The notes below the pieces were generated by a model. It made no database searches. It saw only the letters and a program-made list of their open reading frames with translations, and had not been told where the DNA came from. A program made the translations under genes and the position numbers. Shown here piece after piece: positions 1 through 50,014 of a DNA stretch of 50,014 bases; positions within the stretch are counted from its first letter, which is position 1; every line of letters begins with the position of its first letter. The stretch is taken from positions 1 to 50,014 of the IMG/VR virus record IMGVR_UViG_3300031673_000079. One strand, written 5' to 3'. Source of the stretch: a virus.

Positions 1-225
1 TCCTTAGCCTTATCCTTAGCCTTATCCTTAGAATCCTTCTCATCGTCTTTGGATTCTTCTTCCTTTTTCTTCTCGCCCTCTTTCTCTTCAGCCTTCTTCA
101 CGCCTTCTTTTTCTTCTTCCTTCTTCTCTTTCTTAGGCTCTTTCTCTTTAACTTCTTCTTCGGATTCAGCATCAAGAGTGGCGTAAAGTTTATTGATAAT
201 ACCTCCAATAGCCTTAGCAGATTCG
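1..225. repeat. Terminal overlap, left copy (circular contig closure)
   Basis: These 225 bases recur as 49790-50014 in the same orientation with one mismatch (T at 98, C at 49887). The protease reading frame continues in phase across the join, so this is most simply an assembly overlap of a circular or circularly permuted genome of about 49,789 bp. True long terminal repeats are less likely because the overlap falls inside a gene. Confidence 0.9.
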
Positions 226-1004
226 TCGGACTCCTCACGAATCATAGCCATGTCAGAAATAAAACGATCAAGCTTCTCTTTATTTTCTGACTCAGGAAGA
301 TCGGAAACGTACTCTCTTAATTTACTGATACGATCCGTAACATCCTCATCTTTAAGATTTACCCGATCCTTAATGAAAGACTCTACATGCTTACTAAACT
401 GCACCGTATCTCGAACTCCGAGCATCTTATGCACAAAATGAAGAAGGTAACTTTTAGCCATAATCTTATCTCCTATAGAATCGAGAATCGCCGCGGCAGA
501 ACCACCGCGTCCATATTTTGTAAGAGCCAAATGGTTTACGTCCTTAATATCGCTCATAATAATCTGATATTCATCCCCATTAGGCGCTTTTCCTTCCTGC
601 CAGTCAAATATTGCACTATAACCGGGGGAAACTTCGACCGTTCCTGTATAGTATGCTCTAACCGCACTATTATCAATCAAAGTCAATGTCGATTGAATGG
701 CTAACTCATCATCCTTACCTTTTATGATTTTAGTAAAAGATGAATCTCCCGTAAATCCAACGGCGTATTTCTTAAAATTAGTACCGTCCACCATATCTCT
801 AGGATGCTCTAAAGTAAGAGGCAAACGAACGAATTTATCCGCGGCCTTCTCTAAAACAATAGCCGGACGATAAACATTAAACACATGCTTATTCTTATAC
901 TTTTCAGGAACACTATCCAAACCCATCCCCTTGAGTTCATTATCCCCATACTTATATATTCCAGAACGTGCAATAACAACGTCTTTTACAAGTTTATCAG
1001 GCAT
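1..1004 (-). CDS. Capsid maturation protease, DUF2213-type, N-terminal part (continues at 49789)
   Basis: Prohead protease that would process scaffold and capsid proteins during head assembly. The start ATG at 1004 overlaps the portal stop in a TAATG, the same coupling used between TerL and portal. The protein runs off base 1 and continues at 49789 down to 49363, giving 476 residues. Residues 1-180 match the DUF2213 pattern as I recall it: LEHP with His67, GFTGDS, VSPGYS with Ser126, and a later NHLAL motif, which would make a His-Ser-His assemblin-like active site (inferred). The C-terminal half is a Lys/Glu/Asp-rich low-complexity tail, possibly scaffold-like. Position between portal and capsid genes supports the call. 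Confidence 0.85.
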   Translation of the reverse strand, partial: MPDKLVKDVVIARSGIYKYGDNELKGMGLDSVPEKYKNKHVFNVYRPAIVLEKAADKFVRLPLTLEHPRDMVDGTNFKKYAVGFTGDSSFTKIIKGKDDELAIQSTLTLIDNSAVRAYYTGTVEVSPGYSAIFDWQEGKAPNGDEYQIIMSDIKDVNHLALTKYGRGGSAAAILDSIGDKIMAKSYLLHFVHKMLGVRDTVQFSKHVESFIKDRVNLKDEDVTDRISKLREYVSDLPESENKEKLDRFISDMAMIREESDESAKAIGGIINKLYATLDAESEEEVKEKEPKKEKKEEEKEGVKKAEEKEGEKKKEEESKDDEKDSKDKAKDKAK

Positions 1005-2728
1005 TATTTCTTACCTTCTTTAGTTATAGAAGTCTTAGCGTCAGGATCGGGCTTATAGCCTGGTTTAGGAGGGTTAGGCTTAGGCTGATCTGTACTAGGA
1101 TTCTCCTTATTTAGTTTGCTCATTACCTCATCAGGAATCTCTATTTCGGGCATGAACAAATGACCCATAATTACTGCGTCATGAACATTAATACCAGCAG
1201 AATTTAACATGTTGACACCATTAGTAAACTTCTCAAACATAGCGCCACGAGTATCGTTCGTTATAATCTCAGGGGAATCGAATGATATATGTACGCTATC
1301 CGCTATTCTTGCTTGCTCCGAGTCAGGACCAAAGCAAGAATAGATAAGAAGTCTAACTATAGGTTGAACACTAGGAATGACTGCATTATTAATATTCTGT
1401 ATCGTTTCTGACTGCTTATATGAAATTTCATCAGAGTTATTACTAAACCCCGTCGCTTGCGTATGAAATAAGACACTTTCAGGTATACCACAGTTAGCAG
1501 ATACATCTTGCCGTAAAGCCATATTTAAACTATCAAAGTCAGTAAAAGAACGATTTATAGGTACTATCTCACCATAACTATTTATCGTCGTAGGATTAAG
1601 CATCGACCAAGAGCGTAGTCTCTGGTTATTTTTCTGCACAAACTCTTCCACTGCCGCAGGTCCATTCTGCGCCATCATACCATCCAAAGGTAGAACATTA
1701 ACGAGTAGGCTCATTTGTTGCGCCATTATCGGTATAGCTGTAACAAGAATCTTATAAGCTAATAGTGACCTAATATATCCTTCAAAGTCAGTTCTACCCC
1801 AACCAATCTGACGCAGCATTCCCCAATAAGGAAGCATCAAAGGACGTATAATAGCCATCCTCTGTGAATTTACCTTTACCCCACCAATAGGAATAAAATA
1901 CGTTTCAGGAGAAAGATAGTCTTTAGCCGTAATATCGTAATTAGGTATCATTACGGTATTCCATCTATCACCAGTAACAAAATAGTCTATACAATCTTTA
2001 CCTATAATACCTTCCGCTATTAGTTGCTTTATAGGCATATCAAAGGAGAAGGGGGAATCGTTCTTAAAGGTAGGATATATAAATCCGCCTCCATAGATCA
2101 TCCCGTCACGATCGCCGCGTTCCAAAGCAGTAGCAAAGTTAACAGAATCCGCATAGTCCTTTAGTTTACTTCTATCATCGGTATTCATCTTATTGCTTAT
2201 GAAACTATATCCATTAAGCAATGCGCCTTTCACTTTCTTATCAATAATAATAGAAGGAAGACCCCCACTACAATAATAGGATGTAGCCTCATTAGGGGAC
2301 ATAGAAATTGGTGTATATGCCATGTCAAACGTTCCGGGGTCAAAACCCGTAACTCCAGTTCCCGTCAATGCGTTAAAATATCCATCCTTAGCCATTAACT
2401 CGCGACCGTGTTTAATAGCATCAATAGCATGGGCAATATCAGAAGTTTTAGTCTTCATAGAGTCTATAATAGTGGGAAGTACAGAAGTCATCTTTCGAGC
2501 CGCATCCCCTACGGACTCCACATGTATACCATCATTAGCGTAATTATCAAGAACCTTGCTATATTGAATATCCTTAATATCGTTAATATTTTTACTAGAC
2601 AGTACAATAGGTTCTATTTTTGTACTGCCTTCTATATTCTTATCTTGTTCGTGAATTATCTCATAAATATGCTTAAAGCTAGAGTCAGTTACTTGAGAGG
2701 CTATTTTCTTAAAACTCTTGTATGCCAT
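1004..2728 (-). CDS. Portal protein (DUF1073-like)
   Basis: Forms the dodecameric ring at the capsid vertex through which DNA is packaged. At 574 residues, directly after TerL and before the protease, it has the expected size and place. Visible features are an N-terminal alpha-rich region, a central segment running PYWGMLRQIGWGR, and ANCGIPESVLF followed by a phage-portal-like segment. The C-terminus is rich in Pro and Lys. ATG at 2728 is chosen because it overlaps the TerL stop (TAATG); an in-frame upstream ATG at 2791 would overlap TerL by 64 bases. The family name is from memory of the pattern; the role rests mainly on context. Confidence 0.82.
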   Translation of the reverse strand: MAYKSFKKIASQVTDSSFKHIYEIIHEQDKNIEGSTKIEPIVLSSKNINDIKDIQYSKVLDNYANDGIHVESVGDAARKMTSVLPTIIDSMKTKTSDIAHAIDAIKHGRELMAKDGYFNALTGTGVTGFDPGTFDMAYTPISMSPNEATSYYCSGGLPSIIIDKKVKGALLNGYSFISNKMNTDDRSKLKDYADSVNFATALERGDRDGMIYGGGFIYPTFKNDSPFSFDMPIKQLIAEGIIGKDCIDYFVTGDRWNTVMIPNYDITAKDYLSPETYFIPIGGVKVNSQRMAIIRPLMLPYWGMLRQIGWGRTDFEGYIRSLLAYKILVTAIPIMAQQMSLLVNVLPLDGMMAQNGPAAVEEFVQKNNQRLRSWSMLNPTTINSYGEIVPINRSFTDFDSLNMALRQDVSANCGIPESVLFHTQATGFSNNSDEISYKQSETIQNINNAVIPSVQPIVRLLIYSCFGPDSEQARIADSVHISFDSPEIITNDTRGAMFEKFTNGVNMLNSAGINVHDAVIMGHLFMPEIEIPDEVMSKLNKENPSTDQPKPNPPKPGYKPDPDAKTSITKEGKK

Positions 2729-4026
2729 TAAATTATAGCCCTCATAGGAGTAATATTGGTATTCTTCCATGCAGTTCTTGATAATTGCCATAAAGGTAAG
2801 AAGTCAATGTCGCTACTAACTACCCTATAACTGCAATATTCAATTCCATCTGCTATATGATCAGGAGATAAAGGCCCTTGTCCTTTCTCCGGTTTTCCTG
2901 CATCATCAAACTGTCTTACTCTCATCGCAGTATCAGCTTCTTTTGCAGATCGGCAAATTTTCATGTTTCCCATCTTGAATAGCTTATTAACAAAGAATAT
3001 TCTCTCTACAATAGAGGGATTAACAGAACCTATTCTTAATTGAATACCAGCATTACGTATTTCTGCACTGTATCCAGCCATAATATCCTTCATACTAGCA
3101 TCGGGATACCATGTTATAGGATTAAGAGGAAACGCATTTCTTATGATAGTAGGAGCGTTTCCAATCTGCTCGAAACTAAAATTCTTAACCAAATACAGTA
3201 TCTTATCTCGCTTGACGAATGCCGCTCCCTTGCTGTAACCACTATTAAAATCCTGTCCAACCATTACTTCTTCGGTATCTCCTACCTTGATATCATCCAC
3301 AAGACAAGTAGCAGGATCGTAGTCACTATAAACTCTACCACTACGAAGATTGATGAAATACCCTTCCAAGTATGCAAGACGCTCATTATCATCATATATC
3401 GCATAGAGCCTCTTTACGTAAGATTCAGATAAACTTGTATTATCCTTAGTCTCACCACGTATTTTTATATACGGTTGTTTAGCCACTTTCAGATCTTCTA
3501 GTATCTTATACGTTCCAGCAAAACCTTGAGCCGTCGTAGTGAACACACTAAAAGGAATTCTGCCATCAGGAAGTTGTACTCTAGTTCTTTCTTGTACAGC
3601 CTTAAAAGCTCCTAAAGCTCTATCTAAACTTAACTCATCCAACTCATCAACAACGCTAATATTAAAGTTATAAGCATAGACATCATCATAATGTTCCATC
3701 GCTACAAGAATTATGTCAACCGCGCCTACTCGTATAACATTTTCTTGCTTATCGAAACTATACGAAATACGATTCGTTATAAATAAACGTATAAGAGCAC
3801 TTATTAGGGTCTTTTTTAGAAGCGTTATAGTTACACCTAAAACGCCTATTGTTATAGGTGTAGTAAAATATCGCTCTATTAAAGACATCAATAGGTAAAC
3901 ATCCCCCGATGTTTTACCACTCCCGTAACCTGCTATATCAAAGAAATATTCAATATTCGGTTTTATATACGGTAACTGGATGAGTTGCTGTTGGTGTCTA
4001 AATAGTTTTATCCTCGTTTGTTCCAT
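2728..4026 (-). CDS. terL: Terminase large subunit
   Basis: Packaging motor ATPase and headful or site-specific nuclease. In the 432-residue protein, Walker A is GYGSGKTS (33-40), Walker B is ISVVDE (123-128), and a coupling-motif-like TTTAQG is near 164. The C-terminal RNase H-like nuclease has candidate acidic residues at Asp259 (VGQDFN), Asp309 (WYPDAS) and Asp389 or Asp393 (SPDHIADG). ATG at 4026 has an AGAGGAG ribosome site 10 bases upstream; a TTG three codons earlier is less likely. It overlaps terS by 29 bases and is coupled to the portal gene by TAATG. Confidence 0.95.
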   Translation of the reverse strand: MEQTRIKLFRHQQQLIQLPYIKPNIEYFFDIAGYGSGKTSGDVYLLMSLIERYFTTPITIGVLGVTITLLKKTLISALIRLFITNRISYSFDKQENVIRVGAVDIILVAMEHYDDVYAYNFNISVVDELDELSLDRALGAFKAVQERTRVQLPDGRIPFSVFTTTAQGFAGTYKILEDLKVAKQPYIKIRGETKDNTSLSESYVKRLYAIYDDNERLAYLEGYFINLRSGRVYSDYDPATCLVDDIKVGDTEEVMVGQDFNSGYSKGAAFVKRDKILYLVKNFSFEQIGNAPTIIRNAFPLNPITWYPDASMKDIMAGYSAEIRNAGIQLRIGSVNPSIVERIFFVNKLFKMGNMKICRSAKEADTAMRVRQFDDAGKPEKGQGPLSPDHIADGIEYCSYRVVSSDIDFLPLWQLSRTAWKNTNITPMRAII

Positions 4027-4408
4027 CGGGGACAAACTCCTCTATATTATCATTATTTATATCAGAACTCATCTCAAATACCACATTAAACTTCTTTTTA
4101 CCATCTGTAACATTAGCATTAAATTTAGCCGCTTCGCCGAATGCCGCGCTATCCAATTTGCCTAACTTCCAACGAATTTCAGTAGATACACCTTTTTGCG
4201 TATTCATATCAATAATGCTATCTATACGCTCAAGTAATCTACTTATTTCTTTCTGCTTGACGAACGACACTTGTCGCTGGAAGCTCTTATCTTCTTCCAG
4301 ATCGTCCATTTCTTCTTGAGTGAACTCTGCAAGAATTTGGGCACTATAAAGAGGCATACCTAATTTGAGAAATCTGTATGCCATTTCTTTTTTCTGCTCA
4401 AGTTCCAT
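3998..4408 (-). CDS. terS: Putative terminase small subunit
   Basis: DNA-recognition component of the packaging motor, inferred mainly from position immediately before terL. The 136-residue protein has a helical N-terminus that resembles a small helix-turn-helix region (roughly 1-60). A RWKLGKLD segment near 80-86 resembles the region after the DNA-binding domain in other small terminases. The C-terminus is acidic. The start has an AAGGTAGGATAGT leader. No catalytic motif is expected. Confidence 0.65.
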   Translation of the reverse strand: MELEQKKEMAYRFLKLGMPLYSAQILAEFTQEEMDDLEEDKSFQRQVSFVKQKEISRLLERIDSIIDMNTQKGVSTEIRWKLGKLDSAAFGEAAKFNANVTDGKKKFNVVFEMSSDINNDNIEEFVPDGTNEDKTI

Positions 4409-4419
4409 ACTATCCTACC

Positions 4420-4611
4420 TTAATACTTCTTGCCCTTCAGTTTACATTTTACACAATCATCTTTGTCGCCAATAAGTCCAACAAAGTTCATGCCCATAGC
4501 AACGTTCACCGTGTAGTACATACATATATCGCATATATGTACTTTCTTGTCCCACAACAATAAACTTGGGTAGGGGGCGATGTTACTTTTATGCTCTCTA
4601 ACGTCGTTCAT
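4420..4611 (-). CDS. Small protein with two CxxC pairs (possible zinc finger)
   Basis: A 63-residue protein with Cys27/Cys30 (CDIC) and Cys53/Cys56 (CVKC), spaced 22 residues apart. This arrangement can bind one zinc ion. The C-terminal tail is Lys-rich. It lies 11 bases before terS in the same direction, so it could be a late transcription or packaging accessory factor. I do not recognise a family. The ribosome site is weak (GGG eight bases before ATG), which lowers confidence. Confidence 0.5.
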   Translation of the reverse strand: MNDVREHKSNIAPYPSLLLWDKKVHICDICMYYTVNVAMGMNFVGLIGDKDDCVKCKLKGKKY

Positions 4612-4623
4612 TATATACCCATA

Positions 4624-4821
4624 TCATAGTAGATTCTTTGTATTGGCGTATGTCGTATGTCGTATGCCTTTTGTCAGCTCGTCGCCTGTGTACTCTGCTA
4701 GTCTGTTTGTCAGCTCGTCGCCTGTGTACTCTTTTAGTCTGTTTGTCAGCTCGTCGCCTGTGTACTCTGTTAGTCTGTTTGTCAGCTCGTCGCCTGTGTA
4801 CTCTGCTACTCTGTCTCGCAT
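4624..4821 (-). CDS. 65-residue protein made of four 12-residue repeats
   Basis: The repeat unit is EYTGDELTNRLx, four times, then a short basic tail. The unit is mixed-charge and would form amphipathic helix. The start ATG at 4821 follows the stop of the upstream gene by six bases, so it is probably translated by coupling. The DNA unit is exactly 36 bp, which keeps the frame in every copy and argues for coding. No family recognised. Confidence 0.5.
   Translation of the reverse strand: MRDRVAEYTGDELTNRLTEYTGDELTNRLKEYTGDELTNRLAEYTGDELTKGIRHTTYANTKNLL
4673..4816. repeat. Four tandem 36-bp repeats
   Basis: Units at 4673-4708, 4709-4744, 4745-4780 and 4781-4816. They are near-identical, differing mostly at three or four bases around the 25th-31st position. 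The unit length is a multiple of three, so copy number can change without a frameshift in the overlapping leftward gene. Confidence 0.95.
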
Positions 4822-4827
4822 ATCTGA

Positions 4828-5094
4828 TTATACCGGAAGGGTAAGATTCTGAGTATTAGGAGCGCTAAGATCGTTAGAAACACTAGGAGGAGTCAATTCG
4901 GCTTGCGTAGCAGCCTTAGCGGCTTCAATCTTCGCATTAAGCGCTTCAAACTTCTTAGCGATATCCTCCGTAATAGTACCACCAGCACCTTCTAGAGCAA
5001 CACAAATATCGAGCCAATCTTTATGTATATCCTTGGCAAACTTTTGAACTTCACTTTCCACAGTCTTTTCAACGGGCTTTAAGAATGAAAACAT
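4828..5094 (-). CDS. Unknown 88-residue helical protein, first gene of the late unit
   Basis: Begins MFSFLKPVEK. Residues 5-70 are predicted helical with an Ala/Glu/Lys-rich stretch near 50-65; the tail is Pro/Ser/Asn-rich. ATG at 5094 is preceded by GAGGAG nine bases upstream, which is much better than the in-frame upstream ATG at 5202 that would start inside the promoter. It is the first gene after the leftward promoter. No family is recognised; a virion-associated or packaging role is only suggested by position. Confidence 0.6.
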   Translation of the reverse strand: MFSFLKPVEKTVESEVQKFAKDIHKDWLDICVALEGAGGTITEDIAKKFEALNAKIEAAKAATQAELTPPSVSNDLSAPNTQNLTLPV

Positions 5095-5175
5095 GTGCTT
5101 TATCTCCTCTTGCGCGGTTTCCCGCAGAACTATAGGCGACACTCGCCGCTTGAAAATCTTCCACCACATATCTAT

Positions 5176-5204
5176 ATTATAACATACTATTTGGTATTTC
5201 ACAA
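5176..5204 (-). promoter_or_regulatory. Predicted leftward (late) promoter
   Basis: On the minus strand, TTGTGA (5204-5199), a 17-base spacer, then a perfect TATAAT (5181-5176) preceded by TGT, an extended -10. Transcription would start near 5169, about 75 bases before the first late gene. A TTGACA lies farther upstream (5225-5220) but is 38 bases from the -10, too far to pair. Confidence 0.6.
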
Positions 5205-5382
5205 TCTATATGTGATACATGTCAAGGGGTAAAGTTAGTTCATGTTATCAGTATAAGAAATAAAAGTGCCCTAAACGGTATTTTTTGCTGCGCGTAGTAC
5301 CTTTTTGAACGAACTTACCACGATGCGTGATGTTTATGCCATATTTATTATTATTTGGTGCTTGTATTATATCTATTATCAC

Positions 5383-5427
5383 TTGATGCTTGTTACTTGA
5401 TGCTTGATGCTTGATGCTTGTTACTTG
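5383..5427. repeat. Short 7-bp tandem repeats (TTGATGC / TTGTTAC)
   Basis: A run of 7-bp units alternating between TTGATGC and TTGTTAC. Too short and degenerate to assign a role; it sits at the left part of the control region. Confidence 0.6.
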
Positions 5428-5491
5428 TCGATCGTCGTGCTTATCGTATTACTGTATAAGGAATACATATCTTTCCTACTATCAGAGAATT

Positions 5492-5515
5492 AGGGCGCGC
5501 GTGGCACACGTCCCT
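5492..5515. repeat. Imperfect palindrome
   Basis: AGGG...CGTG, spacer GCA, CACG...CCCT. It could be a protein-binding dyad. It is GC-rich within an AT-rich region. Confidence 0.4.
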
Positions 5516-5604
5516 AGACTGTCCAAGGGCCATACTATATCCAATATCTCTATATCATTCATAATACGTCAATGTCTCTAATATCTGCACTATATCAATC
5601 GTCG

Positions 5605-5828
5605 TATGTTATATGTTATATGTTATATGTTATATGTTATATGTTATATGTTATATGTTATATGTTATATGTTATATGTTATATGTTATATGTTATATGC
5701 TATATGTTATATGTTATATGTATGTATGATGTATGTATGATGTATGTATGATGTATGTATGATGTATGTATGATGTATGTATGATGTATGTATGATGTAT
5801 GATGTATGATGTATGATGTATGATGTAT
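5605..5828. repeat. AT-rich satellite: 7-bp then 11-bp tandem units
   Basis: About sixteen copies of TTATATG (about 5605-5717), then units of TATGTATGATG (about 5718-5800), then TATGATG (to about 5828). The blocks look derived from each other by slippage. Reads would collapse here, so the true copy number is uncertain. An iteron or DNA-unwinding role is possible given the setting. Confidence 0.9.
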
Positions 5829-6118
5829 ATCAATAATATCTCCATAAACGTCAAACAATCTAATAGGTCGAGAGTACGACGCGCGGTGTACAACAGAACA
5901 ACCGCAGGTACGAGGTACGATGCGCGCCATGGGAGAAACAACTAAACCCTTAGAGTAGCTTGTAGGGTAGTGCTATCTATTTATTTTCTTTTTCTTTCTT
6001 AGACTCCAACCTATGAGCGACGCTCGACGCTCGACAAATGGTACTCGGCGCAGTTTTGTGAAGTGCGCTAAGCGCCGCTTGTAGAAATATGCTCGATAAA
6101 TCCTTATCATACAGTGAT

Positions 6119-6263
6119 TTACGAAGAGGACTTTAGATTTTCCCCCAATCGACGCGCGACGTAAAAAGCCCTTTTTTAACTTGTATACAATTCAGTATAC
6201 TGTTACAAGTTACGAATAAAACGTCTCCTGTCGATTGGGGGAAAATTTGAAGTCTCTTCGTAA
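6119..6263. repeat. Large nested inverted repeat (cruciform-like)
   Basis: Outer arms 6119-6153 and 6230-6263 are about 35 bp, with the inner 18 bases including CCCCCAATCGAC identical and one single-base gap. Inside them, AACTTGTA (6178-6185) pairs with TACAAGTT (6204-6211), around two GTATAC sites. It lies between the two transcription units, as expected for an origin or a central regulator site. Confidence 0.85.
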
Positions 6264-6305
6264 CTACTTACTACACAACACCAGAACTCACCAAATTCTC
6301 CTAGC

Positions 6306-6321
6306 GCGGTGTCATCACCGC
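6306..6321. repeat. Perfect short palindrome GCGGTG-TCAT-CACCGC
   Basis: Six-base arms around a four-base centre, upstream of the early promoter. Candidate repressor site or short RNA hairpin; no further evidence. Confidence 0.5.
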
Positions 6322-6383
6322 CCCTCTATAGGCCGCTAATTTTTGTAAAGTATCGAGCATTATTTATCCATTGTAACACGTCC

Positions 6384-6396
6384 CACGGCGCGTGAT
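6384..6396. promoter_or_regulatory. Operator-like 13-mer, copy 1 (CACGGCGCGTGAT)
   Basis: Identical to 6435-6447, with an internal CACG-GCG-CGTG dyad. This copy is 51 bases upstream of the second, on roughly the same helix face. Confidence 0.45.
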
Positions 6397-6423
6397 TCTT
6401 TGCGGTTACAGAGCTCTTGGCAC

Positions 6424-6452
6424 TTTACATTTTGCACGGCGCGTGATACACT
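6424..6452 (+). promoter_or_regulatory. Predicted early rightward promoter
   Basis: TTTACA (6424-6429), a 17-base spacer, TACACT (6447-6452). The spacer contains the second copy of the 13-bp operator-like sequence, so a bound repressor would block RNA polymerase. Predicted start is near 6459, just before the first early gene. The -10 matches consensus at four of six bases. Confidence 0.45.
6435..6447. promoter_or_regulatory. Operator-like 13-mer, copy 2, inside the early promoter
   Basis: Same 13 bases as 6384-6396; occupies the -35/-10 spacer of the predicted early promoter. Confidence 0.45.
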
Positions 6453-6470
6453 ACTGGGATGGAGGATACT

Positions 6471-7013
6471 ATGATGGACGACGCTACAGTGAAGGAGGAT
6501 ACTATGATGGACGACGCTACAGTGAAGGAGGATACTATGATGGAGGATACTACGACGCTCGACGAAACGACGCTCGACGAAACGACGCTCGACGGGCTAT
6601 CGCAAATAGGCGCTCGCAGTTCGTTTTTAATGTACCTCCGCTATGTGCGTAAGCGTCATGTTGAGGAAGGGAAAAAGCTAGATGAAATTATTATGAGGCT
6701 ATTAAAAAGAGAAAAATCGGCGCCAATTCCCCAAAGAAGAGAGGTACATATAGGAAGTTCAGCGTTATCTACCGAGGAGTTAAAGGCAGGAATCAGGGCA
6801 ATTTTAATGGAATTGGAACGGGAGCACGACATTAGCGACTATTCCTCAGTGTATATCTATTACCTAATATCATCTAAAATGTATATAGGAAGATCGGAGA
6901 TTATTCGCTTATTACAGAGCCTGGGCTATACGAGAAAACAGATATACAATGCAAGAGAGAAAAAAACGCACCGAGGTTTTTATAAATTAGAGGATCATCA
7001 CAATGGCGCATAA
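6471..7013 (+). CDS. Unknown early protein with repeated N-terminus
   Basis: First rightward gene, 180 residues if started at 6471. Three in-frame ATGs (6471, 6504, 6537) each follow an identical GGAGG-ATACT ribosome site because the 33-bp unit carrying them is repeated; all three could be used. After the DATVKE-type repeats and three DETTL units comes a helical, basic region, and a C-terminal part (about 105-180) that resembles a small winged-helix DNA-binding fold (inferred from pattern only). No family recognised. The stop overlaps the next start. Confidence 0.6.
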   Translation: MMDDATVKEDTMMDDATVKEDTMMEDTTTLDETTLDETTLDGLSQIGARSSFLMYLRYVRKRHVEEGKKLDEIIMRLLKREKSAPIPQRREVHIGSSALSTEELKAGIRAILMELEREHDISDYSSVYIYYLISSKMYIGRSEIIRLLQSLGYTRKQIYNAREKKTHRGFYKLEDHHNGA

Positions 7014-7419
7014 CGAGCATAAATTGATACTCTACTTTATTTGCCATTATTGTAGACCCTTAGAGGGCGGCACATTGTACTATGTCAGTCAACGCGCAAC
7101 GAACGAATATCGGCAGGAGCACTATATAAGAGACTTTGTATTTAAATTAAAAACCATGTATCACATGACTTTCGGCATGATACCTAGCCCGGACTGGAGG
7201 CCATATACGGAGGCTGAAAAGAGACACCTATATAATAGAGCGATAGCGCGGTATAAACGGTTAGACGATAAACAAAAATCAACGCTCGACCATGACGCGA
7301 CGAAGGGCGCAAGGCAACGAGTCTATCGGCACAATAGGCGGGCCTTTGTCAAAGGCTACAAGATTGCCCGGGGATGGTACGATCACTACCAGGAAGAGTA
7401 CGCAAGTGGCGATATATAA
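7003..7419 (+). CDS. Unknown 138-residue basic protein
   Basis: Starts within the end of the preceding gene (11-base overlap), so the two are co-translated. Rich in Arg, Tyr and His; the C-terminal half (about 85-130) is strongly basic, suggesting nucleic-acid binding. There is a CHYC pair near residue 14-17 but no second pair. Function unknown; early location suggests host takeover or counter-defence. Confidence 0.55.
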   Translation: MAHNEHKLILYFICHYCRPLEGGTLYYVSQRATNEYRQEHYIRDFVFKLKTMYHMTFGMIPSPDWRPYTEAEKRHLYNRAIARYKRLDDKQKSTLDHDATKGARQRVYRHNRRAFVKGYKIARGWYDHYQEEYASGDI

Positions 7420-7567
7420 AGAGGCTACTATGATATGGGTATATGATGAGCGGTCTTAAGCGATAGACATTTTGGATTTATTAGAAATGCAGATTGTTGT
7501 CGTTTTTCTATTGCATTATGACGATACTATAGTAAGCTATAGTTAGATCAGATACGGGAGGTACGAG

Positions 7568-7765
7568 ATGAAAATGGACACGGGTAGATACACCACGATG
7601 TACGGCTACGTCGAGTGTTACAGCGTTTACGATTCGGCCGCGCAGCGCTACGATTACATCGTGGAGAGCGGCGAGTACGCTACGGCGCTCCGTGCGAAGC
7701 AAGCAGAGATTTTCGCGGTTTTTGGCGATCGGTCGCATGCCCTTGCGTTTTTGGCCAGTCTATAA
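7568..7765 (+). CDS. Small unknown early protein (65 residues)
   Basis: Good ribosome site (GGGAGG, about six bases before ATG). Tyr-rich N-terminal half, Ala-rich helical C-terminal half. Higher GC than the genes before it, and first of a GC-richer block. The 148 bases before it hold no gene. No family recognised. Confidence 0.6.
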   Translation: MKMDTGRYTTMYGYVECYSVYDSAAQRYDYIVESGEYATALRAKQAEIFAVFGDRSHALAFLASL

Positions 7766-7777
7766 GGAAGGCGCGAG

Positions 7778-7924
7778 ATGAATACGTATAAGATCATTTA
7801 TCGCAACAATGACGGCGCGTTGAAAGAAACCATGATTGTCGCCCTACGTGCGACGTACGCTAGGCGGATTTTTGTACGCGACTATCGTGAGTGTAAAATT
7901 GAGCGCATCGCGAGAGTGGACTAG
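7778..7924 (+). CDS. Small unknown early protein (48 residues)
   Basis: Begins MNTYKIIYRNNDG, with GGAAGG ahead of the ATG, 12 bases after the previous stop. Basic, with an RRIFVRDYR stretch. It reads like a short beta-beta-alpha protein, but this is inference. Co-transcribed with its neighbours. Confidence 0.55.
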   Translation: MNTYKIIYRNNDGALKETMIVALRATYARRIFVRDYRECKIERIARVD

Positions 7925-7942
7925 GCGGTTACTAGGATGATA

Positions 7943-7985
7943 GCGCTAGGCGGTCCTCGCGGCCGGTTCGACTCCGGCCTAGCGT
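7943..7985 (+). ncRNA. tRNA-like minihelix (acceptor plus T-arm only)
   Basis: GCGCTAG (7943-7949) pairs over seven bases with CTAGCGT (7979-7985, one G-U). GCCGG/CCGGC (7962-7966, 7974-7978) forms a five-pair T-stem with the canonical loop TTCGACT. Only 12 bases, with a possible 3-bp hairpin, replace the D and anticodon arms, so it cannot be an ordinary tRNA. It is either a tRNA mimic, a tRNA remnant, or a structured leader for the SSB gene 73 bases downstream. Confidence 0.45.
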
Positions 7986-8057
7986 CAATCGGCCAAGATC
8001 GGCATATAGGTACGTCGTGCCCGCCCGATCGGCCGTATGGTAAAGGAGAGTGGCAAC

Positions 8058-8402
8058 ATGAATGATTTAAACTCCGTTCTGCTCGAAGGTGTTCTGGTCG
8101 AGAACCCTAAAGCGTCAACATCGCCGGACGGCCAGGCGCGTTGCAATTTCATCGTCACCACGGTATGGGAGGATATGCGGCACGAGGGGAGAAAAAAGGA
8201 GCCTTTCCACTTCGGCGTAGTAGCATACGGCCAGCTCGGGCAAAAGTGCTTATATGATCTCAAAGCCGGGCGGGGCGTGCGGGTTGTCGGAAGGCTCAAG
8301 CGAGAGAGCTCGACCGATCCCGAGGGCGAGTATCACCCCGAGATTAAGATAGTCGCCGAACACGTGGAGTTTAGGCCATCGAAAAGCGAAAGAGGAGAAT
8401 AA
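8058..8402 (+). CDS. ssb: Single-stranded DNA-binding protein (OB fold)
   Basis: Binds ssDNA during replication and recombination. The 114-residue protein follows the SSB pattern: MNDLNSVLLEGVLVENP opening strand, ARCNFIVTT, EPFHFGVVAYGQLG, a VRVVGRLK strand, and the final EIKIVAEHVEF. The tail (PSKSERGE) lacks the DDDIPF tip of bacterial SSB, common in phage versions. ATG at 8058 has AAGGAGAG upstream; the in-frame ATG at 8037 lacks one. It is encoded away from the main replication module, in the early block. Confidence 0.88.
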   Translation: MNDLNSVLLEGVLVENPKASTSPDGQARCNFIVTTVWEDMRHEGRKKEPFHFGVVAYGQLGQKCLYDLKAGRGVRVVGRLKRESSTDPEGEYHPEIKIVAEHVEFRPSKSERGE

Positions 8403-8403
8403 T

Positions 8404-8487
8404 ATGACGAGGAAGGAACTTTCCGTTTATCGCGCCGCGCTCGCTAATCATGGTAGGACAGTGTTACTTCCGACACTCCATCCGTAA
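8404..8487 (+). CDS. Very small protein (27 residues)
   Basis: ATG two bases after the SSB stop with AGAGGAG upstream. Sequence begins MTRKELSVYRA, basic and helical. Short, so it could be a leader peptide or chance; the strong ribosome site supports translation. Confidence 0.35.
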   Translation: MTRKELSVYRAALANHGRTVLLPTLHP

Positions 8488-8561
8488 CATAGGCTAACAA
8501 TTATTAGACTAGTTTGTTGTGTAGCTTAGGACTATACTATCACTATTCATGGAGGGCCGAA

Positions 8562-8819
8562 ATGAAAACGTGCGAGGTTTACAATGGATGGAAAAATAAA
8601 GAGACATGGAACATCGCATTATGGTTGGAGAATGATGAAAATATGTATTATCGCATGGTCGCCTATGCGCGACGACATGCTCATCCTACGTATCGCGGGT
8701 TTATCGTACATACGGAATTGTACGGTCAACATACCCCTGACGGATATAGGTATGACTCAGCGCGGCTCGATTATAAGGCGCTAACCGAGTTGGTACGTGA
8801 ATCGAAACAGAACGGGTAG
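8562..8819 (+). CDS. Small protein of the NGWxNxETWNxALW family (DUF7249-like)
   Basis: 85 residues beginning MKTCEVYNGWKNKETWN. The NGW-K/T-N-x-ETWNxALW signature is shared by many small phage and plasmid proteins, often near anti-restriction genes; no biochemical role is established to my knowledge. ATG at 8562 has GGAGG upstream. Position in the early small-gene block fits a counter-defence role, which is inference. Confidence 0.65.
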   Translation: MKTCEVYNGWKNKETWNIALWLENDENMYYRMVAYARRHAHPTYRGFIVHTELYGQHTPDGYRYDSARLDYKALTELVRESKQNG

Positions 8820-8878
8820 GAAAAGACAAAGCAGAATAAAAATAGGTGCTCGATATCTTTTTATAAAGGAAGGCCGAT

Positions 8879-9184
8879 ATGAGAGACATTATTAATGTTC
8901 AAAAGGACGAGTATGGATATTCCGTATACTGGGGTGAGTATATTCGCCTTGAAGTAGGGAATGGACAGCGCGAGTATGCATATCATAGAGCGATCGAATT
9001 GAGAGCACTTTCAAAAGCGCTAACTACTCTTGCCGAACAGGGAATCGAATTAGATAACCGGTCAAAAGAGTATCTCCGACTCGAATCTAGCATTAAAACA
9101 TTAGGATACTATTATGGGGGGGAAAGAAAGAACGAGCAACTAATCGCCGATCGAGCGATTGAACTGTGGAAAACAGGACTTTGA
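8879..9184 (+). CDS. Unknown early protein (101 residues)
   Basis: Strong AAGGAAGG ribosome site. N-terminal beta-rich segment (1-35) then mostly helix to the end. No motif or family recognised. It is the last gene before the first solitary CRISPR repeat, whose promoter begins 22 bases after this stop. Confidence 0.6.
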   Translation: MRDIINVQKDEYGYSVYWGEYIRLEVGNGQREYAYHRAIELRALSKALTTLAEQGIELDNRSKEYLRLESSIKTLGYYYGGERKNEQLIADRAIELWKTGL

Positions 9185-9205
9185 TTCAGAGACGATATTT
9201 TGTGG

Positions 9206-9234
9206 TTCATACTGTCGTAGACCCGGTATATATT
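9206..9234 (+). promoter_or_regulatory. Predicted promoter for the first solitary CRISPR repeat
   Basis: TTCATA (9206-9211), 17 bases, TATATT (9229-9234). CCCGG/CCGGG arms (9222-9226, 9235-9239) flank the -10. A start near 9241 would give an RNA whose first element is the 9253-9267 hairpin followed by the CRISPR repeat. The -35 matches at four of six bases. Confidence 0.4.
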
Positions 9235-9249
9235 CCGGGAATGCCTTTC

Positions 9250-9303
9250 GGTGATATCTTCAGTATCTGCGGTCGCGCCCCGCGCGGGCGCGTGGATTGA
9301 AAC
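9250..9303 (+). CRISPR. Solitary CRISPR repeat 1 with conserved leader hairpin (Racr candidate)
   Basis: Bases 9272-9303 are a 32-bp type I-C-like CRISPR repeat: stem CGCGCCC (9274-9280) / GGGCGCG (9286-9292), five-base loop, and the typical TGGATTGAAAC 3' handle. No second repeat lies within spacer distance and no cas gene is present. A 22-base leader (9250-9271) shared with copy 3 holds hairpin GATAT-CTTCA-GTATC. Solitary repeats on phages are known to act as RNA anti-CRISPRs by occupying Cas proteins with a crRNA mimic. Processing by the host Cas5c (Cas5d) nuclease is expected from the family; activity here is inferred. Confidence 0.85.
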
Positions 9304-9361
9304 AAACTAAGAGCGTAGCATGAGACTAACTATAAAACGCCAAGAGCGGGGGGTGTAGGAC

Positions 9362-9673
9362 ATGAGTTTACCTATTCGTCGATGCTATATCAATGCTGGC
9401 AGATGGTCCGGCTATCTTTGTGACGGCGGCTTGATAGAACGCATGGACGTCTACGTTGCGCCTAGCGATAAATGGCGCGCGCTTTGTATCCGACGGACTA
9501 ATAATCTCGGCTACGAGCTAGAACGCATCCGCCTTACTGGCAATATGTGCGGAGCACAGAAAATGCCCGGTATCCAATGGCACCACAAAAACGGTAAAAC
9601 TCGATGGACGCTAGTAGATATTGATCTTGGCACTATGCGGGAGTATCCAATAGTGCGCATTGACGCTATCTGA
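9362..9673 (+). CDS. Unknown protein (103 residues) downstream of CRISPR repeat 1
   Basis: Starts 58 bases after the repeat with GGGGGG-TGT upstream. Mixed alpha/beta, with repeated Arg and Trp, Cys at 8, 19, 41, 62. No family recognised. Because it follows the repeat unit it is a natural candidate for a protein anti-CRISPR or partner, but nothing in its sequence shows this. Confidence 0.55.
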   Translation: MSLPIRRCYINAGRWSGYLCDGGLIERMDVYVAPSDKWRALCIRRTNNLGYELERIRLTGNMCGAQKMPGIQWHHKNGKTRWTLVDIDLGTMREYPIVRIDAI

Positions 9674-9697
9674 GCGCTAAAGTAGAAGGGGGACTAA

Positions 9698-9922
9698 ATG
9701 ACTGACGAAGCTAAAGCGAAGATTCGTGAGGCGCTAGAGAAGGGCCGAGATATAGCCAGTTGGCCTAAACCATTCGACGTAGCCCTAGCTCTGCTTGCCG
9801 CTGACGACAAGCCGATCGTATCGCGGGATATGGTATGGGAACTGTATAATGCTGATACGACCCACGAAGTTATCGCTGTATGCGAGCAATTTGGCGTTTC
9901 GGTCGAAAGGCCCGAAGACTAA
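9698..9922 (+). CDS. Small acidic helical protein, paralogue family member 1
   Basis: 74 residues beginning MTDEAKAKIREALEKG. Its KIREAL...ALALLAADDKP pattern recurs in the products at 14640-15203 and 15200-15364, so these three form a phage-specific family. Good AGAAGGGGG ribosome site. Function unknown. Confidence 0.6.
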   Translation: MTDEAKAKIREALEKGRDIASWPKPFDVALALLAADDKPIVSRDMVWELYNADTTHEVIAVCEQFGVSVERPED

Positions 9923-9928
9923 GCGTCT

Positions 9929-9966
9929 ACCCAGCACGGCTCGGGGGTCCAACTCCCCCACTGGGT
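9929..9966 (+). ncRNA. Second tRNA-like minihelix
   Basis: ACCCAG (9929-9934) pairs with CTGGGT (9961-9966); inside, GGGGG/CCCCC (9943-9947, 9955-9959) carries a seven-base loop TCCAACT that matches the T-loop pattern at six of seven positions. Only eight bases join the two stems. Downstream, CCCATC-GTAT-GATGGG (9970-9985) is an alternative hairpin. It lies between two genes and resembles the element at 7943 in plan but not sequence. Confidence 0.35.
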
Positions 9967-10014
9967 TTACCCATCGTATGATGGGGTGATTCTACTTTTT
10001 CTCGGAGGTCTCTT

Positions 10015-10305
10015 ATGCAGATCGTCAGAACGTACTCAGCGGGCGTCTTTGCTGTTTCGGCTATCGAGGACAGGCGAGAAACCCTCGCGGGCGTCCATGG
10101 CAAACTGCGCGATGCTCGCAGATTGTGGTACTGGGACGGCGCGGCGTCGCTCTCCGAACTTGCCCAGAGGGGCCCGAGCAAGCCTGGGTCCTGCAAATTT
10201 CCGGCGGCGGTAGACGGTATCGAGGTCGAGCAGATCGTCGAGGTACTGCCCGTGACCGACCAAGCCGCCGCCGTCATCAACGCGGTGCCTATCTGGACAG
10301 CATAA
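10015..10305 (+). CDS. DUF6948-like small phage protein
   Basis: 96 residues with the pattern RTYSAGVF...ARRLWYWDGAASLSELA...SKPGSCKFP, then a VEQIVEVLPVT strand and a final PIWTA. This order is typical of a widespread family of unknown function in phages and prophages (family number from memory). GGAGG lies six to ten bases before ATG. GC-rich. Confidence 0.75.
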   Translation: MQIVRTYSAGVFAVSAIEDRRETLAGVHGKLRDARRLWYWDGAASLSELAQRGPSKPGSCKFPAAVDGIEVEQIVEVLPVTDQAAAVINAVPIWTA

Positions 10306-10317
10306 CACCCTGACGAT

Positions 10318-10358
10318 GGCCCAGGGGACTGGGCCGAAACGCGGCTATGTAGCCGCGT
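10318..10358 (+). other. Two consecutive RNA hairpins before the glycine-rich gene array
   Basis: GGCCCAG-GGGA-CTGGGCC (10318-10335) and ACGCGGCTA-TG-TAGCCGCGT (10339-10358), both perfect. No T-run follows, so they are not classical terminators. They could be an attenuator, an RNase barrier or an operator pair for the array that starts at 10388. Confidence 0.5.
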
Positions 10359-10387
10359 CGGTGATCCAAAATAGAAGGGGGTAAACG

Positions 10388-10711
10388 ATGACAGAGACAG
10401 GCGACGGTTCCGGTTCCGGCAGGGACGACGGATGGGGCTGGGGCGACGGCTCGGGCTGGGGCTCGGGCTGGGGCGACGGCTCCGGTTCCGGCAGGGGCTA
10501 CGGCTCGGGCTGGGGCGACGGCTCCGGTTCCCTCAGGGGCTGGGGCGGCGGCTCGGGCGGCGGCTGGGGCTCGGGCGGCGGCTCGGGCTGGGGCGAAGGC
10601 GATGGCGATGGCTCCGGTTCCGGCTGGGGCGACGGCTCGGGCTGGGGCGAAGGCGAAGGCGAAGGCGAAGGCGACGGCTCGGGCGAAGGCTCGGGCGAAG
10701 GCAGGGAGTAG
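10388..10711 (+). CDS. Glycine-rich repeat protein 1 of 4
   Basis: 107 residues composed almost wholly of Gly alternating with Asp, Ser, Trp and Glu (GDGSGWGS style), from GGC codons alternating with GAC/TCG/TGG/GAA. GGGGG-TAAACG precedes ATG. No enzyme fold is possible; an intrinsically disordered acidic polymer is expected. Similar GxGxGx proteins occur in other phages with no known role. The long frames on the opposite strand are mirror images of this composition. Confidence 0.55.
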   Translation: MTETGDGSGSGRDDGWGWGDGSGWGSGWGDGSGSGRGYGSGWGDGSGSLRGWGGGSGGGWGSGGGSGWGEGDGDGSGSGWGDGSGWGEGEGEGEGDGSGEGSGEGRE

Positions 10712-10714
10712 ACG

Positions 10715-10987
10715 ATGGGTCGGATAGACGGCTGGGGCTACGGCGCCGGTTCCGGCAGGGGCGACGGCTGGGGCTGGGGCGACGGCTGGGGCTCGGGCTC
10801 GGGCTCGGGCGACGGCTGGGGCGGCGGCTCGGGCGAAGGCGAAGGCGAAGGCGACGGCTGGGGCTGGGGCGACGGCTGGGGCTGGGGCTCGGGCTGGGGC
10901 GGCGGCTCGGGCTCGGGCTCGGGCGGCGGCTCGGGCGAAGGCTCGGGCGAAGGCTCGGGCGAAGGCGAAGGCGACGGCTCGGGCTAA
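10715..10987 (+). CDS. Glycine-rich repeat protein 2 of 4
   Basis: 90 residues, same Gly-X alternation, starting MGRIDGWGYGAG. Three bases after the previous stop, with the sequence GAGTAGACG before its ATG. The MxxIDG opening recurs in copies 3 and 4, so the whole cassette including ribosome site and start has been duplicated. Confidence 0.5.
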   Translation: MGRIDGWGYGAGSGRGDGWGWGDGWGSGSGSGDGWGGGSGEGEGEGDGWGWGDGWGWGSGWGGGSGSGSGGGSGEGSGEGSGEGEGDGSG

Positions 10988-11014
10988 GGCTCGGGCGAAG
11001 GCAGGGGGTAGACG

Positions 11015-11167
11015 ATGGATCAGATAGACGGTAGGGGCGATGGCAGGGGCTACGGCGCCGGTTCCGGCTGGGGCGACGGCTCGGGCTGGGGCGCGGGCTC
11101 GGGCTGGGGCGACGGCTCGGGCGAAGGCTCGGGCGAAGGCGAAGGCGAAGGCGACGGCTCGGGCTAA
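11015..11167 (+). CDS. Glycine-rich repeat protein 3 of 4
   Basis: 50 residues starting MDQIDGRGDGRGYG. The ribosome site AGGGGGTAGACG is shared with copy 4. Shortened relative to copies 1 and 2. Unknown function. Confidence 0.45.
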   Translation: MDQIDGRGDGRGYGAGSGWGDGSGWGAGSGWGDGSGEGSGEGEGEGDGSG

Positions 11168-11194
11168 GGCTGGGGCGACGGAAGGGGGTAGACG

Positions 11195-11257
11195 ATGGAT
11201 CAGGTAGACGGCGGGGGCGACGGCTGGGGCAGGGGCGAAGGCGAAGGCGACGGCTAA
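11195..11257 (+). CDS. Glycine-rich repeat protein 4 of 4 (20 residues)
   Basis: Starts MDQVDGGGDGWG, same leader as copy 3, and stops after 20 residues. Probably a decayed copy of the array; kept because start and ribosome site are conserved. Confidence 0.3.
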   Translation: MDQVDGGGDGWGRGEGEGDG

Positions 11258-11328
11258 GGCTCGGGCGAAGGCGACGGCGACGGCGACGATGACAGAAGCC
11301 AGAGCGATTACGAGTGACGGTAAGACGG

Positions 11329-11360
11329 GTCGCGCCCCGCGCGGGCGCGTGGATTGAAAC
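11329..11360 (+). CRISPR. Solitary CRISPR repeat 2 (Racr candidate)
   Basis: The 32 bases are identical to 9272-9303 and 11926-11957. No leader hairpin of the copy 1/3 type precedes it; upstream is the end of the glycine-rich array. The first bases after it, AAAC, match those after copy 1. It lies 24 bases before the lysozyme gene, so the mRNA leader of that gene contains the repeat and would be cut if the host crRNA nuclease recognises it. Confidence 0.85.
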
Positions 11361-11384
11361 AAACAAACATAGGAAGGAAGTAAA

Positions 11385-11882
11385 ATGATTAAACTACTGT
11401 ATCTACTGCCAATGTGTTTTCTCGTATCGTTCGTTCCCTTATCGCACTTTCCTTATCATAGCAATCCTATATGGCGAGTAAATATAGTCGCCGATCATCC
11501 TCCCAGTATAATGGAAGAATGCCATATTGTTGAAGTAGTAAATCATATACCCGATCATCTTTTAGAGGCGCTAGTATTGAGGGAGTCATCAGGAAGCGCA
11601 AACGCTGTACACCACAATGGAGATGGATCGATTGATATAGGTCCGTGTCAATTCAATAATCGATTTATTAGAATGTATGCGGACCGATTCAATTATGGAA
11701 GACTTTTTGATCCTCGAAGTAATGAAGCGGTACATGTCGCAGGACGCGCGTTGAAGTCTCGTTATATTGAATTAGGAAGTTGGCGTAAAGCAGTAGCGTC
11801 GTGGAACCCTGGAGAAAAACACTACGCCGATCATGTTTATCAAGTTTATTATGCACTTATAGATGGAAGGAGTCAAATATAA
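11385..11882 (+). CDS. Secreted lysozyme/transglycosylase-like protein
   Basis: 165 residues. A hydrophobic N-terminal segment (about 3-25) acts as signal peptide or anchor. The SLT-like core follows: catalytic Glu in LRESSGSANAVH (about residue 68), then DGSIDIGPCQFN, and a later ARALKSRY helix and ASWNPGEK. It would cleave peptidoglycan glycan strands. It is encoded in the early unit, far from the other lysis genes, between two solitary CRISPR repeats. AGGAAGGAAG is a strong ribosome site. An entry or superinfection role is an alternative to lysis. Confidence 0.8.
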   Translation: MIKLLYLLPMCFLVSFVPLSHFPYHSNPIWRVNIVADHPPSIMEECHIVEVVNHIPDHLLEALVLRESSGSANAVHHNGDGSIDIGPCQFNNRFIRMYADRFNYGRLFDPRSNEAVHVAGRALKSRYIELGSWRKAVASWNPGEKHYADHVYQVYYALIDGRSQI

Positions 11883-11903
11883 TGATATGTCCTGTTTGTT
11901 GGA

Positions 11904-11957
11904 GGTGATATCTTCAATATCTGCGGTCGCGCCCCGCGCGGGCGCGTGGATTGAAAC
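11904..11957 (+). CRISPR. Solitary CRISPR repeat 3 with conserved leader hairpin (Racr candidate)
   Basis: Repeat 11926-11957 is identical to the other two copies. The leader 11904-11925 differs from that of copy 1 by one base, and that base keeps the hairpin paired (GATAT-CTTCA-ATATC; A-U here, G-U in copy 1). A TATAAT at 11878-11883 could be a -10, but no good -35 is seen. A separate strong promoter starts 45 bases after the repeat and belongs to the next gene. Confidence 0.85.
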
Positions 11958-12002
11958 GCCGAAAATTAAGTTTACTCTAAAAAGCTAAAATTGTAAGGAC
12001 AC

Positions 12003-12031
12003 TTGACAAAAAATGAAAATTATGGTACTAT
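12003..12031 (+). promoter_or_regulatory. Strong sigma70-like promoter
   Basis: Perfect TTGACA (12003-12008), 17-base spacer, TACTAT (12026-12031). Reads into the gene at 12088; the leader is about 50 bases. Confidence 0.8.
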
Positions 12032-12087
12032 ATATCTAATAACGACAGGCCGTATGGCCTTGCCGATTTGATTTTTGGAGGCGCTAC

Positions 12088-12654
12088 ATGGCAACTATCC
12101 AGCAGGTTCAGGCGAAAACGATCGAACTTATTGAGCAGTATGAGACGAATAATGGGGTTCTTGCCGATCTGAAACCAGAACAGGAGCAAGAGATTCGGAT
12201 TAAGCTCACTTTGCGAGCCAAGCAATTAGTGAAACAAGAAGAGCACGCGGCGCATGTCAAGACGCTTATTAATTTTGCTCAGGCATACGCGTCGTCCGAG
12301 ATTAACCCCGAAGTTTTGGTGGCCGTGGAGGCACTTACTACGAAGACTAAGGCGACGCGATCGGTAATTGTCAAAAATGGGCGTGTTACGCCGCGCGGTG
12401 TCATCGCCGATCTGTTTGTGAATATCGGCGATAAGGCTTCTGAAAGCGACATTTTCTCTAAGTTCCGCATGGGGCGAGGAGATATGAAGGCGGCTATCAA
12501 GGTGGCCTTGCAGAAGGCCGAGACTTCCGAACGAAAGTGGGTCGCCTTCGATCTCGATTCTGAAACGTATACTCTGCTCGAAGTTGGTCCTAATGCTCCT
12601 AATGGTTGGACGGGCTATATGCCCTTGGCTAAGGCTCCTGGCACGGCTTCATAA
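12088..12654 (+). CDS. Unknown early protein (188 residues), own promoter and terminator
   Basis: N-terminal half (1-90) is helical and charged (Gln/Glu/Lys-rich). The second half (about 95-165) has a VKNGRVTPRGVIADLF segment and FRMGRGDMKAAIKVAL, which look like a DNA-binding winged-helix, then a short beta end. It forms a monocistronic unit: consensus promoter, GGAGG ribosome site, intrinsic terminator just after the stop. High expression is expected. No family recognised; a host-takeover or nucleoid-binding protein is possible. Confidence 0.65.
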   Translation: MATIQQVQAKTIELIEQYETNNGVLADLKPEQEQEIRIKLTLRAKQLVKQEEHAAHVKTLINFAQAYASSEINPEVLVAVEALTTKTKATRSVIVKNGRVTPRGVIADLFVNIGDKASESDIFSKFRMGRGDMKAAIKVALQKAETSERKWVAFDLDSETYTLLEVGPNAPNGWTGYMPLAKAPGTAS

Positions 12655-12669
12655 ACCCTTTCCTTCCCT

Positions 12670-12704
12670 GCCCTTTTGGTTTCCTTGGCCGAAAGGGCTT
12701 TTTT
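12670..12704 (+). terminator. Intrinsic terminator
   Basis: Stem GCCCTTTTGG (12670-12679) / CCGAAAGGGC (12689-12698) followed by six T. Ends the 12088 gene before the next promoter. Confidence 0.9.
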
Positions 12705-12716
12705 ATACTTTTGGAC

Positions 12717-12745
12717 TTGACAATTACTGTATAAGGTTATATAAT
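12717..12745 (+). promoter_or_regulatory. Consensus sigma70 promoter for the replication unit
   Basis: Perfect TTGACA (12717-12722), 17-base spacer, perfect TATAAT (12740-12745). No strong terminator follows until 31032, so it probably drives much of the right-hand genes. Confidence 0.88.
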
Positions 12746-12761
12746 ACCTGAAGGAGGGAAA

Positions 12762-12884
12762 ATGAGTAAGCCGATCCGATTTCATTTTGTTGAAGTTATT
12801 CTTACTCTTTTTGGTTTGATCTTGATAGGACTAACTTTACTCATTTCGATGTATTCCTTGCTTGTCGCATTCATCAGACGATGA
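12762..12884 (+). CDS. Small membrane protein (40 residues)
   Basis: Begins MSKPIRFHFVEVIL; one membrane helix (about 9-35) with a basic end (FIRR). AAGGAGGG precedes the ATG. First product of the strong promoter at 12717. Could be an early inhibitor or membrane recruiter; unknown. Confidence 0.6.
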   Translation: MSKPIRFHFVEVILTLFGLILIGLTLLISMYSLLVAFIRR

Positions 12885-12905
12885 CTTAATTAAGGAGGAA
12901 AACAA

Positions 12906-13070
12906 ATGACCGTATCTGTTAAAGAAACCATGCAAGCGATCGAAGATGCTAAAGTAAATATTATTAAAAACTTTGACGAAGCTCTTGCACCTCTCGGAGT
13001 ACACGTATATGATTTCTCTCCGAATGAAACGTACATTATTTTAACATTGCGTTATAATAAAGAAAACTAG
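12906..13070 (+). CDS. Small unknown protein (54 residues)
   Basis: Begins MTVSVKETMQAIEDAK, helical first half, then beta-like VYDFSPNETYIILTLRY. AAGGAGG ribosome site. It lies 9 bases before the tRNA gene. No family recognised. Confidence 0.55.
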   Translation: MTVSVKETMQAIEDAKVNIIKNFDEALAPLGVHVYDFSPNETYIILTLRYNKEN

Positions 13071-13079
13071 AAATAAAAA

Positions 13080-13163
13080 GCCCACATGGCGAAATTGGCA
13101 GACGCAAGGGACTTAAAATCCTTTAGTTGTAAAACTGTGAGGGTTCAATTCCCTCTGTGGGCA
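13080..13163 (+). tRNA. tRNA-Leu (anticodon UAA)
   Basis: Acceptor GCCCACA (13080-13086) pairs with TGTGGGC (13156-13162). D-arm contains TTGGCAGA, anticodon loop CTTAAAA with TAA at 13114-13116, long variable arm as in class II leucine tRNAs, T-arm AGGG-TTCAATT-CCCT. No CCA is encoded. It is the only full tRNA in the genome and decodes UUA/UUG, codons favoured in the AT-rich genes. Confidence 0.93.
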
Positions 13164-13173
13164 AGGAGGAAGT

Positions 13174-13332
13174 ATGGAGCGCGTCATTATTCCGGGGTCA
13201 CTTGATAAGGAACATTCTTGTCCTATATCTCTACGTCTCACCTATAGACAAGCCGGACGTGGATTAGGTGATGCATACTTTATAATAAGGGAGAGTCACA
13301 AAAAATATAAGGAGAAAGAAAATGCCGAGTGA
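13174..13332 (+). CDS. Small unknown protein (52 residues)
   Basis: Starts 10 bases after the tRNA with AAGGAGGAAGT ahead of ATG, begins MERVIIPGSLDKEHSC. The C-terminus is Lys/Glu-rich. Overlaps the next gene by 11 bases. No family recognised. Confidence 0.5.
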   Translation: MERVIIPGSLDKEHSCPISLRLTYRQAGRGLGDAYFIIRESHKKYKEKENAE

Positions 13333-13519
13333 GTATGAGGATCAGATATTGATCGGAACGAAAATAGAAGAAGAGCATCGTGCAACATACGAGTGGCTGA
13401 AACAGTGTTGGAGGGATGACGTTATGCCTTCGGCACACGCTTTGTTTTATCATATCGCGCTTGATCATCTAAAGGAAAGGCAGGATTATTATACCATACT
13501 AGAAAGGGCTCATCTATGA
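13322..13519 (+). CDS. DUF5661-like small protein
   Basis: 65 residues with GTKIEEEH (about 13-20), then a helical C-terminus ALDHLKERQDYYTILERA. The E-E-H plus H-L-x-E-x-x-D-Y-Y-x-x-L pattern resembles the DUF5661 family of small phage proteins, of unknown function. Coupled to the next gene through ATGA. Confidence 0.6.
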   Translation: MPSEYEDQILIGTKIEEEHRATYEWLKQCWRDDVMPSAHALFYHIALDHLKERQDYYTILERAHL

Positions 13520-13677
13520 CGCAAGAAGAAATAAAAATGAACGAACAGGGGCTAGCCATAGAATGGGCAGAAGAAATTATTAAAGGGGATAGACGCGGAA
13601 AAGGTGACGTTCATCATATTAAAGTATTATTAGAGACTATAAAGGAAAAGCAAGATGATAAAGCCAATAACCCTTAA
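13516..13677 (+). CDS. Small unknown protein (53 residues)
   Basis: Begins MTQEEIKMNEQGLAIEW; acidic helix then basic tail. ATGA overlap with the previous stop and 23-base overlap with the next start suggest translational coupling. No family recognised. Confidence 0.45.
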   Translation: MTQEEIKMNEQGLAIEWAEEIIKGDRRGKGDVHHIKVLLETIKEKQDDKANNP

Positions 13678-13909
13678 CGGAGAACAGTATTATCGGGTAA
13701 AACATTTCGCCGCTTTAACGAATAGAACAACGCAAACTATTTATAATTTGATACGCGATGGTAATTCAGTAAGAGAGCTCAAATCCATACATATAGCTGA
13801 GAACGTCTATATACCTGCTTCCGAATTGACAGAGTTCCCTTTTACGTCTCCTGGTCCGCATAGTGATCGTAGGATATATCATTTTAACGACAAAGGAGAA
13901 GTAGTATGA
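13655..13909 (+). CDS. Small helix-turn-helix protein
   Basis: 84 residues. The segment YRVKHFAALTNRTTQTIYNL (about 12-31) followed by IAENVYIPASEL fits an excisionase/MerR-like winged helix-turn-helix. It could regulate the early genes or act as an anti-CRISPR-associated type repressor; no integrase is present, so an excisionase role is unlikely. AAGGAAAAGC precedes the ATG. Confidence 0.55.
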   Translation: MIKPITLNGEQYYRVKHFAALTNRTTQTIYNLIRDGNSVRELKSIHIAENVYIPASELTEFPFTSPGPHSDRRIYHFNDKGEVV

Positions 13910-14577
13910 GCCGCTTAATTACAACGTCACTTCTTGATTCTATTGACTGGTGTCGCAAAGCTCCCGATTCTGCATGTCCTGACGTACCTGGAAAGACATG
14001 GAAGGAAAAGGCGTATGACGATCTTAAAAATACTTTGGGACGCGGCGAATGGCGTTCGAACCCCGCTATTGATAGAGGGAATAGTTTTGAGAGGCAAATA
14101 TACTCTATTTTGACAGACAGAATGGAAGAGAAAGTAGCGTGCTCTGACACGTTTAGAAAAATACTTTATCAATGCAAAGGCGGAGAATTTCAGAAAAAGA
14201 CAAAAATTATTATAGAATTAGACGATATTGATTATCTTTTATACGGAAGGATAGATGTTTTCTTCCCTGATCATATTATTGATATCAAAACTACTGGTAA
14301 GTATGGTGGTAAAGATAAATATCTTTCCACCGCTCAACATTTAATTTATTGTTTTTCAGAAAATATCAAGGATTTTGAATATGTCATCGCAGAGTTTGCT
14401 GAAGAAGAATCAAACGACATACGCCATGTATATAATGTTAGATATCACATGGAAGATCGGGATAAAGTAGAAGATGAGCTGAAAAATCGTATTTATTCCG
14501 CAATGATGTGGTTGGAGAACTTTCCTGAACCAAGAGATTTGAAAGAACTATATCTTAAAACGTATTGCAGATACTAA
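13906..14577 (+). CDS. PD-(D/E)XK exonuclease-like protein (Cas4/RecB type)
   Basis: 223 residues. Core motif GRIDVFFPDHIIDIKTTGK (about 106-124) gives the Asp and the D-x-K pair of the PD-(D/E)XK fold; DRGNSFERQ (about 56-64) is a likely motif I, and STAQHLIYCF (about 132-141) resembles the C-terminal Q-x3-Y motif of RecB-type nucleases. Probably a DNA exonuclease for recombination or replication. No Cys cluster is seen, unlike Cas4. Coupled to the upstream gene by ATGA. Confidence 0.75.
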   Translation: MSRLITTSLLDSIDWCRKAPDSACPDVPGKTWKEKAYDDLKNTLGRGEWRSNPAIDRGNSFERQIYSILTDRMEEKVACSDTFRKILYQCKGGEFQKKTKIIIELDDIDYLLYGRIDVFFPDHIIDIKTTGKYGGKDKYLSTAQHLIYCFSENIKDFEYVIAEFAEEESNDIRHVYNVRYHMEDRDKVEDELKNRIYSAMMWLENFPEPRDLKELYLKTYCRY

Positions 14578-14639
14578 CGAGCATAACGATATGATTGGGT
14601 ATCCCAACGCTGAAAGTGAGAGGATTAAAGGAAGGTTGC

Positions 14640-15203
14640 ATGAAAATCGATACGGACGACGAAGCGCTTGCGACGATCAGAGATGCGCTAACGTGGATGG
14701 ATCATTTTGCAAAACGCCACTGTGACGGAACCATCGAGAACGCGGCAAATGAAGCTCTCGATGCTTTGGCCCTTCTCGGCGCCGAGGACACGCCGAGCGT
14801 GCCGATGGCGAGAGTGAGGATCAGAGAGGTGAAATGGTGGGGTCCGCGCGGCGCCGAGTATCTATATGCTACAGACAAGGACGAGGCGATTGAAGCAATT
14901 ATCGACGGCCTCGATGCTTTTCCAGAAAAGATTGAGATATGCGGCTATGCCGAGATGCTACCCGACTGGGCGCACTATGCCCCGCTTGAATCCATGCTTG
15001 ATAATCTCGACGAGGAATACGGCGATCCCGACGGCGGTTATACTAAGCCCACCCCAGACATGAAAAAGGCAGAGGAGGCATTCATGTCAGTCATCGCTGA
15101 GGAATACGAACCCTGGACCTGCGAAGTAATCACGCAAGAAACCATCGATGTTGCCGAGTGGATTAAGGTCCATCGCCCTGATTGGCTGGGGGTATCACTA
15201 TGA
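14640..15203 (+). CDS. Unknown acidic protein, paralogue family member 2
   Basis: 187 residues. The N-terminal half (1-60) carries the IRDALTWM and ANEALDALALL..EDTPSV segments shared with the gene at 15200 and, more loosely, 9698. The rest is acidic with a WWGPRGAEYLYA strand and a DEYGDP loop. ATG at 14640 follows AAGGAAGG; earlier in-frame starts lack one. GC content jumps sharply here compared with the preceding AT-rich genes, suggesting an acquired block (14.6-16.5 kb). Confidence 0.6.
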   Translation: MKIDTDDEALATIRDALTWMDHFAKRHCDGTIENAANEALDALALLGAEDTPSVPMARVRIREVKWWGPRGAEYLYATDKDEAIEAIIDGLDAFPEKIEICGYAEMLPDWAHYAPLESMLDNLDEEYGDPDGGYTKPTPDMKKAEEAFMSVIAEEYEPWTCEVITQETIDVAEWIKVHRPDWLGVSL

Positions 15204-15364
15204 CCGACGAGAACAGGGCGAAGATTCGCGAGGCGCTGACGTGGATGGCGAATGAGGCTCTGGATGCCCTGGCCCTCCTCGACGCCGAGGACACGCCGAG
15301 CGTTTTGGGAGGTCAGTTCACTTGTGGAGAGTGCAACGATGCAAGACAGACTTGCATATTGTAG
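15200..15364 (+). CDS. Small protein, paralogue family member 3 (54 residues)
   Basis: Begins MTDENRAKIREALTWM, nearly the same opening as the 9698 product and the same ANEALDALALL block as the 14640 product, apparently a chimera or deletion derivative. ATGA overlap with the previous gene. Ends with a CGECNDARQTC segment. Confidence 0.45.
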   Translation: MTDENRAKIREALTWMANEALDALALLDAEDTPSVLGGQFTCGECNDARQTCIL

Positions 15365-15452
15365 ATCGATTGCTAATCGCTTCGGCTACACGATTTCCGA
15401 GGACGACGCGTTCGACTGCGAAACGCCGAAGAATGTTCCCGAGCTGGAATAA
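15339..15452 (+). CDS. Small unknown protein (37 residues)
   Basis: Begins MQDRLAYCRSIANRFGY with TGGAGAG upstream; overlaps the end of the preceding gene by 26 bases in another frame. Short, so only moderately supported. Confidence 0.3.
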   Translation: MQDRLAYCRSIANRFGYTISEDDAFDCETPKNVPELE

Positions 15453-15466
15453 CCAAGGAGTGCCAG

Positions 15467-16228
15467 ATGGAAACTCTAGAAATTCATAATCAAGAAGACT
15501 ATGACGCCAACAAAGATTTCGATGGCATTTTGATAATCAAGGCGGGCTTGGTCAGGGCCTCGGGCAACGCGCCCGTCTGGGCCTCGGGCAACGCGACCGT
15601 CATGGCCTCGGGCAACGCGACCGTCATGGCCTCGGGCAACGCGACCGTCAGGGCCTGGGACAACGCGACCGTCGAGGCCTGGGGCAACGCGACCGTCGAG
15701 GCCTCGGGCAACGCGACCGTCGAGGCCTCGGGCAACGCGACCGTCAGGGCCTGGGACAACGCGCCCGTCTGGGCCTCGGGCAATGCGATCGTCATGGCCT
15801 CGGGCAACGCGACCGTCATGGCCTCGGGCAACGCGACCGTCAGGGCCTGGGACAACGCGGCCGTCATGGCCCGGGACAACACAACCGTCGAGGCCTCGGG
15901 CAACGCGACCGTCGAGGCCTCGGGCAACGCGACCGTCGGGGCCTCGGGCAACGCGACCGTCAGGGCCTCGGGCAACGCGACCGTCGGGGCCTGGGACAAC
16001 GCGACCGTCATGGCCTCGGGCAACGCGACCATCAGGGCCTCGGGCAACGCGACCGTCAAGGCCTCGGGCAACGCGACCGTCGAGGCCTGGGGTAACGCGA
16101 CCGTCGAGGCCTGGGGCAACGCGACCGTCGAGGCCTCGGGCAACGCGACCGTCATGACCTCGGGCAACGCGACCGTCATGACCTCGGGCAACGCGACCGT
16201 CGAGGCCTACGCGGGAGAGGAAGTATGA
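15467..16228 (+). CDS. Octapeptide-repeat protein (ASGNATVx), predicted beta-solenoid
   Basis: 253 residues. A 30-residue head (METLEIHNQEDYDANKD) is followed by about 27 copies of an 8-residue unit ASGNATVx or AWGNATVx with Arg, Glu, Met or Trp at the variable place. Such regular short repeats with inward Ala/Val favour a beta-helix like that of hexapeptide or pentapeptide proteins, which in some cases mimic DNA. The 24-bp units are nearly identical at the DNA level, so the array is evolving fast by recombination. AAGGAG ribosome site. Function unknown. Confidence 0.75.
   Translation: METLEIHNQEDYDANKDFDGILIIKAGLVRASGNAPVWASGNATVMASGNATVMASGNATVRAWDNATVEAWGNATVEASGNATVEASGNATVRAWDNAPVWASGNAIVMASGNATVMASGNATVRAWDNAAVMARDNTTVEASGNATVEASGNATVGASGNATVRASGNATVGAWDNATVMASGNATIRASGNATVKASGNATVEAWGNATVEAWGNATVEASGNATVMTSGNATVMTSGNATVEAYAGEEV
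15552..16206. repeat. About 27 tandem 24-bp repeats
   Basis: The unit contains GGCAACGCGACCGTC followed by a variable codon and GCCTCG or GCCTGG. The unit length is a multiple of three, and all copies are in frame within the 15467 gene. Confidence 0.95.
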
Positions 16229-16539
16229 GACTAGCAAGGGCAATCATCGCCGATCTGATCGGCGCGATAGAAGACGTGGACCCGAGGATGCGCTACGTCA
16301 ACGCGCAGATCGATCGGGCAACGCTCGCCGAGGCGCGGGAGTTCATTACTAAGCCTCAGCCCGAACTCGACTGGGATGTGTCACTAATTCGCACCGCACT
16401 TCGGCGCAAGGTTTCGCCGTGGAGCAGCGAAGAGAAGGAGGCCATTGACCGGCTTGCCAGTCACCCACAGAGCGCGGAGCAAGCTTTCTGTAATACGGCA
16501 ACTGAGGCATATTGCATACGGCGATCTCTCCGTTGCTAG
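16225..16539 (+). CDS. Unknown protein (104 residues)
   Basis: ATGA overlap with the repeat protein. N-terminal helix-rich part (1-48) and a second part with PWSSEEKEAIDRL. No family recognised. Last gene of the GC-rich island; the next gene is AT-rich. Confidence 0.5.
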   Translation: MRLARAIIADLIGAIEDVDPRMRYVNAQIDRATLAEAREFITKPQPELDWDVSLIRTALRRKVSPWSSEEKEAIDRLASHPQSAEQAFCNTATEAYCIRRSLRC

Positions 16540-16589
16540 CCATTCGCGTACACGAAGCGCCGAAGGAAAAGAAAACGCTGGGAGGAATT

Positions 16590-16793
16590 ATGTACGATGA
16601 ATTAAAAGAATGCCCTTTCTGTGGTAAAAAAGGAGATTATCTTAATGTTCAATACGAAGGGGAAATGCTCGAAAAAGGAGAAATTAAAAAATATTGGGTA
16701 GAATGCGATTATTGTGGTTGTATAGGGCCTTCCAGTTACGATGAGGATCAAACAATAGAACAATGGAATGAAAGAAAAGGTAATTGTACTTGA
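16590..16793 (+). CDS. Lar-like restriction alleviation protein
   Basis: 67 residues with LKECPFCGKK (Cys8, Cys11), CDYCGCIGP (Cys38, Cys41), and the final IEQWNERKG typical of the Lar family of zinc-ribbon proteins. In lambdoid phages Lar modulates type I restriction; phage homologues are common and mostly untested. ATG at 16590 has GGGAGGAATT upstream. The stop overlaps the next start. Confidence 0.75.
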   Translation: MYDELKECPFCGKKGDYLNVQYEGEMLEKGEIKKYWVECDYCGCIGPSSYDEDQTIEQWNERKGNCT

Positions 16794-18424
16794 TGAAAGA
16801 GGCTCATTTTATTCATAAGACAAAGCCTTATGAGCACCAGATAGAAGCGGTACATTACTGTTATGGGAAGAAATATTTTGCCCTACTAATGGAGCAAGGT
16901 ACCGGAAAAAGTAAGGTGCTGATCGATATTGCATCTAACCTATTTTTGGAGAAAAAGATAGATGCAGTCATGTTAATAGCGCCTAAAGGTGTACAACAGC
17001 AATGGTCAAACGAACAGATTCCTACGCATTCTCCTATTCCATATACAGATACAGTATGGGAACTTTCTGTATCATCAAAGAAACAAAGGGAAACAGAAAA
17101 ATTCATTCGCACAAAATCGAAGGGACTGAAATGGTTTTGTATTAACGTAGAAGCCTTCAGTAGAGACACACATCTATCTCTGTTCAAGTCTTTTCTAAAG
17201 TATAATCGCACATTTCTTGTCATTGATGAAGCGACAAGAATTAAGAACCCGACCGCACAAAGAACAGTAAATATTATACAGGGACTTTCTGATGTGATTA
17301 AAGTAGGAAAAAGAATAATGAGTGTCACTCCTCTTTCAGTGTACCGTGCTATTTTAACAGGAACGATGGTTACAAATAGTCCTTACGATATTTGGAGCAT
17401 GATGGAATTTTTAGAGCATAATTATCTTGGGTTAGACTATTACTCCTTCAAAAATCATTACGGTATCGAGAAGCGCACGAATATCCCTGGGAGTTATAAA
17501 TCATATACTAGAAAGATAACCACTAAGGAGATTGCAAATGTTAGACAGTACCTTGCACGCGGGAAAAGCATTGAAGAAACAGCTAATATTATGTCTTTAT
17601 CAGAGTCGAGTATACGCTTTCTTAAAGATAACCCTTTGGTTCAGGCCCCTTATAAAAATCTGGATGAGCTTAAAGCGAAAATTGCTCCAATATCTTTTAT
17701 CATAAGAAAAATAGACTGCCTAGATCTTCCTCCTAAGATTTACGAGAAGCTGTATGTGGAGTTATCAAATGATCAGAAAGTTGCATACAAGACGCTCATT
17801 AAAGAACTTTCGGCAGAATACAACGGGGCACAACTTAATGTACTTAATAAGCTCACTCTTCTTGGAAGGCTTGGGCAAATATGTGGTGGCTTCTTCCCAA
17901 GCAATAACGAGCAAGAAACGATACTTATCCCATTTACATCGAATCCGAAGCTCGATGCGTTAGTAGAAGACCTTGAAGAATGCGCAGACTGGCCGGTTAT
18001 AGTAATTGCTGCTTTTGTAGCGGAGATCAAAGCGATTTATGCGCGCTTATGCAAGGAGTATCCTGATGAGAAAATCGAGTATATCTGTGGAGAAGTCACG
18101 ACTAACCGTACCGATATCATTGAGTCTTTTAAAAGGGGAGAAATCAAAATACTTATTGTCAATGCTAGAACAGTTGGCAGTGGGTATAACTTGCAAATAT
18201 CACACGTTCAGTATTTTTACTCTAATACGTATTCGATGGAAGATCGAGAACAGATCGAAGATAGGATACATCGTGATGGCCAGAAATCTGAGACTGTTCT
18301 CTATAAGGATATTATAGCTAAAAATACTATAGACGAAAAGATTATAACTATACTACAGCAAAAGAAAGACTTACTTGAATATATGCGCGACAAAACGCTA
18401 GACGAATTTTTAGGATGCCTATGA
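16793..18424 (+). CDS. SNF2-family DEAD-like ATPase/helicase
   Basis: 543 residues, superfamily 2. Motif I MEQGTGKSK (33-41), motif II VIDEAT, motif III LTGTMV, and the C-terminal RecA lobe with VGSGYNLQ (motif V) and DRIHRDGQK (motif VI). It would translocate on duplex DNA, removing proteins or remodelling forks. Phage versions commonly sit in replication modules beside AEP primases, as here. Start ATG forms TGATG with the upstream stop. Opens the AT-rich replication block. Confidence 0.92.
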   Translation: MKEAHFIHKTKPYEHQIEAVHYCYGKKYFALLMEQGTGKSKVLIDIASNLFLEKKIDAVMLIAPKGVQQQWSNEQIPTHSPIPYTDTVWELSVSSKKQRETEKFIRTKSKGLKWFCINVEAFSRDTHLSLFKSFLKYNRTFLVIDEATRIKNPTAQRTVNIIQGLSDVIKVGKRIMSVTPLSVYRAILTGTMVTNSPYDIWSMMEFLEHNYLGLDYYSFKNHYGIEKRTNIPGSYKSYTRKITTKEIANVRQYLARGKSIEETANIMSLSESSIRFLKDNPLVQAPYKNLDELKAKIAPISFIIRKIDCLDLPPKIYEKLYVELSNDQKVAYKTLIKELSAEYNGAQLNVLNKLTLLGRLGQICGGFFPSNNEQETILIPFTSNPKLDALVEDLEECADWPVIVIAAFVAEIKAIYARLCKEYPDEKIEYICGEVTTNRTDIIESFKRGEIKILIVNARTVGSGYNLQISHVQYFYSNTYSMEDREQIEDRIHRDGQKSETVLYKDIIAKNTIDEKIITILQQKKDLLEYMRDKTLDEFLGCL

Positions 18425-18696
18425 GAATAGATAGAATAGAATTATCATTTAACCAGCGGGTCACCCCAGTTTGTGAGTTTATGATGTACGATATGGATCA
18501 TAATATAACACACTATACGCGCTGTAATGAATACGCTAAAATATACTGTAGTGAAAGAGGAATGTCGATAATACAAGGAGGCGCAATAGAAAAAAGAGTA
18601 AAGAAAATAATACGTCTTTGTGAGGAACATTACAAAGAATTGAAGAAGCTCGTTCCAGATTTAGAGGAGGTGAATAGTGAACGACACATTTCTTGA
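18421..18696 (+). CDS. Unknown protein (91 residues)
   Basis: Coupled by ATGA to the SNF2 gene. Contains Cys residues near 20, 38 and 46 and a basic helical C-terminus. An in-frame ATG two codons earlier (18415) is an alternative start. The end overlaps the next gene by 20 bases. No family recognised. Confidence 0.55.
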   Translation: MRIDRIELSFNQRVTPVCEFMMYDMDHNITHYTRCNEYAKIYCSERGMSIIQGGAIEKRVKKIIRLCEEHYKELKKLVPDLEEVNSERHIS

Positions 18697-19225
18697 TGAT
18701 TTTATAGATGATAGCAAATCTGCTATCGAAGAAGTAATGGCGTATATCAATGTTGTTGAAGCCCTAGATCATGATATACAACTTCTTGAAGATCAGTTAA
18801 AAGAAAAGAAAGAAAGGTATGATGAACTAGTTAAAGAGACTCTTCCCACGCTTCTGGCAGAGAACGGACTTGATAGTATGACGTTGGCTAATGGAAAGAA
18901 GCTAACTATAAAAGAAGATATTTTTGTATCTCTTCCTAAAAACGACATAGGAAGAAAGGCGGTTCTTACATGGCTTGCTAAGAACGGGGGAGTAGATTTG
19001 ATTAAAGAAGATATGATTGTAGAGGCTCCTCCTGAAGAACTTAAAACGTTCTTATCTATGCGGGGGATATCTTACGCCCAGGATACCTCCGTTAACGGTA
19101 ATAGTCTTAAAGCATGGTTTAGGCGTAAATTAGGAATGACCAAAGGATCACAACAAGAAATTGATCTTAATATGGTTCCTAAAGAAGCTAATCTCTATAT
19201 AGAAAGGAGGGCAGAAATAAAATGA
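18677..19225 (+). CDS. DUF7173-like phage protein
   Basis: 182 residues, GTG start with GAGGAGG upstream. A coiled-coil (about 25-60), then LLAENGLDSMTLANGKKLTI, a DIFVSLPK strand, VLTWLAKNGG, and a C-terminal LKAWFRRKL helix. This order resembles a family found in podo- and siphovirus replication modules (name from memory). Role unknown, perhaps a replication accessory factor. Confidence 0.65.
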   Translation: MNDTFLDDFIDDSKSAIEEVMAYINVVEALDHDIQLLEDQLKEKKERYDELVKETLPTLLAENGLDSMTLANGKKLTIKEDIFVSLPKNDIGRKAVLTWLAKNGGVDLIKEDMIVEAPPEELKTFLSMRGISYAQDTSVNGNSLKAWFRRKLGMTKGSQQEIDLNMVPKEANLYIERRAEIK

Positions 19226-19446
19226 CAAAGAAGGATGATGGAGTAAGACTAGAGAAGTATTTCGAGAATGATGATTTTGACGATCCGATTGACGAAGATG
19301 AAGATGAAGATGAAGATGAAGATGAAGATGAAGATGAAGACGAAGACGAAGACGAAGACGAAGACGAAGACGAAGACGAAGACGAAGACGAAGACGAAGA
19401 CGAAGACGAAGACGAAGATGAATCTTATGAGGAGGAGGAAAAATGA
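19222..19446 (+). CDS. Acidic Asp-Glu repeat protein
   Basis: 74 residues: a normal 24-residue head (MTKKDDGVRLEKYF), then about 21 Asp-Glu pairs, then ESYEEEEK. The run is coded by GAAGAT then GAAGAC hexamers, a pure microsatellite. Between two coupled genes (ATGA on both sides), so it is translated. Polyanionic tails can mimic DNA and occupy binding proteins; the neighbouring product is ssDNA-binding-like. Length may be an assembly estimate. Confidence 0.65.
   Translation: MTKKDDGVRLEKYFENDDFDDPIDEDEDEDEDEDEDEDEDEDEDEDEDEDEDEDEDEDEDEDEDEDESYEEEEK
19291..19425. repeat. GAAGAT/GAAGAC hexanucleotide repeat
   Basis: About 22 hexamers, the first third GAAGAT and the rest GAAGAC, in frame within the 19222 gene. 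The sharp switch of third base marks two expansion events. Confidence 0.95.
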
Positions 19447-20195
19447 GCGATTTTCTTGATGATTTTTCGGGTCAAGGTTATGAGGATTTTGGATCGAATA
19501 GCTATCAAGTTCCTTTTTTAAAAATAGCACAATCATTGAGCCCCGAAGTTAAGAAACAAAAACCCGAATATATAGAGGGGCTAGAACCGGGACAATTTTT
19601 CAACACACTTACGAAAAAGAATTATGGTTCGACTATTAGACTCATTCCTCTTAGACAGAAGGGAATTTGGCTTGAATTTGAGCCTAACCAAGGACCTTTC
19701 AGAGGAGCCCACGCCCCTGGTTCTATTCCTACTGCTGGTGATACTTATGAAGATGGATTGAAGACGCTAAAAGGAAATAATCTTATCGACACTATGGTGT
19801 TTTATTGTCTTATTGAAGGAGAACTTGAAACGGGGCCGATTATTTTTTCACTTTATAAGTCTGGTATTAAACATGCTAAAACATGGAATAGTCTTATTAT
19901 GACTTCTAAAACTACTAGCGGTAAGCAGGCTCCCTATTTTGGTTCCGTATGGGAAGTTACCACACAATTTAACCAGAACGATCAAGGAGATTGGTTTCAG
20001 ATAGGAGCAGGTAAATCTAGTAATATTAAGCGTATACGGAGTATTACTAAAGATGAACTAGACTTATATGTTCTTCCCGCGCGTAATATTTTGAAAGATA
20101 TTGATCGTCGAGCGGACTATGCACAAATAACAGGGGGAGAGACAAGAATAGCGCTTACCGAGTCCACTGAATCTATAGCTAAGTCAGACTTCTAG
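19443..20195 (+). CDS. ssDNA-binding-like replication protein
   Basis: 250 residues beginning MSDFLDDFSGQGYEDFG. The VPFLKIAQSLSPE...YIEGLEPGQFFN opening and the later IPLRQKGIWLEFEP strand recur in many phages directly before primase/polymerase genes, where such proteins are annotated as single-stranded DNA binding or of unknown function. An OB-like fold is inferred. Coupled by ATGA to the acidic protein. Confidence 0.6.
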   Translation: MSDFLDDFSGQGYEDFGSNSYQVPFLKIAQSLSPEVKKQKPEYIEGLEPGQFFNTLTKKNYGSTIRLIPLRQKGIWLEFEPNQGPFRGAHAPGSIPTAGDTYEDGLKTLKGNNLIDTMVFYCLIEGELETGPIIFSLYKSGIKHAKTWNSLIMTSKTTSGKQAPYFGSVWEVTTQFNQNDQGDWFQIGAGKSSNIKRIRSITKDELDLYVLPARNILKDIDRRADYAQITGGETRIALTESTESIAKSDF

Positions 20196-20204
20196 TTCTA
20201 CTTT

Positions 20205-20240
20205 AAGGCCATGGTATAAGTATATCATGGCCTTTATATT
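20205..20240 (+). terminator. Possible weak terminator or RNA-processing hairpin
   Basis: AAGGCCATG (20205-20213) pairs with CATGGCCTT (20226-20234), followed by an AT-rich but interrupted T stretch. It would lower rather than stop transcription into the primase gene. Confidence 0.5.
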
Positions 20241-20259
20241 TGTTTAAGAGGGGTCTTAT

Positions 20260-21825
20260 GTGGACATATCACTTAATGATGTCGAAGATTTTAGCGCTAT
20301 ATTTCAAGGAAACCAACAGGCGCATGGAATATTTATTCCGTTTAAAAAAAATGTAGAGGGGAAAAAAATAGAAGGCAAAGCTGCTACCGCTAATGAATAT
20401 GTTTCAGCTTCGCTGTACGAAAAACATTTAAAAGGAGAACAAGGTTTAGGTATAGTTCCTATACGACAAGATGGTACATGCAGTTTTGCTGTTATTGATG
20501 TAGATAAATATGATTCTAGTTGTAACGATATAGTTAGAGCAATATATAAGCATAATTTACCATTAGTTCCTTTTAGATCAAAGAGCGGCGGATTACACTT
20601 ATACCTTTTTCTGGAAATAACCACACAAGCTAAACAAGTAGTAAAAGTAATGAATCACTTTCGCCGTCTATTTAGTTTGAAAAAAGATACAGAGATATTT
20701 CCTAAACAAACAACATTAAAAGAGGGGGATAGCGGAAATTGGATAAACCTTCCTTATTTTAATATGGAGGATACTAAGCAATATCTTATAGATGAAGACT
20801 TAAGTCCTGTTAATCTCAATATGGCTATCCAGATCGTTAAAACTAAAAAAGTGCTACCTGAAAGATTTTCTAAACTCACTGAGGAACTACCGTTAAGCGA
20901 CGCTCCTCCTTGCTTACAAAGCATCTATATATTAGGGAATATCGATCATGATAGAAATCTTTACCTGTTTTCTCTCGCACGTTACTACAAGGCGAAAGAA
21001 GGAGATGATTTTGAATACGCAGTTGCAGCAGCTAATAATGAGTTGGCTAGCCCCATAACACTAGATGAGCTATCTAATACCGTTATTAAGGCACATAAGA
21101 AAAAGAACTATAGTTATAAATGTAAGGAAGAACCTATATGTTCTATCTGCGATAAAATTGAGTGTAAATTACGTAAGTATGGTATAGGTGGAGCGGAAGT
21201 AAGTGACGTATCTTACGAAGAATTCATTCAGTATGGCACCGAAGAACCTTATTATGAGTGGATAATTAATGGAGCGCCTTTAACATTCTTTTCCGAAGCG
21301 GATATTATCAATCAAATGAAGTTTAGAGAGCTGTGCGTTAGAAAGTTACATTTTCTTCCTTTCAAGCAAACAGATTTCAATTGGACGGGAATAGTAAACA
21401 CCGCTCTTCATAATGTAATAATAAAGGACGAAGAAGAAAAGTCCGGTATGTCTATGTCTTCTGCACAGTTATTCAGAGAGTATCTTATTGAGTTTCTTAC
21501 AAAACGGGCTCCGGCGGCAAACGTCGAACAGATTCTAGTCGATCGTGTCTATAGAGATACTGTGGAAGGAGGCTATATATTTAAACCTAAAAATCTTCAT
21601 GTATTCCTCGTTCAACAAAAGCAATTTCGTGCTTATGGTTTACAACAAATGAGCGAGAAGCTGAAGAGTATGGGAGCTTATCCAAAGCAATACTATGTGC
21701 CTACTAAAAAAACGACAGTACGCGTATGGATAGCACCTTTTACAGGACTAGAGAAATATATAGAAATGGTTCCAGAAGATATTGAGATAGACTTTCTTGA
21801 TGAAGTAAAGAACGAAGATTACTAG
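20260..21825 (+). CDS. AEP-superfamily primase, TOTE-like
   Basis: 521 residues, GTG start with GAGGGG upstream. Primes DNA synthesis. Catalytic features: FAVIDVDKYD (about 75-84, the DxD metal site), SKSGGLHLYLF (about 107-117, the G-x-H motif) and INLPY near 168. This resembles the primase of TOTE conflict systems. A CKEEPICSICDKIECK cluster (about 287-302) gives four or more cysteines for zinc or Fe-S. The C-terminal third (about 380-480) resembles a primase C-terminal helical domain and may bind DNA. It carries no helicase domain; helicases are separate neighbours. Confidence 0.82.
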   Translation: MDISLNDVEDFSAIFQGNQQAHGIFIPFKKNVEGKKIEGKAATANEYVSASLYEKHLKGEQGLGIVPIRQDGTCSFAVIDVDKYDSSCNDIVRAIYKHNLPLVPFRSKSGGLHLYLFLEITTQAKQVVKVMNHFRRLFSLKKDTEIFPKQTTLKEGDSGNWINLPYFNMEDTKQYLIDEDLSPVNLNMAIQIVKTKKVLPERFSKLTEELPLSDAPPCLQSIYILGNIDHDRNLYLFSLARYYKAKEGDDFEYAVAAANNELASPITLDELSNTVIKAHKKKNYSYKCKEEPICSICDKIECKLRKYGIGGAEVSDVSYEEFIQYGTEEPYYEWIINGAPLTFFSEADIINQMKFRELCVRKLHFLPFKQTDFNWTGIVNTALHNVIIKDEEEKSGMSMSSAQLFREYLIEFLTKRAPAANVEQILVDRVYRDTVEGGYIFKPKNLHVFLVQQKQFRAYGLQQMSEKLKSMGAYPKQYYVPTKKTTVRVWIAPFTGLEKYIEMVPEDIEIDFLDEVKNEDY

Positions 21826-21833
21826 GAGAGACT

Positions 21834-21941
21834 ATGTATCAACTTCCTTTTGATTTCACATGGTTTCTGTTTGGAATTACAGTAGGCTTATTCTTTTACG
21901 TCATTATTTTTATTGGTAAGAAGACCGGAAAATGGAAGTAA
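21834..21941 (+). CDS. Small membrane protein (35 residues)
   Basis: Begins MYQLPFDFTWFLFG, one membrane helix, then KKTGKWK. AGGAGAG before ATG. Overlaps the helicase start by 10 bases, so it is probably translated with it. Function unknown. Confidence 0.5.
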   Translation: MYQLPFDFTWFLFGITVGLFFYVIIFIGKKTGKWK

Positions 21942-23317
21942 ATCTCATTGCGGGCCCACCTGGAACGGGTAAAACCACTACCCTTATGGACATTATTGAA
22001 AAGGAACTTCTTGTATGCGCTCCTAATGAGATAGCTTTTGTTACGTTTACTAAAGAAGGATCACTACAAGGAATTAGAAGAGCTTGTGAAAGATTCAATT
22101 ATACACATAAACAATTTCCTTATTTTAGGACTTTGCACAGTCTTGCTTTCCAAGAATTAAAGTTAAACAGAGCTAATGTTATGGGACCACAACAGTATAA
22201 ACACTTTTCTAAGAAGATGGGAATGAACTTTGTAGGATATTATACAGAGGAGTTGCGAAACGATGATGATAGGTACTTATTTTTTGACCATATCCACAGG
22301 AACAATCCAAGATATGCGGCTAAACAACTCCATTTGTTCGATACGGATAAACTCAAGTTTGTGCGATCTTCCTACAAAAAATACAAGAATTTTTTTGCTC
22401 TTTATGACTATACAGATATGATAGAAATGTATAATCGAAGTGATAAGTCAACTCCAGTGCGTGTGGCAATCATCGACGAAGCGCAAGATTTAACTACATT
22501 ACAGTGGGAAATGGTATGGAGGGCCTTTAAGAATGCAGAAAGAGTTTATATTGCGGGTGACGATGACCAAGCTATATATCAGTGGTCCGGAGCAGATATC
22601 GGGTACTATCTTGATATTAAAGGAAAGTTACAGATACTTAGACACTCCTATCGCTTACCAGACCCGGTTTTGTCTTATGCTAAACTAATACTAGAAAGAA
22701 TTACTAGACGCATCGATAAAGAGTATAGTGGGACAGGGACCGCAGGAAACGTAACAACAATAAACACACTCGACGAACTTCATTTAGATCCTAACGAGAA
22801 TTATATGTTTCTATCACGTAACAATTGTTTTTTGAAAAATATAGAAGATTTTATTATAAAAAAAGGTTTAGTATATCGAGTAAAAGGAGAGCCTTCCGCC
22901 ACAAAGAAAGATGTAGATGCGATAAAATCTTATGAAAGAGTTCGTAAGGATCGTATAATGTCGGTAAGTGACGAGTTTCAATTGCTTCCTTATCTAAAGC
23001 AACCGCTAAATTTGAACGATCCATGGTATGAAGCCTTCAAATGGCCCGAGTATAGGTGTAATTATTTTAGAGATTTGATAAAAAATAAAGTAGATATTAG
23101 TAGTATAAAAATAGATATAGGAACTATCCATTCTGTTAAAGGAGGAGAATGCGATAATGTCGTATTGCTTACTGATATCACAAAATCTGTTCGTGATAAT
23201 CTTGATGATAATCCTGATTCTGAATGGCGCGTTTTTTATGTGGGAGCTACGAGAGCGAAGAAAACATTGACAATAGTCAATTCTAGTTCTAAGTTTAGTT
23301 ATCCAACAGTAAGTTAG
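21932..23317 (+). CDS. UvrD/Dda-like SF1 helicase
   Basis: 461 residues. Motif I GPPGTGKTT (about 8-16), motif II IIDEAQDLT, motif III GDDDQAIYQWSGA, motif IV SYRLP, motif V TIHSVKGGECDNVV, motif VI VGATRAKKTL. Unwinds DNA 3'-5' in the UvrD family or 5'-3' in Dda; polarity cannot be read. Shorter than UvrD (about 700), with reduced 1B/2B inserts. Sits between the primase and polymerase genes. Confidence 0.93.
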   Translation: MEVNLIAGPPGTGKTTTLMDIIEKELLVCAPNEIAFVTFTKEGSLQGIRRACERFNYTHKQFPYFRTLHSLAFQELKLNRANVMGPQQYKHFSKKMGMNFVGYYTEELRNDDDRYLFFDHIHRNNPRYAAKQLHLFDTDKLKFVRSSYKKYKNFFALYDYTDMIEMYNRSDKSTPVRVAIIDEAQDLTTLQWEMVWRAFKNAERVYIAGDDDQAIYQWSGADIGYYLDIKGKLQILRHSYRLPDPVLSYAKLILERITRRIDKEYSGTGTAGNVTTINTLDELHLDPNENYMFLSRNNCFLKNIEDFIIKKGLVYRVKGEPSATKKDVDAIKSYERVRKDRIMSVSDEFQLLPYLKQPLNLNDPWYEAFKWPEYRCNYFRDLIKNKVDISSIKIDIGTIHSVKGGECDNVVLLTDITKSVRDNLDDNPDSEWRVFYVGATRAKKTLTIVNSSSKFSYPTVS

Positions 23318-23325
23318 GAGGAATT

Positions 23326-23793
23326 ATGGACTACAAAAATGAAGATATTACGGATATAATAATAGAAACTATAGAGATAAAAGACAAAGAAGAAAACATA
23401 TTAGGATATGCTTATAAATATAATAGCGGAATGCTGATGATTGCAATGAATAAAGGGAACGTTATATTAGCAGAAGAAGCACCAAAAATAAGTGAATTTA
23501 AAGATACTAAGGATAAGCCACGACTAGGGTATGTCTATCGGTCCTTTCTTAATGCTGTTACGGCAGTAAGAGAATTTGGAGCGAAAAAATATCAGAATCC
23601 TAATACGTGGCGACAAGTTCCTATGGATGACTATTATCATGCCCTCATGCGGCACGTCTCTGCGATGATGGATGCAAGGTTCAACCCCGAGAGCCGCGAG
23701 ACGCTAATCGATGCGGAGAGTGGCATACGTCACGCGGCACACGCCGCATGTAATTTGATGTACATCATTGAAGAGGAGGACAGTATATCATGA
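23326..23793 (+). CDS. DUF5664-type nucleotide (dATP/dGTP) diphosphohydrolase-like protein
   Basis: 155 residues. The C-terminal part KPRLGYVYRSF..AVREFGAKKY..NTWRQVP...YYHALMRH...DAESGIRHAAHAACN matches a MazG-like all-helical family annotated as dATP/dGTP diphosphohydrolase. It would change nucleotide pools during replication. The N-terminal 55 residues are beta-rich and unassigned. TAGGAGG ribosome site. Bases about 23640-23760 are much richer in GC than the rest of the gene, as if patched by recombination. Confidence 0.75.
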   Translation: MDYKNEDITDIIIETIEIKDKEENILGYAYKYNSGMLMIAMNKGNVILAEEAPKISEFKDTKDKPRLGYVYRSFLNAVTAVREFGAKKYQNPNTWRQVPMDDYYHALMRHVSAMMDARFNPESRETLIDAESGIRHAAHAACNLMYIIEEEDSIS

Positions 23794-24050
23794 TAGGAGA
23801 AGGAGTTACAGGAGGATCGAATGGCGGCCCTAGAAGGGCGCTTTTAGGCAAAAAGGCTTCGTCACAGAAACATACGGCAAGGAAAATTGCGCCGCTCTAC
23901 GAGCTGGGAACAGTGAGCAAAACCTTGAATTTACAGGACTACCCACGTATATGCGAAGGATGCGGAAGAGAGTTTGTAGCACACCGAAAAGATAAAAGAT
24001 TTTGTTGTCAGTCATGCTACCAATCTTATTATTATAGGAAACATAAATGA
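23790..24050 (+). CDS. Small zinc-finger protein
   Basis: 86 residues; the C-terminal half has CEGCGREF...RFCCQSCYQSYYYRKHK (Cys55, 58, 72 or 73, 76), a treble-clef zinc ribbon. The N-terminus is Gly/Ala/Lys-rich. ATGA overlap with the upstream gene and 4-base overlap with the polymerase. Probably binds nucleic acid; role unknown. Confidence 0.65.
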   Translation: MIGEGVTGGSNGGPRRALLGKKASSQKHTARKIAPLYELGTVSKTLNLQDYPRICEGCGREFVAHRKDKRFCCQSCYQSYYYRKHK

Positions 24051-25867
24051 ACTACCCCGATCTATCTTCTGCTAAGATGATAGCTTTTGATACTGAGACG
24101 TATGATCCTTATCTTATAGAAGAAGGTCCTGGATGTTTTAGGAGGGATGGATATGTTATGGGTGTATCTCTTGCAACTGACGATGGTTTTGCTGAGTACT
24201 ATAGCTTACACCATTCTGATACTCCTAGTGATGAACGATCAGCGAATCTCAAGTATATTAAAACTATTCTTGGTAATAGTATATCTAAGCTTGGTGTTAA
24301 TTGTGGATATGATTTTGGTTGGCTACACGACTACTTGGGAGTTGAGATCAATGGAAAGCTTAACGATATTCAAATCGCTGAACCTCTTTTGGACGAATAT
24401 CAACAGCATTATTCACTCGATTTTCAGAGTCATAAGTACCTCGGAGTAGGTAAAGAGAATGATGAGTTAAAAGAATGGTGCGAAAAGCGTAATCTAAAAG
24501 GCGATCCACGTAAATATATATGGCAAATGCCCTATGAACTTGTACGTAAATATGCTATCGGAGATGTTAAACAACCATTAGTTATCTTTGAAAAGCAGAA
24601 AGTATTGCTTGAAGAACAAAATTTGATGCGTGTATATGATATGGAGACCGATCTTCTTCGTCCTATATTCGCCATGAGAAGCAAAGGAATTCGCGTAGAT
24701 CGTAACAAGATTCGCGCTACAGTAGAGAGACTTGAGAAAGATATAATAACTTGGGAACGAGAATTATTCGATCAATATGGTGAATTTAATGTTAATAGTT
24801 CACAGCAAATAGCAGAAGTTCTTGCTAAACTACATATCAAATATCCTCTCACTAATAAAGGAAGCCCAAATATAGATCATAAATTCCTTGAGTTTAATTG
24901 TGGGGATAGTATAGGAAATAAAATTCTTAAACTTCGTTCAGCTAAAAAGGTTATTAGCACCTTTCTCATGGGAGCTTTTACAGATTACAATGTTCAAGAT
25001 CGTATCCATCCTAACTTTGTCACAATGAAGCGAGATGAAGGAGGCACGGTAACAGGTAGATTATCCTGTCAGAATCCTAATCTCCAACAAGTTCCTTCTA
25101 AAGATGAGACGTATGGGCCAGAATGTCGTTCAGTATTTATCCCTGAAGAGAACTGCTGGTATGGTAAGATAGATTACTCACAAATAGAATACCGCATCAT
25201 TGCCCACTATGCTCTAGGGGCAGGAAGCGATAAAATACGTAAGGAGTTCAATGATAATCCTTACACGGACTATCATTACTTAGTACAACAATGGATACAA
25301 GAAGTTACAGGTGTGTCTTTGGAGCGAAAAAAGGTAAAAAATCTTAATTTTGGTACTGCTTATTTCATGGGTATTGCGTCAATGTCTAAGAAGTTTGGTT
25401 GGTCTATGGAACAAAGTGAAGAACTTAATAAAGTGTATTTTGATACATTTACATTCTTAAAACCAACCCGTACCGCAGTAGTAAACATAGCGAAGATGCG
25501 CGGCTATGTGCATACAATATTAGGCCGTCGCGCTCGAATTACGCACGCTATGAGAGAAAATAGAAAAGAATATATAGTATGGAATCATCTTGTACAAGGG
25601 ACTGCGGCGGATATAATGAAAAAAGCCATTGTTGATGCTTGGAAGAGCGGCGTATTAGACGTGCTTACCGCTCATATTACGGTGCATGACGAATTAGGCG
25701 TATCAGTACCAAAGACAAAGGAGGGTATAGAGGCTTATAGAGAACTAAAAAATACGATGGAGCATGTTGTAAATCTTAAAATACCTATTATTGCTGAAGC
25801 TGAAATCGGGTCCTCGTGGGGAGAGACTAAGAAATTTGATTTTGATGCACTAAAGGAGACTATATGA
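24047..25867 (+). CDS. DNA polymerase, family A, with 3'-5' exonuclease
   Basis: 606 residues; the replicative polymerase. Exonuclease: FDTETYD (about 14-20, D-x-E), NCGYDFGWL, and YAIGDVKQP. Polymerase: TGRLSCQNPNLQQVP, motif A KIDYSQIEYR, motif B RKKVKNLNFGTAYF, motif C VHDELG. No 5'-3' exonuclease domain, as in T7-like enzymes. The O-helix has Phe where T7 has Tyr, so discrimination against dideoxynucleotides is expected. Overlaps the zinc-finger gene at ATGA. Confidence 0.97.
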   Translation: MNYPDLSSAKMIAFDTETYDPYLIEEGPGCFRRDGYVMGVSLATDDGFAEYYSLHHSDTPSDERSANLKYIKTILGNSISKLGVNCGYDFGWLHDYLGVEINGKLNDIQIAEPLLDEYQQHYSLDFQSHKYLGVGKENDELKEWCEKRNLKGDPRKYIWQMPYELVRKYAIGDVKQPLVIFEKQKVLLEEQNLMRVYDMETDLLRPIFAMRSKGIRVDRNKIRATVERLEKDIITWERELFDQYGEFNVNSSQQIAEVLAKLHIKYPLTNKGSPNIDHKFLEFNCGDSIGNKILKLRSAKKVISTFLMGAFTDYNVQDRIHPNFVTMKRDEGGTVTGRLSCQNPNLQQVPSKDETYGPECRSVFIPEENCWYGKIDYSQIEYRIIAHYALGAGSDKIRKEFNDNPYTDYHYLVQQWIQEVTGVSLERKKVKNLNFGTAYFMGIASMSKKFGWSMEQSEELNKVYFDTFTFLKPTRTAVVNIAKMRGYVHTILGRRARITHAMRENRKEYIVWNHLVQGTAADIMKKAIVDAWKSGVLDVLTAHITVHDELGVSVPKTKEGIEAYRELKNTMEHVVNLKIPIIAEAEIGSSWGETKKFDFDALKETI

Positions 25868-26079
25868 AGCCAAATATTACTATTAACAGGCAAAAACATA
25901 CTTTCAGCTATCAATCAATGCTTAACTATTTGAAGGCGCATGGTTATGTCAAACAAGAAGAAGATATGATCCCCATAGAATTTATCAAAACGGAATCGGT
26001 TAAGATACGGGAAAAACGAAGCGATCTTCCATCAGGTATACGAAGACTTATCGTAGACATGGACGTGGAGGTAAAGTAA
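25864..26079 (+). CDS. Unknown basic protein (71 residues)
   Basis: ATGA overlap with the polymerase stop, so co-translated. Lys/Arg-rich with a helical SYQSMLNYLKAHGY segment; C-terminus LIVDMDVEVK. Possibly a polymerase accessory protein. No family recognised. Confidence 0.5.
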   Translation: MKPNITINRQKHTFSYQSMLNYLKAHGYVKQEEDMIPIEFIKTESVKIREKRSDLPSGIRRLIVDMDVEVK

Positions 26080-26080
26080 G

Positions 26081-26662
26081 ATGAAAATATTAGCTACCGC
26101 TTTCTCCGAAGTGAAAATAATACTATATGATAAAATATATGATGATCGAGGATCATTTTCGGAATTTATGAAAGAAAGTGATGGCTTTTCTATTAGACAA
26201 GTTAATGAGAGTTTTTCTAAAAAACGAACACTTCGTGGTTTACACATGCAGTATGGTCCTCCTTTATCAAAAATGATACGGGTAGTCGCAGGCTCTTGTA
26301 TGTTTATTGTACTCGATATTCGCCCTAAATCTTCTACTCAAGGGAAAGCTATCCTAGTAAAAAAAGCTAGCGTAATGGATGAGAAGCATACAAGTTGGCT
26401 TAAAATACCTTTTGGATTTGCTAGTGGATTTTTGGCAATGGAAGATTCAATTGTAGAATATCTTTTTGACGAGGAGTATAGCGAGTATACCAATATATCG
26501 GTAAACTATAATGATCCTAACATTGATTGGTCTTTAACAACTGCACCATATAAAAATACTTACCAGTTCTTTATAGATACCAATAAATTGATTATATCTG
26601 AAAAAGATAGGGAAGCTCTTAGTTTACTTGATTTAATAGGAAAAAAGGAGCTGTTTGAATGA
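26081..26662 (+). CDS. RmlC-like nucleotide-sugar epimerase (cupin)
   Basis: 193 residues; 3,5- or 3-epimerase of 4-keto-6-deoxy sugars. Pattern: DDRGSFSEFM, VNESFSKKRTLRGLHMQ (His in RGLH, about 55), VVAGSCMFIVLDIR, then PFGFASGFLAMED and VEYLFDEEY (Tyr). The usual GFAHGF His is Ser here, so specificity or activity may differ. First of four sugar genes, coupled to the next by ATGA. Possible products decorate the virion, DNA or host surface. Confidence 0.85.
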   Translation: MKILATAFSEVKIILYDKIYDDRGSFSEFMKESDGFSIRQVNESFSKKRTLRGLHMQYGPPLSKMIRVVAGSCMFIVLDIRPKSSTQGKAILVKKASVMDEKHTSWLKIPFGFASGFLAMEDSIVEYLFDEEYSEYTNISVNYNDPNIDWSLTTAPYKNTYQFFIDTNKLIISEKDREALSLLDLIGKKELFE

Positions 26663-27894
26663 AAACTATTCCTGTTTCTGGTATGGTTATTACTGACAAA
26701 GACAAGGAGACTATGATATATGCAATATCATCTGGAGAAATATCTTATGGCTCGTATAATAGATTGGCAAGCGACAGATTAGCAACTTATGATAAACTAA
26801 ATTTTTGCCATCTTGTTAATTCAGGTAGTTCCGCAAACTTACTCGCTATGATGGCTTTCACATCTAAGAATATGCCTAAAGAGTACCGCGTAAAAAAAGG
26901 GGACGAGATAATTACTGTAGCTGCTTCGTTTCCTACTACTGTAGCACCTATTATTCAAGCGGGGTGTGTTCCTGTATTTGTAGATATAGATGATAGTTAC
27001 AATATTGATGTAGGGCAAATATATAAGGCAATAACACCAAAAACTAAAGGTATATTTATAGCTCATACTCTCGGTATCCCTTTTGATGTGGTAGAGATAG
27101 AAAATATATGCCGCAAATTAGGATTATTCTTAATAGCCGATAACTGTGACTCTTTAGGAACAACATGCAATAATAAGCCTATAAGTGTATGGGGAGATGT
27201 AATAACTCACTCCTTTTATCCCGCGCATCACATAACGAGCGGTGAAGGCGGTGCTGTGCTAACCAATAATATTAGGATAGCCAAAATAATACAATCTATG
27301 CGTGATTGGGGAAGAGACTGCCAATGTGAACCAGGACACGATAACTACTGTGGGCATAGGTTCGAGGGACAATACGGAGAACTCCCAGCTAACTATGATC
27401 ATAAATATGTCTATAGTGAACTGGGGTATAATTTAAAAATGACTAATATCCAAGCGGCTCTTTTATATTCACAGTTAGATAATATAGTTGAATGGACAGA
27501 AATACGAAAAAGTAATTTTGCTATTCTTGATGAGTATTTACATGAATATTCTTTTCCTTACATACTAAAAGATGGCATTTATACAGACTACTCACCTAGT
27601 TATAAAGGAATTCCTTCGTGGTTTGGCTATCCTATTTGTCTTCCTACTAGAATGAACAGATCAAGAGTGATAGAAGAGCTCAACAAACAAGGAGTACAGA
27701 CGCGCCTCTTATTTGCGGGGAACATACTGAAACAGCCTATGTGGCGCTATAAGCATAGAACTATAGGCGATCTTCCCATGACAAATAGAATTATGGAACA
27801 AATGTTTTGGATAGGATGCTGGCATGGGCTTAGTGAGGAAGATATGCTGTACTCTCGGGACGTTGTTTTTAACGCAATAAAGGAGGAGGAATGA
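26659..27894 (+). CDS. PMP-dependent [2Fe-2S] sugar 3-dehydrase (E1/RfbH-like)
   Basis: 411 residues, DegT/AHBA fold but in the branch of CDP-4-keto-6-deoxyglucose-3-dehydrase. The PLP lysine is replaced by His190 in SFYPAHHIT, as in E1 and ColD. Cys163, Cys221, Cys223, Cys231 give C-x57-C-x1-C-x7-C, the E1 iron-sulfur pattern as I recall it. It would remove the 3-OH of a 4-keto-6-deoxy sugar toward 3,6-dideoxyhexoses. The reductase partner (E3) is not encoded, so host electrons are needed. Substrate nucleotide not known. Confidence 0.88.
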   Translation: MKTIPVSGMVITDKDKETMIYAISSGEISYGSYNRLASDRLATYDKLNFCHLVNSGSSANLLAMMAFTSKNMPKEYRVKKGDEIITVAASFPTTVAPIIQAGCVPVFVDIDDSYNIDVGQIYKAITPKTKGIFIAHTLGIPFDVVEIENICRKLGLFLIADNCDSLGTTCNNKPISVWGDVITHSFYPAHHITSGEGGAVLTNNIRIAKIIQSMRDWGRDCQCEPGHDNYCGHRFEGQYGELPANYDHKYVYSELGYNLKMTNIQAALLYSQLDNIVEWTEIRKSNFAILDEYLHEYSFPYILKDGIYTDYSPSYKGIPSWFGYPICLPTRMNRSRVIEELNKQGVQTRLLFAGNILKQPMWRYKHRTIGDLPMTNRIMEQMFWIGCWHGLSEEDMLYSRDVVFNAIKEEE

Positions 27895-28607
27895 AAATAC
27901 TCATACTCGGAGGCTCTGGTGTATTAGGACAAGCTATAAGAAATAGGCTAACAGAATTGCTCATCGTACATATAGCGCCTTCGCATGAAGAGCTAGACGT
28001 TACAAGTGACAATATTTATATAAGTAGCACATACGATGCTATACTGTATTTAGCCGGAATGAAGAACCAAGAATATATAGAAAGTCATGGTCAAGAAGCG
28101 ATGTGGCCTAATATATTCGGACTTATAAATGTTGTGTCTAATATGCATGAGAATCAAAAATTGGTGTATATTTCTACGGGATACGTATATAAAGATGATA
28201 AGAGCTATCACAAAGAAACAGATGGACTATACCCATGCAATAGATACGCATGGTCTAAATTAGGAGGAGAATGCGTAGTTAATATGCTTCCTGAAGAACG
28301 ACATTTAATAATTCGATGCGAGTTTTCTAAGAAACCATGGCACAGAGAAACAGCGTACAACAATCAATTCACTTCACGAGAAGAAGTTACTACCACGGCT
28401 AAGAAAATAGTGGACCTAATTTCAAAGAAAGCTTATGGTACATATAATGTGGGAGGAAAGAGACACTCTATTTGGGAATACGCAAACAGTATTAGTGACA
28501 AAGAAATAGAAGAAGTGCAATTGTACCATGATGAAAATCCTTTATTACCAAGAGATACATCACTAAATACTGATAAGTATACTACGTTTATGAAGGAACA
28601 TAAATGA
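27891..28607 (+). CDS. RmlD-like nucleotide-sugar 4-reductase/epimerase
   Basis: 238 residues of the short-chain extended family. GGSGVLGQ (8-15) binds NAD(P)H, STGYVY (about 95-100) supplies Ser/Thr, and YAWSKLGGE (about 117-125) is the YxxxK catalytic pair. Short for RmlD (about 290). Likely reduces the 4-keto group made by the neighbours. ATGA coupling on both sides. Confidence 0.85.
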   Translation: MKILILGGSGVLGQAIRNRLTELLIVHIAPSHEELDVTSDNIYISSTYDAILYLAGMKNQEYIESHGQEAMWPNIFGLINVVSNMHENQKLVYISTGYVYKDDKSYHKETDGLYPCNRYAWSKLGGECVVNMLPEERHLIIRCEFSKKPWHRETAYNNQFTSREEVTTTAKKIVDLISKKAYGTYNVGGKRHSIWEYANSISDKEIEEVQLYHDENPLLPRDTSLNTDKYTTFMKEHK

Positions 28608-29287
28608 TTGATTGTTATATCCCTTTGCGAACGGACCCTGGTTTACTGCAACAGGCTATTGCATCAATGTATGATCAGGTAGACAACTTTATAGTAATAA
28701 ATAATACACAACAAGACCTAACTTCATTGTTTAAGTATGTACCAAAGGTAGAGTTTCTAAATCCGTTCGACCCCATGTGTTTTGAGCAATCCATAAATAC
28801 GGCAGTTAAGCACTCCTATGGTTATAAGAAAAATCATGACTACTTATTCTGGTGTCATAATGATATTATTGTACAAGCAGGGGCCGTAGAAGCATTATTC
28901 AAAAAATATGAAGAAGTTAAGCATACAAAATGGGGTGTGATCTACGGTAACTATGACACGTTCTGCCTTATCAATCCTAACTTCTTTATAAAGGAGAATA
29001 TATGGGGAGAAGTTAACTTATTTCCTAACTATTTTGGGGATAATCATCGTTATCGTCTTATGGATTTACGTGGTTATTCACGATTGGACGCGGAAGGAGT
29101 AAAAGATTTAGTGTTTCATATCGGTAGTCAGACTATTATGCGCCATCCTTATTTCAAAACTATCAATAACTTGACATTCGCACTAGAGCAACAATTATAT
29201 ATAAATATTTGGGGAGGGTTATCCCCAAATGAGTTAAACGCCGATCCTACTTGCGGCGGTCTTTACCCTATTACGGAGGAAAAATGA
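28604..29287 (+). CDS. Glycosyltransferase, GT2-like (GT-A)
   Basis: 227 residues. Opens with MIDCYIPLRTDPG and a VINNTQQD strand; HNDIIVQAGA (about 86-95) fits the DxD-like site. Possibly transfers the deoxy sugar to a lipid, protein or DNA. Lacks membrane helices. The stop overlaps the next start. Confidence 0.65.
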   Translation: MIDCYIPLRTDPGLLQQAIASMYDQVDNFIVINNTQQDLTSLFKYVPKVEFLNPFDPMCFEQSINTAVKHSYGYKKNHDYLFWCHNDIIVQAGAVEALFKKYEEVKHTKWGVIYGNYDTFCLINPNFFIKENIWGEVNLFPNYFGDNHRYRLMDLRGYSRLDAEGVKDLVFHIGSQTIMRHPYFKTINNLTFALEQQLYINIWGGLSPNELNADPTCGGLYPITEEK

Positions 29288-30654
29288 GCGATACTTTTGC
29301 CGATCCTGCTGAGAAATATAACTATGATGAAGAGACCGGTACCTATATGAGAAAGAAGCCTGAGCCTATTAAGAAATTAAATGTTTTATACTGGGGTGAT
29401 ACTCCTACTTGCTCTACAGGATTTGGTCAAGTGGCTCGCAACGTTCTTCAATCGCTTAATGCTACAGGAAATTATGACTTTAACATTCTTGGCATTAACC
29501 ATGGGGGGGATTACTATGACTTCAATAAGTTCCCTTATAAGATTGACCCTGCGACATGCCTTCTAAGTAACGATACCGACTTACACGGGAGACCTAAACT
29601 CCTGCGAAAATTGAGAACAGAACGAGTAGACATCCTATTTATCATACAGGATACCTTCTTAATGATGAGCGTCATGGATGATATCATCAAAATTCGCAAG
29701 GAACTTCCTCTAGATAGGCAGTTCGTTATTATTTATTACTTTCCTATCGATGGAAACCCACAGCCTGATTGGATTACTAAAGGGGTGCTTCCTGTAGATT
29801 TTCCTGTTACGTATACTCAGTATGCTAAACAAGTTTGTTATAAAACAAGTAATCAGATGTTCCCTCTTGATGTTATATATCATGGAGTTAACAAACAAGA
29901 GTTTTTCCCACTCAATGATGAGACTATTAAGGAGTTTAGAAAAAAGGTATTTGGTGTTCATGCGGATAAATTTCTTGTACTGAATGTAAATAGAAACCAA
30001 CAAAGAAAAGACTTGCATCGTTCTTTAGCCGCGTATTCCATTTTCCATAAGAAGCACGCCGATTCATTTTATTTTATTAACTGTCAGATGGAGGATATTG
30101 GAGGTAGACTCGATATAATAGGTAGTCAGTACGGGCTTAAAATGCCGGACCCAAAGAATAATATTGAAGGAGACTGGACATGTCCTGCTCCCGGAACATT
30201 TAGCGCAGCGCAAGGTTATTCTATAGATGTTCTCAACTCTTTATATAATGCGGCTGATCTTGTTATCTCTTCTACCCTTGGTGAAGGATGGGGTCTATCC
30301 TGTACAGAAGCTATGCAATGTAAGACCCCTGTACTCTTTCCAAGAAATACGTCACTCATCGAAATGATAGGACCTAGTGAAGAAAGAGGCTTTTTATGTA
30401 AGTCAGGAGAAGATAGAGACCACATGATTTGTTTAGGAGGAATAGATAACAATGTCATTCGTCCTGTAATAAATGTTCAAGATATGGCAGATAAAATAAG
30501 CTATATTTATGAGCATCCTGAAGAGGCTAAGAATAAAGCCAATGAGGCGTTTGCATGGGTGGAGTCATGGTACGATATTTCTCCTAAATGGTTCGACGTG
30601 TTCAAGCGTGCAGAAAGCAAATTAAAGGAGATGCGCGGTGCAGTACAAGAGTGA
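29284..30654 (+). CDS. Glycosyltransferase family 4-like (GT-B)
   Basis: 456 residues. LNVLYWGDTPTCSTGFGQV near the N-terminus, VLNVNRNQQRKDL (about 237-249) in the middle, and the donor-binding ADLVISSTLGEGWGLSCTEAM with E-x7-E style glutamates (about 325-345). ATG at 29284 has GGAGG upstream and forms ATGA with the previous stop; an earlier in-frame start lacks support. Cytosolic. Acceptor unknown. Confidence 0.88.
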   Translation: MSDTFADPAEKYNYDEETGTYMRKKPEPIKKLNVLYWGDTPTCSTGFGQVARNVLQSLNATGNYDFNILGINHGGDYYDFNKFPYKIDPATCLLSNDTDLHGRPKLLRKLRTERVDILFIIQDTFLMMSVMDDIIKIRKELPLDRQFVIIYYFPIDGNPQPDWITKGVLPVDFPVTYTQYAKQVCYKTSNQMFPLDVIYHGVNKQEFFPLNDETIKEFRKKVFGVHADKFLVLNVNRNQQRKDLHRSLAAYSIFHKKHADSFYFINCQMEDIGGRLDIIGSQYGLKMPDPKNNIEGDWTCPAPGTFSAAQGYSIDVLNSLYNAADLVISSTLGEGWGLSCTEAMQCKTPVLFPRNTSLIEMIGPSEERGFLCKSGEDRDHMICLGGIDNNVIRPVINVQDMADKISYIYEHPEEAKNKANEAFAWVESWYDISPKWFDVFKRAESKLKEMRGAVQE

Positions 30655-31024
30655 GGCCAGATTCAGAAATCAACTCGTCAATGAGATGCGCCAAGAAGGC
30701 TTCAAAGTAACCATTATAGAAACAGGAGGCATTTCCAGAGGAGTACCAGATTTATTTTTTGCGGGTAAGGGAAAATTTGGTTGGATAGAGCTAAAAAATA
30801 TACAAGGAGAACTTCCTGAAATAATCAATATTGATTATAGACCAGGACAGTATCAATGGCTTATGGATTATACGAAAGAAGGGTTAGACGTGTATCTTGG
30901 TATTAGTTGTGAACTAGGAATATACATATATAAAAACAATTTAATACAAAAGATGTACACGTATTATGATATGACACAGTATCCGCATCGCACTAAGATG
31001 AAGGATATAGGGTCTCTCCTATAA
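30638..31024 (+). CDS. VRR-NUC domain nuclease
   Basis: 128 residues, GTG start with AAGGAG upstream, overlapping the previous gene by 17 bases. Core SRGVPDLFF...FGWIELKN (about 32-52) gives the PD-(D/E)xK residues; DYRPGQYQWL (about 66-75) is the conserved C-terminal signature. Likely cuts branched DNA in replication or recombination, as stand-alone phage VRR-NUC proteins are thought to. Last gene before the bidirectional terminator. Confidence 0.88.
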   Translation: MQYKSEARFRNQLVNEMRQEGFKVTIIETGGISRGVPDLFFAGKGKFGWIELKNIQGELPEIINIDYRPGQYQWLMDYTKEGLDVYLGISCELGIYIYKNNLIQKMYTYYDMTQYPHRTKMKDIGSLL

Positions 31025-31031
31025 ATAAAAA

Positions 31032-31058
31032 GGCCCCCTTAACGGGGGCCAAATTTTT
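31032..31058. terminator. Bidirectional terminator between converging units
   Basis: GGCCCCC-TTAAC-GGGGGCC (31032-31050) has A5 on its left and T5 on its right. Leftward, five T follow the stem at once, an ideal terminator; rightward, T5 comes after AAA. A second hairpin AGAACGGG/CCCGTTCT (31063-31070, 31079-31086) follows. Confidence 0.92.
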
Positions 31059-31085
31059 ACATAGAACGGGGGAGGCTACCCGTTC

Positions 31086-31685
31086 TTAATTCCACCATTT
31101 ATAATGTCGCCCTATCTCATAACTTCCTAAACCTACAACACCTATAGCAAAAACAATTGCTACACCGCGAGTTATACCAACTTGTAGTTCAAGGAGTTTG
31201 GCTTGCTTTTGTGCTTGGATGATAGCTTGCGTAGAGTCTTGCAAATCCATCTGTGATTGCTTTAATTGTTTTGCCAATGTCTCCGCCTGAGTTTGTAATG
31301 TTACTTGCGATTGCATCAATTGCAGATTGTTGCTGACTAATTTGGAGTTGCTGTCCTGTAAGGATTTGTTTTTGATCGTTAATTGTGTGTTGCTGTCCAT
31401 CAATGATTTGTTGTTGACCATCAATAGTTGATTGCTGTTCTGTAATGACAGATTGGTTGCGCTCAATAACGACGTTTCGCTGTTCAACTTCGCTATAAAG
31501 TTGTCGTATTGTGAGGATAGCTGCTGTGTTGTCTGTAGCAAGCTTTGCCAAAGAGCTTCTTGCGACGCTAAGTTCTGCGTCGAGCTTTGCGCCTGAATTG
31601 TGCGAAATCCAAAGAGTAACAACACCACAGATAATAGTACCTGCGATAAACGATATGATATACGGAAGATATTTCTTTCCCACAT
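31086..31685 (-). CDS. Nested-frame membrane protein B (possible spanin subunit)
   Basis: 199 residues from ATG at 31685. Hydrophobic LLSVVLLLFGF (about 17-27) then TIQA-QSS, a plausible signal-peptide cut; a long Ser/Asn/Gln/Leu coiled coil; and a C-terminal membrane helix GVAIVFAIGVVGLGSYEIG. It overlaps protein A (31189-31683) in another frame for its first 165 codons. The 34 codons past the end of A are clearly protein-like, so this frame seems real, but its true start is unsure: no internal ATG has a ribosome site. See findings. Confidence 0.5.
   Translation of the reverse strand: MWERNIFRISYRLSQVLLSVVLLLFGFRTIQAQSSTQNLASQEALWQSLLQTTQQLSSQYDNFIAKLNSETSLLSATNLSLQNSNQLLMVNNKSLMDSNTQLTIKNKSLQDSNSKLVSNNLQLMQSQVTLQTQAETLAKQLKQSQMDLQDSTQAIIQAQKQAKLLELQVGITRGVAIVFAIGVVGLGSYEIGRHYKWWN
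31189..31683 (-). CDS. Nested-frame membrane protein A (i-spanin/Rz-like)
   Basis: 164 residues from GTG at 31683, two bases into the ATG of protein B, and served by the same AAGGAGA ribosome site. N-terminal membrane helix YLPYIISFIAGTIICGVVTL (6-25), then a long coiled coil with 7-residue units of the QQxxIDG type. Topology (N-in, one helix, periplasmic coiled coil) fits an inner-membrane spanin. C-terminal TIKAITDGFARLYASYH is amphipathic. It lies next to holin and hydrolase candidates. Confidence 0.6.
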   Translation of the reverse strand: MGKKYLPYIISFIAGTIICGVVTLWISHNSGAKLDAELSVARSSLAKLATDNTAAILTIRQLYSEVEQRNVVIERNQSVITEQQSTIDGQQQIIDGQQHTINDQKQILTGQQLQISQQQSAIDAIASNITNSGGDIGKTIKAITDGFARLYASYHPSTKASQTP

Positions 31686-31694
31686 TGCCTCTCC

Positions 31695-31916
31695 TTATAC
31701 ATTAGGGGGTAAGCGACGCGAATCATTAAAGCTATCGGCTATCGCCGTTCCACCTACTAGAGTAGTGCCAAGACCGCCTATGTAGATAGCCCCATTGAGA
31801 TCATGTTTCCAGACAAGATATACTATACTGAAAATGACGACAGGTATACCAAGAATAAGTTTAGGTTCCGGTCTACCTAAAGTATCGGTAAAACACTCTT
31901 TAATAAACTTTTTCAT
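31695..31916 (-). CDS. Putative holin
   Basis: 73 residues with two membrane segments, about 19-36 (LILGIPVVIFSIVYLVW) and 43-63, and charged ends, the size and topology of class II holins. It lies between a peptidoglycan hydrolase candidate and spanin candidates. The start is in a run of overlapping ATGAA pentamers (31916-31931) that includes the preceding stop; there is no ribosome site, so coupling is expected. Confidence 0.65.
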   Translation of the reverse strand: MKKFIKECFTDTLGRPEPKLILGIPVVIFSIVYLVWKHDLNGAIYIGGLGTTLVGGTAIADSFNDSRRLPPNV

Positions 31917-31922
31917 TTCATT

Positions 31923-32459
31923 TCATTTCATTTCAAGATGAACAGGAATAAGGTCTCCCGGTTTAACCGTATACTGATCAAAAAATGAACCAAGATTGAC
32001 TAGCGCGTAATCAGGAATAACAATACATCCCGCAGACCATGCTACTGAAGTATCATGTCCTTGAGGGGCAGGCTTCAGATGTTGCCAATCATGCCACTCC
32101 CAACGGCTAGAGTTATTAGAAGTAATGGACTCGTCATTTATGTAATCTCCATTAAACGTGTAAGCTTTTACGGAACCGTGTATTCTACCATAATGAGAAG
32201 TAGAATAAAGTTGATCATAAAAAGCACGAAGAAAAAAATCTCCACAAGCTATGGTATCATAAAAATGAACACCTGGATCAAGAGACTCCATGTTCGCCAC
32301 AGTCTGCGCTTTGCATTGTAGTAGAGTTTCATTATCGTTAAGAAGAGTGAGAACATCGAGAGAATTATTGACACTTTGATTCCCCCAATCTCCGAGTATC
32401 GACATATCTTTACGGTATACAAGAGATAAAGGATCACGAACAAGAGTAATAGATAGCAT
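31923..32459 (-). CDS. Putative endolysin, L,D-transpeptidase-like (YkuD-like)
   Basis: 178 residues. C-terminal GRIHGSVKAY (His) and VAWSAGCIVIPD (Cys in S-x-G-C) resemble the H-G...S-x-G-C site of YkuD and related cysteine peptidase-like proteins acting on peptidoglycan. No signal peptide, so release needs a holin, which is the next gene. ATG at 32459 has AGGAGG four bases upstream. Function is inferred from motif and neighbours. Confidence 0.6.
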   Translation of the reverse strand: MLSITLVRDPLSLVYRKDMSILGDWGNQSVNNSLDVLTLLNDNETLLQCKAQTVANMESLDPGVHFYDTIACGDFFLRAFYDQLYSTSHYGRIHGSVKAYTFNGDYINDESITSNNSSRWEWHDWQHLKPAPQGHDTSVAWSAGCIVIPDYALVNLGSFFDQYTVKPGDLIPVHLEMK

Positions 32460-32467
32460 GGTACCTC

Positions 32468-32764
32468 CTAATGAATAAGGATGGAAAAGCCGATAGCCAA
32501 AATAGGCCCGATGAACGTCATTGCAATAAGCATCCAATCACGTTGAGATATTCTACGTCTGTCATTTTTTTTCTCGTCTTCTTCTATAAAGTCTTCATGC
32601 TGTGTACGAGTCCATAAATTAGGTAACGCTATTTTAATTTGCACCACATCCTCTTCAAGACATGAAAACTTTGTTATAAGGCCAGAACCATTGGTTCCTT
32701 CGAGGATCGTCCATATACGAACGAGTAGATCATGATCGGTGGTAGGCGGTTCTCGAATATCCAT
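32468..32764 (-). CDS. Small coiled-coil membrane protein (XhlA/holin-like)
   Basis: 98 residues; a soluble N-terminal helical part and a C-terminal membrane helix (about 76-97, MLIAMTFIGPILAIGFSILI) after a basic RRR stretch. Similar layout to hemolysin XhlA-type lysis accessory proteins. Nine-base gap to the hydrolase candidate. Confidence 0.55.
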   Translation of the reverse strand: MDIREPPTTDHDLLVRIWTILEGTNGSGLITKFSCLEEDVVQIKIALPNLWTRTQHEDFIEEDEKKNDRRRISQRDWMLIAMTFIGPILAIGFSILIH

Positions 32765-32766
32765 AA

Positions 32767-32913
32767 TTACTTTCCTTTCTTTTCGTCTTTTTCAGCTTCG
32801 CGCTTTTCGGAATAAGCAATAGCAATAGCTTGCTTAATGGGTTTTTCCGCACCCCGTTCTTTTGCGATATTCTCACTAAAAGATTTCTTTGAAGTTCCTT
32901 TGATTAACGGCAT
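32767..32913 (-). CDS. DUF6496-like small basic protein
   Basis: 48 residues, MPLIKGTSKKSFSENIAKE then KPIKQAIAIAYSEKR. The MPLxKGxSKKxxSxNIxxE...KQAxAIAL pattern is widespread among phages (family number from memory); function unknown. Complementary start at 32913 has GGAG upstream on the minus strand. Confidence 0.7.
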   Translation of the reverse strand: MPLIKGTSKKSFSENIAKERGAEKPIKQAIAIAYSEKREAEKDEKKGK

Positions 32914-32923
32914 ACCACACTCC

Positions 32924-33964
32924 TTAATATTCTATTATAACACAGCCTGACCCACCAGCACCCCCACCAATTCCTCCCGCTCCACCCCCTCCTCCTCCTC
33001 CTATATTACCTGTACTCCCACCGCCTAAACCACCAGCACCCCCACCAGCTCCTCCCATACCCACAGCCCCATATACTCCTGCCCCTCCCGAGGCTCCTGC
33101 CCCTCCCGGGGCTCCTGCCCCTCCTAATACATTAGTACCACCACTATACAATGCCCCGTAGCCTCCTTGTGCCGATATACTACCGAATGTAGTAGTCCCC
33201 CCATTAGTTCCCGATCCACCACCCACTCCTCCTGCTCCACCTGCTCCAATGGAATAAGATACTATCTGTCCAGGCGTAACAGAAATATTTTTAGCAGTTA
33301 CCAAACTTATACTTGTTCCTCCTCCTCCACCACCACAGTAGATAACTGTGCTACCACTAGTTAAACCACTTCCTCCCCCACCTCCTCCCCCTACTACTGT
33401 AACTCTAAGCTGATACACACTATTAGGAACTGTCCAATTACCCGTTCCACTAAGGAGTGTCACTACTTGTCCCTGAAAAATATTAACTCCACCACTTATA
33501 GCGATTGTCCAATTAGAGCCTAACGCGGCATTAAGCGCTGTAGTCCAATTAGAGCCTAACGCGGCATTAAGCGCTGTAGTCCAATTAGAGCCTAACGCGG
33601 CATTAAGCGCTGTAGTCCAATTAGAGCCTAACGCGGCATTAAGCGCTGTAGTCCAGTTAGCTCCATACGCGGTTTTAAGATAGTAAAGATTAGCTAACGC
33701 CGTAGCAACTTGATTCGTCGCGCTTCCCGAAGGAGTAAGCCCGCCTGAAGTAACTATAGTATCAAGTTCCGCAATGACATTTGTCAAACCACTCTGAACT
33801 ATTGTAACATTGTCAGTCAGAGCGTACTCCATATAGTTATACCATTCACATGGAAGTTGCTCTTGGGGCTGATAGCCGATAGTTAAGTGTGCAGAATCGG
33901 GTTGAACTTTATTACCCGCCGTACAGAATACAGGTAAATTAGTATACGTAACTGAACCAGTCAT
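32924..33964 (-). CDS. Tail fibre / receptor-binding protein, glycine-rich
   Basis: 346 residues. A structured N-terminus (1-100), four 12-residue repeats of ALGSNWTTALNA (about 103-150), then WTVPNSVYQLRVTVVGGGGGG and a 150-residue glycine-rich domain ending SGCVIIEY, the pattern of polyglycine receptor-binding tips such as T-even gp38-like adhesins. Repeat number sets the spacing of the tip. Placement after baseplate genes fits. Confidence 0.75.
   Translation of the reverse strand: MTGSVTYTNLPVFCTAGNKVQPDSAHLTIGYQPQEQLPCEWYNYMEYALTDNVTIVQSGLTNVIAELDTIVTSGGLTPSGSATNQVATALANLYYLKTAYGANWTTALNAALGSNWTTALNAALGSNWTTALNAALGSNWTTALNAALGSNWTIAISGGVNIFQGQVVTLLSGTGNWTVPNSVYQLRVTVVGGGGGGGSGLTSGSTVIYCGGGGGGTSISLVTAKNISVTPGQIVSYSIGAGGAGGVGGGSGTNGGTTTFGSISAQGGYGALYSGGTNVLGGAGAPGGAGASGGAGVYGAVGMGGAGGGAGGLGGGSTGNIGGGGGGGAGGIGGGAGGSGCVIIEY
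33512..33655. repeat. Four tandem 36-bp repeats in the tail fibre gene
   Basis: Units at 33512, 33548, 33584 and 33620, identical or nearly so, each coding for 12 residues. A second, unrelated 36-bp x4 array is at 4673. Confidence 0.95.
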
Positions 33965-33973
33965 AATATCTCC

Positions 33974-34573
33974 TTAACCATTATAAAGTGCTACTTGCGG
34001 TTCAGTAGCAAATATAGCGAATAACTCGTTTCCTAAATATAGCTGTAGCGCTGATATGTAAGGATTAAAATCTACCTTTATATCTCCAACATTCCCACCA
34101 GAACCTATAATACTTATCGTATGTGGCCCTAATACAGAGCATACTTCGTCTACTGTCGCTAATGTAATACCTGCATTTTTGATTTGCGACGCTATAGGAA
34201 GAAGCTGTTCAAAAACTTGGTACCCTACATTAGAGCTGGCATAGTAAGTAGTGAGTAATCCACTTAATGTAGTACCAGAGATAACACTACCAAAACCTGA
34301 GTAGGTCACAAAATAGGGAGCACCGCTATATGTACAAAAAGTGAATAAGTTAACTCCTCCTACTAATGTCTGAGGAACGACGGGCCACAAGTAACCTACA
34401 AGTCTACCTATAGTTTGCAGAATTCCTGATATTCCTAGAGAATTTGTAATACTCAAATCATACATATACGAAATTTCACCCGAGGCGAGCGTTATTTCGT
34501 TCTGCACCGCGTTTATAAGGGCCTGAGCATAAGGTCCTGATAGAGGACTCGCTAAATAACTATTTTCTGCCAT
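33974..34573 (-). CDS. Baseplate protein, DUF2612-like
   Basis: 199 residues. The opening (ASPLSGPYAQALINAVQ) and the segment SLGISGILQTIGRLVGYLWPVV resemble DUF2612/P2 gpI-type proteins that join the baseplate wedge to fibres. Directly follows baseplate J by one base, the usual neighbour. Confidence 0.6.
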   Translation of the reverse strand: MAENSYLASPLSGPYAQALINAVQNEITLASGEISYMYDLSITNSLGISGILQTIGRLVGYLWPVVPQTLVGGVNLFTFCTYSGAPYFVTYSGFGSVISGTTLSGLLTTYYASSNVGYQVFEQLLPIASQIKNAGITLATVDEVCSVLGPHTISIIGSGGNVGDIKVDFNPYISALQLYLGNELFAIFATEPQVALYNG

Positions 34574-34574
34574 A

Positions 34575-35744
34575 TTATTGTAACACTATTGTCGTATACG
34601 CTTGTGTGAATACAGCGTATGAGTTTACAGGTATCGGAACAGATACCCCATAATTTGAACCGCTCATGGATAATAGAACACCGTTAATACTAGCAAATAC
34701 GTATGACTGCAACTGGGTCATCATAAAATCTGAGGTAAGAAGCTGACCCATCGTGACACTAATATTACTTAGAGCTGTATACAGTGCAACAGCATAAGAA
34801 CTATTAGCTATAGAATTAGCCTGAATAAATACTTGCACATACACATTCACGGGAGAGGCATAGTCATAGTTTATAGTGTACGTCTGATTCGATAGAGTAA
34901 CTATTGTTTGCGCCTGACCGCCGTATGTAGGAGCGTTCATAATACTCCAGTATGTAGAAGCTATAGCAGACGAGGAACCAACTACAACCATATATGCAGT
35001 GCGAGCAGGAAGATTTATAGCCCCTGAAATTCCTACTAAAGATGACGCCGTTAGAAGCGGGTTAAAATAGGCGTTAGCCCCTTGTATACCGGGGAGGCCA
35101 CGTAAAGCTAAAATGAGACCGTTAAGATTATTACTAATCGTGTTCCCTGCCAATATTCTAGCGCGAGCTTGTGCCGCAGTTTCTATAACACTACCAACGG
35201 AACAAGGCGCATTGTTTACAACTGATCCGAAGTTTGCAAGACTCTCCAATAAACCGCTTACCTGTCCTGAAACTACAATAATGGGACCTGTAGAATCCGC
35301 AACAGTAAACATCTGAGCGCTAGTATTAGCAGGAACGGTAATCGCAGATTGAGTGATAAATCTATTTGTAAGACCGCTAACTGCAACATGCGAACCAGAA
35401 GGAATAATAAGTGAACCCGTAGATGCGGCGGTAAATACCACATACATAGATGAATAAGAAGCTGGAATTAGAGACGTACCGGCAATAGGAAGAAGAGAAT
35501 ATATCTGATTATCATCACAATTGGCTATATCAAAACTGTTCTTAGCAGCTGATAAAGGTTGATCTACAAGTTCCGCTATTTCCTGCCCAGCGGCAAGACA
35601 GTAGAACCATAAAATATTTCCTGTAGTAGCGATTACAGGCGGCATGCCTTGTGACTGCAATTGAGTATTCATATTAGATAGAATATTAGTTGCATGTTGC
35701 TGAGTAGAAAGAACTTGCCATGTTGATCCGTTTAAGGTATACAT
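34575..35744 (-). CDS. Baseplate J-like protein
   Basis: 389 residues; wedge component of contractile tails. Features: N-terminal helical part, IIPSGSHVAVSGLTNRFITQSAITVPANT (about 116-143) typical of gpJ, and a later ETAAQARARILAG helix and GLPGIQGANAYFNP segment. Its ATG follows the gp25-like gene with a one-base overlap. Confidence 0.85.
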   Translation of the reverse strand: MYTLNGSTWQVLSTQQHATNILSNMNTQLQSQGMPPVIATTGNILWFYCLAAGQEIAELVDQPLSAAKNSFDIANCDDNQIYSLLPIAGTSLIPASYSSMYVVFTAASTGSLIIPSGSHVAVSGLTNRFITQSAITVPANTSAQMFTVADSTGPIIVVSGQVSGLLESLANFGSVVNNAPCSVGSVIETAAQARARILAGNTISNNLNGLILALRGLPGIQGANAYFNPLLTASSLVGISGAINLPARTAYMVVVGSSSAIASTYWSIMNAPTYGGQAQTIVTLSNQTYTINYDYASPVNVYVQVFIQANSIANSSYAVALYTALSNISVTMGQLLTSDFMMTQLQSYVFASINGVLLSMSGSNYGVSVPIPVNSYAVFTQAYTTIVLQ

Positions 35745-36085
35745 TATCCGGTACTCCCTAAGGCTACTGTTACTGTTAATCGTCCTGAAGCCGTAACATA
35801 ATTAGGAACATAACCATTAGCGTTAGCGTTTCTTAATGCCTGTCTAATATTAGCGTCTAATTGTCCGAATCCAATTTGGCTAGTAAGAAATCCTGTCCAA
35901 TTAACACCTTGGTCAGGTAGTTGTGGTATTGTGCCGGTTTGCATGAACACCGCGATGTTAGCGTTCTGCTGATTGCCTAACGTTCCTGATATTACAGGCA
36001 CCTGTCCTGATACTACAACAAAGTCCCATGTGGGATAAGCTCCTCCGCTAGTGGTAGTAGAAGCCATTAATGCATCTGTAGCCAT
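35744..36085 (-). CDS. Baseplate wedge protein, gp25-like
   Basis: 113 residues with LPDQGVNWTGFLTSQIGFGQLDANIRQAL (about 55-83) and a C-terminal strand GRLTVTVALGS. This is the pattern of gp25/gpW lysozyme-like wedge proteins. AAGGAACGTGAT precedes ATG. One-base overlap with baseplate J. Confidence 0.75.
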   Translation of the reverse strand: MATDALMASTTTSGGAYPTWDFVVVSGQVPVISGTLGNQQNANIAVFMQTGTIPQLPDQGVNWTGFLTSQIGFGQLDANIRQALRNANANGYVPNYVTASGRLTVTVALGSTG

Positions 36086-36086
36086 A

Positions 36087-36593
36087 TCACGTTCCTTGTA
36101 AGGTAGCTAGCTGAACTCGTAAAGATTGTTTCTCGGAAATAATCGTCTGTTTAGAAGCATTAGGAGTAAATCCAGTTATAGATGGTAGCATATCCTCAAC
36201 TATACGAGGAACCTGTAAATCTAATGAAACTAGTTGTGACTTTATACTACTTATTTGTTCAGCAACATTATTGGCATTAACCTCAGCTTGAGTCAGTCCT
36301 GTAATAGTAACGGGATTAGTAACGGTCTCATTAGTATAAGTAGAACTCATATCTACCATACCTAAATTATACCAAGAGGAATTATTCTGTGTGTATTTTC
36401 TAAGAACTGTAACATTATAATCCGTACCATCAAAAGTAATGGATTGAATATAGTCATCAGTAATTGTAGGAAATTGAACGGAAGTAGAATCAATTTGTTT
36501 ATATACCCCATTTATTTTTAGAGTAGTAGCATTGACTAGGACTATCTCTGTATCCTCAGTCACATTGTTAATTCCAATATATTTTAATTTCAT
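36087..36593 (-). CDS. Unknown virion-associated protein (168 residues)
   Basis: Beta-rich first half (1-100) and helical end (about 110-168). It sits among baseplate and fibre genes; could be a fibre chaperone or baseplate component. GGGGGTAATTT ahead of ATG. No family recognised. Confidence 0.55.
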   Translation of the reverse strand: MKLKYIGINNVTEDTEIVLVNATTLKINGVYKQIDSTSVQFPTITDDYIQSITFDGTDYNVTVLRKYTQNNSSWYNLGMVDMSSTYTNETVTNPVTITGLTQAEVNANNVAEQISSIKSQLVSLDLQVPRIVEDMLPSITGFTPNASKQTIISEKQSLRVQLATLQGT

Positions 36594-36685
36594 AAATTAC
36601 CCCCATCCACTTCGAGCGTGTTGTCGTCGATCACCGCGAGCCGCGTGTCGGCCTGGGCGAATTGCGGGCTATATCTGAGGTACAT
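36590..36685 (-). CDS. Very small GC-rich protein (31 residues)
   Basis: MYLRYSPQFAQADTRLAV... between the fibre gene and the gene above, with GGAAGGTGG upstream and an ATGA overlap downstream. The 96 bases have far higher GC than the surrounding late genes. It resembles a fragment of a longer phage tail protein left by recombination. Confidence 0.4.
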   Translation of the reverse strand: MYLRYSPQFAQADTRLAVIDDNTLEVDGGNL

Positions 36686-37471
36686 CTAGCGCCACCTTCC
36701 AGAAGCTCTCCAATTTATTAGTCCCGAAGTATGGGGCGTTGCATTCGCATCATATACCCATGCGTAAATAGAACCAACAAGCCTAGAAGCTGGATTGGAG
36801 CTAACCATGTTTGCTGAATTAGCTATTTCACCATTTCCGTTTATTTCATAGGTTGTGTCTATAAATGGTACAGGAAATGTAATCAGTGTTGGATACGCCG
36901 TAATTGTACCCAACTTATATTCTTCCATCGTCCCATCGGAGAACTGGATAAAGCTCCCGTTGGAGTTGGAGCCGGATATCTGCCAATCATCAGAAGTGAC
37001 ATTCCCACTACTATCTACATAAATATTAAACATTAAATTGTTGCTAACACCAGAAGTAGAATATAAAGTATTACCTGTAGCTGAAATAGGAACCCAGACA
37101 CTATCTCCGCTTCCTGTAGTTATCGTTAATGTATATGGGCCACCTGAACCTGCTACAAGACTGGCCGAGGGAATATATACTTTATAGCTCTTAACTCCAT
37201 TTTGAGTTGACGCATTAAAATACAAAGTTATCGTTCTATTACTAGAAGTCGTTCCGCTAATAGCTATAATTTCATTAGTAATATCCCCAATAGTACCAGT
37301 ATAGTTAGAAGAACTTATATTTATATTAAGCGCACCCACATTATTACTAGCTAATATAGCCCCCATTCCAGATTCATACGTAGTCATAGCAACTATCCCC
37401 GCCGCAGGTACAGACATACCTGAAGGAACCATCGACCAATCAAGGCCGGATAAGGCAGTTTGATAGCTCAT
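36686..37471 (-). CDS. Tail fibre / appendage protein
   Basis: 261 residues, beta- and Ser/Thr/Gly-rich with the C-terminal INWRASGRWR seen at fibre tips and an FSDGTMEEYKLG segment (about 177-188) like an intermolecular trimer knob. Follows the spike gene by a four-base overlap. Likely binds host surface. Confidence 0.65.
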   Translation of the reverse strand: MSYQTALSGLDWSMVPSGMSVPAAGIVAMTTYESGMGAILASNNVGALNINISSSNYTGTIGDITNEIIAISGTTSSNRTITLYFNASTQNGVKSYKVYIPSASLVAGSGGPYTLTITTGSGDSVWVPISATGNTLYSTSGVSNNLMFNIYVDSSGNVTSDDWQISGSNSNGSFIQFSDGTMEEYKLGTITAYPTLITFPVPFIDTTYEINGNGEIANSANMVSSNPASRLVGSIYAWVYDANATPHTSGLINWRASGRWR

Positions 37472-38031
37472 GGCGATAGTAGTCCTTGTAGCTGTGCTAT
37501 AGTAGAAGAAGAAATAAAATGATAGGGAGGAGGCCCTTGCGTAGTTAAAGATTCAAGAATAGTAGCTAAAGATTGCGCAGCGTTCTTTATTTGAAATAGC
37601 CCATTAACTATATTGATCTGCGCTATAGATTGTGCATTATTTGTAGCTAAAGGAATAGCTTTTAGAGTATTCAAACTATAGTGCGCAAACACTGAAGCAG
37701 TGTGCGGTAATGCGTCAGCAGTACTTTCCACTAAATCTTTTAACCCAACTAATAGTACGGGATCACCAGTCTGTAACTCAAAATTCATCGAAAACATAGC
37801 GCCCGATAAGAAAAGAACTTCAACACTTTTCGTTCTTGTAGGAAAATTTTCAGGTACGAACCCCTGCGGTGGATAACGAGGAGTACTGCATATAGAATGA
37901 AGAACATCTACTGTTCCGTCTCCGTTATTAACTTCTACTGTACCGTAATCAATAATGAACTTAGAAGCTATGAGACTATTTATCACGTCTCTATCGGACG
38001 TGCCAAAATTATCTACAATATAGTCTACCAT
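37468..38031 (-). CDS. Baseplate spike protein (gp138/gpV-like)
   Basis: 187 residues; GTVEVNNGDGTVDV (about 30-43) is the signature OB-fold start of the gp138/gpV spike family. The rest is a short beta-stalk, GDPVLLVGLKDL (about 103-114). Pierces the outer membrane. ATG at 38031 overlaps the hub gene end with GAGG upstream. Confidence 0.78.
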   Translation of the reverse strand: MVDYIVDNFGTSDRDVINSLIASKFIIDYGTVEVNNGDGTVDVLHSICSTPRYPPQGFVPENFPTRTKSVEVLFLSGAMFSMNFELQTGDPVLLVGLKDLVESTADALPHTASVFAHYSLNTLKAIPLATNNAQSIAQINIVNGLFQIKNAAQSLATILESLTTQGPPPYHFISSSTIAQLQGLLSP

Positions 38032-39047
38032 GGCATCCTCGTAAAATCATTCCAAGTAGGAGCAGGAGGGTCGAGAGTAAATAGCTCCATAGTATTCGTT
38101 CGTCCTGTAGTACTAAACTCAAAAGATACTGTAATAACATTCTGTATAGCCGAAACAGGCCCGGCTTGCGCACCCCCTAACGATTGGTTAAATATCTTAG
38201 GATTAAATTTTATCTGATCATTGGGGAGAATGCCAGGAATCCACGGAGCTTTTATATGATAAGAAGCTGCGTCTTTAGTGGCGCTTGTCACATAATTTAG
38301 CTCCCAAGGACTTTCAGTAAAAGCCATATATCTATGTGTGACTCTTATTAGTTCCCCGAACACTTGTATATTTAATAAATATTCATTCTTCAAATCGTTA
38401 AATATATCATTAACAGAACCTCCTGGAGTGCTATAGTGTTGACGCATTAAAGGATAAGAAAGAGCCCTATCACTCGGACTATCTACAGCTTTATAGCTAA
38501 AGAACTGTGAAGTATTATTCATATAGGGAATTACAAAGTTAACGACATCCCCTATAGTACTCCCCCCACTAAAAGTATGCGAAGGAACAGGATTAGTCAT
38601 ATAATTATTGAATTCACCAAGAAGGAGCGTTATATTAGTAATACTATCGGGACCGGGTTTCTCCTCGGAAGCGGTCATTATTTTACCTTTGAACTGTGCG
38701 GCTGTTCTAGGGTCAGAAATATATCCAGCTTCTACAACTAAAAGGCTATCCATAAATTTATCTGCGTATAACCAAATAGGGAAAGGAGCAGCTAGATTCG
38801 TAACACGTATAGATAACCCCGGTACTCCTACAGTATTTACAAATGTACCAGTAATTGTTATTTCTGGTTTACGATTCATAGTAGGAGCTAATACGAGGGG
38901 ACTAACACCAGGAGGCAACGACTTAGTAGGAAAACTAGAATTAGGCGATCCAGGAGTTATTACAGAAAAATCAGGAGACTTAGGGTTATTACTTTTGCCG
39001 TAAAATTGGAGGTCCACGTATTTATCAAATAAGGAGATTGTTGACAT
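38025..39047 (-). CDS. Baseplate hub protein
   Basis: 340 residues. The segment IRVTNLAAPFPIWLYADKFMDSLLVVEAGY (about 80-109) followed by AAQFKGKIM is the hub pattern of contractile phages (gp44/gpD type), which bind the spike on one side and tube on the other. Adjacent spike and plug genes support it. Confidence 0.75.
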   Translation of the reverse strand: MSTISLFDKYVDLQFYGKSNNPKSPDFSVITPGSPNSSFPTKSLPPGVSPLVLAPTMNRKPEITITGTFVNTVGVPGLSIRVTNLAAPFPIWLYADKFMDSLLVVEAGYISDPRTAAQFKGKIMTASEEKPGPDSITNITLLLGEFNNYMTNPVPSHTFSGGSTIGDVVNFVIPYMNNTSQFFSYKAVDSPSDRALSYPLMRQHYSTPGGSVNDIFNDLKNEYLLNIQVFGELIRVTHRYMAFTESPWELNYVTSATKDAASYHIKAPWIPGILPNDQIKFNPKIFNQSLGGAQAGPVSAIQNVITVSFEFSTTGRTNTMELFTLDPPAPTWNDFTRMPW

Positions 39048-39358
39048 TACGATCTCCTATCTATAAGATACATAGACACATTGTTAATGTCGTTAATACC
39101 GGGTTCAGCTATAGGAGAAGCAAATAACAAACAATAATCAGGGTAGCCACTCCATGCTATATTATTGTTGTATACCGCCGCTTCTCTTACCAGCTGCAAG
39201 TCGCTATTCGTATTAGAAGGAGGAGTAGCATAGCATGTCCAATGAGAATTAATGAATATAAAAGAGAAGTTCCATCCTCCTCCTGCTATAGAAGTACTAA
39301 AATTAAATGAGTACGTATTTGTAGCTATACTAGGCATGTTTATTTGATACGTTGTCAT
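39047..39358 (-). CDS. Baseplate plug-like protein
   Basis: 103 residues, beta-rich, with a WNFSFIFINSHWTCY strand pair and a final VSMYLIDR. The size and position between hub and Dit-like genes match baseplate plug proteins such as those described for cyanophage Pam3. Role by analogy only. Confidence 0.5.
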   Translation of the reverse strand: MTTYQINMPSIATNTYSFNFSTSIAGGGWNFSFIFINSHWTCYATPPSNTNSDLQLVREAAVYNNNIAWSGYPDYCLLFASPIAEPGINDINNVSMYLIDRRS

Positions 39359-39370
39359 TTAGAGTGTGCC

Positions 39371-40231
39371 TTATGGAGAATTAAATACAGGCCCAAATAG
39401 ACTAGTATTTTTTCGATTAGACGTAACTGCGCTAGAAGTATTTCCTACTGAAGTATTGGACATAGTATCTGCGCCCACATTTATTTTTTGCCCCGCATAA
39501 GGGGAGGATATATTAGCACTTACTGTCAATATATTCAATTCATGTATAACTACTTGTATTCCTAATTTATTCTGAGCCTGTGGCGTTCGACTTATAGTAA
39601 GTTCAGACATTACAGCATTAGTAATAGTCTCATTATCTCTCGTTTTGAAGAAAAAAGGAAGACGAGAGTAAAATAAAGTTTCTAAATATTTCTGTTTTGC
39701 TATAAGAGAGGATATAAGTATATTACGAACTTCGAGCGCCGCTTGCCCTAATCCTACTATACTATTGAATACTCCCGGAGTACCAGAAGAAGAAGATGAA
39801 GGAATAGCTCCTAGCATCGTTATTGCCGACCCTAGAACATCTGTATTAAGATCACCAGATAAGTATCCTGTTATTCTCCATGACCGAGGGCGAGGAGCTA
39901 TACTGTCTGTAAGCCAATATTTACCAACAGCCATACCATTAGTCCCCGTTGTTCCGACAGTAGGACTCGGAGTAACATTAACAATAAGTTGTTCGGATAC
40001 ATCAGCAGAATACTCCGTTCGATACTGCGTCGGTTCTATACGAACACCACCAGACACGTAGTTTCCTGTTACTTCAGAAGCTAAATTAGCTGCGGCTTGT
40101 AGCTCTTCGCTTCCTAAATTATCGGCATTTATATTTCCTCCAATAACAGGTTGATTTAAGTATGAAGTTATGAGATTGAGAAACTGACTTGATACGGCAA
40201 TCGTGGTTTGCGCCGCTCCGATTACACTCAT
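39371..40231 (-). CDS. Baseplate hub/distal tail (Dit-like) protein
   Basis: 286 residues. RPRSWRITGYLSGD (about 113-126), LFYSRLPFFFKTRDNETITNAVMSELTISRTP (about 185-216) and the final Asn/Ser-rich tail match the family linking tape measure and hub. Directly after the tape measure gene in transcription order. Confidence 0.65.
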   Translation of the reverse strand: MSVIGAAQTTIAVSSQFLNLITSYLNQPVIGGNINADNLGSEELQAAANLASEVTGNYVSGGVRIEPTQYRTEYSADVSEQLIVNVTPSPTVGTTGTNGMAVGKYWLTDSIAPRPRSWRITGYLSGDLNTDVLGSAITMLGAIPSSSSSGTPGVFNSIVGLGQAALEVRNILISSLIAKQKYLETLFYSRLPFFFKTRDNETITNAVMSELTISRTPQAQNKLGIQVVIHELNILTVSANISSPYAGQKINVGADTMSNTSVGNTSSAVTSNRKNTSLFGPVFNSP

Positions 40232-40245
40232 TATTTATTCCCCAT

Positions 40246-41577
40246 TTAGTTCTTACTTCCAGTATCATACCACTTGTTAATGCCCTTAATCACTTTAGCA
40301 GGTGATTCTATACCATCAACGTAGACGTGTATTATCGTATAAGCTTCCTTTGCAGGAATACCGGCAGCCTCTAATTCTGTCATTTGATCCTTTTCACTTA
40401 GACTAGTAAAAGCATTTCTACCATATATATCTACAGACATTAACTGAGTTGTTACTGCTCCTAATTGACTTGGAACAGCCTCTATACTAAAATTATTCTT
40501 AAACCACTTGCCTACATTACTAAAAAACGTAGTCATATCGGCGCCTATTTTTTTAGTGACTGCTGGATTCCATATATCTGTATCTTTAGTCATCTTATCA
40601 CTAAACTTTGTCCATTTTCCAAACAGAGTGGCTACCCATTCAAAAGCCTTAGCCAAACCTATAAAAAGTTCTATAACACCAGCAAAATCATGCGCTAACT
40701 CTTTTATAGCATCTGAGATACTGCTTTTATTTTTTATCATATACTCAAATAAATCTTTTAGAGCAGGAGCTATATCTCCTCCTACTGTACTAGCAAATAA
40801 TTGCCCCTGAGAACCAAAAGTTGTATTAACTGCGTTAAGCGCAGTAGCTCCTTCTGATCCTTGTTGCATACTTTTGTCTGTAGTATATGTAGACCCTTTC
40901 CCAAAATATCTAAGAAAGTCACTCATATTATTTATGCCAAAGAGCTTTCTATTTTTTGCATCCGCTAGAAAACCAAATACTTGATCAAGCCCTCCACCTA
41001 AACTAGCCTTTCTTAATCTATCAGTAATTGTAGCAGCAGAAACTCCCGCCGCTAATTGGCGTAAAGCTAAATTAACTAAATCAGTAGCAACTTCTGTACC
41101 ATTCTTATTTCTCTCTTGACTTATATCTCCACCCAGCAGACCCATATACTTTGCTTGTTCGGTGCTCATGTCCCCCGAACTTATTGCTCCCATCGCTAGA
41201 CCTAAGTTACTAGCTGTAGCTCTGGCCGCAGGACCGCTTATTCCAATAGCACCAAAAGCATTTTGAAATGTTTGTAGCTCATTAGGTTTCATACCTAATG
41301 TATAAGCCGCTAAGGTAGTTGTTAAAGTCGCTTGATTAGATTTAGCTACATTATCAAAAAGACCTTTTAAAGCCGAGGCTACTTCTTTTATTATATATAT
41401 ACTAGAAGCTAGCTTAACTGTAAAATTAGCCCAATCATCTGTAGCCGTCCGAGTATGGTTCCCCGTGGTCTTTATCTGAGCATCAAGAAGAATAAGTGAA
41501 CGCATCCCTTGATTAAAGTCGTCTTGAGCAACAACTAATCGGAGACGCGCAAAATATCCACCAATTTCTTCAGCCAT
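40246..41577 (-). CDS. Tail tape measure protein
   Basis: 443 residues, short for this role, which predicts a short tail. Helical with Ala/Gly-rich segments, a hydrophobic stretch around 295-320 (FAGVIELFIGLAKAFEWVATLF), and the usual place after the frameshifted chaperones. C-terminal part is basic. The tail would be about 65 nm if 1.5 A per residue holds. Confidence 0.8.
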   Translation of the reverse strand: MAEEIGGYFARLRLVVAQDDFNQGMRSLILLDAQIKTTGNHTRTATDDWANFTVKLASSIYIIKEVASALKGLFDNVAKSNQATLTTTLAAYTLGMKPNELQTFQNAFGAIGISGPAARATASNLGLAMGAISSGDMSTEQAKYMGLLGGDISQERNKNGTEVATDLVNLALRQLAAGVSAATITDRLRKASLGGGLDQVFGFLADAKNRKLFGINNMSDFLRYFGKGSTYTTDKSMQQGSEGATALNAVNTTFGSQGQLFASTVGGDIAPALKDLFEYMIKNKSSISDAIKELAHDFAGVIELFIGLAKAFEWVATLFGKWTKFSDKMTKDTDIWNPAVTKKIGADMTTFFSNVGKWFKNNFSIEAVPSQLGAVTTQLMSVDIYGRNAFTSLSEKDQMTELEAAGIPAKEAYTIIHVYVDGIESPAKVIKGINKWYDTGSKN

Positions 41578-41828
41578 TATAACCTCGGACCTTCCAATTC
41601 AACAATAAACTTCAAGGATCGTAGGCCATCATAAAAATCTTCAATATTCAAAGGGTCCCGCCCATACTTACGTAAAAAGAAGTAGTAATCGAAGAGAAAA
41701 ATATTCCCTACTTCACTTTCTACGCGTCTAGTAAAAGCTTGCTGTTCGCCGTTCCCGCCGTCGCTCCGGGATACTACACCTTTTTTATTTGCGGCGGAAT
41801 GGATTTTTTTATGACCTCCGCTATACAC
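41577..41828 (-). CDS. Tail assembly chaperone, GT extension (-1 frameshift product)
   Basis: 83 codons open in the -1 frame with no good start, overlapping the end of the 41774-42172 gene. Slippery A AAA AAG (41786-41780) and, earlier, A AAA AAA (41810-41804) are both in the correct phase. Slipping at the first gives a 198-residue fusion reading ...QIKK-GVVSRSDGG. This is the classical lambda G/GT arrangement; the extension would recruit the tube subunit to the tape measure. Confidence 0.85.
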   Translation of the reverse strand: MYSGGHKKIHSAANKKGVVSRSDGGNGEQQAFTRRVESEVGNIFLFDYYFFLRKYGRDPLNIEDFYDGLRSLKFIVELEGPRL

Positions 41829-42172
41829 ACGTTTATAATGAACTGTAAGGCCAAGGGATAGTCAACAAAAACTTGCTGAGTCTCCCATGGCATTTCTAAA
41901 TCATTCATAACAAATCTACCAACTTCGTTATCATTGTATTTAACAGACACAATTCTATTTAGAAGGCAGTACCTAGTAAGATGGTCCATTTGATCTAAAT
42001 TGGCTCCTGCCTCGAAACTCATAGCTTTTATGATCTCAAGAACAGGAGGATTATTTACTTTAGCAGGACTCATATCCCCATTAAAAAGCTCGAAAGAAAA
42101 TTTACCTGCGTTAATAATACTGTTATTGATAGTTTCTTGTAAACCGCGAGTCGCCTCACTCGTATATTCCAT
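41774..42172 (-). CDS. Tail assembly chaperone (gpG-like)
   Basis: 132 residues, helical, starting MEYTSEATRGL. ATG at 42172 has AGAGGTATTAAG upstream, one base after the tube stop; an upstream in-frame ATG at 42283 would lie in the tube gene. It is the shorter chaperone, needed in excess over the frameshifted form. Positioned between tube and tape measure as usual. Confidence 0.8.
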   Translation of the reverse strand: MEYTSEATRGLQETINNSIINAGKFSFELFNGDMSPAKVNNPPVLEIIKAMSFEAGANLDQMDHLTRYCLLNRIVSVKYNDNEVGRFVMNDLEMPWETQQVFVDYPLALQFIINVCIAEVIKKSIPPQIKKV

Positions 42173-42173
42173 C

Positions 42174-42692
42174 TTAATACCTCTGGAAATTAGCGTAATT
42201 GAGAATAACCGGATACACCGGAAGATCATTACCTGCAAGTATAGCAGGAGGACACCGCGCCACAGTGACAGTAGAAAACACAATTTTCATCGTAGAAGAA
42301 GAACCAGCAATTCCCATACCATACGATATAGTAAGAGTGCCGCCTACACTATCCCCAAGAGCTTGAAGAAAATTGGCTATAAGTACCAAGTCCCCGCTAA
42401 GATCGCTATAACTATTCCCGTCGTACCCTCCATTAGCAGGATTTCCTACACGAAGTGTATTAATAGTGACTTTTCCAGCTAGCATAGCATTGGTAATAGT
42501 ACACGTTCCACCATCGACAAGGGGAATGAGTTTACTGTTATCCATTAGCTGATCGGTATGCACAAACACATCCTCTAACTTAAACCCTTTAAGAGTTATT
42601 GGAGTACCTCCTAAAATAAGAGGATGCGAAAAAGAAGGTACGAAATTTCCTACAGTTTGAACAGTGTTGGTTCCTGTGCTAGGAATAGCCAT
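42174..42692 (-). CDS. Tail tube protein
   Basis: 172 residues, beta-rich; inner tube of the contractile tail. Typical length, with FKLEDVFVHTDQL and LVLIANFLQALGDSVGG segments. Directly after the sheath gene and before the chaperones. Assigned by size and order more than by motif. Confidence 0.72.
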   Translation of the reverse strand: MAIPSTGTNTVQTVGNFVPSFSHPLILGGTPITLKGFKLEDVFVHTDQLMDNSKLIPLVDGGTCTITNAMLAGKVTINTLRVGNPANGGYDGNSYSDLSGDLVLIANFLQALGDSVGGTLTISYGMGIAGSSSTMKIVFSTVTVARCPPAILAGNDLPVYPVILNYANFQRY

Positions 42693-42702
42693 AATTTACT
42701 CC

Positions 42703-43911
42703 TTAACTAGCCGAGATATAAAGCGTACCGTTAACAGTTACGTTACGCACGTTATCATTAAAAGTAGCGGTCCAAGCATTAGGAACAATAATAGTCTGCC
42801 CATTAGAAAGAGGCGCTACAACGGACCATGCAGGAGCAGTTATAGCTGCACCAGTAAATCTTCCTATCCCTGTAAACGCATTCATATATCCCATTATAAT
42901 AGAAAGTATAGCCTGATATGTGGTATTATTCTTAAACCTATTATACTGAGCTAGATACGTGGCCGTAGTAACAGCAGACATATAATCGATATATCCTGTA
43001 ACCCACTGAGCAGAAGGCAAATTATTAAGGACAGTATGACCGCCTCTAAGCGCCACTTGCCCCGTAGTATTACCGATATACAAGAAATAACCTACGTTAA
43101 TAGAAGCGAGGGTAGCCATTTGAGTAGGAGTTAGATTTGTGTTCCCTGCTCCTGACGGACCGATAATACCAGTAGCCAACATATCAAGAGAATTACCGAC
43201 AGAAGTTCCCGTTGCATTTAAGTATCCTAATGAAAGACCTAACTGTACTAAAGCACCAGATACTTCACAAGTGCCCGTTCCACACGTAACAGTATTACCG
43301 TCGTATATAGGAACAACATCGTATCCGTTGGCATGGCACTGATACACACTAGTACCAGAGGCGGCAGTAAGTACTCCTACATCCGATGTATCTATCCAAC
43401 ACTGAGAAAGCAAATTAACGTCAGGTTGACATAAAGAAGCTAACGCGACTTTAGCCGTTGTGTTACTAAAATTTCCGCTAGTACCGTTAGTTATCATCTT
43501 GAAATAAGCGTACATCTTATAAGCGTTATACTGAGTAGTTAGCGCCGTCACTGATCCAGAGGGGAAGACAGTTCCACCAGAAGTAGCAGAATCATCATAA
43601 ATAGCTATGTAAATGTTACTAAGATTATTATTACCCGAGAAGAACTCATTAAGCCATACAAGAAGTGGTCCTCCTACCTGGGTAGAATAATTCTGACCAT
43701 TAAGAGTATAAAGAGAACCTACAGCCGGAGCCGTTCCTGAAGCTGTAAAATAATTACCCAGCGTTCCTGTATTGGCTACAGCTTCACCAGAGCCGACAAA
43801 AAGAAGCACACTGTTAAAGTTAGCACCAGGAACAGCGTTAATCTGAAATGTACTTGCGAATGAAATAAAATTCTGCGCAATAGAACCTATGTAATCTCCA
43901 GGGTTGGCCAT
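42703..43911 (-). CDS. Tail sheath protein
   Basis: 402 residues, compact for a sheath. N-terminal MANPGDYIGSIAQNF, many Thr/Ser/Gly strands, and a C-terminal domain with NAWTATFNDNVRNVTVNGTLY. The middle (about 200-340) carries the polymorphic protrusion region. Gene order terminator-sheath-tube-chaperone is standard for myoviruses. Confidence 0.78.
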   Translation of the reverse strand: MANPGDYIGSIAQNFISFASTFQINAVPGANFNSVLLFVGSGEAVANTGTLGNYFTASGTAPAVGSLYTLNGQNYSTQVGGPLLVWLNEFFSGNNNLSNIYIAIYDDSATSGGTVFPSGSVTALTTQYNAYKMYAYFKMITNGTSGNFSNTTAKVALASLCQPDVNLLSQCWIDTSDVGVLTAASGTSVYQCHANGYDVVPIYDGNTVTCGTGTCEVSGALVQLGLSLGYLNATGTSVGNSLDMLATGIIGPSGAGNTNLTPTQMATLASINVGYFLYIGNTTGQVALRGGHTVLNNLPSAQWVTGYIDYMSAVTTATYLAQYNRFKNNTTYQAILSIIMGYMNAFTGIGRFTGAAITAPAWSVVAPLSNGQTIIVPNAWTATFNDNVRNVTVNGTLYISAS

Positions 43912-43926
43912 TGTTTTCTCCTATAT

Positions 43927-44481
43927 TTAAGACGGAATAATTAGACTACCACTAATAGTAGTACCCGTCACTACTACAGTATCATTAACATAAACATGAA
44001 TAGCAGAAGCCCATTCTATTCTTATACGTGTATTATAAGAAAGTATCGTGTTGCTACGATTAGTGTATTCTGCACCGCCTTGATAAAAATCAGTTACCGT
44101 GTACCCACCTTCAATGCCCATAAGTTGCGCATCCATATCGTTAAATGTACTTTGCACATCTGATCTATCTAGCCAATGTGAAACACTCTCGGCTAACTGC
44201 TGTGACGTTTCGCCTACAAATTGTAAATCAACATCGGATGTATAAAATACTACATCATACATATTCAAGGCGTCTTTAGAATCGTTTACTTGAAACGGTA
44301 GATTTCTTGGCTTGGCATTTTTAATTCTATACGCTACCCAAGTATTAGGTTTACCGCTCCCAACGTTAGAAAAATAGTCTTGAGGGTTGAACCACGTACC
44401 TTGCTTTAGAACAATGTACTGATCTGGTACTCCGAATATAGTAGCTAAACCAGACGCTAAAGTAGTATGATTCAAACTCAT
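43927..44481 (-). CDS. Tail terminator / neck protein (gp12-like)
   Basis: 184 residues, with LQFVGETSQQLAESVSHWLDRSDVQSTF (about 85-112) resembling neck terminator proteins of the LIC12616 type. Caps the tail and joins it to the head. Four-base overlap with the next gene upstream. Confidence 0.6.
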   Translation of the reverse strand: MSLNHTTLASGLATIFGVPDQYIVLKQGTWFNPQDYFSNVGSGKPNTWVAYRIKNAKPRNLPFQVNDSKDALNMYDVVFYTSDVDLQFVGETSQQLAESVSHWLDRSDVQSTFNDMDAQLMGIEGGYTVTDFYQGGAEYTNRSNTILSYNTRIRIEWASAIHVYVNDTVVVTGTTISGSLIIPS

Positions 44482-44921
44482 AAAAATGACCCCGGGCCAA
44501 AATCATAATTTAAGGACGCTATTGCTAACCCATTATTTCCTACAAGTTTATTAAGACCATGAATTACTAAACTTCCGGTATCATCAAATATGTTATTAGT
44601 CATAATACGATAGACGTTTGTATCAGTATTTACAATAGTTCCTCCACTTATAATAATTTGATCGGCAAGAAACCATCCTAGATTGAGTTGCGACTCGTAC
44701 CAGAAAAAGGGGGCTTTTTGTAAAACTAAATTACCTTCTGCCATTCTAACTTTTTGTCCTTCAGCAGTAGGCGGAGCAGAATATAATCTCAGTATACCAT
44801 TTATATATGAAAGATTGATTATACTCCCATAACCATCATCTACTTGCGGAGGCATATTAAAATAAGAATATACACCCATTTGCTCTGCAAAAGCAGGAAG
44901 TACGTTGCCATATATACCCAT
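44478..44921 (-). CDS. Head-tail adaptor/neck protein
   Basis: 147 residues, beta-rich, FFWYESQLNLGWFLADQ near 74-90. Placed between virion morphogenesis-like and terminator genes, so a neck or head-completion role is expected. One-base overlap with its upstream neighbour. No specific family recognised. Confidence 0.5.
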   Translation of the reverse strand: MGIYGNVLPAFAEQMGVYSYFNMPPQVDDGYGSIINLSYINGILRLYSAPPTAEGQKVRMAEGNLVLQKAPFFWYESQLNLGWFLADQIIISGGTIVNTDTNVYRIMTNNIFDDTGSLVIHGLNKLVGNNGLAIASLNYDFGPGSFL

Positions 44922-45406
44922 TACCTTACCACCAATGAAGCTCCACTAGACTGCCCTTTAACATAGATATACACTAAATGGTTCATCAATTCACCTGTAT
45001 CTATATCCGGAAAATCATGCCCTTTTTTATCTATGGTACTTTTTGCGTTAGGCGCTATACCACGAAGAACTCCCTCTTCTAAATATTCTTTAACATTATC
45101 CATACAAACCTGACCAACAAAATCTCCTTCCTTTACACCTTCGTTAATAAGTCGTATGAAGTATTCTCTTACTGCCTCTCGTATTTCACTCTTTCCGTGT
45201 TCCATACCTTCCACAAGATGCGGTCTAGCAGGTACAAAAGCTCCTTGAGGAGTATAATGATCGTAGGCCAAAATCTCCGCTAGTTCTGCCATAGACAAAC
45301 CACTAGAATGTATATCGGAATTGCGATACCCTACCAATATACTATCTTCACCCATTATCTTCTGGAACTTCTCCCAGTTTATTTTAGTGGCATACTCAAA
45401 TGTCAT
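44921..45406 (-). CDS. Virion morphogenesis/tail completion-like protein
   Basis: 161 residues; helical, with FVPARPHLVEGM (about 68-79, the xPARPFL motif of HK97 gp10/gpS-type completion proteins) and a final YVKGQSSGASL. ATG at 45406 forms ATGA with the upstream stop; an in-frame start at 45445 would lie within it. Confidence 0.65.
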   Translation of the reverse strand: MTFEYATKINWEKFQKIMGEDSILVGYRNSDIHSSGLSMAELAEILAYDHYTPQGAFVPARPHLVEGMEHGKSEIREAVREYFIRLINEGVKEGDFVGQVCMDNVKEYLEEGVLRGIAPNAKSTIDKKGHDFPDIDTGELMNHLVYIYVKGQSSGASLVVR

Positions 45407-46176
45407 AAAAGAACCGGGGGTAAACCTTGCGTAGGCATAGGCCAAATACCATCTGATCCGCCGCCAATTCCGAATCTTTCCGGAGCAGATAGTATCATAT
45501 TAAGAGCTCTTAATCCAAACGTATTAGTAGTTAATACTTTCATCTCTTCCTGAATCTTATATTGAACAAAAGTAAGGTCAACTCCACCTAAAGACTTTTT
45601 AACTATAGGCATCCCACCATTACTCACAACACCACTAAGAGATTCACTAAACATATCAGCAAGATACCAAGCTATAAGAAGATTGTACACAAGATTTCTA
45701 GTGGCTATTTGCTGTATATAGCTCTGATTGCCCCAAAAGTTATTAAGAACTCCTGACCATTGAGCATTAATCGCGACAATAGCCTCGCTTATTTCACTAT
45801 AACCACCATCAGTAAAAGTAAAATTTCTTTGGTACATAAAGTCTACAGGACTTTGAGATAAGTACATATTACCAGGAATAGGAGGCTGTGTAGCCAAAAT
45901 AACTTCTACCGCTACTCCTGAACTAGCCATCATATTACCATTAGATAGTACAGCAGAACCCCAAAAATACCATAAACCTGTAATAGTTAAAGTAGAACCA
46001 GATATAATAGTAAAGATATTTCCAGCAGTGATAGGAGAACTGATAGATGCTAAATAATAGCCCTGTACTCCTGAGGGGGTCACATAATTTACATATACAT
46101 TCGATGCCCCAGTAAGATCGCTCACTAGAGCAAAAGTTATAGGTAGCGAGTTACCAAGTATCGAAGTAGATATCAT
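45403..46176 (-). CDS. Head completion/connector protein (DUF4054-like with extra N-terminal domain)
   Basis: 257 residues. The second half (about 120-257) has RNLVYNLLIAWYLADMF and a GVVSN...SLGGVDLTF segment reminiscent of DUF4054 connectors. The first 110 residues are an Ig-like beta domain not usual in this family. AAGGAAAC upstream of ATG. Preceded by a hairpin at 46195-46224. Confidence 0.55.
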   Translation of the reverse strand: MISTSILGNSLPITFALVSDLTGASNVYVNYVTPSGVQGYYLASISSPITAGNIFTIISGSTLTITGLWYFWGSAVLSNGNMMASSGVAVEVILATQPPIPGNMYLSQSPVDFMYQRNFTFTDGGYSEISEAIVAINAQWSGVLNNFWGNQSYIQQIATRNLVYNLLIAWYLADMFSESLSGVVSNGGMPIVKKSLGGVDLTFVQYKIQEEMKVLTTNTFGLRALNMILSAPERFGIGGGSDGIWPMPTQGLPPVLL

Positions 46177-46194
46177 TATGTTACTGTTTCCTTT

Positions 46195-46224
46195 AAGGGT
46201 GCTAAATAGCTATCTAGCACCCTT
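46195..46224 (-). terminator. Strong intergenic hairpin, partial terminator or RNase barrier
   Basis: AAGGGTGCTA (46195-46204) pairs with TAGCACCCTT (46215-46224), ten perfect pairs, loop of ten. On the transcribed strand it is followed by AAAGG, not T, so full termination is doubtful. It may protect the abundant capsid mRNA from 3' decay and lower expression of downstream genes. Confidence 0.6.
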
Positions 46225-46230
46225 ATTAAA

Positions 46231-46572
46231 CTACTTCTTAACCGTAGCTAATTGCGCTTCAAGTTGTGCGTTACGACGAGTGAGTTCTGCGTTCCTTTTG
46301 TTCACTTCATTAAGTAAGTCTGATTGATCCCGATACTTATGAGGAATTTCGTTTATGATACGAATTCCGTTTTGTTGTGAGTCAAGAAGAACTTTGAACT
46401 GTCTATCATCTTTTAACTTCTGATATTGTTCATCACTAAGCACAACTATTGGCTTTTTATCATGACCAGCGGGTATTATAACAAGGGCCTTTTGTTCCCC
46501 CGTCTGGTCAAATAAGGCCCCATCAATGAACTGGAACGCATGAGCTGTAAAACTCTGCACAATTACAGACAT
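46231..46572 (-). CDS. Unknown virion-associated protein (113 residues)
   Basis: N-terminal beta part (1-50), then a helical part ending in a coiled coil (about 85-110, NKRNAELTRRNAQLEAQL). GGGAGGCAAATA before ATG; it follows the capsid gene and precedes a strong hairpin. Could be a capsid-associated or scaffolding factor; unknown. Confidence 0.55.
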   Translation of the reverse strand: MSVIVQSFTAHAFQFIDGALFDQTGEQKALVIIPAGHDKKPIVVLSDEQYQKLKDDRQFKVLLDSQQNGIRIINEIPHKYRDQSDLLNEVNKRNAELTRRNAQLEAQLATVKK

Positions 46573-46591
46573 TATTTGCCTCCCTAATGTC

Positions 46592-47935
46592 TTAAATTCC
46601 GAATCCGGTATACACCTGAACAGCAGGGGCCCAAGGAGCGTATATACCAGCTACCCGCCTAAGCATACGGTACTGCGTCATAAACTGACCAGGAATAACA
46701 GGATAAACGAAGTCCATAAGAGGAGCACCAAAGCGAATAAGAGGCTGAGGAGCAGACTCCGGACCAGTACCAATCTCAGGAGCAGAAATAACCATATAGT
46801 CAGTCATAAGAGGATTGAATGTAGAATTGGCACTGAAAAGAGGCTCAGGGAAAATCTCGATATCAGGCGTCTGGCCGCTCTCAGTCTCCCCTGCCATGAA
46901 ATTATCCATGAAAGTCTTCAAAGAAGACTGCGGATTATAGACATTTGAATAGTTAACCGAAGAGAATAAGTTATAAGCAAGAGGACTCATCCCTACCCTA
47001 ACCTTAGTAACCTTGTTATAGGTATTATTAAGGAAAGAACGAATAGCCGCCGCGAACAACTTATACATATTCTGCCCGGCGGTTCCCGTAGAAGCCGCAT
47101 CTGTATAGAGAACTGACATAGAAGAGCCAATAGAAGACCATGCAGTAGGGGAATTGACAGTAAAAAGTCCAATAGTACCCGTACCAGAATTACCCCAGTA
47201 AATAAGATAATCCATAAGCATTTCAAGCGCCCAGTTAGCATAAGCTTGTTTATGAGGAATCATAGAGCCGGCCCACGGCGCTTGAGAAGACTCCATCCTT
47301 TTAAGTTCTTCCACAGAAAGCTTATAAGTGACGTCCATGTTAATAATAGGAGCAGTCATCATTCCGGTCTGCGTTTCCACATCCTGCGTCTTAACGTTAG
47401 CAGGAGAACCCGCATTACCAAGAGCAGCAAAACCGCTGTACTGCGACAGAGGAAGAGACATAACTTCTGCCCACGGATCGGTTCCGGATTCAAACTCGAC
47501 GAACTTACGAGCAACAGACCAGATAAGAGGCTGTCGAAAAATCTCCCTAAACCAGTTGACCGACCACGGAGTAAGAGTCTGAGACCCAATGAGAGAGTCG
47601 TTAGTGAATGAATCATTAACCATGAGTTTATTCACATGAATATCGTACTTCTTGGTATTTCTATTATAGGCAAAACGCATACCTACAGACTTAGGATCAT
47701 TCTTAGCAGCCGTAGCGACTTCAGAAGTATACCCCGTCTTGCTAAGATGCGCAGAATCACCCACATAGGTAGGGCAAGCAAGCGCACCAGTGTCGGAACC
47801 GTAGCGAGAATTAGTAGCAGGACCGATACGAAGATCGCAATCAGCTAAAGTATCAGAAATGGCGGGGTTATTTTGGAGCATCGTCTTAGCGATAGCACCA
47901 AGCTTACCGATACTCTTATCAACATCAATATTCAT
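46592..47935 (-). CDS. Major capsid protein (HK97 fold, DUF2184-like)
   Basis: 447 residues. Middle part SVEELKRMESSQAPWAG followed by the ANWALEMLMDYLIYWGN helix (about 216-250) and GLFTV is the pattern of DUF2184-type capsid proteins, which usually accompany DUF2213 proteases as here. C-terminal VIPGQFMTQYRMLRRVAGIY. AAGGAG upstream of ATG. Flanked by decoration-like and connector genes. Confidence 0.85.
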   Translation of the reverse strand: MNIDVDKSIGKLGAIAKTMLQNNPAISDTLADCDLRIGPATNSRYGSDTGALACPTYVGDSAHLSKTGYTSEVATAAKNDPKSVGMRFAYNRNTKKYDIHVNKLMVNDSFTNDSLIGSQTLTPWSVNWFREIFRQPLIWSVARKFVEFESGTDPWAEVMSLPLSQYSGFAALGNAGSPANVKTQDVETQTGMMTAPIINMDVTYKLSVEELKRMESSQAPWAGSMIPHKQAYANWALEMLMDYLIYWGNSGTGTIGLFTVNSPTAWSSIGSSMSVLYTDAASTGTAGQNMYKLFAAAIRSFLNNTYNKVTKVRVGMSPLAYNLFSSVNYSNVYNPQSSLKTFMDNFMAGETESGQTPDIEIFPEPLFSANSTFNPLMTDYMVISAPEIGTGPESAPQPLIRFGAPLMDFVYPVIPGQFMTQYRMLRRVAGIYAPWAPAVQVYTGFGI

Positions 47936-47949
47936 TTGTTACTCCTTAA

Positions 47950-48822
47950 TTACATCGTGACATAAAGCATAATGCCATTGGTATCAGTAGAAACTGACTT
48001 AACCACCGCACTAACCGCAGTATAACCAGTAGGAACACCAGTACCAGAAGGAAGAAGTCCTATTTCACCAGTAACATTACTAGCACAAACAACCGCACTA
48101 AGCGTAGGTGAAGCCGTAGCACCAGTACACACGACTCCGGAAGAATCATACGTAATTCCAGAAGGAGCCGCCCACGTACTAGCACCAATCCACGTCTGAA
48201 GCCAAACTTGCCCTTGATACATAAGAGTAATAGGAGCACCCTGAAGCATATAGTTGGCCTTAGCAGGATCGTTCTCTGCAACACCAGCATCATAGAGCGT
48301 AATTCCTCGTTGAAGCTGGCCAATTGTTCCAGAAGTGACTACAGTCTGAGCAAACTGGATATTACTCTTAGGGTTACCATCCGTATATACAGGGGCACTA
48401 GCATATGAACCGCTCTTAGCAGTAAACACAACAGCGGTAGTACCAGAAATAGCTGTAGTCCACCGGTAATAGATACCGGACGCTATAAGTCCAACAGCAG
48501 TAGCCGCAGCTACTCCTGACGCGATAGAAATAACAGTTCCATCTACATTAATATTAGTAGCAGCAGGAACAGTAGTCCCTGACACCGTAATAACTTCATT
48601 GTAGACAGAAGCAACATCCGCAGTGGAGATAGCCCCACAGTAAAAGTCTCCATCCGGACCTGAAGGATCAGAACCCATAACAATACCGAATTTAGCAACC
48701 TGCGTATCCATTGGGTCTTGATACCCACCGAGAGTCCACACACCATTGGGAGTGTAAGCAGGAACGCCATTCGGCTTACCTTGGCCCTTAAAGCCAAGGG
48801 TTAAAGTCATATTACTTTCCAT
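47950..48822 (-). CDS. Capsid decoration-like protein 1 (with inserted domain)
   Basis: 290 residues. Shares with the next gene the opening xGKPNGVPxYxPN, TLGGYQ, SDPSGPDG and the LYDAGVAENDPAKANYMLQGAP block. Between them, residues about 68-165 form an extra beta-rich domain absent from the shorter copy. Both lie between protease and capsid genes, where cement proteins are found. Function inferred. Confidence 0.6.
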   Translation of the reverse strand: MESNMTLTLGFKGQGKPNGVPAYTPNGVWTLGGYQDPMDTQVAKFGIVMGSDPSGPDGDFYCGAISTADVASVYNEVITVSGTTVPAATNINVDGTVISIASGVAAATAVGLIASGIYYRWTTAISGTTAVVFTAKSGSYASAPVYTDGNPKSNIQFAQTVVTSGTIGQLQRGITLYDAGVAENDPAKANYMLQGAPITLMYQGQVWLQTWIGASTWAAPSGITYDSSGVVCTGATASPTLSAVVCASNVTGEIGLLPSGTGVPTGYTAVSAVVKSVSTDTNGIMLYVTM

Positions 48823-48835
48823 TTAATTTCTCCTA

Positions 48836-49363
48836 TTATAAGTTAATATAGCACATAGCCGCACTATCGTCGTCATTAACGGCTTTTACCTTACAGTTTG
48901 TAAGTTTAGTCCATCCCCCAGGAGCGGACGTAGCACTTGGTACAAACTGAATTTCTCCTGTGATATTATTCACAATAAGCACTGATCCAAATACAGGAAC
49001 AATAGCTCCCGCAGCACTCACATTCCAACTATAATACCATATTGCACCTCTAAATACAACAGTTAAAGGTGCTCCTTGAAGCATATAGTTGTTCTTAGCG
49101 GGATCGTTTTGCGCAACCCCAGCATCATAAAGGACTATACCACGAGGCACATAACCACTAGGAATTCCAACGTACATAGCACCATCAGGATCGGAAGGAT
49201 TTGAAGACATGAGATTGCCAAAATAGGCGGAACCTCCCGCATCTGAGGAAGACTGATAACCTCCAAGAGTGAATAAACCAGCATTAGGAAGATAGACAGG
49301 AATACCATTCGGGATACCAGAACCCTTAAAGTATACTTGGCCAAAAGGCATATTATTTTCCAT
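48836..49363 (-). CDS. Capsid decoration-like protein 2 (paralogue)
   Basis: 175 residues, paralogous to the 47950 product without the inserted domain. The protease stop and this start overlap as TAATG with TTAGGAG upstream. Likely a head decoration or head-associated protein. Confidence 0.6.
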   Translation of the reverse strand: MENNMPFGQVYFKGSGIPNGIPVYLPNAGLFTLGGYQSSSDAGGSAYFGNLMSSNPSDPDGAMYVGIPSGYVPRGIVLYDAGVAQNDPAKNNYMLQGAPLTVVFRGAIWYYSWNVSAAGAIVPVFGSVLIVNNITGEIQFVPSATSAPGGWTKLTNCKVKAVNDDDSAAMCYINL

Positions 49364-50014
49364 TATTTGACTCCTAACTTATTGAAAATATCCTCGATAG
49401 GATTATCAGCAATACTAGAAGTATCTATCTTAGCCGTACCAGGATAACGAGGAGTATTATCATGAATCGTCAAACTGTCAAGAATAGCATCTAGACTATC
49501 CTTAGCCTGTGAATTCTTCTCCTCTTTATCTTTAGAATCCTTAATTCCTTTTCGAAAAGAGTCATACATTTTCTTAGATACATACTTCATTTCTTCATCC
49601 TTGAGCCCATCGTAATCCTTCTCGAATACAGAATCATCGATAGTATCGTGCTCCTTATCTTCTTTCTTTTTAACTTCTGACTCTTCTTTCAGCGCCTTTC
49701 CTTCTTTCTTTTCAGGCGACTTTTCAGAAGACTTATCCTCATCTTTAATTTTCTCGTCCTCGGCCTTATCCTCATCTTTAATTTTCTCGTCCTTAGCCTT
49801 ATCCTTAGCCTTATCCTTAGAATCCTTCTCATCGTCTTTGGATTCTTCTTCCTTTTTCTTCTCGCCCTCTTTCTCTTCAGCCTTCTCCACGCCTTCTTTT
49901 TCTTCTTCCTTCTTCTCTTTCTTAGGCTCTTTCTCTTTAACTTCTTCTTCGGATTCAGCATCAAGAGTGGCGTAAAGTTTATTGATAATACCTCCAATAG
50001 CCTTAGCAGATTCG
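49363..50014 (-). CDS. Capsid maturation protease, C-terminal part (continues from 1-1004)
   Basis: Downstream portion of the DUF2213 protease. Bases 49790-50014 duplicate 1-225; the unique part is 49363-49789. It codes a Lys/Asp/Glu low-complexity stretch with repeats of KIKDED, then a structured end with DDSVFEKDYDGLKDEEMKYV and NPIEDIFNKLGVK, which may be the scaffold or cleavage-target region. The stop overlaps the decoration gene start. Confidence 0.85.
   Translation of the reverse strand, partial: ESAKAIGGIINKLYATLDAESEEEVKEKEPKKEKKEEEKEGVEKAEEKEGEKKKEEESKDDEKDSKDKAKDKAKDEKIKDEDKAEDEKIKDEDKSSEKSPEKKEGKALKEESEVKKKEDKEHDTIDDSVFEKDYDGLKDEEMKYVSKKMYDSFRKGIKDSKDKEEKNSQAKDSLDAILDSLTIHDNTPRYPGTAKIDTSSIADNPIEDIFNKLGVK
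49790..50014. repeat. Terminal overlap, right copy
   Basis: Same 225 bases as the window start, with one substitution (49887). It lies within low-complexity coding DNA, which could also affect assembly. Confidence 0.9.

Follow-up and report, generated by a model that had tools for sequence, protein, structure and literature searches.

The repeat-bearing region of the phage genome

The window, by which we mean the whole stretch of 50,014 bp that was analysed, is the record of an uncultured phage; its ends are identical over 225 bp and it looks complete. Proteins identified in it include a terminase, a portal protein, a major head protein, DNA polymerase A, a primase, helicases and tail proteins. 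Its structural genes are co-linear with those of Tetrasphaera phage TJE1, a distant relative with which protein identity is approximately 25-50%. Among the approximately 30 phage proteins scanned, which are a part of all open reading frames (ORFs), we found no integrase and no match to a Cas family, and in that set the repeats described below are indeed unaccompanied by cas genes, as an earlier note on this DNA had claimed.

The repeats are found in and beside an interval of the early region bordered on the left by a gene for a single-strand DNA-binding protein (SSB; 8037-8402, + strand, PF00436, E 7e-14) and on the right by a lytic transglycosylase gene (SLT; 11385-11882, + strand, PF01464, E 3e-8). 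Between these borders, likewise on the + strand, are a gene for a DUF7249 protein (8562-8819) whose homologue in viral contig L142 is 57% identical, a 101-aa ORF directly upstream of the first repeat copy (8879-9184, no family above cut-off), a 103-aa ORF directly downstream of it (9362-9673, no family match), and a gene for a DUF6948 protein (10015-10305, PF22253, E 5e-22), which adjoins a Gly-rich repeat ORF. Small ORFs without assigned function and Gly-rich low-complexity frames make up the other contents. The interval spans 2,982 bp in the phage versus 355 bp in TJE1, whose annotated genes for SSB and lytic transglycosylase are near neighbours and have the same order, and its GC content is 0.49-0.62 versus approximately 0.36-0.44 across most of the genome. 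It looks like an accessory stretch, the sort of place that would gather counter-defence genes. None of the proteins scanned around the repeats matched a known Acr family; the 101-aa and 103-aa ORFs flanking copy 1 are possible Acr candidates.

The tandem-repeat content of the genome is unusually high for a phage, with tracts at 4670-5828, 6448-6594, 10388-11290, 15431-16330, 19291-19422 and 33507-33660 and units of 36, 7, 11, 33, 24, 6 and 36 bp. Low-complexity repetitive frames also adjoin the DUF7249 gene of the related viral contig L142. In both the phage (10015-10990) and viral contig L065 (9535-10145), a Gly-rich repeat ORF comes after a DUF6948 gene; besides this pair, no similarity between the two was seen.

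Three identical and solitary repeats

The 32-nt sequence GTCGCGCCCCGCGCGGGCGCGTGGATTGAAAC occurs in the phage as three exact and identical copies on the + strand, at 9272-9303 (copy 1, intergenic), 11329-11360 (copy 2) and 11926-11957 (copy 3), as the earlier note had reported. The chance expectation for this sequence with up to three mismatches is 0 in shuffled sequences, and no further copy was found in the phage at that tolerance. Besides the terminal repeat, the genome has no dispersed exact repeats of at least 28 bp other than these three copies. Copy 1 is predicted to form a hairpin (CGCGCCC/GGGCGCG) followed by the 11-nt handle TGGATTGAAAC, and the repeat folded in isolation has a predicted energy of -14.3 kcal/mol. 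The handle GTGGATTGAAAC is confined to the three repeat sites in the phage, even when one mismatch is allowed.

For SRUFinder, a solitary repeat unit (SRU) matches a known CRISPR repeat with an identity and coverage of 90% or more, is intergenic, and lacks both another repeat within 100 bp and a partial repeat in its 100-bp flanks. No second repeat was found within 100 bp of any copy. The best local similarity between the repeat and the flanks covers 34-53% of the repeat length, which falls short of SRUFinder's 70% threshold, and the upstream and downstream flanks of each copy are not duplicates of each other. No ORF of at least 60 aa runs across copy 1 or copy 3. The only frames across copy 2 are two antisense ones in a low-complexity tract, neither of them a credible gene. 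Identity to the repeats of real arrays is 100% over 32 nt. All three copies are thus isolated and intergenic, and they are solitary repeat units by the SRUFinder rules; the earlier claim that they stand alone, with no neighbour at spacer distance, holds for the 100-bp flanks.

Every copy is placed between genes of the early region, as the earlier note had read from the sequence; these genes are co-directional, and the repeats are on their sense strand. Copy 2 ends 24 nt ahead of the ATG of the transglycosylase gene, with AGGAAGG in between, and that gene in turn separates copy 2 from copy 3. Directly upstream of the copies there is no strong promoter, only weak promoter-like sites: the one before copy 1 scores 9/12, and close ahead of copy 3 the sole candidate seen is a TATAAT resembling a -10 element, picked out by eye. 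Expression of the repeats would therefore depend on early read-through.

Relation among the copies

The exact sequence shared between copies extends over 40 nt for copies 1 and 3, 37 nt for copies 1 and 2, and 33 nt for copies 2 and 3. Copies 1 and 3 belong to a dispersed duplication of 54 bp (53/54 identical), which includes a common 22-nt upstream sequence at 9250-9271 and 11904-11925 (both + strand) that differs by one substitution. Copy 2 resembles the other two over 33-37 nt in all and shares little with them past the repeat. This is most simply explained if a 54-bp unit was duplicated once, with a further copy that is alike almost solely in the repeat. This pattern would fit selection for a unit recognised by Cas proteins, and independent capture would give the same pattern. 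The 19-nt core of the shared upstream sequence has one match in IMG/VR, with no adjoining repeat.

When copies 1 and 3 are placed in their 54-nt context, the predicted fold departs from the canonical hairpin. We considered the upstream sequence as an element that refolds the RNA and hides the handle, and rejected it as a feature of the class, because three observations speak against it: 6-9% of shuffles of the upstream 22 nt folded with an energy as low as or lower than that of the natural sequence, a fold predicted with 30 nt of upstream sequence leaves the copy 3 handle mostly free again, and the trend is absent in 58 viral type I-C solitary repeats. The predicted refolding of copies 1 and 3 is within chance; such a fold could hamper Cas5c.

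The repeat is that of type I-C CRISPR arrays

The exact 32-mer was found in 47 bacterial stretches of the species genomes searched, mostly in arrays, which have spacers of approximately 33-37 nt. We scanned the proteins encoded next to the exact repeat at three loci. The array in Methylobacter (L019) lies beside Cas5c, Cas7c, Cas8c and Cas1c, and that in Smithellaceae (L016) beside Cas1c and Cas4c; the third locus (L038) has a Cas3c match, and its Cas7 scores best on the Cas7b model. Type I-C-specific cas genes are thus present at two of the three loci. Since the phage sequence matches real arrays exactly, some of them beside I-C-specific cas genes, its identity as a true type I-C CRISPR repeat, proposed in the earlier note, is well supported by these sequence comparisons. 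That note had also suggested matching the repeat to the arrays of candidate hosts. Exact matches were obtained, but the titles of the exact-repeat records span many phyla, so the repeat cannot name a host.

Solitary type I-C repeats in other viruses

Excluding, possibly, records very near the window, the exact 32-mer is absent from the IMG/VR contigs searched, and no phage in INPHARED matched it at E<=0.01. A relaxed type I-C pattern was found in 87 viral contig stretches, mostly as solitary repeats, and 2,103 viral SRUs have been reported in IMG/VR (Camara-Wilpert et al. 2023, PMC10651486). Copies were counted over the whole record in 38 viral records with the relaxed pattern. Two identical solitary copies were found in each of two records (G006 and G019), a second copy with two mismatches in two others (G011 and G032), a solitary repeat together with a pair at spacer distance in one (G007), and a repeat pair in another (G009). 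Three solitary copies were found in none of the 38. Carriage of several copies is therefore not unique to this phage; three copies are the most seen and are the unusual part here. The description of the case as unusually strong in the earlier note is somewhat overstated, because viral solitary type I-C repeats are common and two-copy records exist, although the third copy does stand out.

In one of these viral contigs (L065, 8754-9323) an IS3-like transposase frame ends with a solitary type I-C repeat, and one stretch of approximately 34 bp of the transposase gene is present on either side of the repeat, an arrangement that could come from recombination between spacer and protospacer or be a de Bruijn assembly artefact. 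Two viral contigs that are approximately 98% identical (L074 and L120) have a solitary repeat in common, and their alignment breaks at its 3' end. Conservation of the repeat within clusters of related viral SRU contigs was considered as evidence and set aside: the pairs are too alike for selection and recent descent to be separated.

A candidate type I-C RNA anti-CRISPR

The definition of solitary repeat units behind RNA anti-CRISPRs (Racrs), and a type I-C Racr shown to work, come from Camara-Wilpert et al. (2023, PMC10651486). The definition fits here because the repeats are true type I-C repeats, solitary, in sense orientation between early-region genes, and in a phage, carriage by a virus being evident from the terminase, portal, capsid and tail genes of the record. 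Judged from sequence features of this kind, the Racr reading of the earlier note is probably right, and we regard the three repeats as candidate type I-C RNA anti-CRISPR units. Their location in a GC-rich accessory stretch, their standing as the sole long dispersed repeats besides the terminal one, and the wide spread of such units in viruses also favour this reading. Against it weigh the lack of a phage match among 448 spacers from exact-repeat loci, the weakness of the promoter-like sites, the lack of a recognisable acr gene among the proteins scanned, and the predicted departure of copies 1 and 3 from the canonical hairpin in their 54-nt context.

Cas5d cuts the type I-C repeat to leave an 11-nt 5' handle and remains on the hairpin (PMC5965380), and in the finished complex Cas5c and Cas7 clamp the handle (PMC7684278). 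RacrIC1 inhibits type I-C, and inhibition by RacrIF1 is dose-dependent (PMC10651486); for RacrIF1 the main inhibitor is the product upstream of the cut. Given this cleavage and handle clamping, a lone early repeat would be expected to yield both a hairpin piece and a handle-bearing RNA. The repeats would be transcribed together with the phage early genes, and host Cas5c, the type I-C repeat endonuclease, would bind and cut each hairpin and be retained on the upstream piece. The downstream RNA would have the authentic 11-nt handle UGGAUUGAAAC at its start and phage mRNA behind it as a pseudo-guide, and might nucleate Cascade on a meaningless guide. Non-productive or non-targeting complexes would use up Cas5c, Cas7c and Cas8c, and interference would drop, with three copies offering more decoys per transcript. 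The type I-C PAM is TTC, and the pseudo-guides should be harmless to the phage, as at their own loci the repeat end AAC stands in place of this PAM. It is doubtful that the arrangement goes as far as a dose-based, CRISPR-sensing strategy, in which Cas5c would cut the early polycistronic mRNA at three sites into three distinct decoy crRNAs with phage-derived pseudo-guides and also rearrange early expression only in type I-C hosts.

RacrIC1, from a Bifidobacterium pseudocatenulatum prophage, is likewise a phage-borne solitary type I-C repeat and was examined with 5' RACE and a plaque assay (PMC10651486). It is, however, present as one unit, which follows acrIC5 at a distance of 11 nt, and is prophage-borne, whereas the present phage carries its repeat in three identical copies, with no acr gene recognised and no integrase among the proteins scanned. 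A nearby acr gene is frequent for Racrs but not obligatory. With the viral SRUs of IMG/VR (Camara-Wilpert et al. 2023) it shares solitary repeats outside arrays, and it differs from the other records in copy number, at most two identical solitary copies being found in the 38 whole records. If the Racr reading is true, this phage with its three identical decoys would be a natural case of Racr dosage. It would then allow a clean test of how far the strength of RNA-based CRISPR inhibition depends on copy number, and also a test of type I-C Racr action where Cas5c, not Cas6, cuts the repeat. The decoy-RNA strategy itself is already known in phages; three copies per genome are unusual.

The repeats could instead be functionless debris, that is, repeats of a host array brought in by recombination or mis-integration, one of which was later duplicated. 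The dispersed duplication of copies 1 and 3, the richness of the phage in tandem repeats and the contig with a repeat within a transposase frame, between two approximately 34-bp copies of the gene, are all in keeping with such an origin. We nevertheless think it unlikely, as copy 2 is identical over 32 nt yet shares little else with copies 1 and 3, neither a spacer nor a second repeat is left, and no other dispersed repeat persists in the genome.

It is very improbable that the units are crRNA-like guides, in which a repeat and the 34-35 nt downstream direct host Cascade at rival phages or repress cas promoters. Virus-borne mini-CRISPR arrays (Medvedeva 2019, PMC6858448) and the crRNA-like CreA/CreR regulators (PMC9458426) are known precedents; the former carry host-type repeats and the latter are ectopic repeats outside arrays, as in the phage, and cleavage would give the downstream RNA an authentic handle (PMC5965380). 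A mini-array, however, consists of two repeats flanking a spacer, and here there is neither a second repeat nor a matching spacer, the downstream 42-nt stretches having no match in the phage records searched. Unlike CreA/CreR, moreover, the phage has no recognised toxin gene and no seed match to cas promoters at the loci examined, and a search of the bacterial loci with the exact repeat gave no match of at least 9 nt following a TTC PAM.

Even less probable is a role of the hairpins in gene regulation, as sites of mRNA processing or translation control, either cut by Cas5c or autonomous. The position of every copy between co-directional genes, and of copy 2 so close ahead of the transglycosylase start, would suit such a role, but viral solitary type I-C repeats are not enriched before start codons (17/54 versus 56/185 control sites) and a plain hairpin would not require an exact CRISPR repeat. 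We give almost no credence to an assembly artefact joining phage reads to host-array reads, for although metagenome contigs such as L065 show that one spacer-length sequence can stand on either side of a repeat, the phage copies have no flank duplication, both sides of each run on into phage genes, and the two border genes, for SSB and transglycosylase, keep their order and lie close together in TJE1.

Host and relatives

None of the 448 spacers from exact-repeat loci matched the phage; the longest exact run was 15 nt. Two further routes did not lead to a host either: comparison of a 20-kb phage stretch with 32 repeat-bearing genomes returned low-complexity matches and one aminotransferase gene, and tetranucleotide composition gave a weak signal. 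As to relatives, one contig (L051) is 99% identical and covers the terL/portal end only. In those found through the portal protein, the region equivalent to the SRUs is missing, or the whole records checked have no type I-C pattern match, and the DUF7249-based search gave only the record of L142 again and one weak partial match. By these three routes no relative covering the repeat-bearing region was found.

Elsewhere in the genome, a PF18909 dATP/dGTP diphosphohydrolase domain is encoded at 23326-23793, adjoining the polymerase and helicase genes. This family is linked to phages with diaminopurine genomes; no PurZ-like gene was noticed in the phage. A sugar-nucleotide cluster at 26081-30654 comprises genes for an RmlC-like protein, an aminotransferase, an RmlD-like protein and a glycosyltransferase. 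The phage aminotransferase shares 45% identity with a counterpart from an Armatimonadetes metagenome-assembled genome (L179), and that genome also has the exact 32-mer CRISPR repeat of the phage.

What the first reader, a model, noticed from the sequence alone, without database searches (positions are those of the whole stretch)
9250..9303. Conserved 22-nt leader with a pairing-preserving base change in front of repeats 1 and 3
Both leaders read GGTGATATCTTCA-R-TATCTGCG. The single difference (G at 9263 versus A at 11917) leaves the hairpin intact as G-U or A-U. Copy 2 lacks it. A structured 5' extension joined to the repeat suggests a defined RNA element rather than stray repeats, and it may be the novel part of the system: a 5' cap, a Cas-recruiting motif, or a former spacer.
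Basis: partly seen in the sequence, partly recalled or inferred. Interest (0 to 1): 0.75.

Follow-up and report, generated by a model that had tools for sequence, protein, structure and literature searches.

The report
Phage CRISPR-repeat decoys with copied flank
A phage carries three lone copies of a bacterial type I-C CRISPR repeat, most likely RNA decoys against its host's CRISPR immunity; the 22 bases shared in front of two of them look like ordinary flank copied along with the repeat, not a new structured RNA element.

Summary
The sequence claim is right: GGTGATATCTTCA-R-TATCTGCG precedes repeats 1 and 3 (9250-9271, 11904-11925) and not repeat 2. The shared 54-nt unit is far beyond chance. 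The structural claim is not supported. The leader's own 5-bp hairpin is as good in 38% of shuffled and 20% of window 22-mers, and 41 of 66 possible single substitutions would leave it intact. In the predicted ensemble the leader's UUCARU instead pairs with the repeat's own 3' tag AUUGAA, also tolerating A or G. That pairing is modest (p about 0.01), and neither 46 other viral I-C repeats nor 22 array leaders show it as a group. The repeat is letter for letter that of bacterial arrays; one such array follows a type I-C cas operon. Copies 1-3 are solitary, intergenic and phage-borne: the anatomy of RNA anti-CRISPRs (Racrs; PMC10651486). Best reading: three Racr-like I-C decoys, two sharing a co-duplicated 5' flank that would serve as a sequence-neutral Cas7 track. 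No relative covers the locus, so covariation cannot be tested. New member of a known kind; low to moderate interest.

The parts
9250..9271 (+). 22-nt 5' flank ('leader') of copy 1, G variant at 9263
9272..9303 (+). solitary type I-C repeat, copy 1
   Evidence: identical to array repeats
9206..9234 (+). promoter-like site TTCATA-17-TATATT, 37 nt before copy 1; its -10 lies inside a CCCGG...CCGGG palindrome (about 9222-9239)
   Evidence: 9 of 12 match only, not proof of a promoter
11329..11360 (+). solitary type I-C repeat, copy 2; upstream ends in GTAAGACGG, as does the leader of a bacterial I-C array
11904..11925 (+). 22-nt 5' flank of copy 3, A variant at 11917
11926..11957 (+). solitary type I-C repeat, copy 3
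11385..11882 (+). lytic transglycosylase (SLT) gene lying between copies 2 and 3
   Evidence: PF01464, E 3.4e-08

Best explanation
Copies 1-3 are solitary type I-C CRISPR repeats that most likely work as RNA anti-CRISPRs (Racrs). Transcribed by the phage, each would be bound and cut by the host's Cas5d after repeat base 21. The piece 5' of the cut (flank plus hairpin) would keep Cas5d and load Cas7, tying them up in a dead complex. Copies 1 and 3 are two copies of one such unit, so the 22-nt leader is the transcribed 5' flank that travelled with the repeat. Its role would be a track for sequence-neutral Cas7 loading, not a specific fold or recognition motif. The sharp end of identity at the last repeat base fits, because nothing 3' of the repeat is needed in that mechanism. 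Shown here: sequence, I-C identity, solitary intergenic phage setting, 54-nt duplication. Inferred from PMC10651486 and I-C biochemistry (PMC5965380): transcription, Cas5d cutting, Cas7 loading, inhibition.
For: Exact 32-nt repeat in 47 stretches of bacterial genomes, many of them arrays; the array in L128 follows cas3c-cas5c-cas8c-cas7c-cas4c-cas2c. The window is a phage: terL and capsid are 43% identical to Tetrasphaera phage TJE1, and strain relative L126 at 99% joins the window's two ends. Copies lie 2057 and 597 nt apart and between genes. In RacrIF1 the product upstream of the cut mainly accounts for inhibition and is what co-purifies with Cas6f and Cas7f; an I-C Racr (RacrIC1) was shown active. 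Other I-C solitary repeats occur in viral contigs (46 distinct). In L021 one sits between a TTGACA-type promoter and a terminator-like stem, and L021/L058 also share sequence up to the last repeat base and differ just after it.
Against: No transcription or inhibition data. Only copy 1 has a promoter-like site nearby (9 of 12); copies 2 and 3 have none. Host unknown: no convincing spacer match. No known acr gene found beside the repeats. RNAfold predicts that the leader of copies 1 and 3 breaks the canonical repeat stem, which would weaken a decoy if true in the cell.
Confidence: 0.55

Rival explanations
1. The 54-nt unit is inert cargo: the repeats are recombination seams of a mosaic phage, and copies 1 and 3 share 22 nt because a crossover or duplication copied that much flank. 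No anti-CRISPR role is needed.
For: Copies 1 and 2 bound the most G+C-rich 2 kb of the genome (64% against 41%), and copies 2 and 3 bound the SLT gene. TJE1 has SSB and transglycosylase genes about 350 nt apart and no such repeat. Repeats are 32/32 identical.
Against: G+C rises gradually at copy 1, and a low-complexity Gly/Asp-rich reading frame explains most of the island. All three repeats are intergenic and co-directional.
Confidence: 0.22
2. Leader-repeat hairpin: UUCARU of the leader pairs with AUUGAA of the repeat's 11-nt tag and refolds the repeat, hiding it from Cas5d, as leaders do to the first repeat in Cas13 arrays. This would protect phage mRNA from cutting or tune the decoy.
For: P about 0.95 in the 54-mer and 0.19-0.95 in model transcripts at 37 C; canonical stem 0.70 falls to 0.003; p about 0.01 for the pairing and 0.02-0.03 for stem loss against shuffled leaders; both R variants keep it. 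Precedent in PMC13187072.
Against: 46 viral I-C solitary repeats and 22 array leaders show no excess of such pairing. A simple duplex score gives p about 0.2. The result depends on context: with 30 nt added 3' and no 5' flank the canonical stem of copy 1 returns to 0.72. 51 of 66 substitutions would keep the pairing. The p-value follows several tests.
Confidence: 0.1
3. Capture from host arrays: repeat 2 came with the end of a host I-C leader, and the 22 nt before copies 1 and 3 is the 3' part of a spacer or of another array leader. This concerns origin and is compatible with the main reading.
For: GTAAGACGG directly before repeat 2 equals the leader end of the I-C array in L115/L128; of 529 spacer ends none shares 9 nt with any of 34 leaders (maximum 8).
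Against: Single case, 9 nt, not found in 394 other genomes of that phylum. The 22-nt leader matches no array leader or spacer.
Confidence: 0.08
4. Assembly artefact: repeat reads from a host array spliced into the phage contig.
For: L015 shows such a case: the same 34 nt on both sides of the repeat, inside a transposase gene.
Against: The window copies have no flank duplication. Three copies in different intergenic gaps and a 54-nt unit shared with one substitution are not what a spacer-protospacer loop makes.
Confidence: 0.05

Closest known systems
Racr / solitary repeat units, in particular RacrIC1 (Camara-Wilpert et al. 2023, PMC10651486)
   Same: A lone CRISPR repeat of a matching subtype, intergenic, on a virus; the 5' extension plus hairpin would be the acting part.
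   Different: Three identical copies in one phage, two with the same 22-nt 5' flank; transcription and activity untested; no acr neighbour found.
Leader-repeat hairpin of Cas13 arrays (PMC13187072)
   Same: The sequence before a repeat is predicted to pair with it and disturb its canonical fold.
   Different: Type I-C, phage, no array, two near-identical copies only, no group-wide signal.
Virus-borne mini-CRISPR arrays (PMC6858448)
   Same: CRISPR repeats on a virus.
   Different: No second repeat at spacer distance here, so no guide RNA would be made.
Rfam CRISPR-DR9 (RF01322)
   Same: The three repeats are its best match at full model length.
   Different: 22.8 bits, well under the gathering score of 45.

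Membership tests
Racr candidate (solitary repeat unit) | full-length match to a known CRISPR repeat | tested here: met
   32/32 identity to repeats of bacterial arrays
Racr candidate (solitary repeat unit) | repeat belongs to a known CRISPR-Cas subtype | tested here: met
   array with this repeat lies next to a type I-C cas operon
Racr candidate (solitary repeat unit) | solitary: no second or partial repeat within 100 bp | tested here: met
   spacing 2057 and 597 nt, no further copy within 3 mismatches; flanks not duplicated. SRUFinder itself was not run
Racr candidate (solitary repeat unit) | intergenic, on a virus or plasmid | tested here: met
Racr | own promoter upstream, expressed as small RNA | tested here: inconclusive
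   weak promoter-like site for copy 1 only; expression not testable
Racr | host carries the same CRISPR subtype | not testable with these tools
   host unknown; no convincing spacer match
Racr | acr genes nearby (frequent, not required) | tested here: inconclusive
   no NCBIfam match and only marginal PADLOC matches in neighbours; these libraries may hold few Acrs
Racr | binds Cas proteins and inhibits immunity | not testable with these tools
   needs experiment
Leader-repeat hairpin (Cas13 type) | leader pairs with the repeat more than scrambled leaders do | tested here: inconclusive
   p about 0.01 for this leader, no group signal in I-C
Leader-repeat hairpin (Cas13 type) | lies at the first repeat of a CRISPR array | tested here: not met
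   no array in the window

The most novel reading that the evidence does not exclude
The 22-nt leader is selected to pair with the 11-nt tag of the phage's own CRISPR-repeat mimic, giving a self-masked decoy: a phage I-C repeat that controls its own recognition by Cas5d, a leader-repeat switch in a type I and viral setting.
Probability: 0.07. Interest if true: 0.6.

Novelty: new member of a known kind. Interest (0 to 1): 0.32.

Why it matters
If the copies are Racrs, this phage carries three doses of a type I-C decoy. Two of them show where the functional unit may begin and end: 5' flank kept, 3' flank free. That fits the published mechanism, in which the RNA upstream of the cut does the work. 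It also shows that a pairing-preserving change between two copies is weak evidence for RNA structure, and that some solitary repeats in metagenomic viruses may be assembly loops.

Tried and rejected
Leader exact in viral contigs: none. Relaxed leader plus repeat start: one hit, inside a reading frame of L129 (E-L-A-A-F-S-I-G-G-R-A), judged chance. Leader without repeat, 18 fixed bases: five unrelated hits, none beside a repeat. Leader in 27 genomes with the same repeat at 3 mismatches: two hits against one for the control pattern. Leader as spacer: no match. Leader as coding sequence: copy 1 can be read M-P-F-G-D-I-F-S-I-C-G-R-A-P-R-G-R-V-D, but copy 3 has no start in that frame and neither has a clear ribosome site; rejected. 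Leader as array leader end: no match to 34 leaders. Relatives by neighbouring proteins: none; TerL gave one strain relative that does not reach the locus. General handle pairing among viral solitary repeats or array leaders: absent. Promoter excess upstream of viral solitary repeats: only 5 of 43 on the repeat's strand against 13 of 43 on the opposite strand, so no support.

Full report
What is there. The window is a phage genome of about 50 kb. A strain relative (L126, 99%) runs across the joined ends of the window, so the record is a circle or has terminal repeats. Terminase and capsid are 43% identical to those of Tetrasphaera phage TJE1. Three identical 32-nt repeats lie on the + strand at 9272, 11329 and 11926. 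Copies 1 and 3 are preceded by the same 22 nt with one G/A difference. Identity ends abruptly on both sides of the 54-nt unit, at the 3' side exactly at the last base of the repeat. A DNA scan of the window finds no other copy and expects none by chance.

What the repeat is. The same 32 letters occur in 47 stretches of bacterial genomes from many phyla, many of them arrays. One was checked: it follows cas3c, cas5c, cas8c, cas7c, cas4c and cas2c, a type I-C operon. The general I-C form occurs in 69 stretches of viral contigs, mostly as single copies (46 distinct solitary ones used). This is the anatomy of solitary repeat units, some of which have been shown to be RNA anti-CRISPRs, RacrIC1 among them (PMC10651486).

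Is the leader a structured element? A hairpin of this quality is found in 38% of shuffled leaders and 20% of all window 22-mers tested. Of the 66 single substitutions 41 keep it. One pairing-preserving change is therefore no evidence. Once the repeat is attached, the hairpin nearly vanishes from the predicted ensemble. Instead UUCARU pairs with AUUGAA of the repeat's tag, and the canonical I-C stem falls from 0.70 to 0.003. This is better than 99% of shuffled leaders, and both variants keep it. But 51 of 66 substitutions also keep it, it depends on flanking sequence, and neither array leaders nor other viral solitary repeats show such pairing as a group. I keep it as a rival at about 0.1.

Where the leader comes from. 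It is not in viral contigs, not in 27 genomes that carry this repeat beyond chance-level matches, and not among 536 spacers or 34 array leaders. Copy 2 does carry a hint of origin: GTAAGACGG just before it equals the leader end of the I-C array in L128, a length that none of 529 spacer ends reaches. No other genome sampled from that phylum has it before such a repeat, so it stays a hint.

Mechanism. In RacrIF1 the RNA upstream of the processing site, 5' extension plus stem-loop, primarily accounts for inhibition and co-purifies with Cas6f and Cas7f, while a variant with only the 5' handle product was not inhibitory. In type I-C, Cas5d cuts to leave an 11-nt 5' handle and a 21-nt 3' hairpin handle and stays on the hairpin (PMC5965380). 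Put together, a unit whose 5' flank is copied and whose 3' flank is not is what a duplicated Racr gene should look like. L021 and L058 show the same one-sided pattern, and L021 has a promoter-like site and a terminator-like stem around its repeat. The role of the 22 nt would then be a Cas7 track, for which sequence hardly matters; its near identity would reflect recent copying. The steps from transcription to inhibition are inferred.

Limits. No relative covers the locus, so conservation cannot be measured. The host is unknown. Promoter evidence is weak for copy 1 and absent for copies 2 and 3, and viral I-C solitary repeats as a set show no promoter excess on their own strand. All p-values for folding come after several tests. 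Overall: a sound observation, an ordinary explanation for the leader, and a good but untested case for a three-copy I-C Racr phage.

Noticed in passing
L015 8764-8795 (minus strand): An I-C repeat inside an IS3-type transposase gene has the same 34 nt on both sides, as a spacer-protospacer loop in an assembly would give. Some solitary repeats in metagenomic viruses may be artefacts.
   Followed up: partly
L021 4212 (reverse strand coordinate) and L058 3375: Two viral contigs share about 360 nt up to the last base of an I-C repeat; then one has about 80 nt with a terminator-like stem that the other lacks. A clean promoter-repeat-terminator unit.
   Followed up: partly
window 10015-11300; L015 9535-10145: A DUF6948 gene followed by a Gly/Asp-rich low-complexity reading frame occurs in both phages, within about 1 kb of an I-C repeat in each. 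Possibly a conserved gene pair.
   Followed up: no
window 9304-11328: The most G+C-rich 2 kb of the genome (64% against 41%) lies exactly between repeats 1 and 2; mostly due to the low-complexity frame.
   Followed up: partly
window 11320-11328 and L128: The 9 nt before repeat 2 (GTAAGACGG) equal the leader end of a bacterial type I-C array with the same repeat.
   Followed up: partly
viral loci: 17 of 43 solitary I-C repeats fall inside open frames of 100 codons or more, so many may not be intergenic Racr genes.
   Followed up: no
window 9222-9239: Palindrome CCCGG-8-CCGGG over the -10-like box before repeat 1, a possible operator.
   Followed up: no
L125 (TJE1) 13379-15562: The large terminase of TJE1 carries a long insertion relative to the window's protein, probably an intein.
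   Followed up: no

Follow-up and report, generated by a model that had tools for sequence, protein, structure and literature searches.

Results

An RfbH-type 3-dehydrase gene lies in a compact phage sugar operon

We analyzed a 50,014-nt stretch of DNA (the window), IMG/VR record IMGVR_UViG_3300031673_000079; all coordinates are positions in this stretch, with the + strand as given. The record comes from a virus collection and encodes terminase, portal, major head protein, and tail and baseplate genes, together with replication genes for a family A DNA polymerase, helicases, and a primase. The genes around the 3-dehydrase run in the order polymerase, 71-aa protein, RmlC-like protein, E1 (the 3-dehydrase), RmlD-like SDR, GT-A-like protein, and GT4, each overlapping or nearly abutting the next. 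Within the five-gene sugar run there is a 4-base overlap at all four internal junctions if GT4 is taken to begin with the ATG at 29284. Virion genes on the opposite strand converge on this unit at a hairpin. The features are as follows.

24047-25867, + strand: family A DNA polymerase, directly upstream (PF00476, 228 bits)
25864-26079, + strand: 71-aa small protein between the polymerase and the sugar genes; 4-base overlap with the polymerase
26081-26662, + strand: RmlC-like cupin, predicted C5 epimerase, 193 aa; 4-base overlap with E1 (PF00908, 102 bits)
26659-27894, + strand: E1/RfbH-type PMP- and [2Fe-2S]-dependent NDP-4-keto-6-deoxyglucose 3-dehydrase (NF011936, PDB 3bcx, E1 clade)
27145-27147, + strand: Cys163 codon, predicted [2Fe-2S] ligand 1 (motif and alignment)
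27226-27228, + strand: His190 codon, in place of the catalytic Lys of DegT aminotransferases (motif and alignment)
27319-27321, + strand: Cys221 codon, predicted [2Fe-2S] ligand 2 (motif and alignment)
27325-27327, + strand: Cys223 codon, predicted [2Fe-2S] ligand 3 (motif and alignment)
27349-27351, + strand: Cys231 codon, predicted [2Fe-2S] ligand 4 (motif and alignment)
27891-28607, + strand: short RmlD-like SDR, predicted C4-keto reductase, 238 aa; 4-base overlap with E1 (PF04321, 61.6 bits)
28604-29287, + strand: GT-A/GT2-like protein, probable glycosyltransferase, 227 aa (weak TIGR01556)
29284-30654, + strand: GT4-family glycosyltransferase, 456 aa from the ATG at 29284 (PF00534, 46.7 bits)
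31032-31050, reported on both strands: bidirectional terminator-like hairpin after the + strand unit, 7 G-C pairs

The RmlC-like protein scored 92 bits against the rmlC model TIGR01221, under the cut-off of 155.75; solved RmlC has the same RGLH motif and conserved Lys at the aligned positions. The RmlD-like SDR scored 65 bits against TIGR01214, under the cut-off of 224; it carries GGSGVLG (GxxGxxG) and YxxxK, is short, and has less than 30% identity to bacterial counterparts. Since both proteins fall below their equivalog cut-offs, the profiles do not fix substrate or stereochemistry. The GT-A-like protein is 29% identical to part of a protein of locus L179 and 22% identical to a protein of L185, both of which lie near GT4 relatives; its structure model (pLDDT 44) was too poor for use.

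The gene product is an E1/RfbH-type 3-dehydrase

The 3-dehydrase gene encodes 411 aa in an intact frame, from the ATG at 26659 to a stop that ends at 27894. Cys163, Cys221, Cys223, and Cys231 form C-x57-C-x1-C-x7-C, the single match in the protein, and His190, 27 residues beyond Cys163, is followed by His191 in SFYPAHHIT. A first-pass annotation of this DNA had described exactly this motif and the distance from Cys163 to His190; coordinates, motif, and PDB alignment agree with it. Its match to CDP-4-keto-6-deoxyglucose-3-dehydrase (E1-type) was likewise borne out by the RfbH profile, the E1 fold, the E1 clade, and the ligands. Against the NCBIfam RfbH model NF011936 the protein scored 500 bits, with a curated cut-off of 423; for comparison, a ColD-like phage protein scored 183 bits and a cyanophage S-B05 protein 360 bits. 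None of the aminotransferase models scanned on the 3-dehydrase attained its own cut-off.

The top PDB sequence matches were the E1 structures 3bcx (wild type, E 4e-107) and 3bb8 (H220K mutant, E 7e-106), and the Lys of the mutant aligns exactly with phage His190. The predicted structure had a pLDDT of 90.9, and Foldseek ranked E1 3bcx first in the PDB (E 1.8e-45, TM 0.87, 43% identity), with aminotransferases and ColD well below. The phage protein thus resembles Yersinia E1 (AscC/DdhC/RfbH, PDB 3bcx) in identity, in fold, in the His for Lys, and in four equally spaced Cys; however, its N-terminal part is ∼30 residues shorter and it lies in a phage operon, in a genome without E3, DdhA, or DdhB.

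We rejected two other identities. A DegT/DnrJ sugar aminotransferase does not fit because the catalytic Lys is absent, with His190 at that position. ColD (GDP-4-keto-6-deoxymannose 3-dehydrase), found in cyanophages S-CAM7 and ACG-2014f, shares the fold and the His for Lys; the ColD-like phage proteins, however, are without Cys221, Cys223, and Cys231, adjoin GMD, and form a separate clade. All four Fe-S Cys are present in our protein, and the genome encodes no 4,6-dehydratase. Profile, fold, phylogeny, and conserved ligands together provide a solid basis for identifying the gene product as an E1/RfbH-type 3-dehydrase.

The catalytic residues are conserved within the E1 clade

The four Cys align with solved E1 and with 80/80 bacterial relatives, and the 57/1/7 spacing with the His at +27 is identical in 77 of these 80. 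A profile search of viral contigs, with patterns that included the His and not the Cys, found at least 589 IMG/VR stretches that encode E1 relatives; when E1, the DNA polymerase, and GT4 were each used as a single query sequence against viral contigs, there were no matches. The four Cys and the His pair were all kept in 77 of the best 80 of these at least 589 viral relatives. Close homologues, on whose cysteines the first-pass annotation had made the assignment hinge, therefore have them in bacteria and viruses alike. The last Cys gap is 11-12 in most other viral relatives versus 7 here.

In an alignment with 165 relatives, the phage protein keeps 62 of the 64 near-invariant columns (those at least 95% conserved), including all four Cys, His190/191, and PMP-region residues. 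In the tree it lies with bacterial RfbH proteins inside the E1 clade, with ColD split off at support 100. The phylogeny that the first-pass annotation had proposed against RfbH and ColD thus places the protein inside E1 and outside ColD, and not among lysine-containing DegT aminotransferases. Its terminal branch is long (1.65), and its precise position is uncertain for this reason. The main phage E1 groups branch apart from it, so this E1 gene looks like a separate acquisition.

The long branch could also be read as the mark of a passenger gene of bacterial origin that has lost its function. We consider this highly improbable, given the near-invariant positions that are kept, the intact frame, a base composition that resembles the neighboring phage genes, and the overlapping operon. 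Instead, sequence comparison suggests that the phage E1 is probably a functional RfbH/AscC/DdhC-type 3-dehydrase with the predicted activity, a judgment that covers both the enzyme and the type of pathway.

The complete genome lacks the upstream enzymes and E3

Bases 1-225 match 49790-50014 with one mismatch, and one gene, for a K/E-rich protein, spans the junction of the genome ends. The record had been classed as being without end repeats despite this 225-base overlap. The genome is therefore complete, at ∼49.8 kb, and absences hold for the whole phage. Elsewhere in the genome, two genes at 18677-20195 match Pfam families named for cyanophage Pam3 gp33 and gp34, and a tRNA-Leu (taa) gene lies at 13080-13163.

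The first-pass annotation had reported that the E3 reductase is absent, and this holds for the complete genome, in which neither a Fer2 (ferredoxin) nor an NAD_binding_1 domain was found anywhere. It had missed that the upstream enzymes are absent too: the complete genome contains no CDP-glucose synthase or sugar nucleotidyltransferase, and no 4,6-dehydratase, CDP-glucose 4,6-dehydratase included, save for a weak hit on the operon's own short SDR. The host must therefore supply NDP-4-keto-6-deoxyglucose and electrons; the host as the source of substrate is our assumption.

The missing E3 is weak evidence of anything special: E3 is a partner in the pathway rather than a trait that defines the dehydrase, and many E1 loci, viral and bacterial, have none nearby. 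An E3 homologue was found within ∼10 kb flanks in 0/80 viral loci (the best 80 of at least 589) and within 8 kb in 21/80 bacterial E1 loci. Nor need its absence be a problem: SpnQ of the spinosyn pathway, described as an Fe-S 3-dehydrase, takes its electrons from general ferredoxin or flavodoxin systems and does without E3 (PMC8987622). It differs from the predicted phage reaction in that its substrate is a dTDP-2,6-dideoxy sugar.

The gene set suggests an ascarylose-type pathway

AscE is RmlC-like. The window holds the corresponding ascarylose-type set, that is, E1, an RmlC-like 5-epimerase, and an SDR 4-reductase, in three adjacent overlapping genes. We infer the activity, step order, sugar, nucleotide, and acceptor as follows. 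NDP-4-keto-6-deoxyglucose from a host 4,6-dehydratase would form a Schiff base with PMP in E1; His190 would abstract a proton, and the C3-OH would leave. The [2Fe-2S] cluster on Cys163/221/223/231 would then pass in two electrons, drawn from a ferredoxin, a flavodoxin, or an E3-like reductase of the host, with NDP-4-keto-3,6-dideoxyglucose as the product. The RmlC-like protein would invert C5 and the RmlD-like protein would then reduce C4, yielding an ascarylose-type NDP-3,6-dideoxy-L-hexose, which the GT4 and GT-A-like proteins would transfer, most likely to an acceptor that the phage itself encodes, for example a virion protein.

Four Bacteroidota loci (L107, L139, L165, and L166), in which RmlC-like and RmlD-like genes adjoin E1 together with ddhA/ddhB-type genes, support a route of 3-dehydration, C5 epimerization, and C4 reduction. 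Epimerization of CDP-4-keto-6-deoxyglucose followed by C4 reduction has been shown biochemically in Campylobacter (PMC12369002). Our best reading of the gene set is thus an ascarylose-type 3,6-dideoxy-L-hexose as the probable product, with its own transferases. A yersiniose-type product was rejected, as YerE and YerF homologues are absent from the 50,014-nt stretch.

The nucleotide may be CDP or dTDP. The phage encodes neither the synthase nor the dehydratase for CDP-glucose, and RmlC-like and RmlD-like partners are enzymes of the dTDP-rhamnose route, so E1 might act on the dTDP series, as SpnQ does, fed by widespread host RmlA/RmlB rather than by CDP-glucose enzymes. We think this unlikely: the protein exceeds the RfbH cut-off and clusters with bacterial E1s, most of which lie beside ddhA/ddhB homologues, and the dehydratase of the RmlC-RmlD-E1 locus L107 is a CDP-glucose 4,6-dehydratase (TIGR02622, 456 bits).

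E1-like genes occur in many other phages

The first-pass annotation had called phage dideoxysugar biosynthesis unusual. This did not stand: E1-like genes are present not only in the at least 589 IMG/VR stretches but also in cyanophages S-B05 and S-H68 (the Cys were checked and are present in S-B05), and a marine survey already counts rfbH/ascC/ddhC among viral auxiliary metabolic genes (PMC10653327). In the literature that we searched on RfbH in phages and on colitose in cyanophages, no experiments on a phage-borne form of the enzyme turned up. The IMG/VR and S-B05/S-H68 genes resemble the present one in their ligands and in having no E3 nearby, but differ in identity (33-45%), in a usually longer last Cys gap, and in neighbors such as ThDP enzymes or RmlB. 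Among the best 80 of the at least 589 viral loci, a ThDP enzyme related to YerE was found in 35 and a ddhA homologue in the fetched flanks of three; RmlC lay directly beside E1 in none. The enzyme therefore belongs to an already known kind of viral gene, and the compact gene set is the less usual part.

Other phage loci suggest other sugars. A 64.6-kb phage contig (L012, 6590-13898) encodes a GDP-mannose dehydratase-like protein, a GDP-fucose synthase-like protein, E1, an acetolactate-synthase-like ThDP enzyme, and then a YerF-like protein, a combination that points to a branched sugar of the yersiniose type. In S-CAM7 (L006, 4064-7122) and ACG-2014f (L007, 4053-7170), GMD, a GDP-fucose-synthase-like gene, and a ColD-like dehydrase lie in a row, which suggests GDP-colitose synthesis; the ACG-2014f dehydrase is annotated as hypothetical or as an aminotransferase. 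The best "phage" match to our protein (47%), OR851175.1 (L005, "Salmonella phage S.Kent 1-2-1"), is an unverified 2.6-kb contig that clusters with Aeromonadaceae E1 at support 100; we set it aside as probable bacterial DNA in a phage entry.

A transferase shared with TJE1-like phages favors the virion as a possible acceptor

The virion module (31923-49890 and 1-4035, - strand), from terminase through tail genes, is collinear with that of Tetrasphaera phage TJE1 over ∼20 genes at 23-51% identity. The GT4 is 44% identical to TJE1 orf14, about the same as for terminase and major head protein. TJE1 differs in its donor genes, which encode a nucleotidyltransferase, a kinase, an epimerase, and a methyltransferase beside its GT4, and it has no E1. 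In another TJE1-like phage (L179, 3550-9326), the same GT4 lies beside cytidylyltransferase-like and methyltransferase-like proteins and a two-part GT2-like protein. Twelve records have a related terminase, several of them short fragments; GT4 was present in six (one a fragment) and E1 in none.

A transferase that is kept while donor genes differ agrees with the acceptor being the phage's own, and in mycobacteriophages it is established that phage glycosyltransferases glycosylate the virion (PMC12363180). The first-pass annotation had offered virion, phage DNA, and host O-antigen as targets; the shared GT4 with differing sugar genes would favor virion decoration over the other two. The GT4-virion link is circumstantial, as the GT4 is absent from one 44.5-kb TJE1-like record and here sits with replication genes, far from the head genes. 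Taken alone, the virion as acceptor is thus plausible, if short of likely.

The operon position could instead point to the host surface, with the dideoxysugar going onto LPS, capsule, or teichoic acid, so that the receptor is changed and other phages are excluded. Bacterial E1 usually serves O-antigen synthesis (PMC8987622), and the operon is grouped with the replication genes and stops short of the converging virion genes, so its expression before virion assembly is plausible. However, we recognized nothing in the sugar operon as a flippase, an acetyltransferase, or a membrane-embedded transferase, and the GT4 family tracks TJE1-like virion modules. To our knowledge, actinobacteria lack LPS, and the host of TJE1 is an actinobacterium. 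We consider a host-surface target rather unlikely, and the O-antigen proposal found no direct support.

A third possibility is that the sugar shields phage DNA against restriction. The sugar genes are directly downstream of the DNA polymerase, and the GT4 also matches PF20706, a GT4 group of conflict systems. Whole-genome searches, however, found neither a thymidylate-synthase-type base-preparing enzyme (PF00303) nor PurZ, which makes DNA a distinctly unlikely target. Hypermodification of the hydroxymethylase type was rejected on the absence of the thymidylate synthase family. Z-DNA, considered on account of a 263-bit match of the polymerase to the DpoZ profile (cut-off 500), was rejected also, as PurZ is absent. 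Near this DpoZ-resembling polymerase, 23326-23793 encodes a dATP/dGTP diphosphohydrolase N-terminal domain (PF18909).

Returning to the virion, we tentatively propose, as a possible though doubtful model, that TJE1-like phages keep a virion-decorating GT4 and swap the donor genes around it, and that the donor here would be a 3,6-dideoxy-L-hexose finished from host intermediates and electrons.

Discussion

If the pathway is active, the phage borrows precursors and electrons from its host and adds only the last enzymes to reach a rare dideoxysugar. A compact set of epimerase, dehydrase, reductase, and transferase in a complete small genome offers a convenient way to find out what surface a phage decorates, and the same gene set lets the exchange of donor-sugar genes around a kept transferase be traced. 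More broadly, viral metabolic-gene surveys that name rfbH/ascC probably detect genes with intact catalytic residues.
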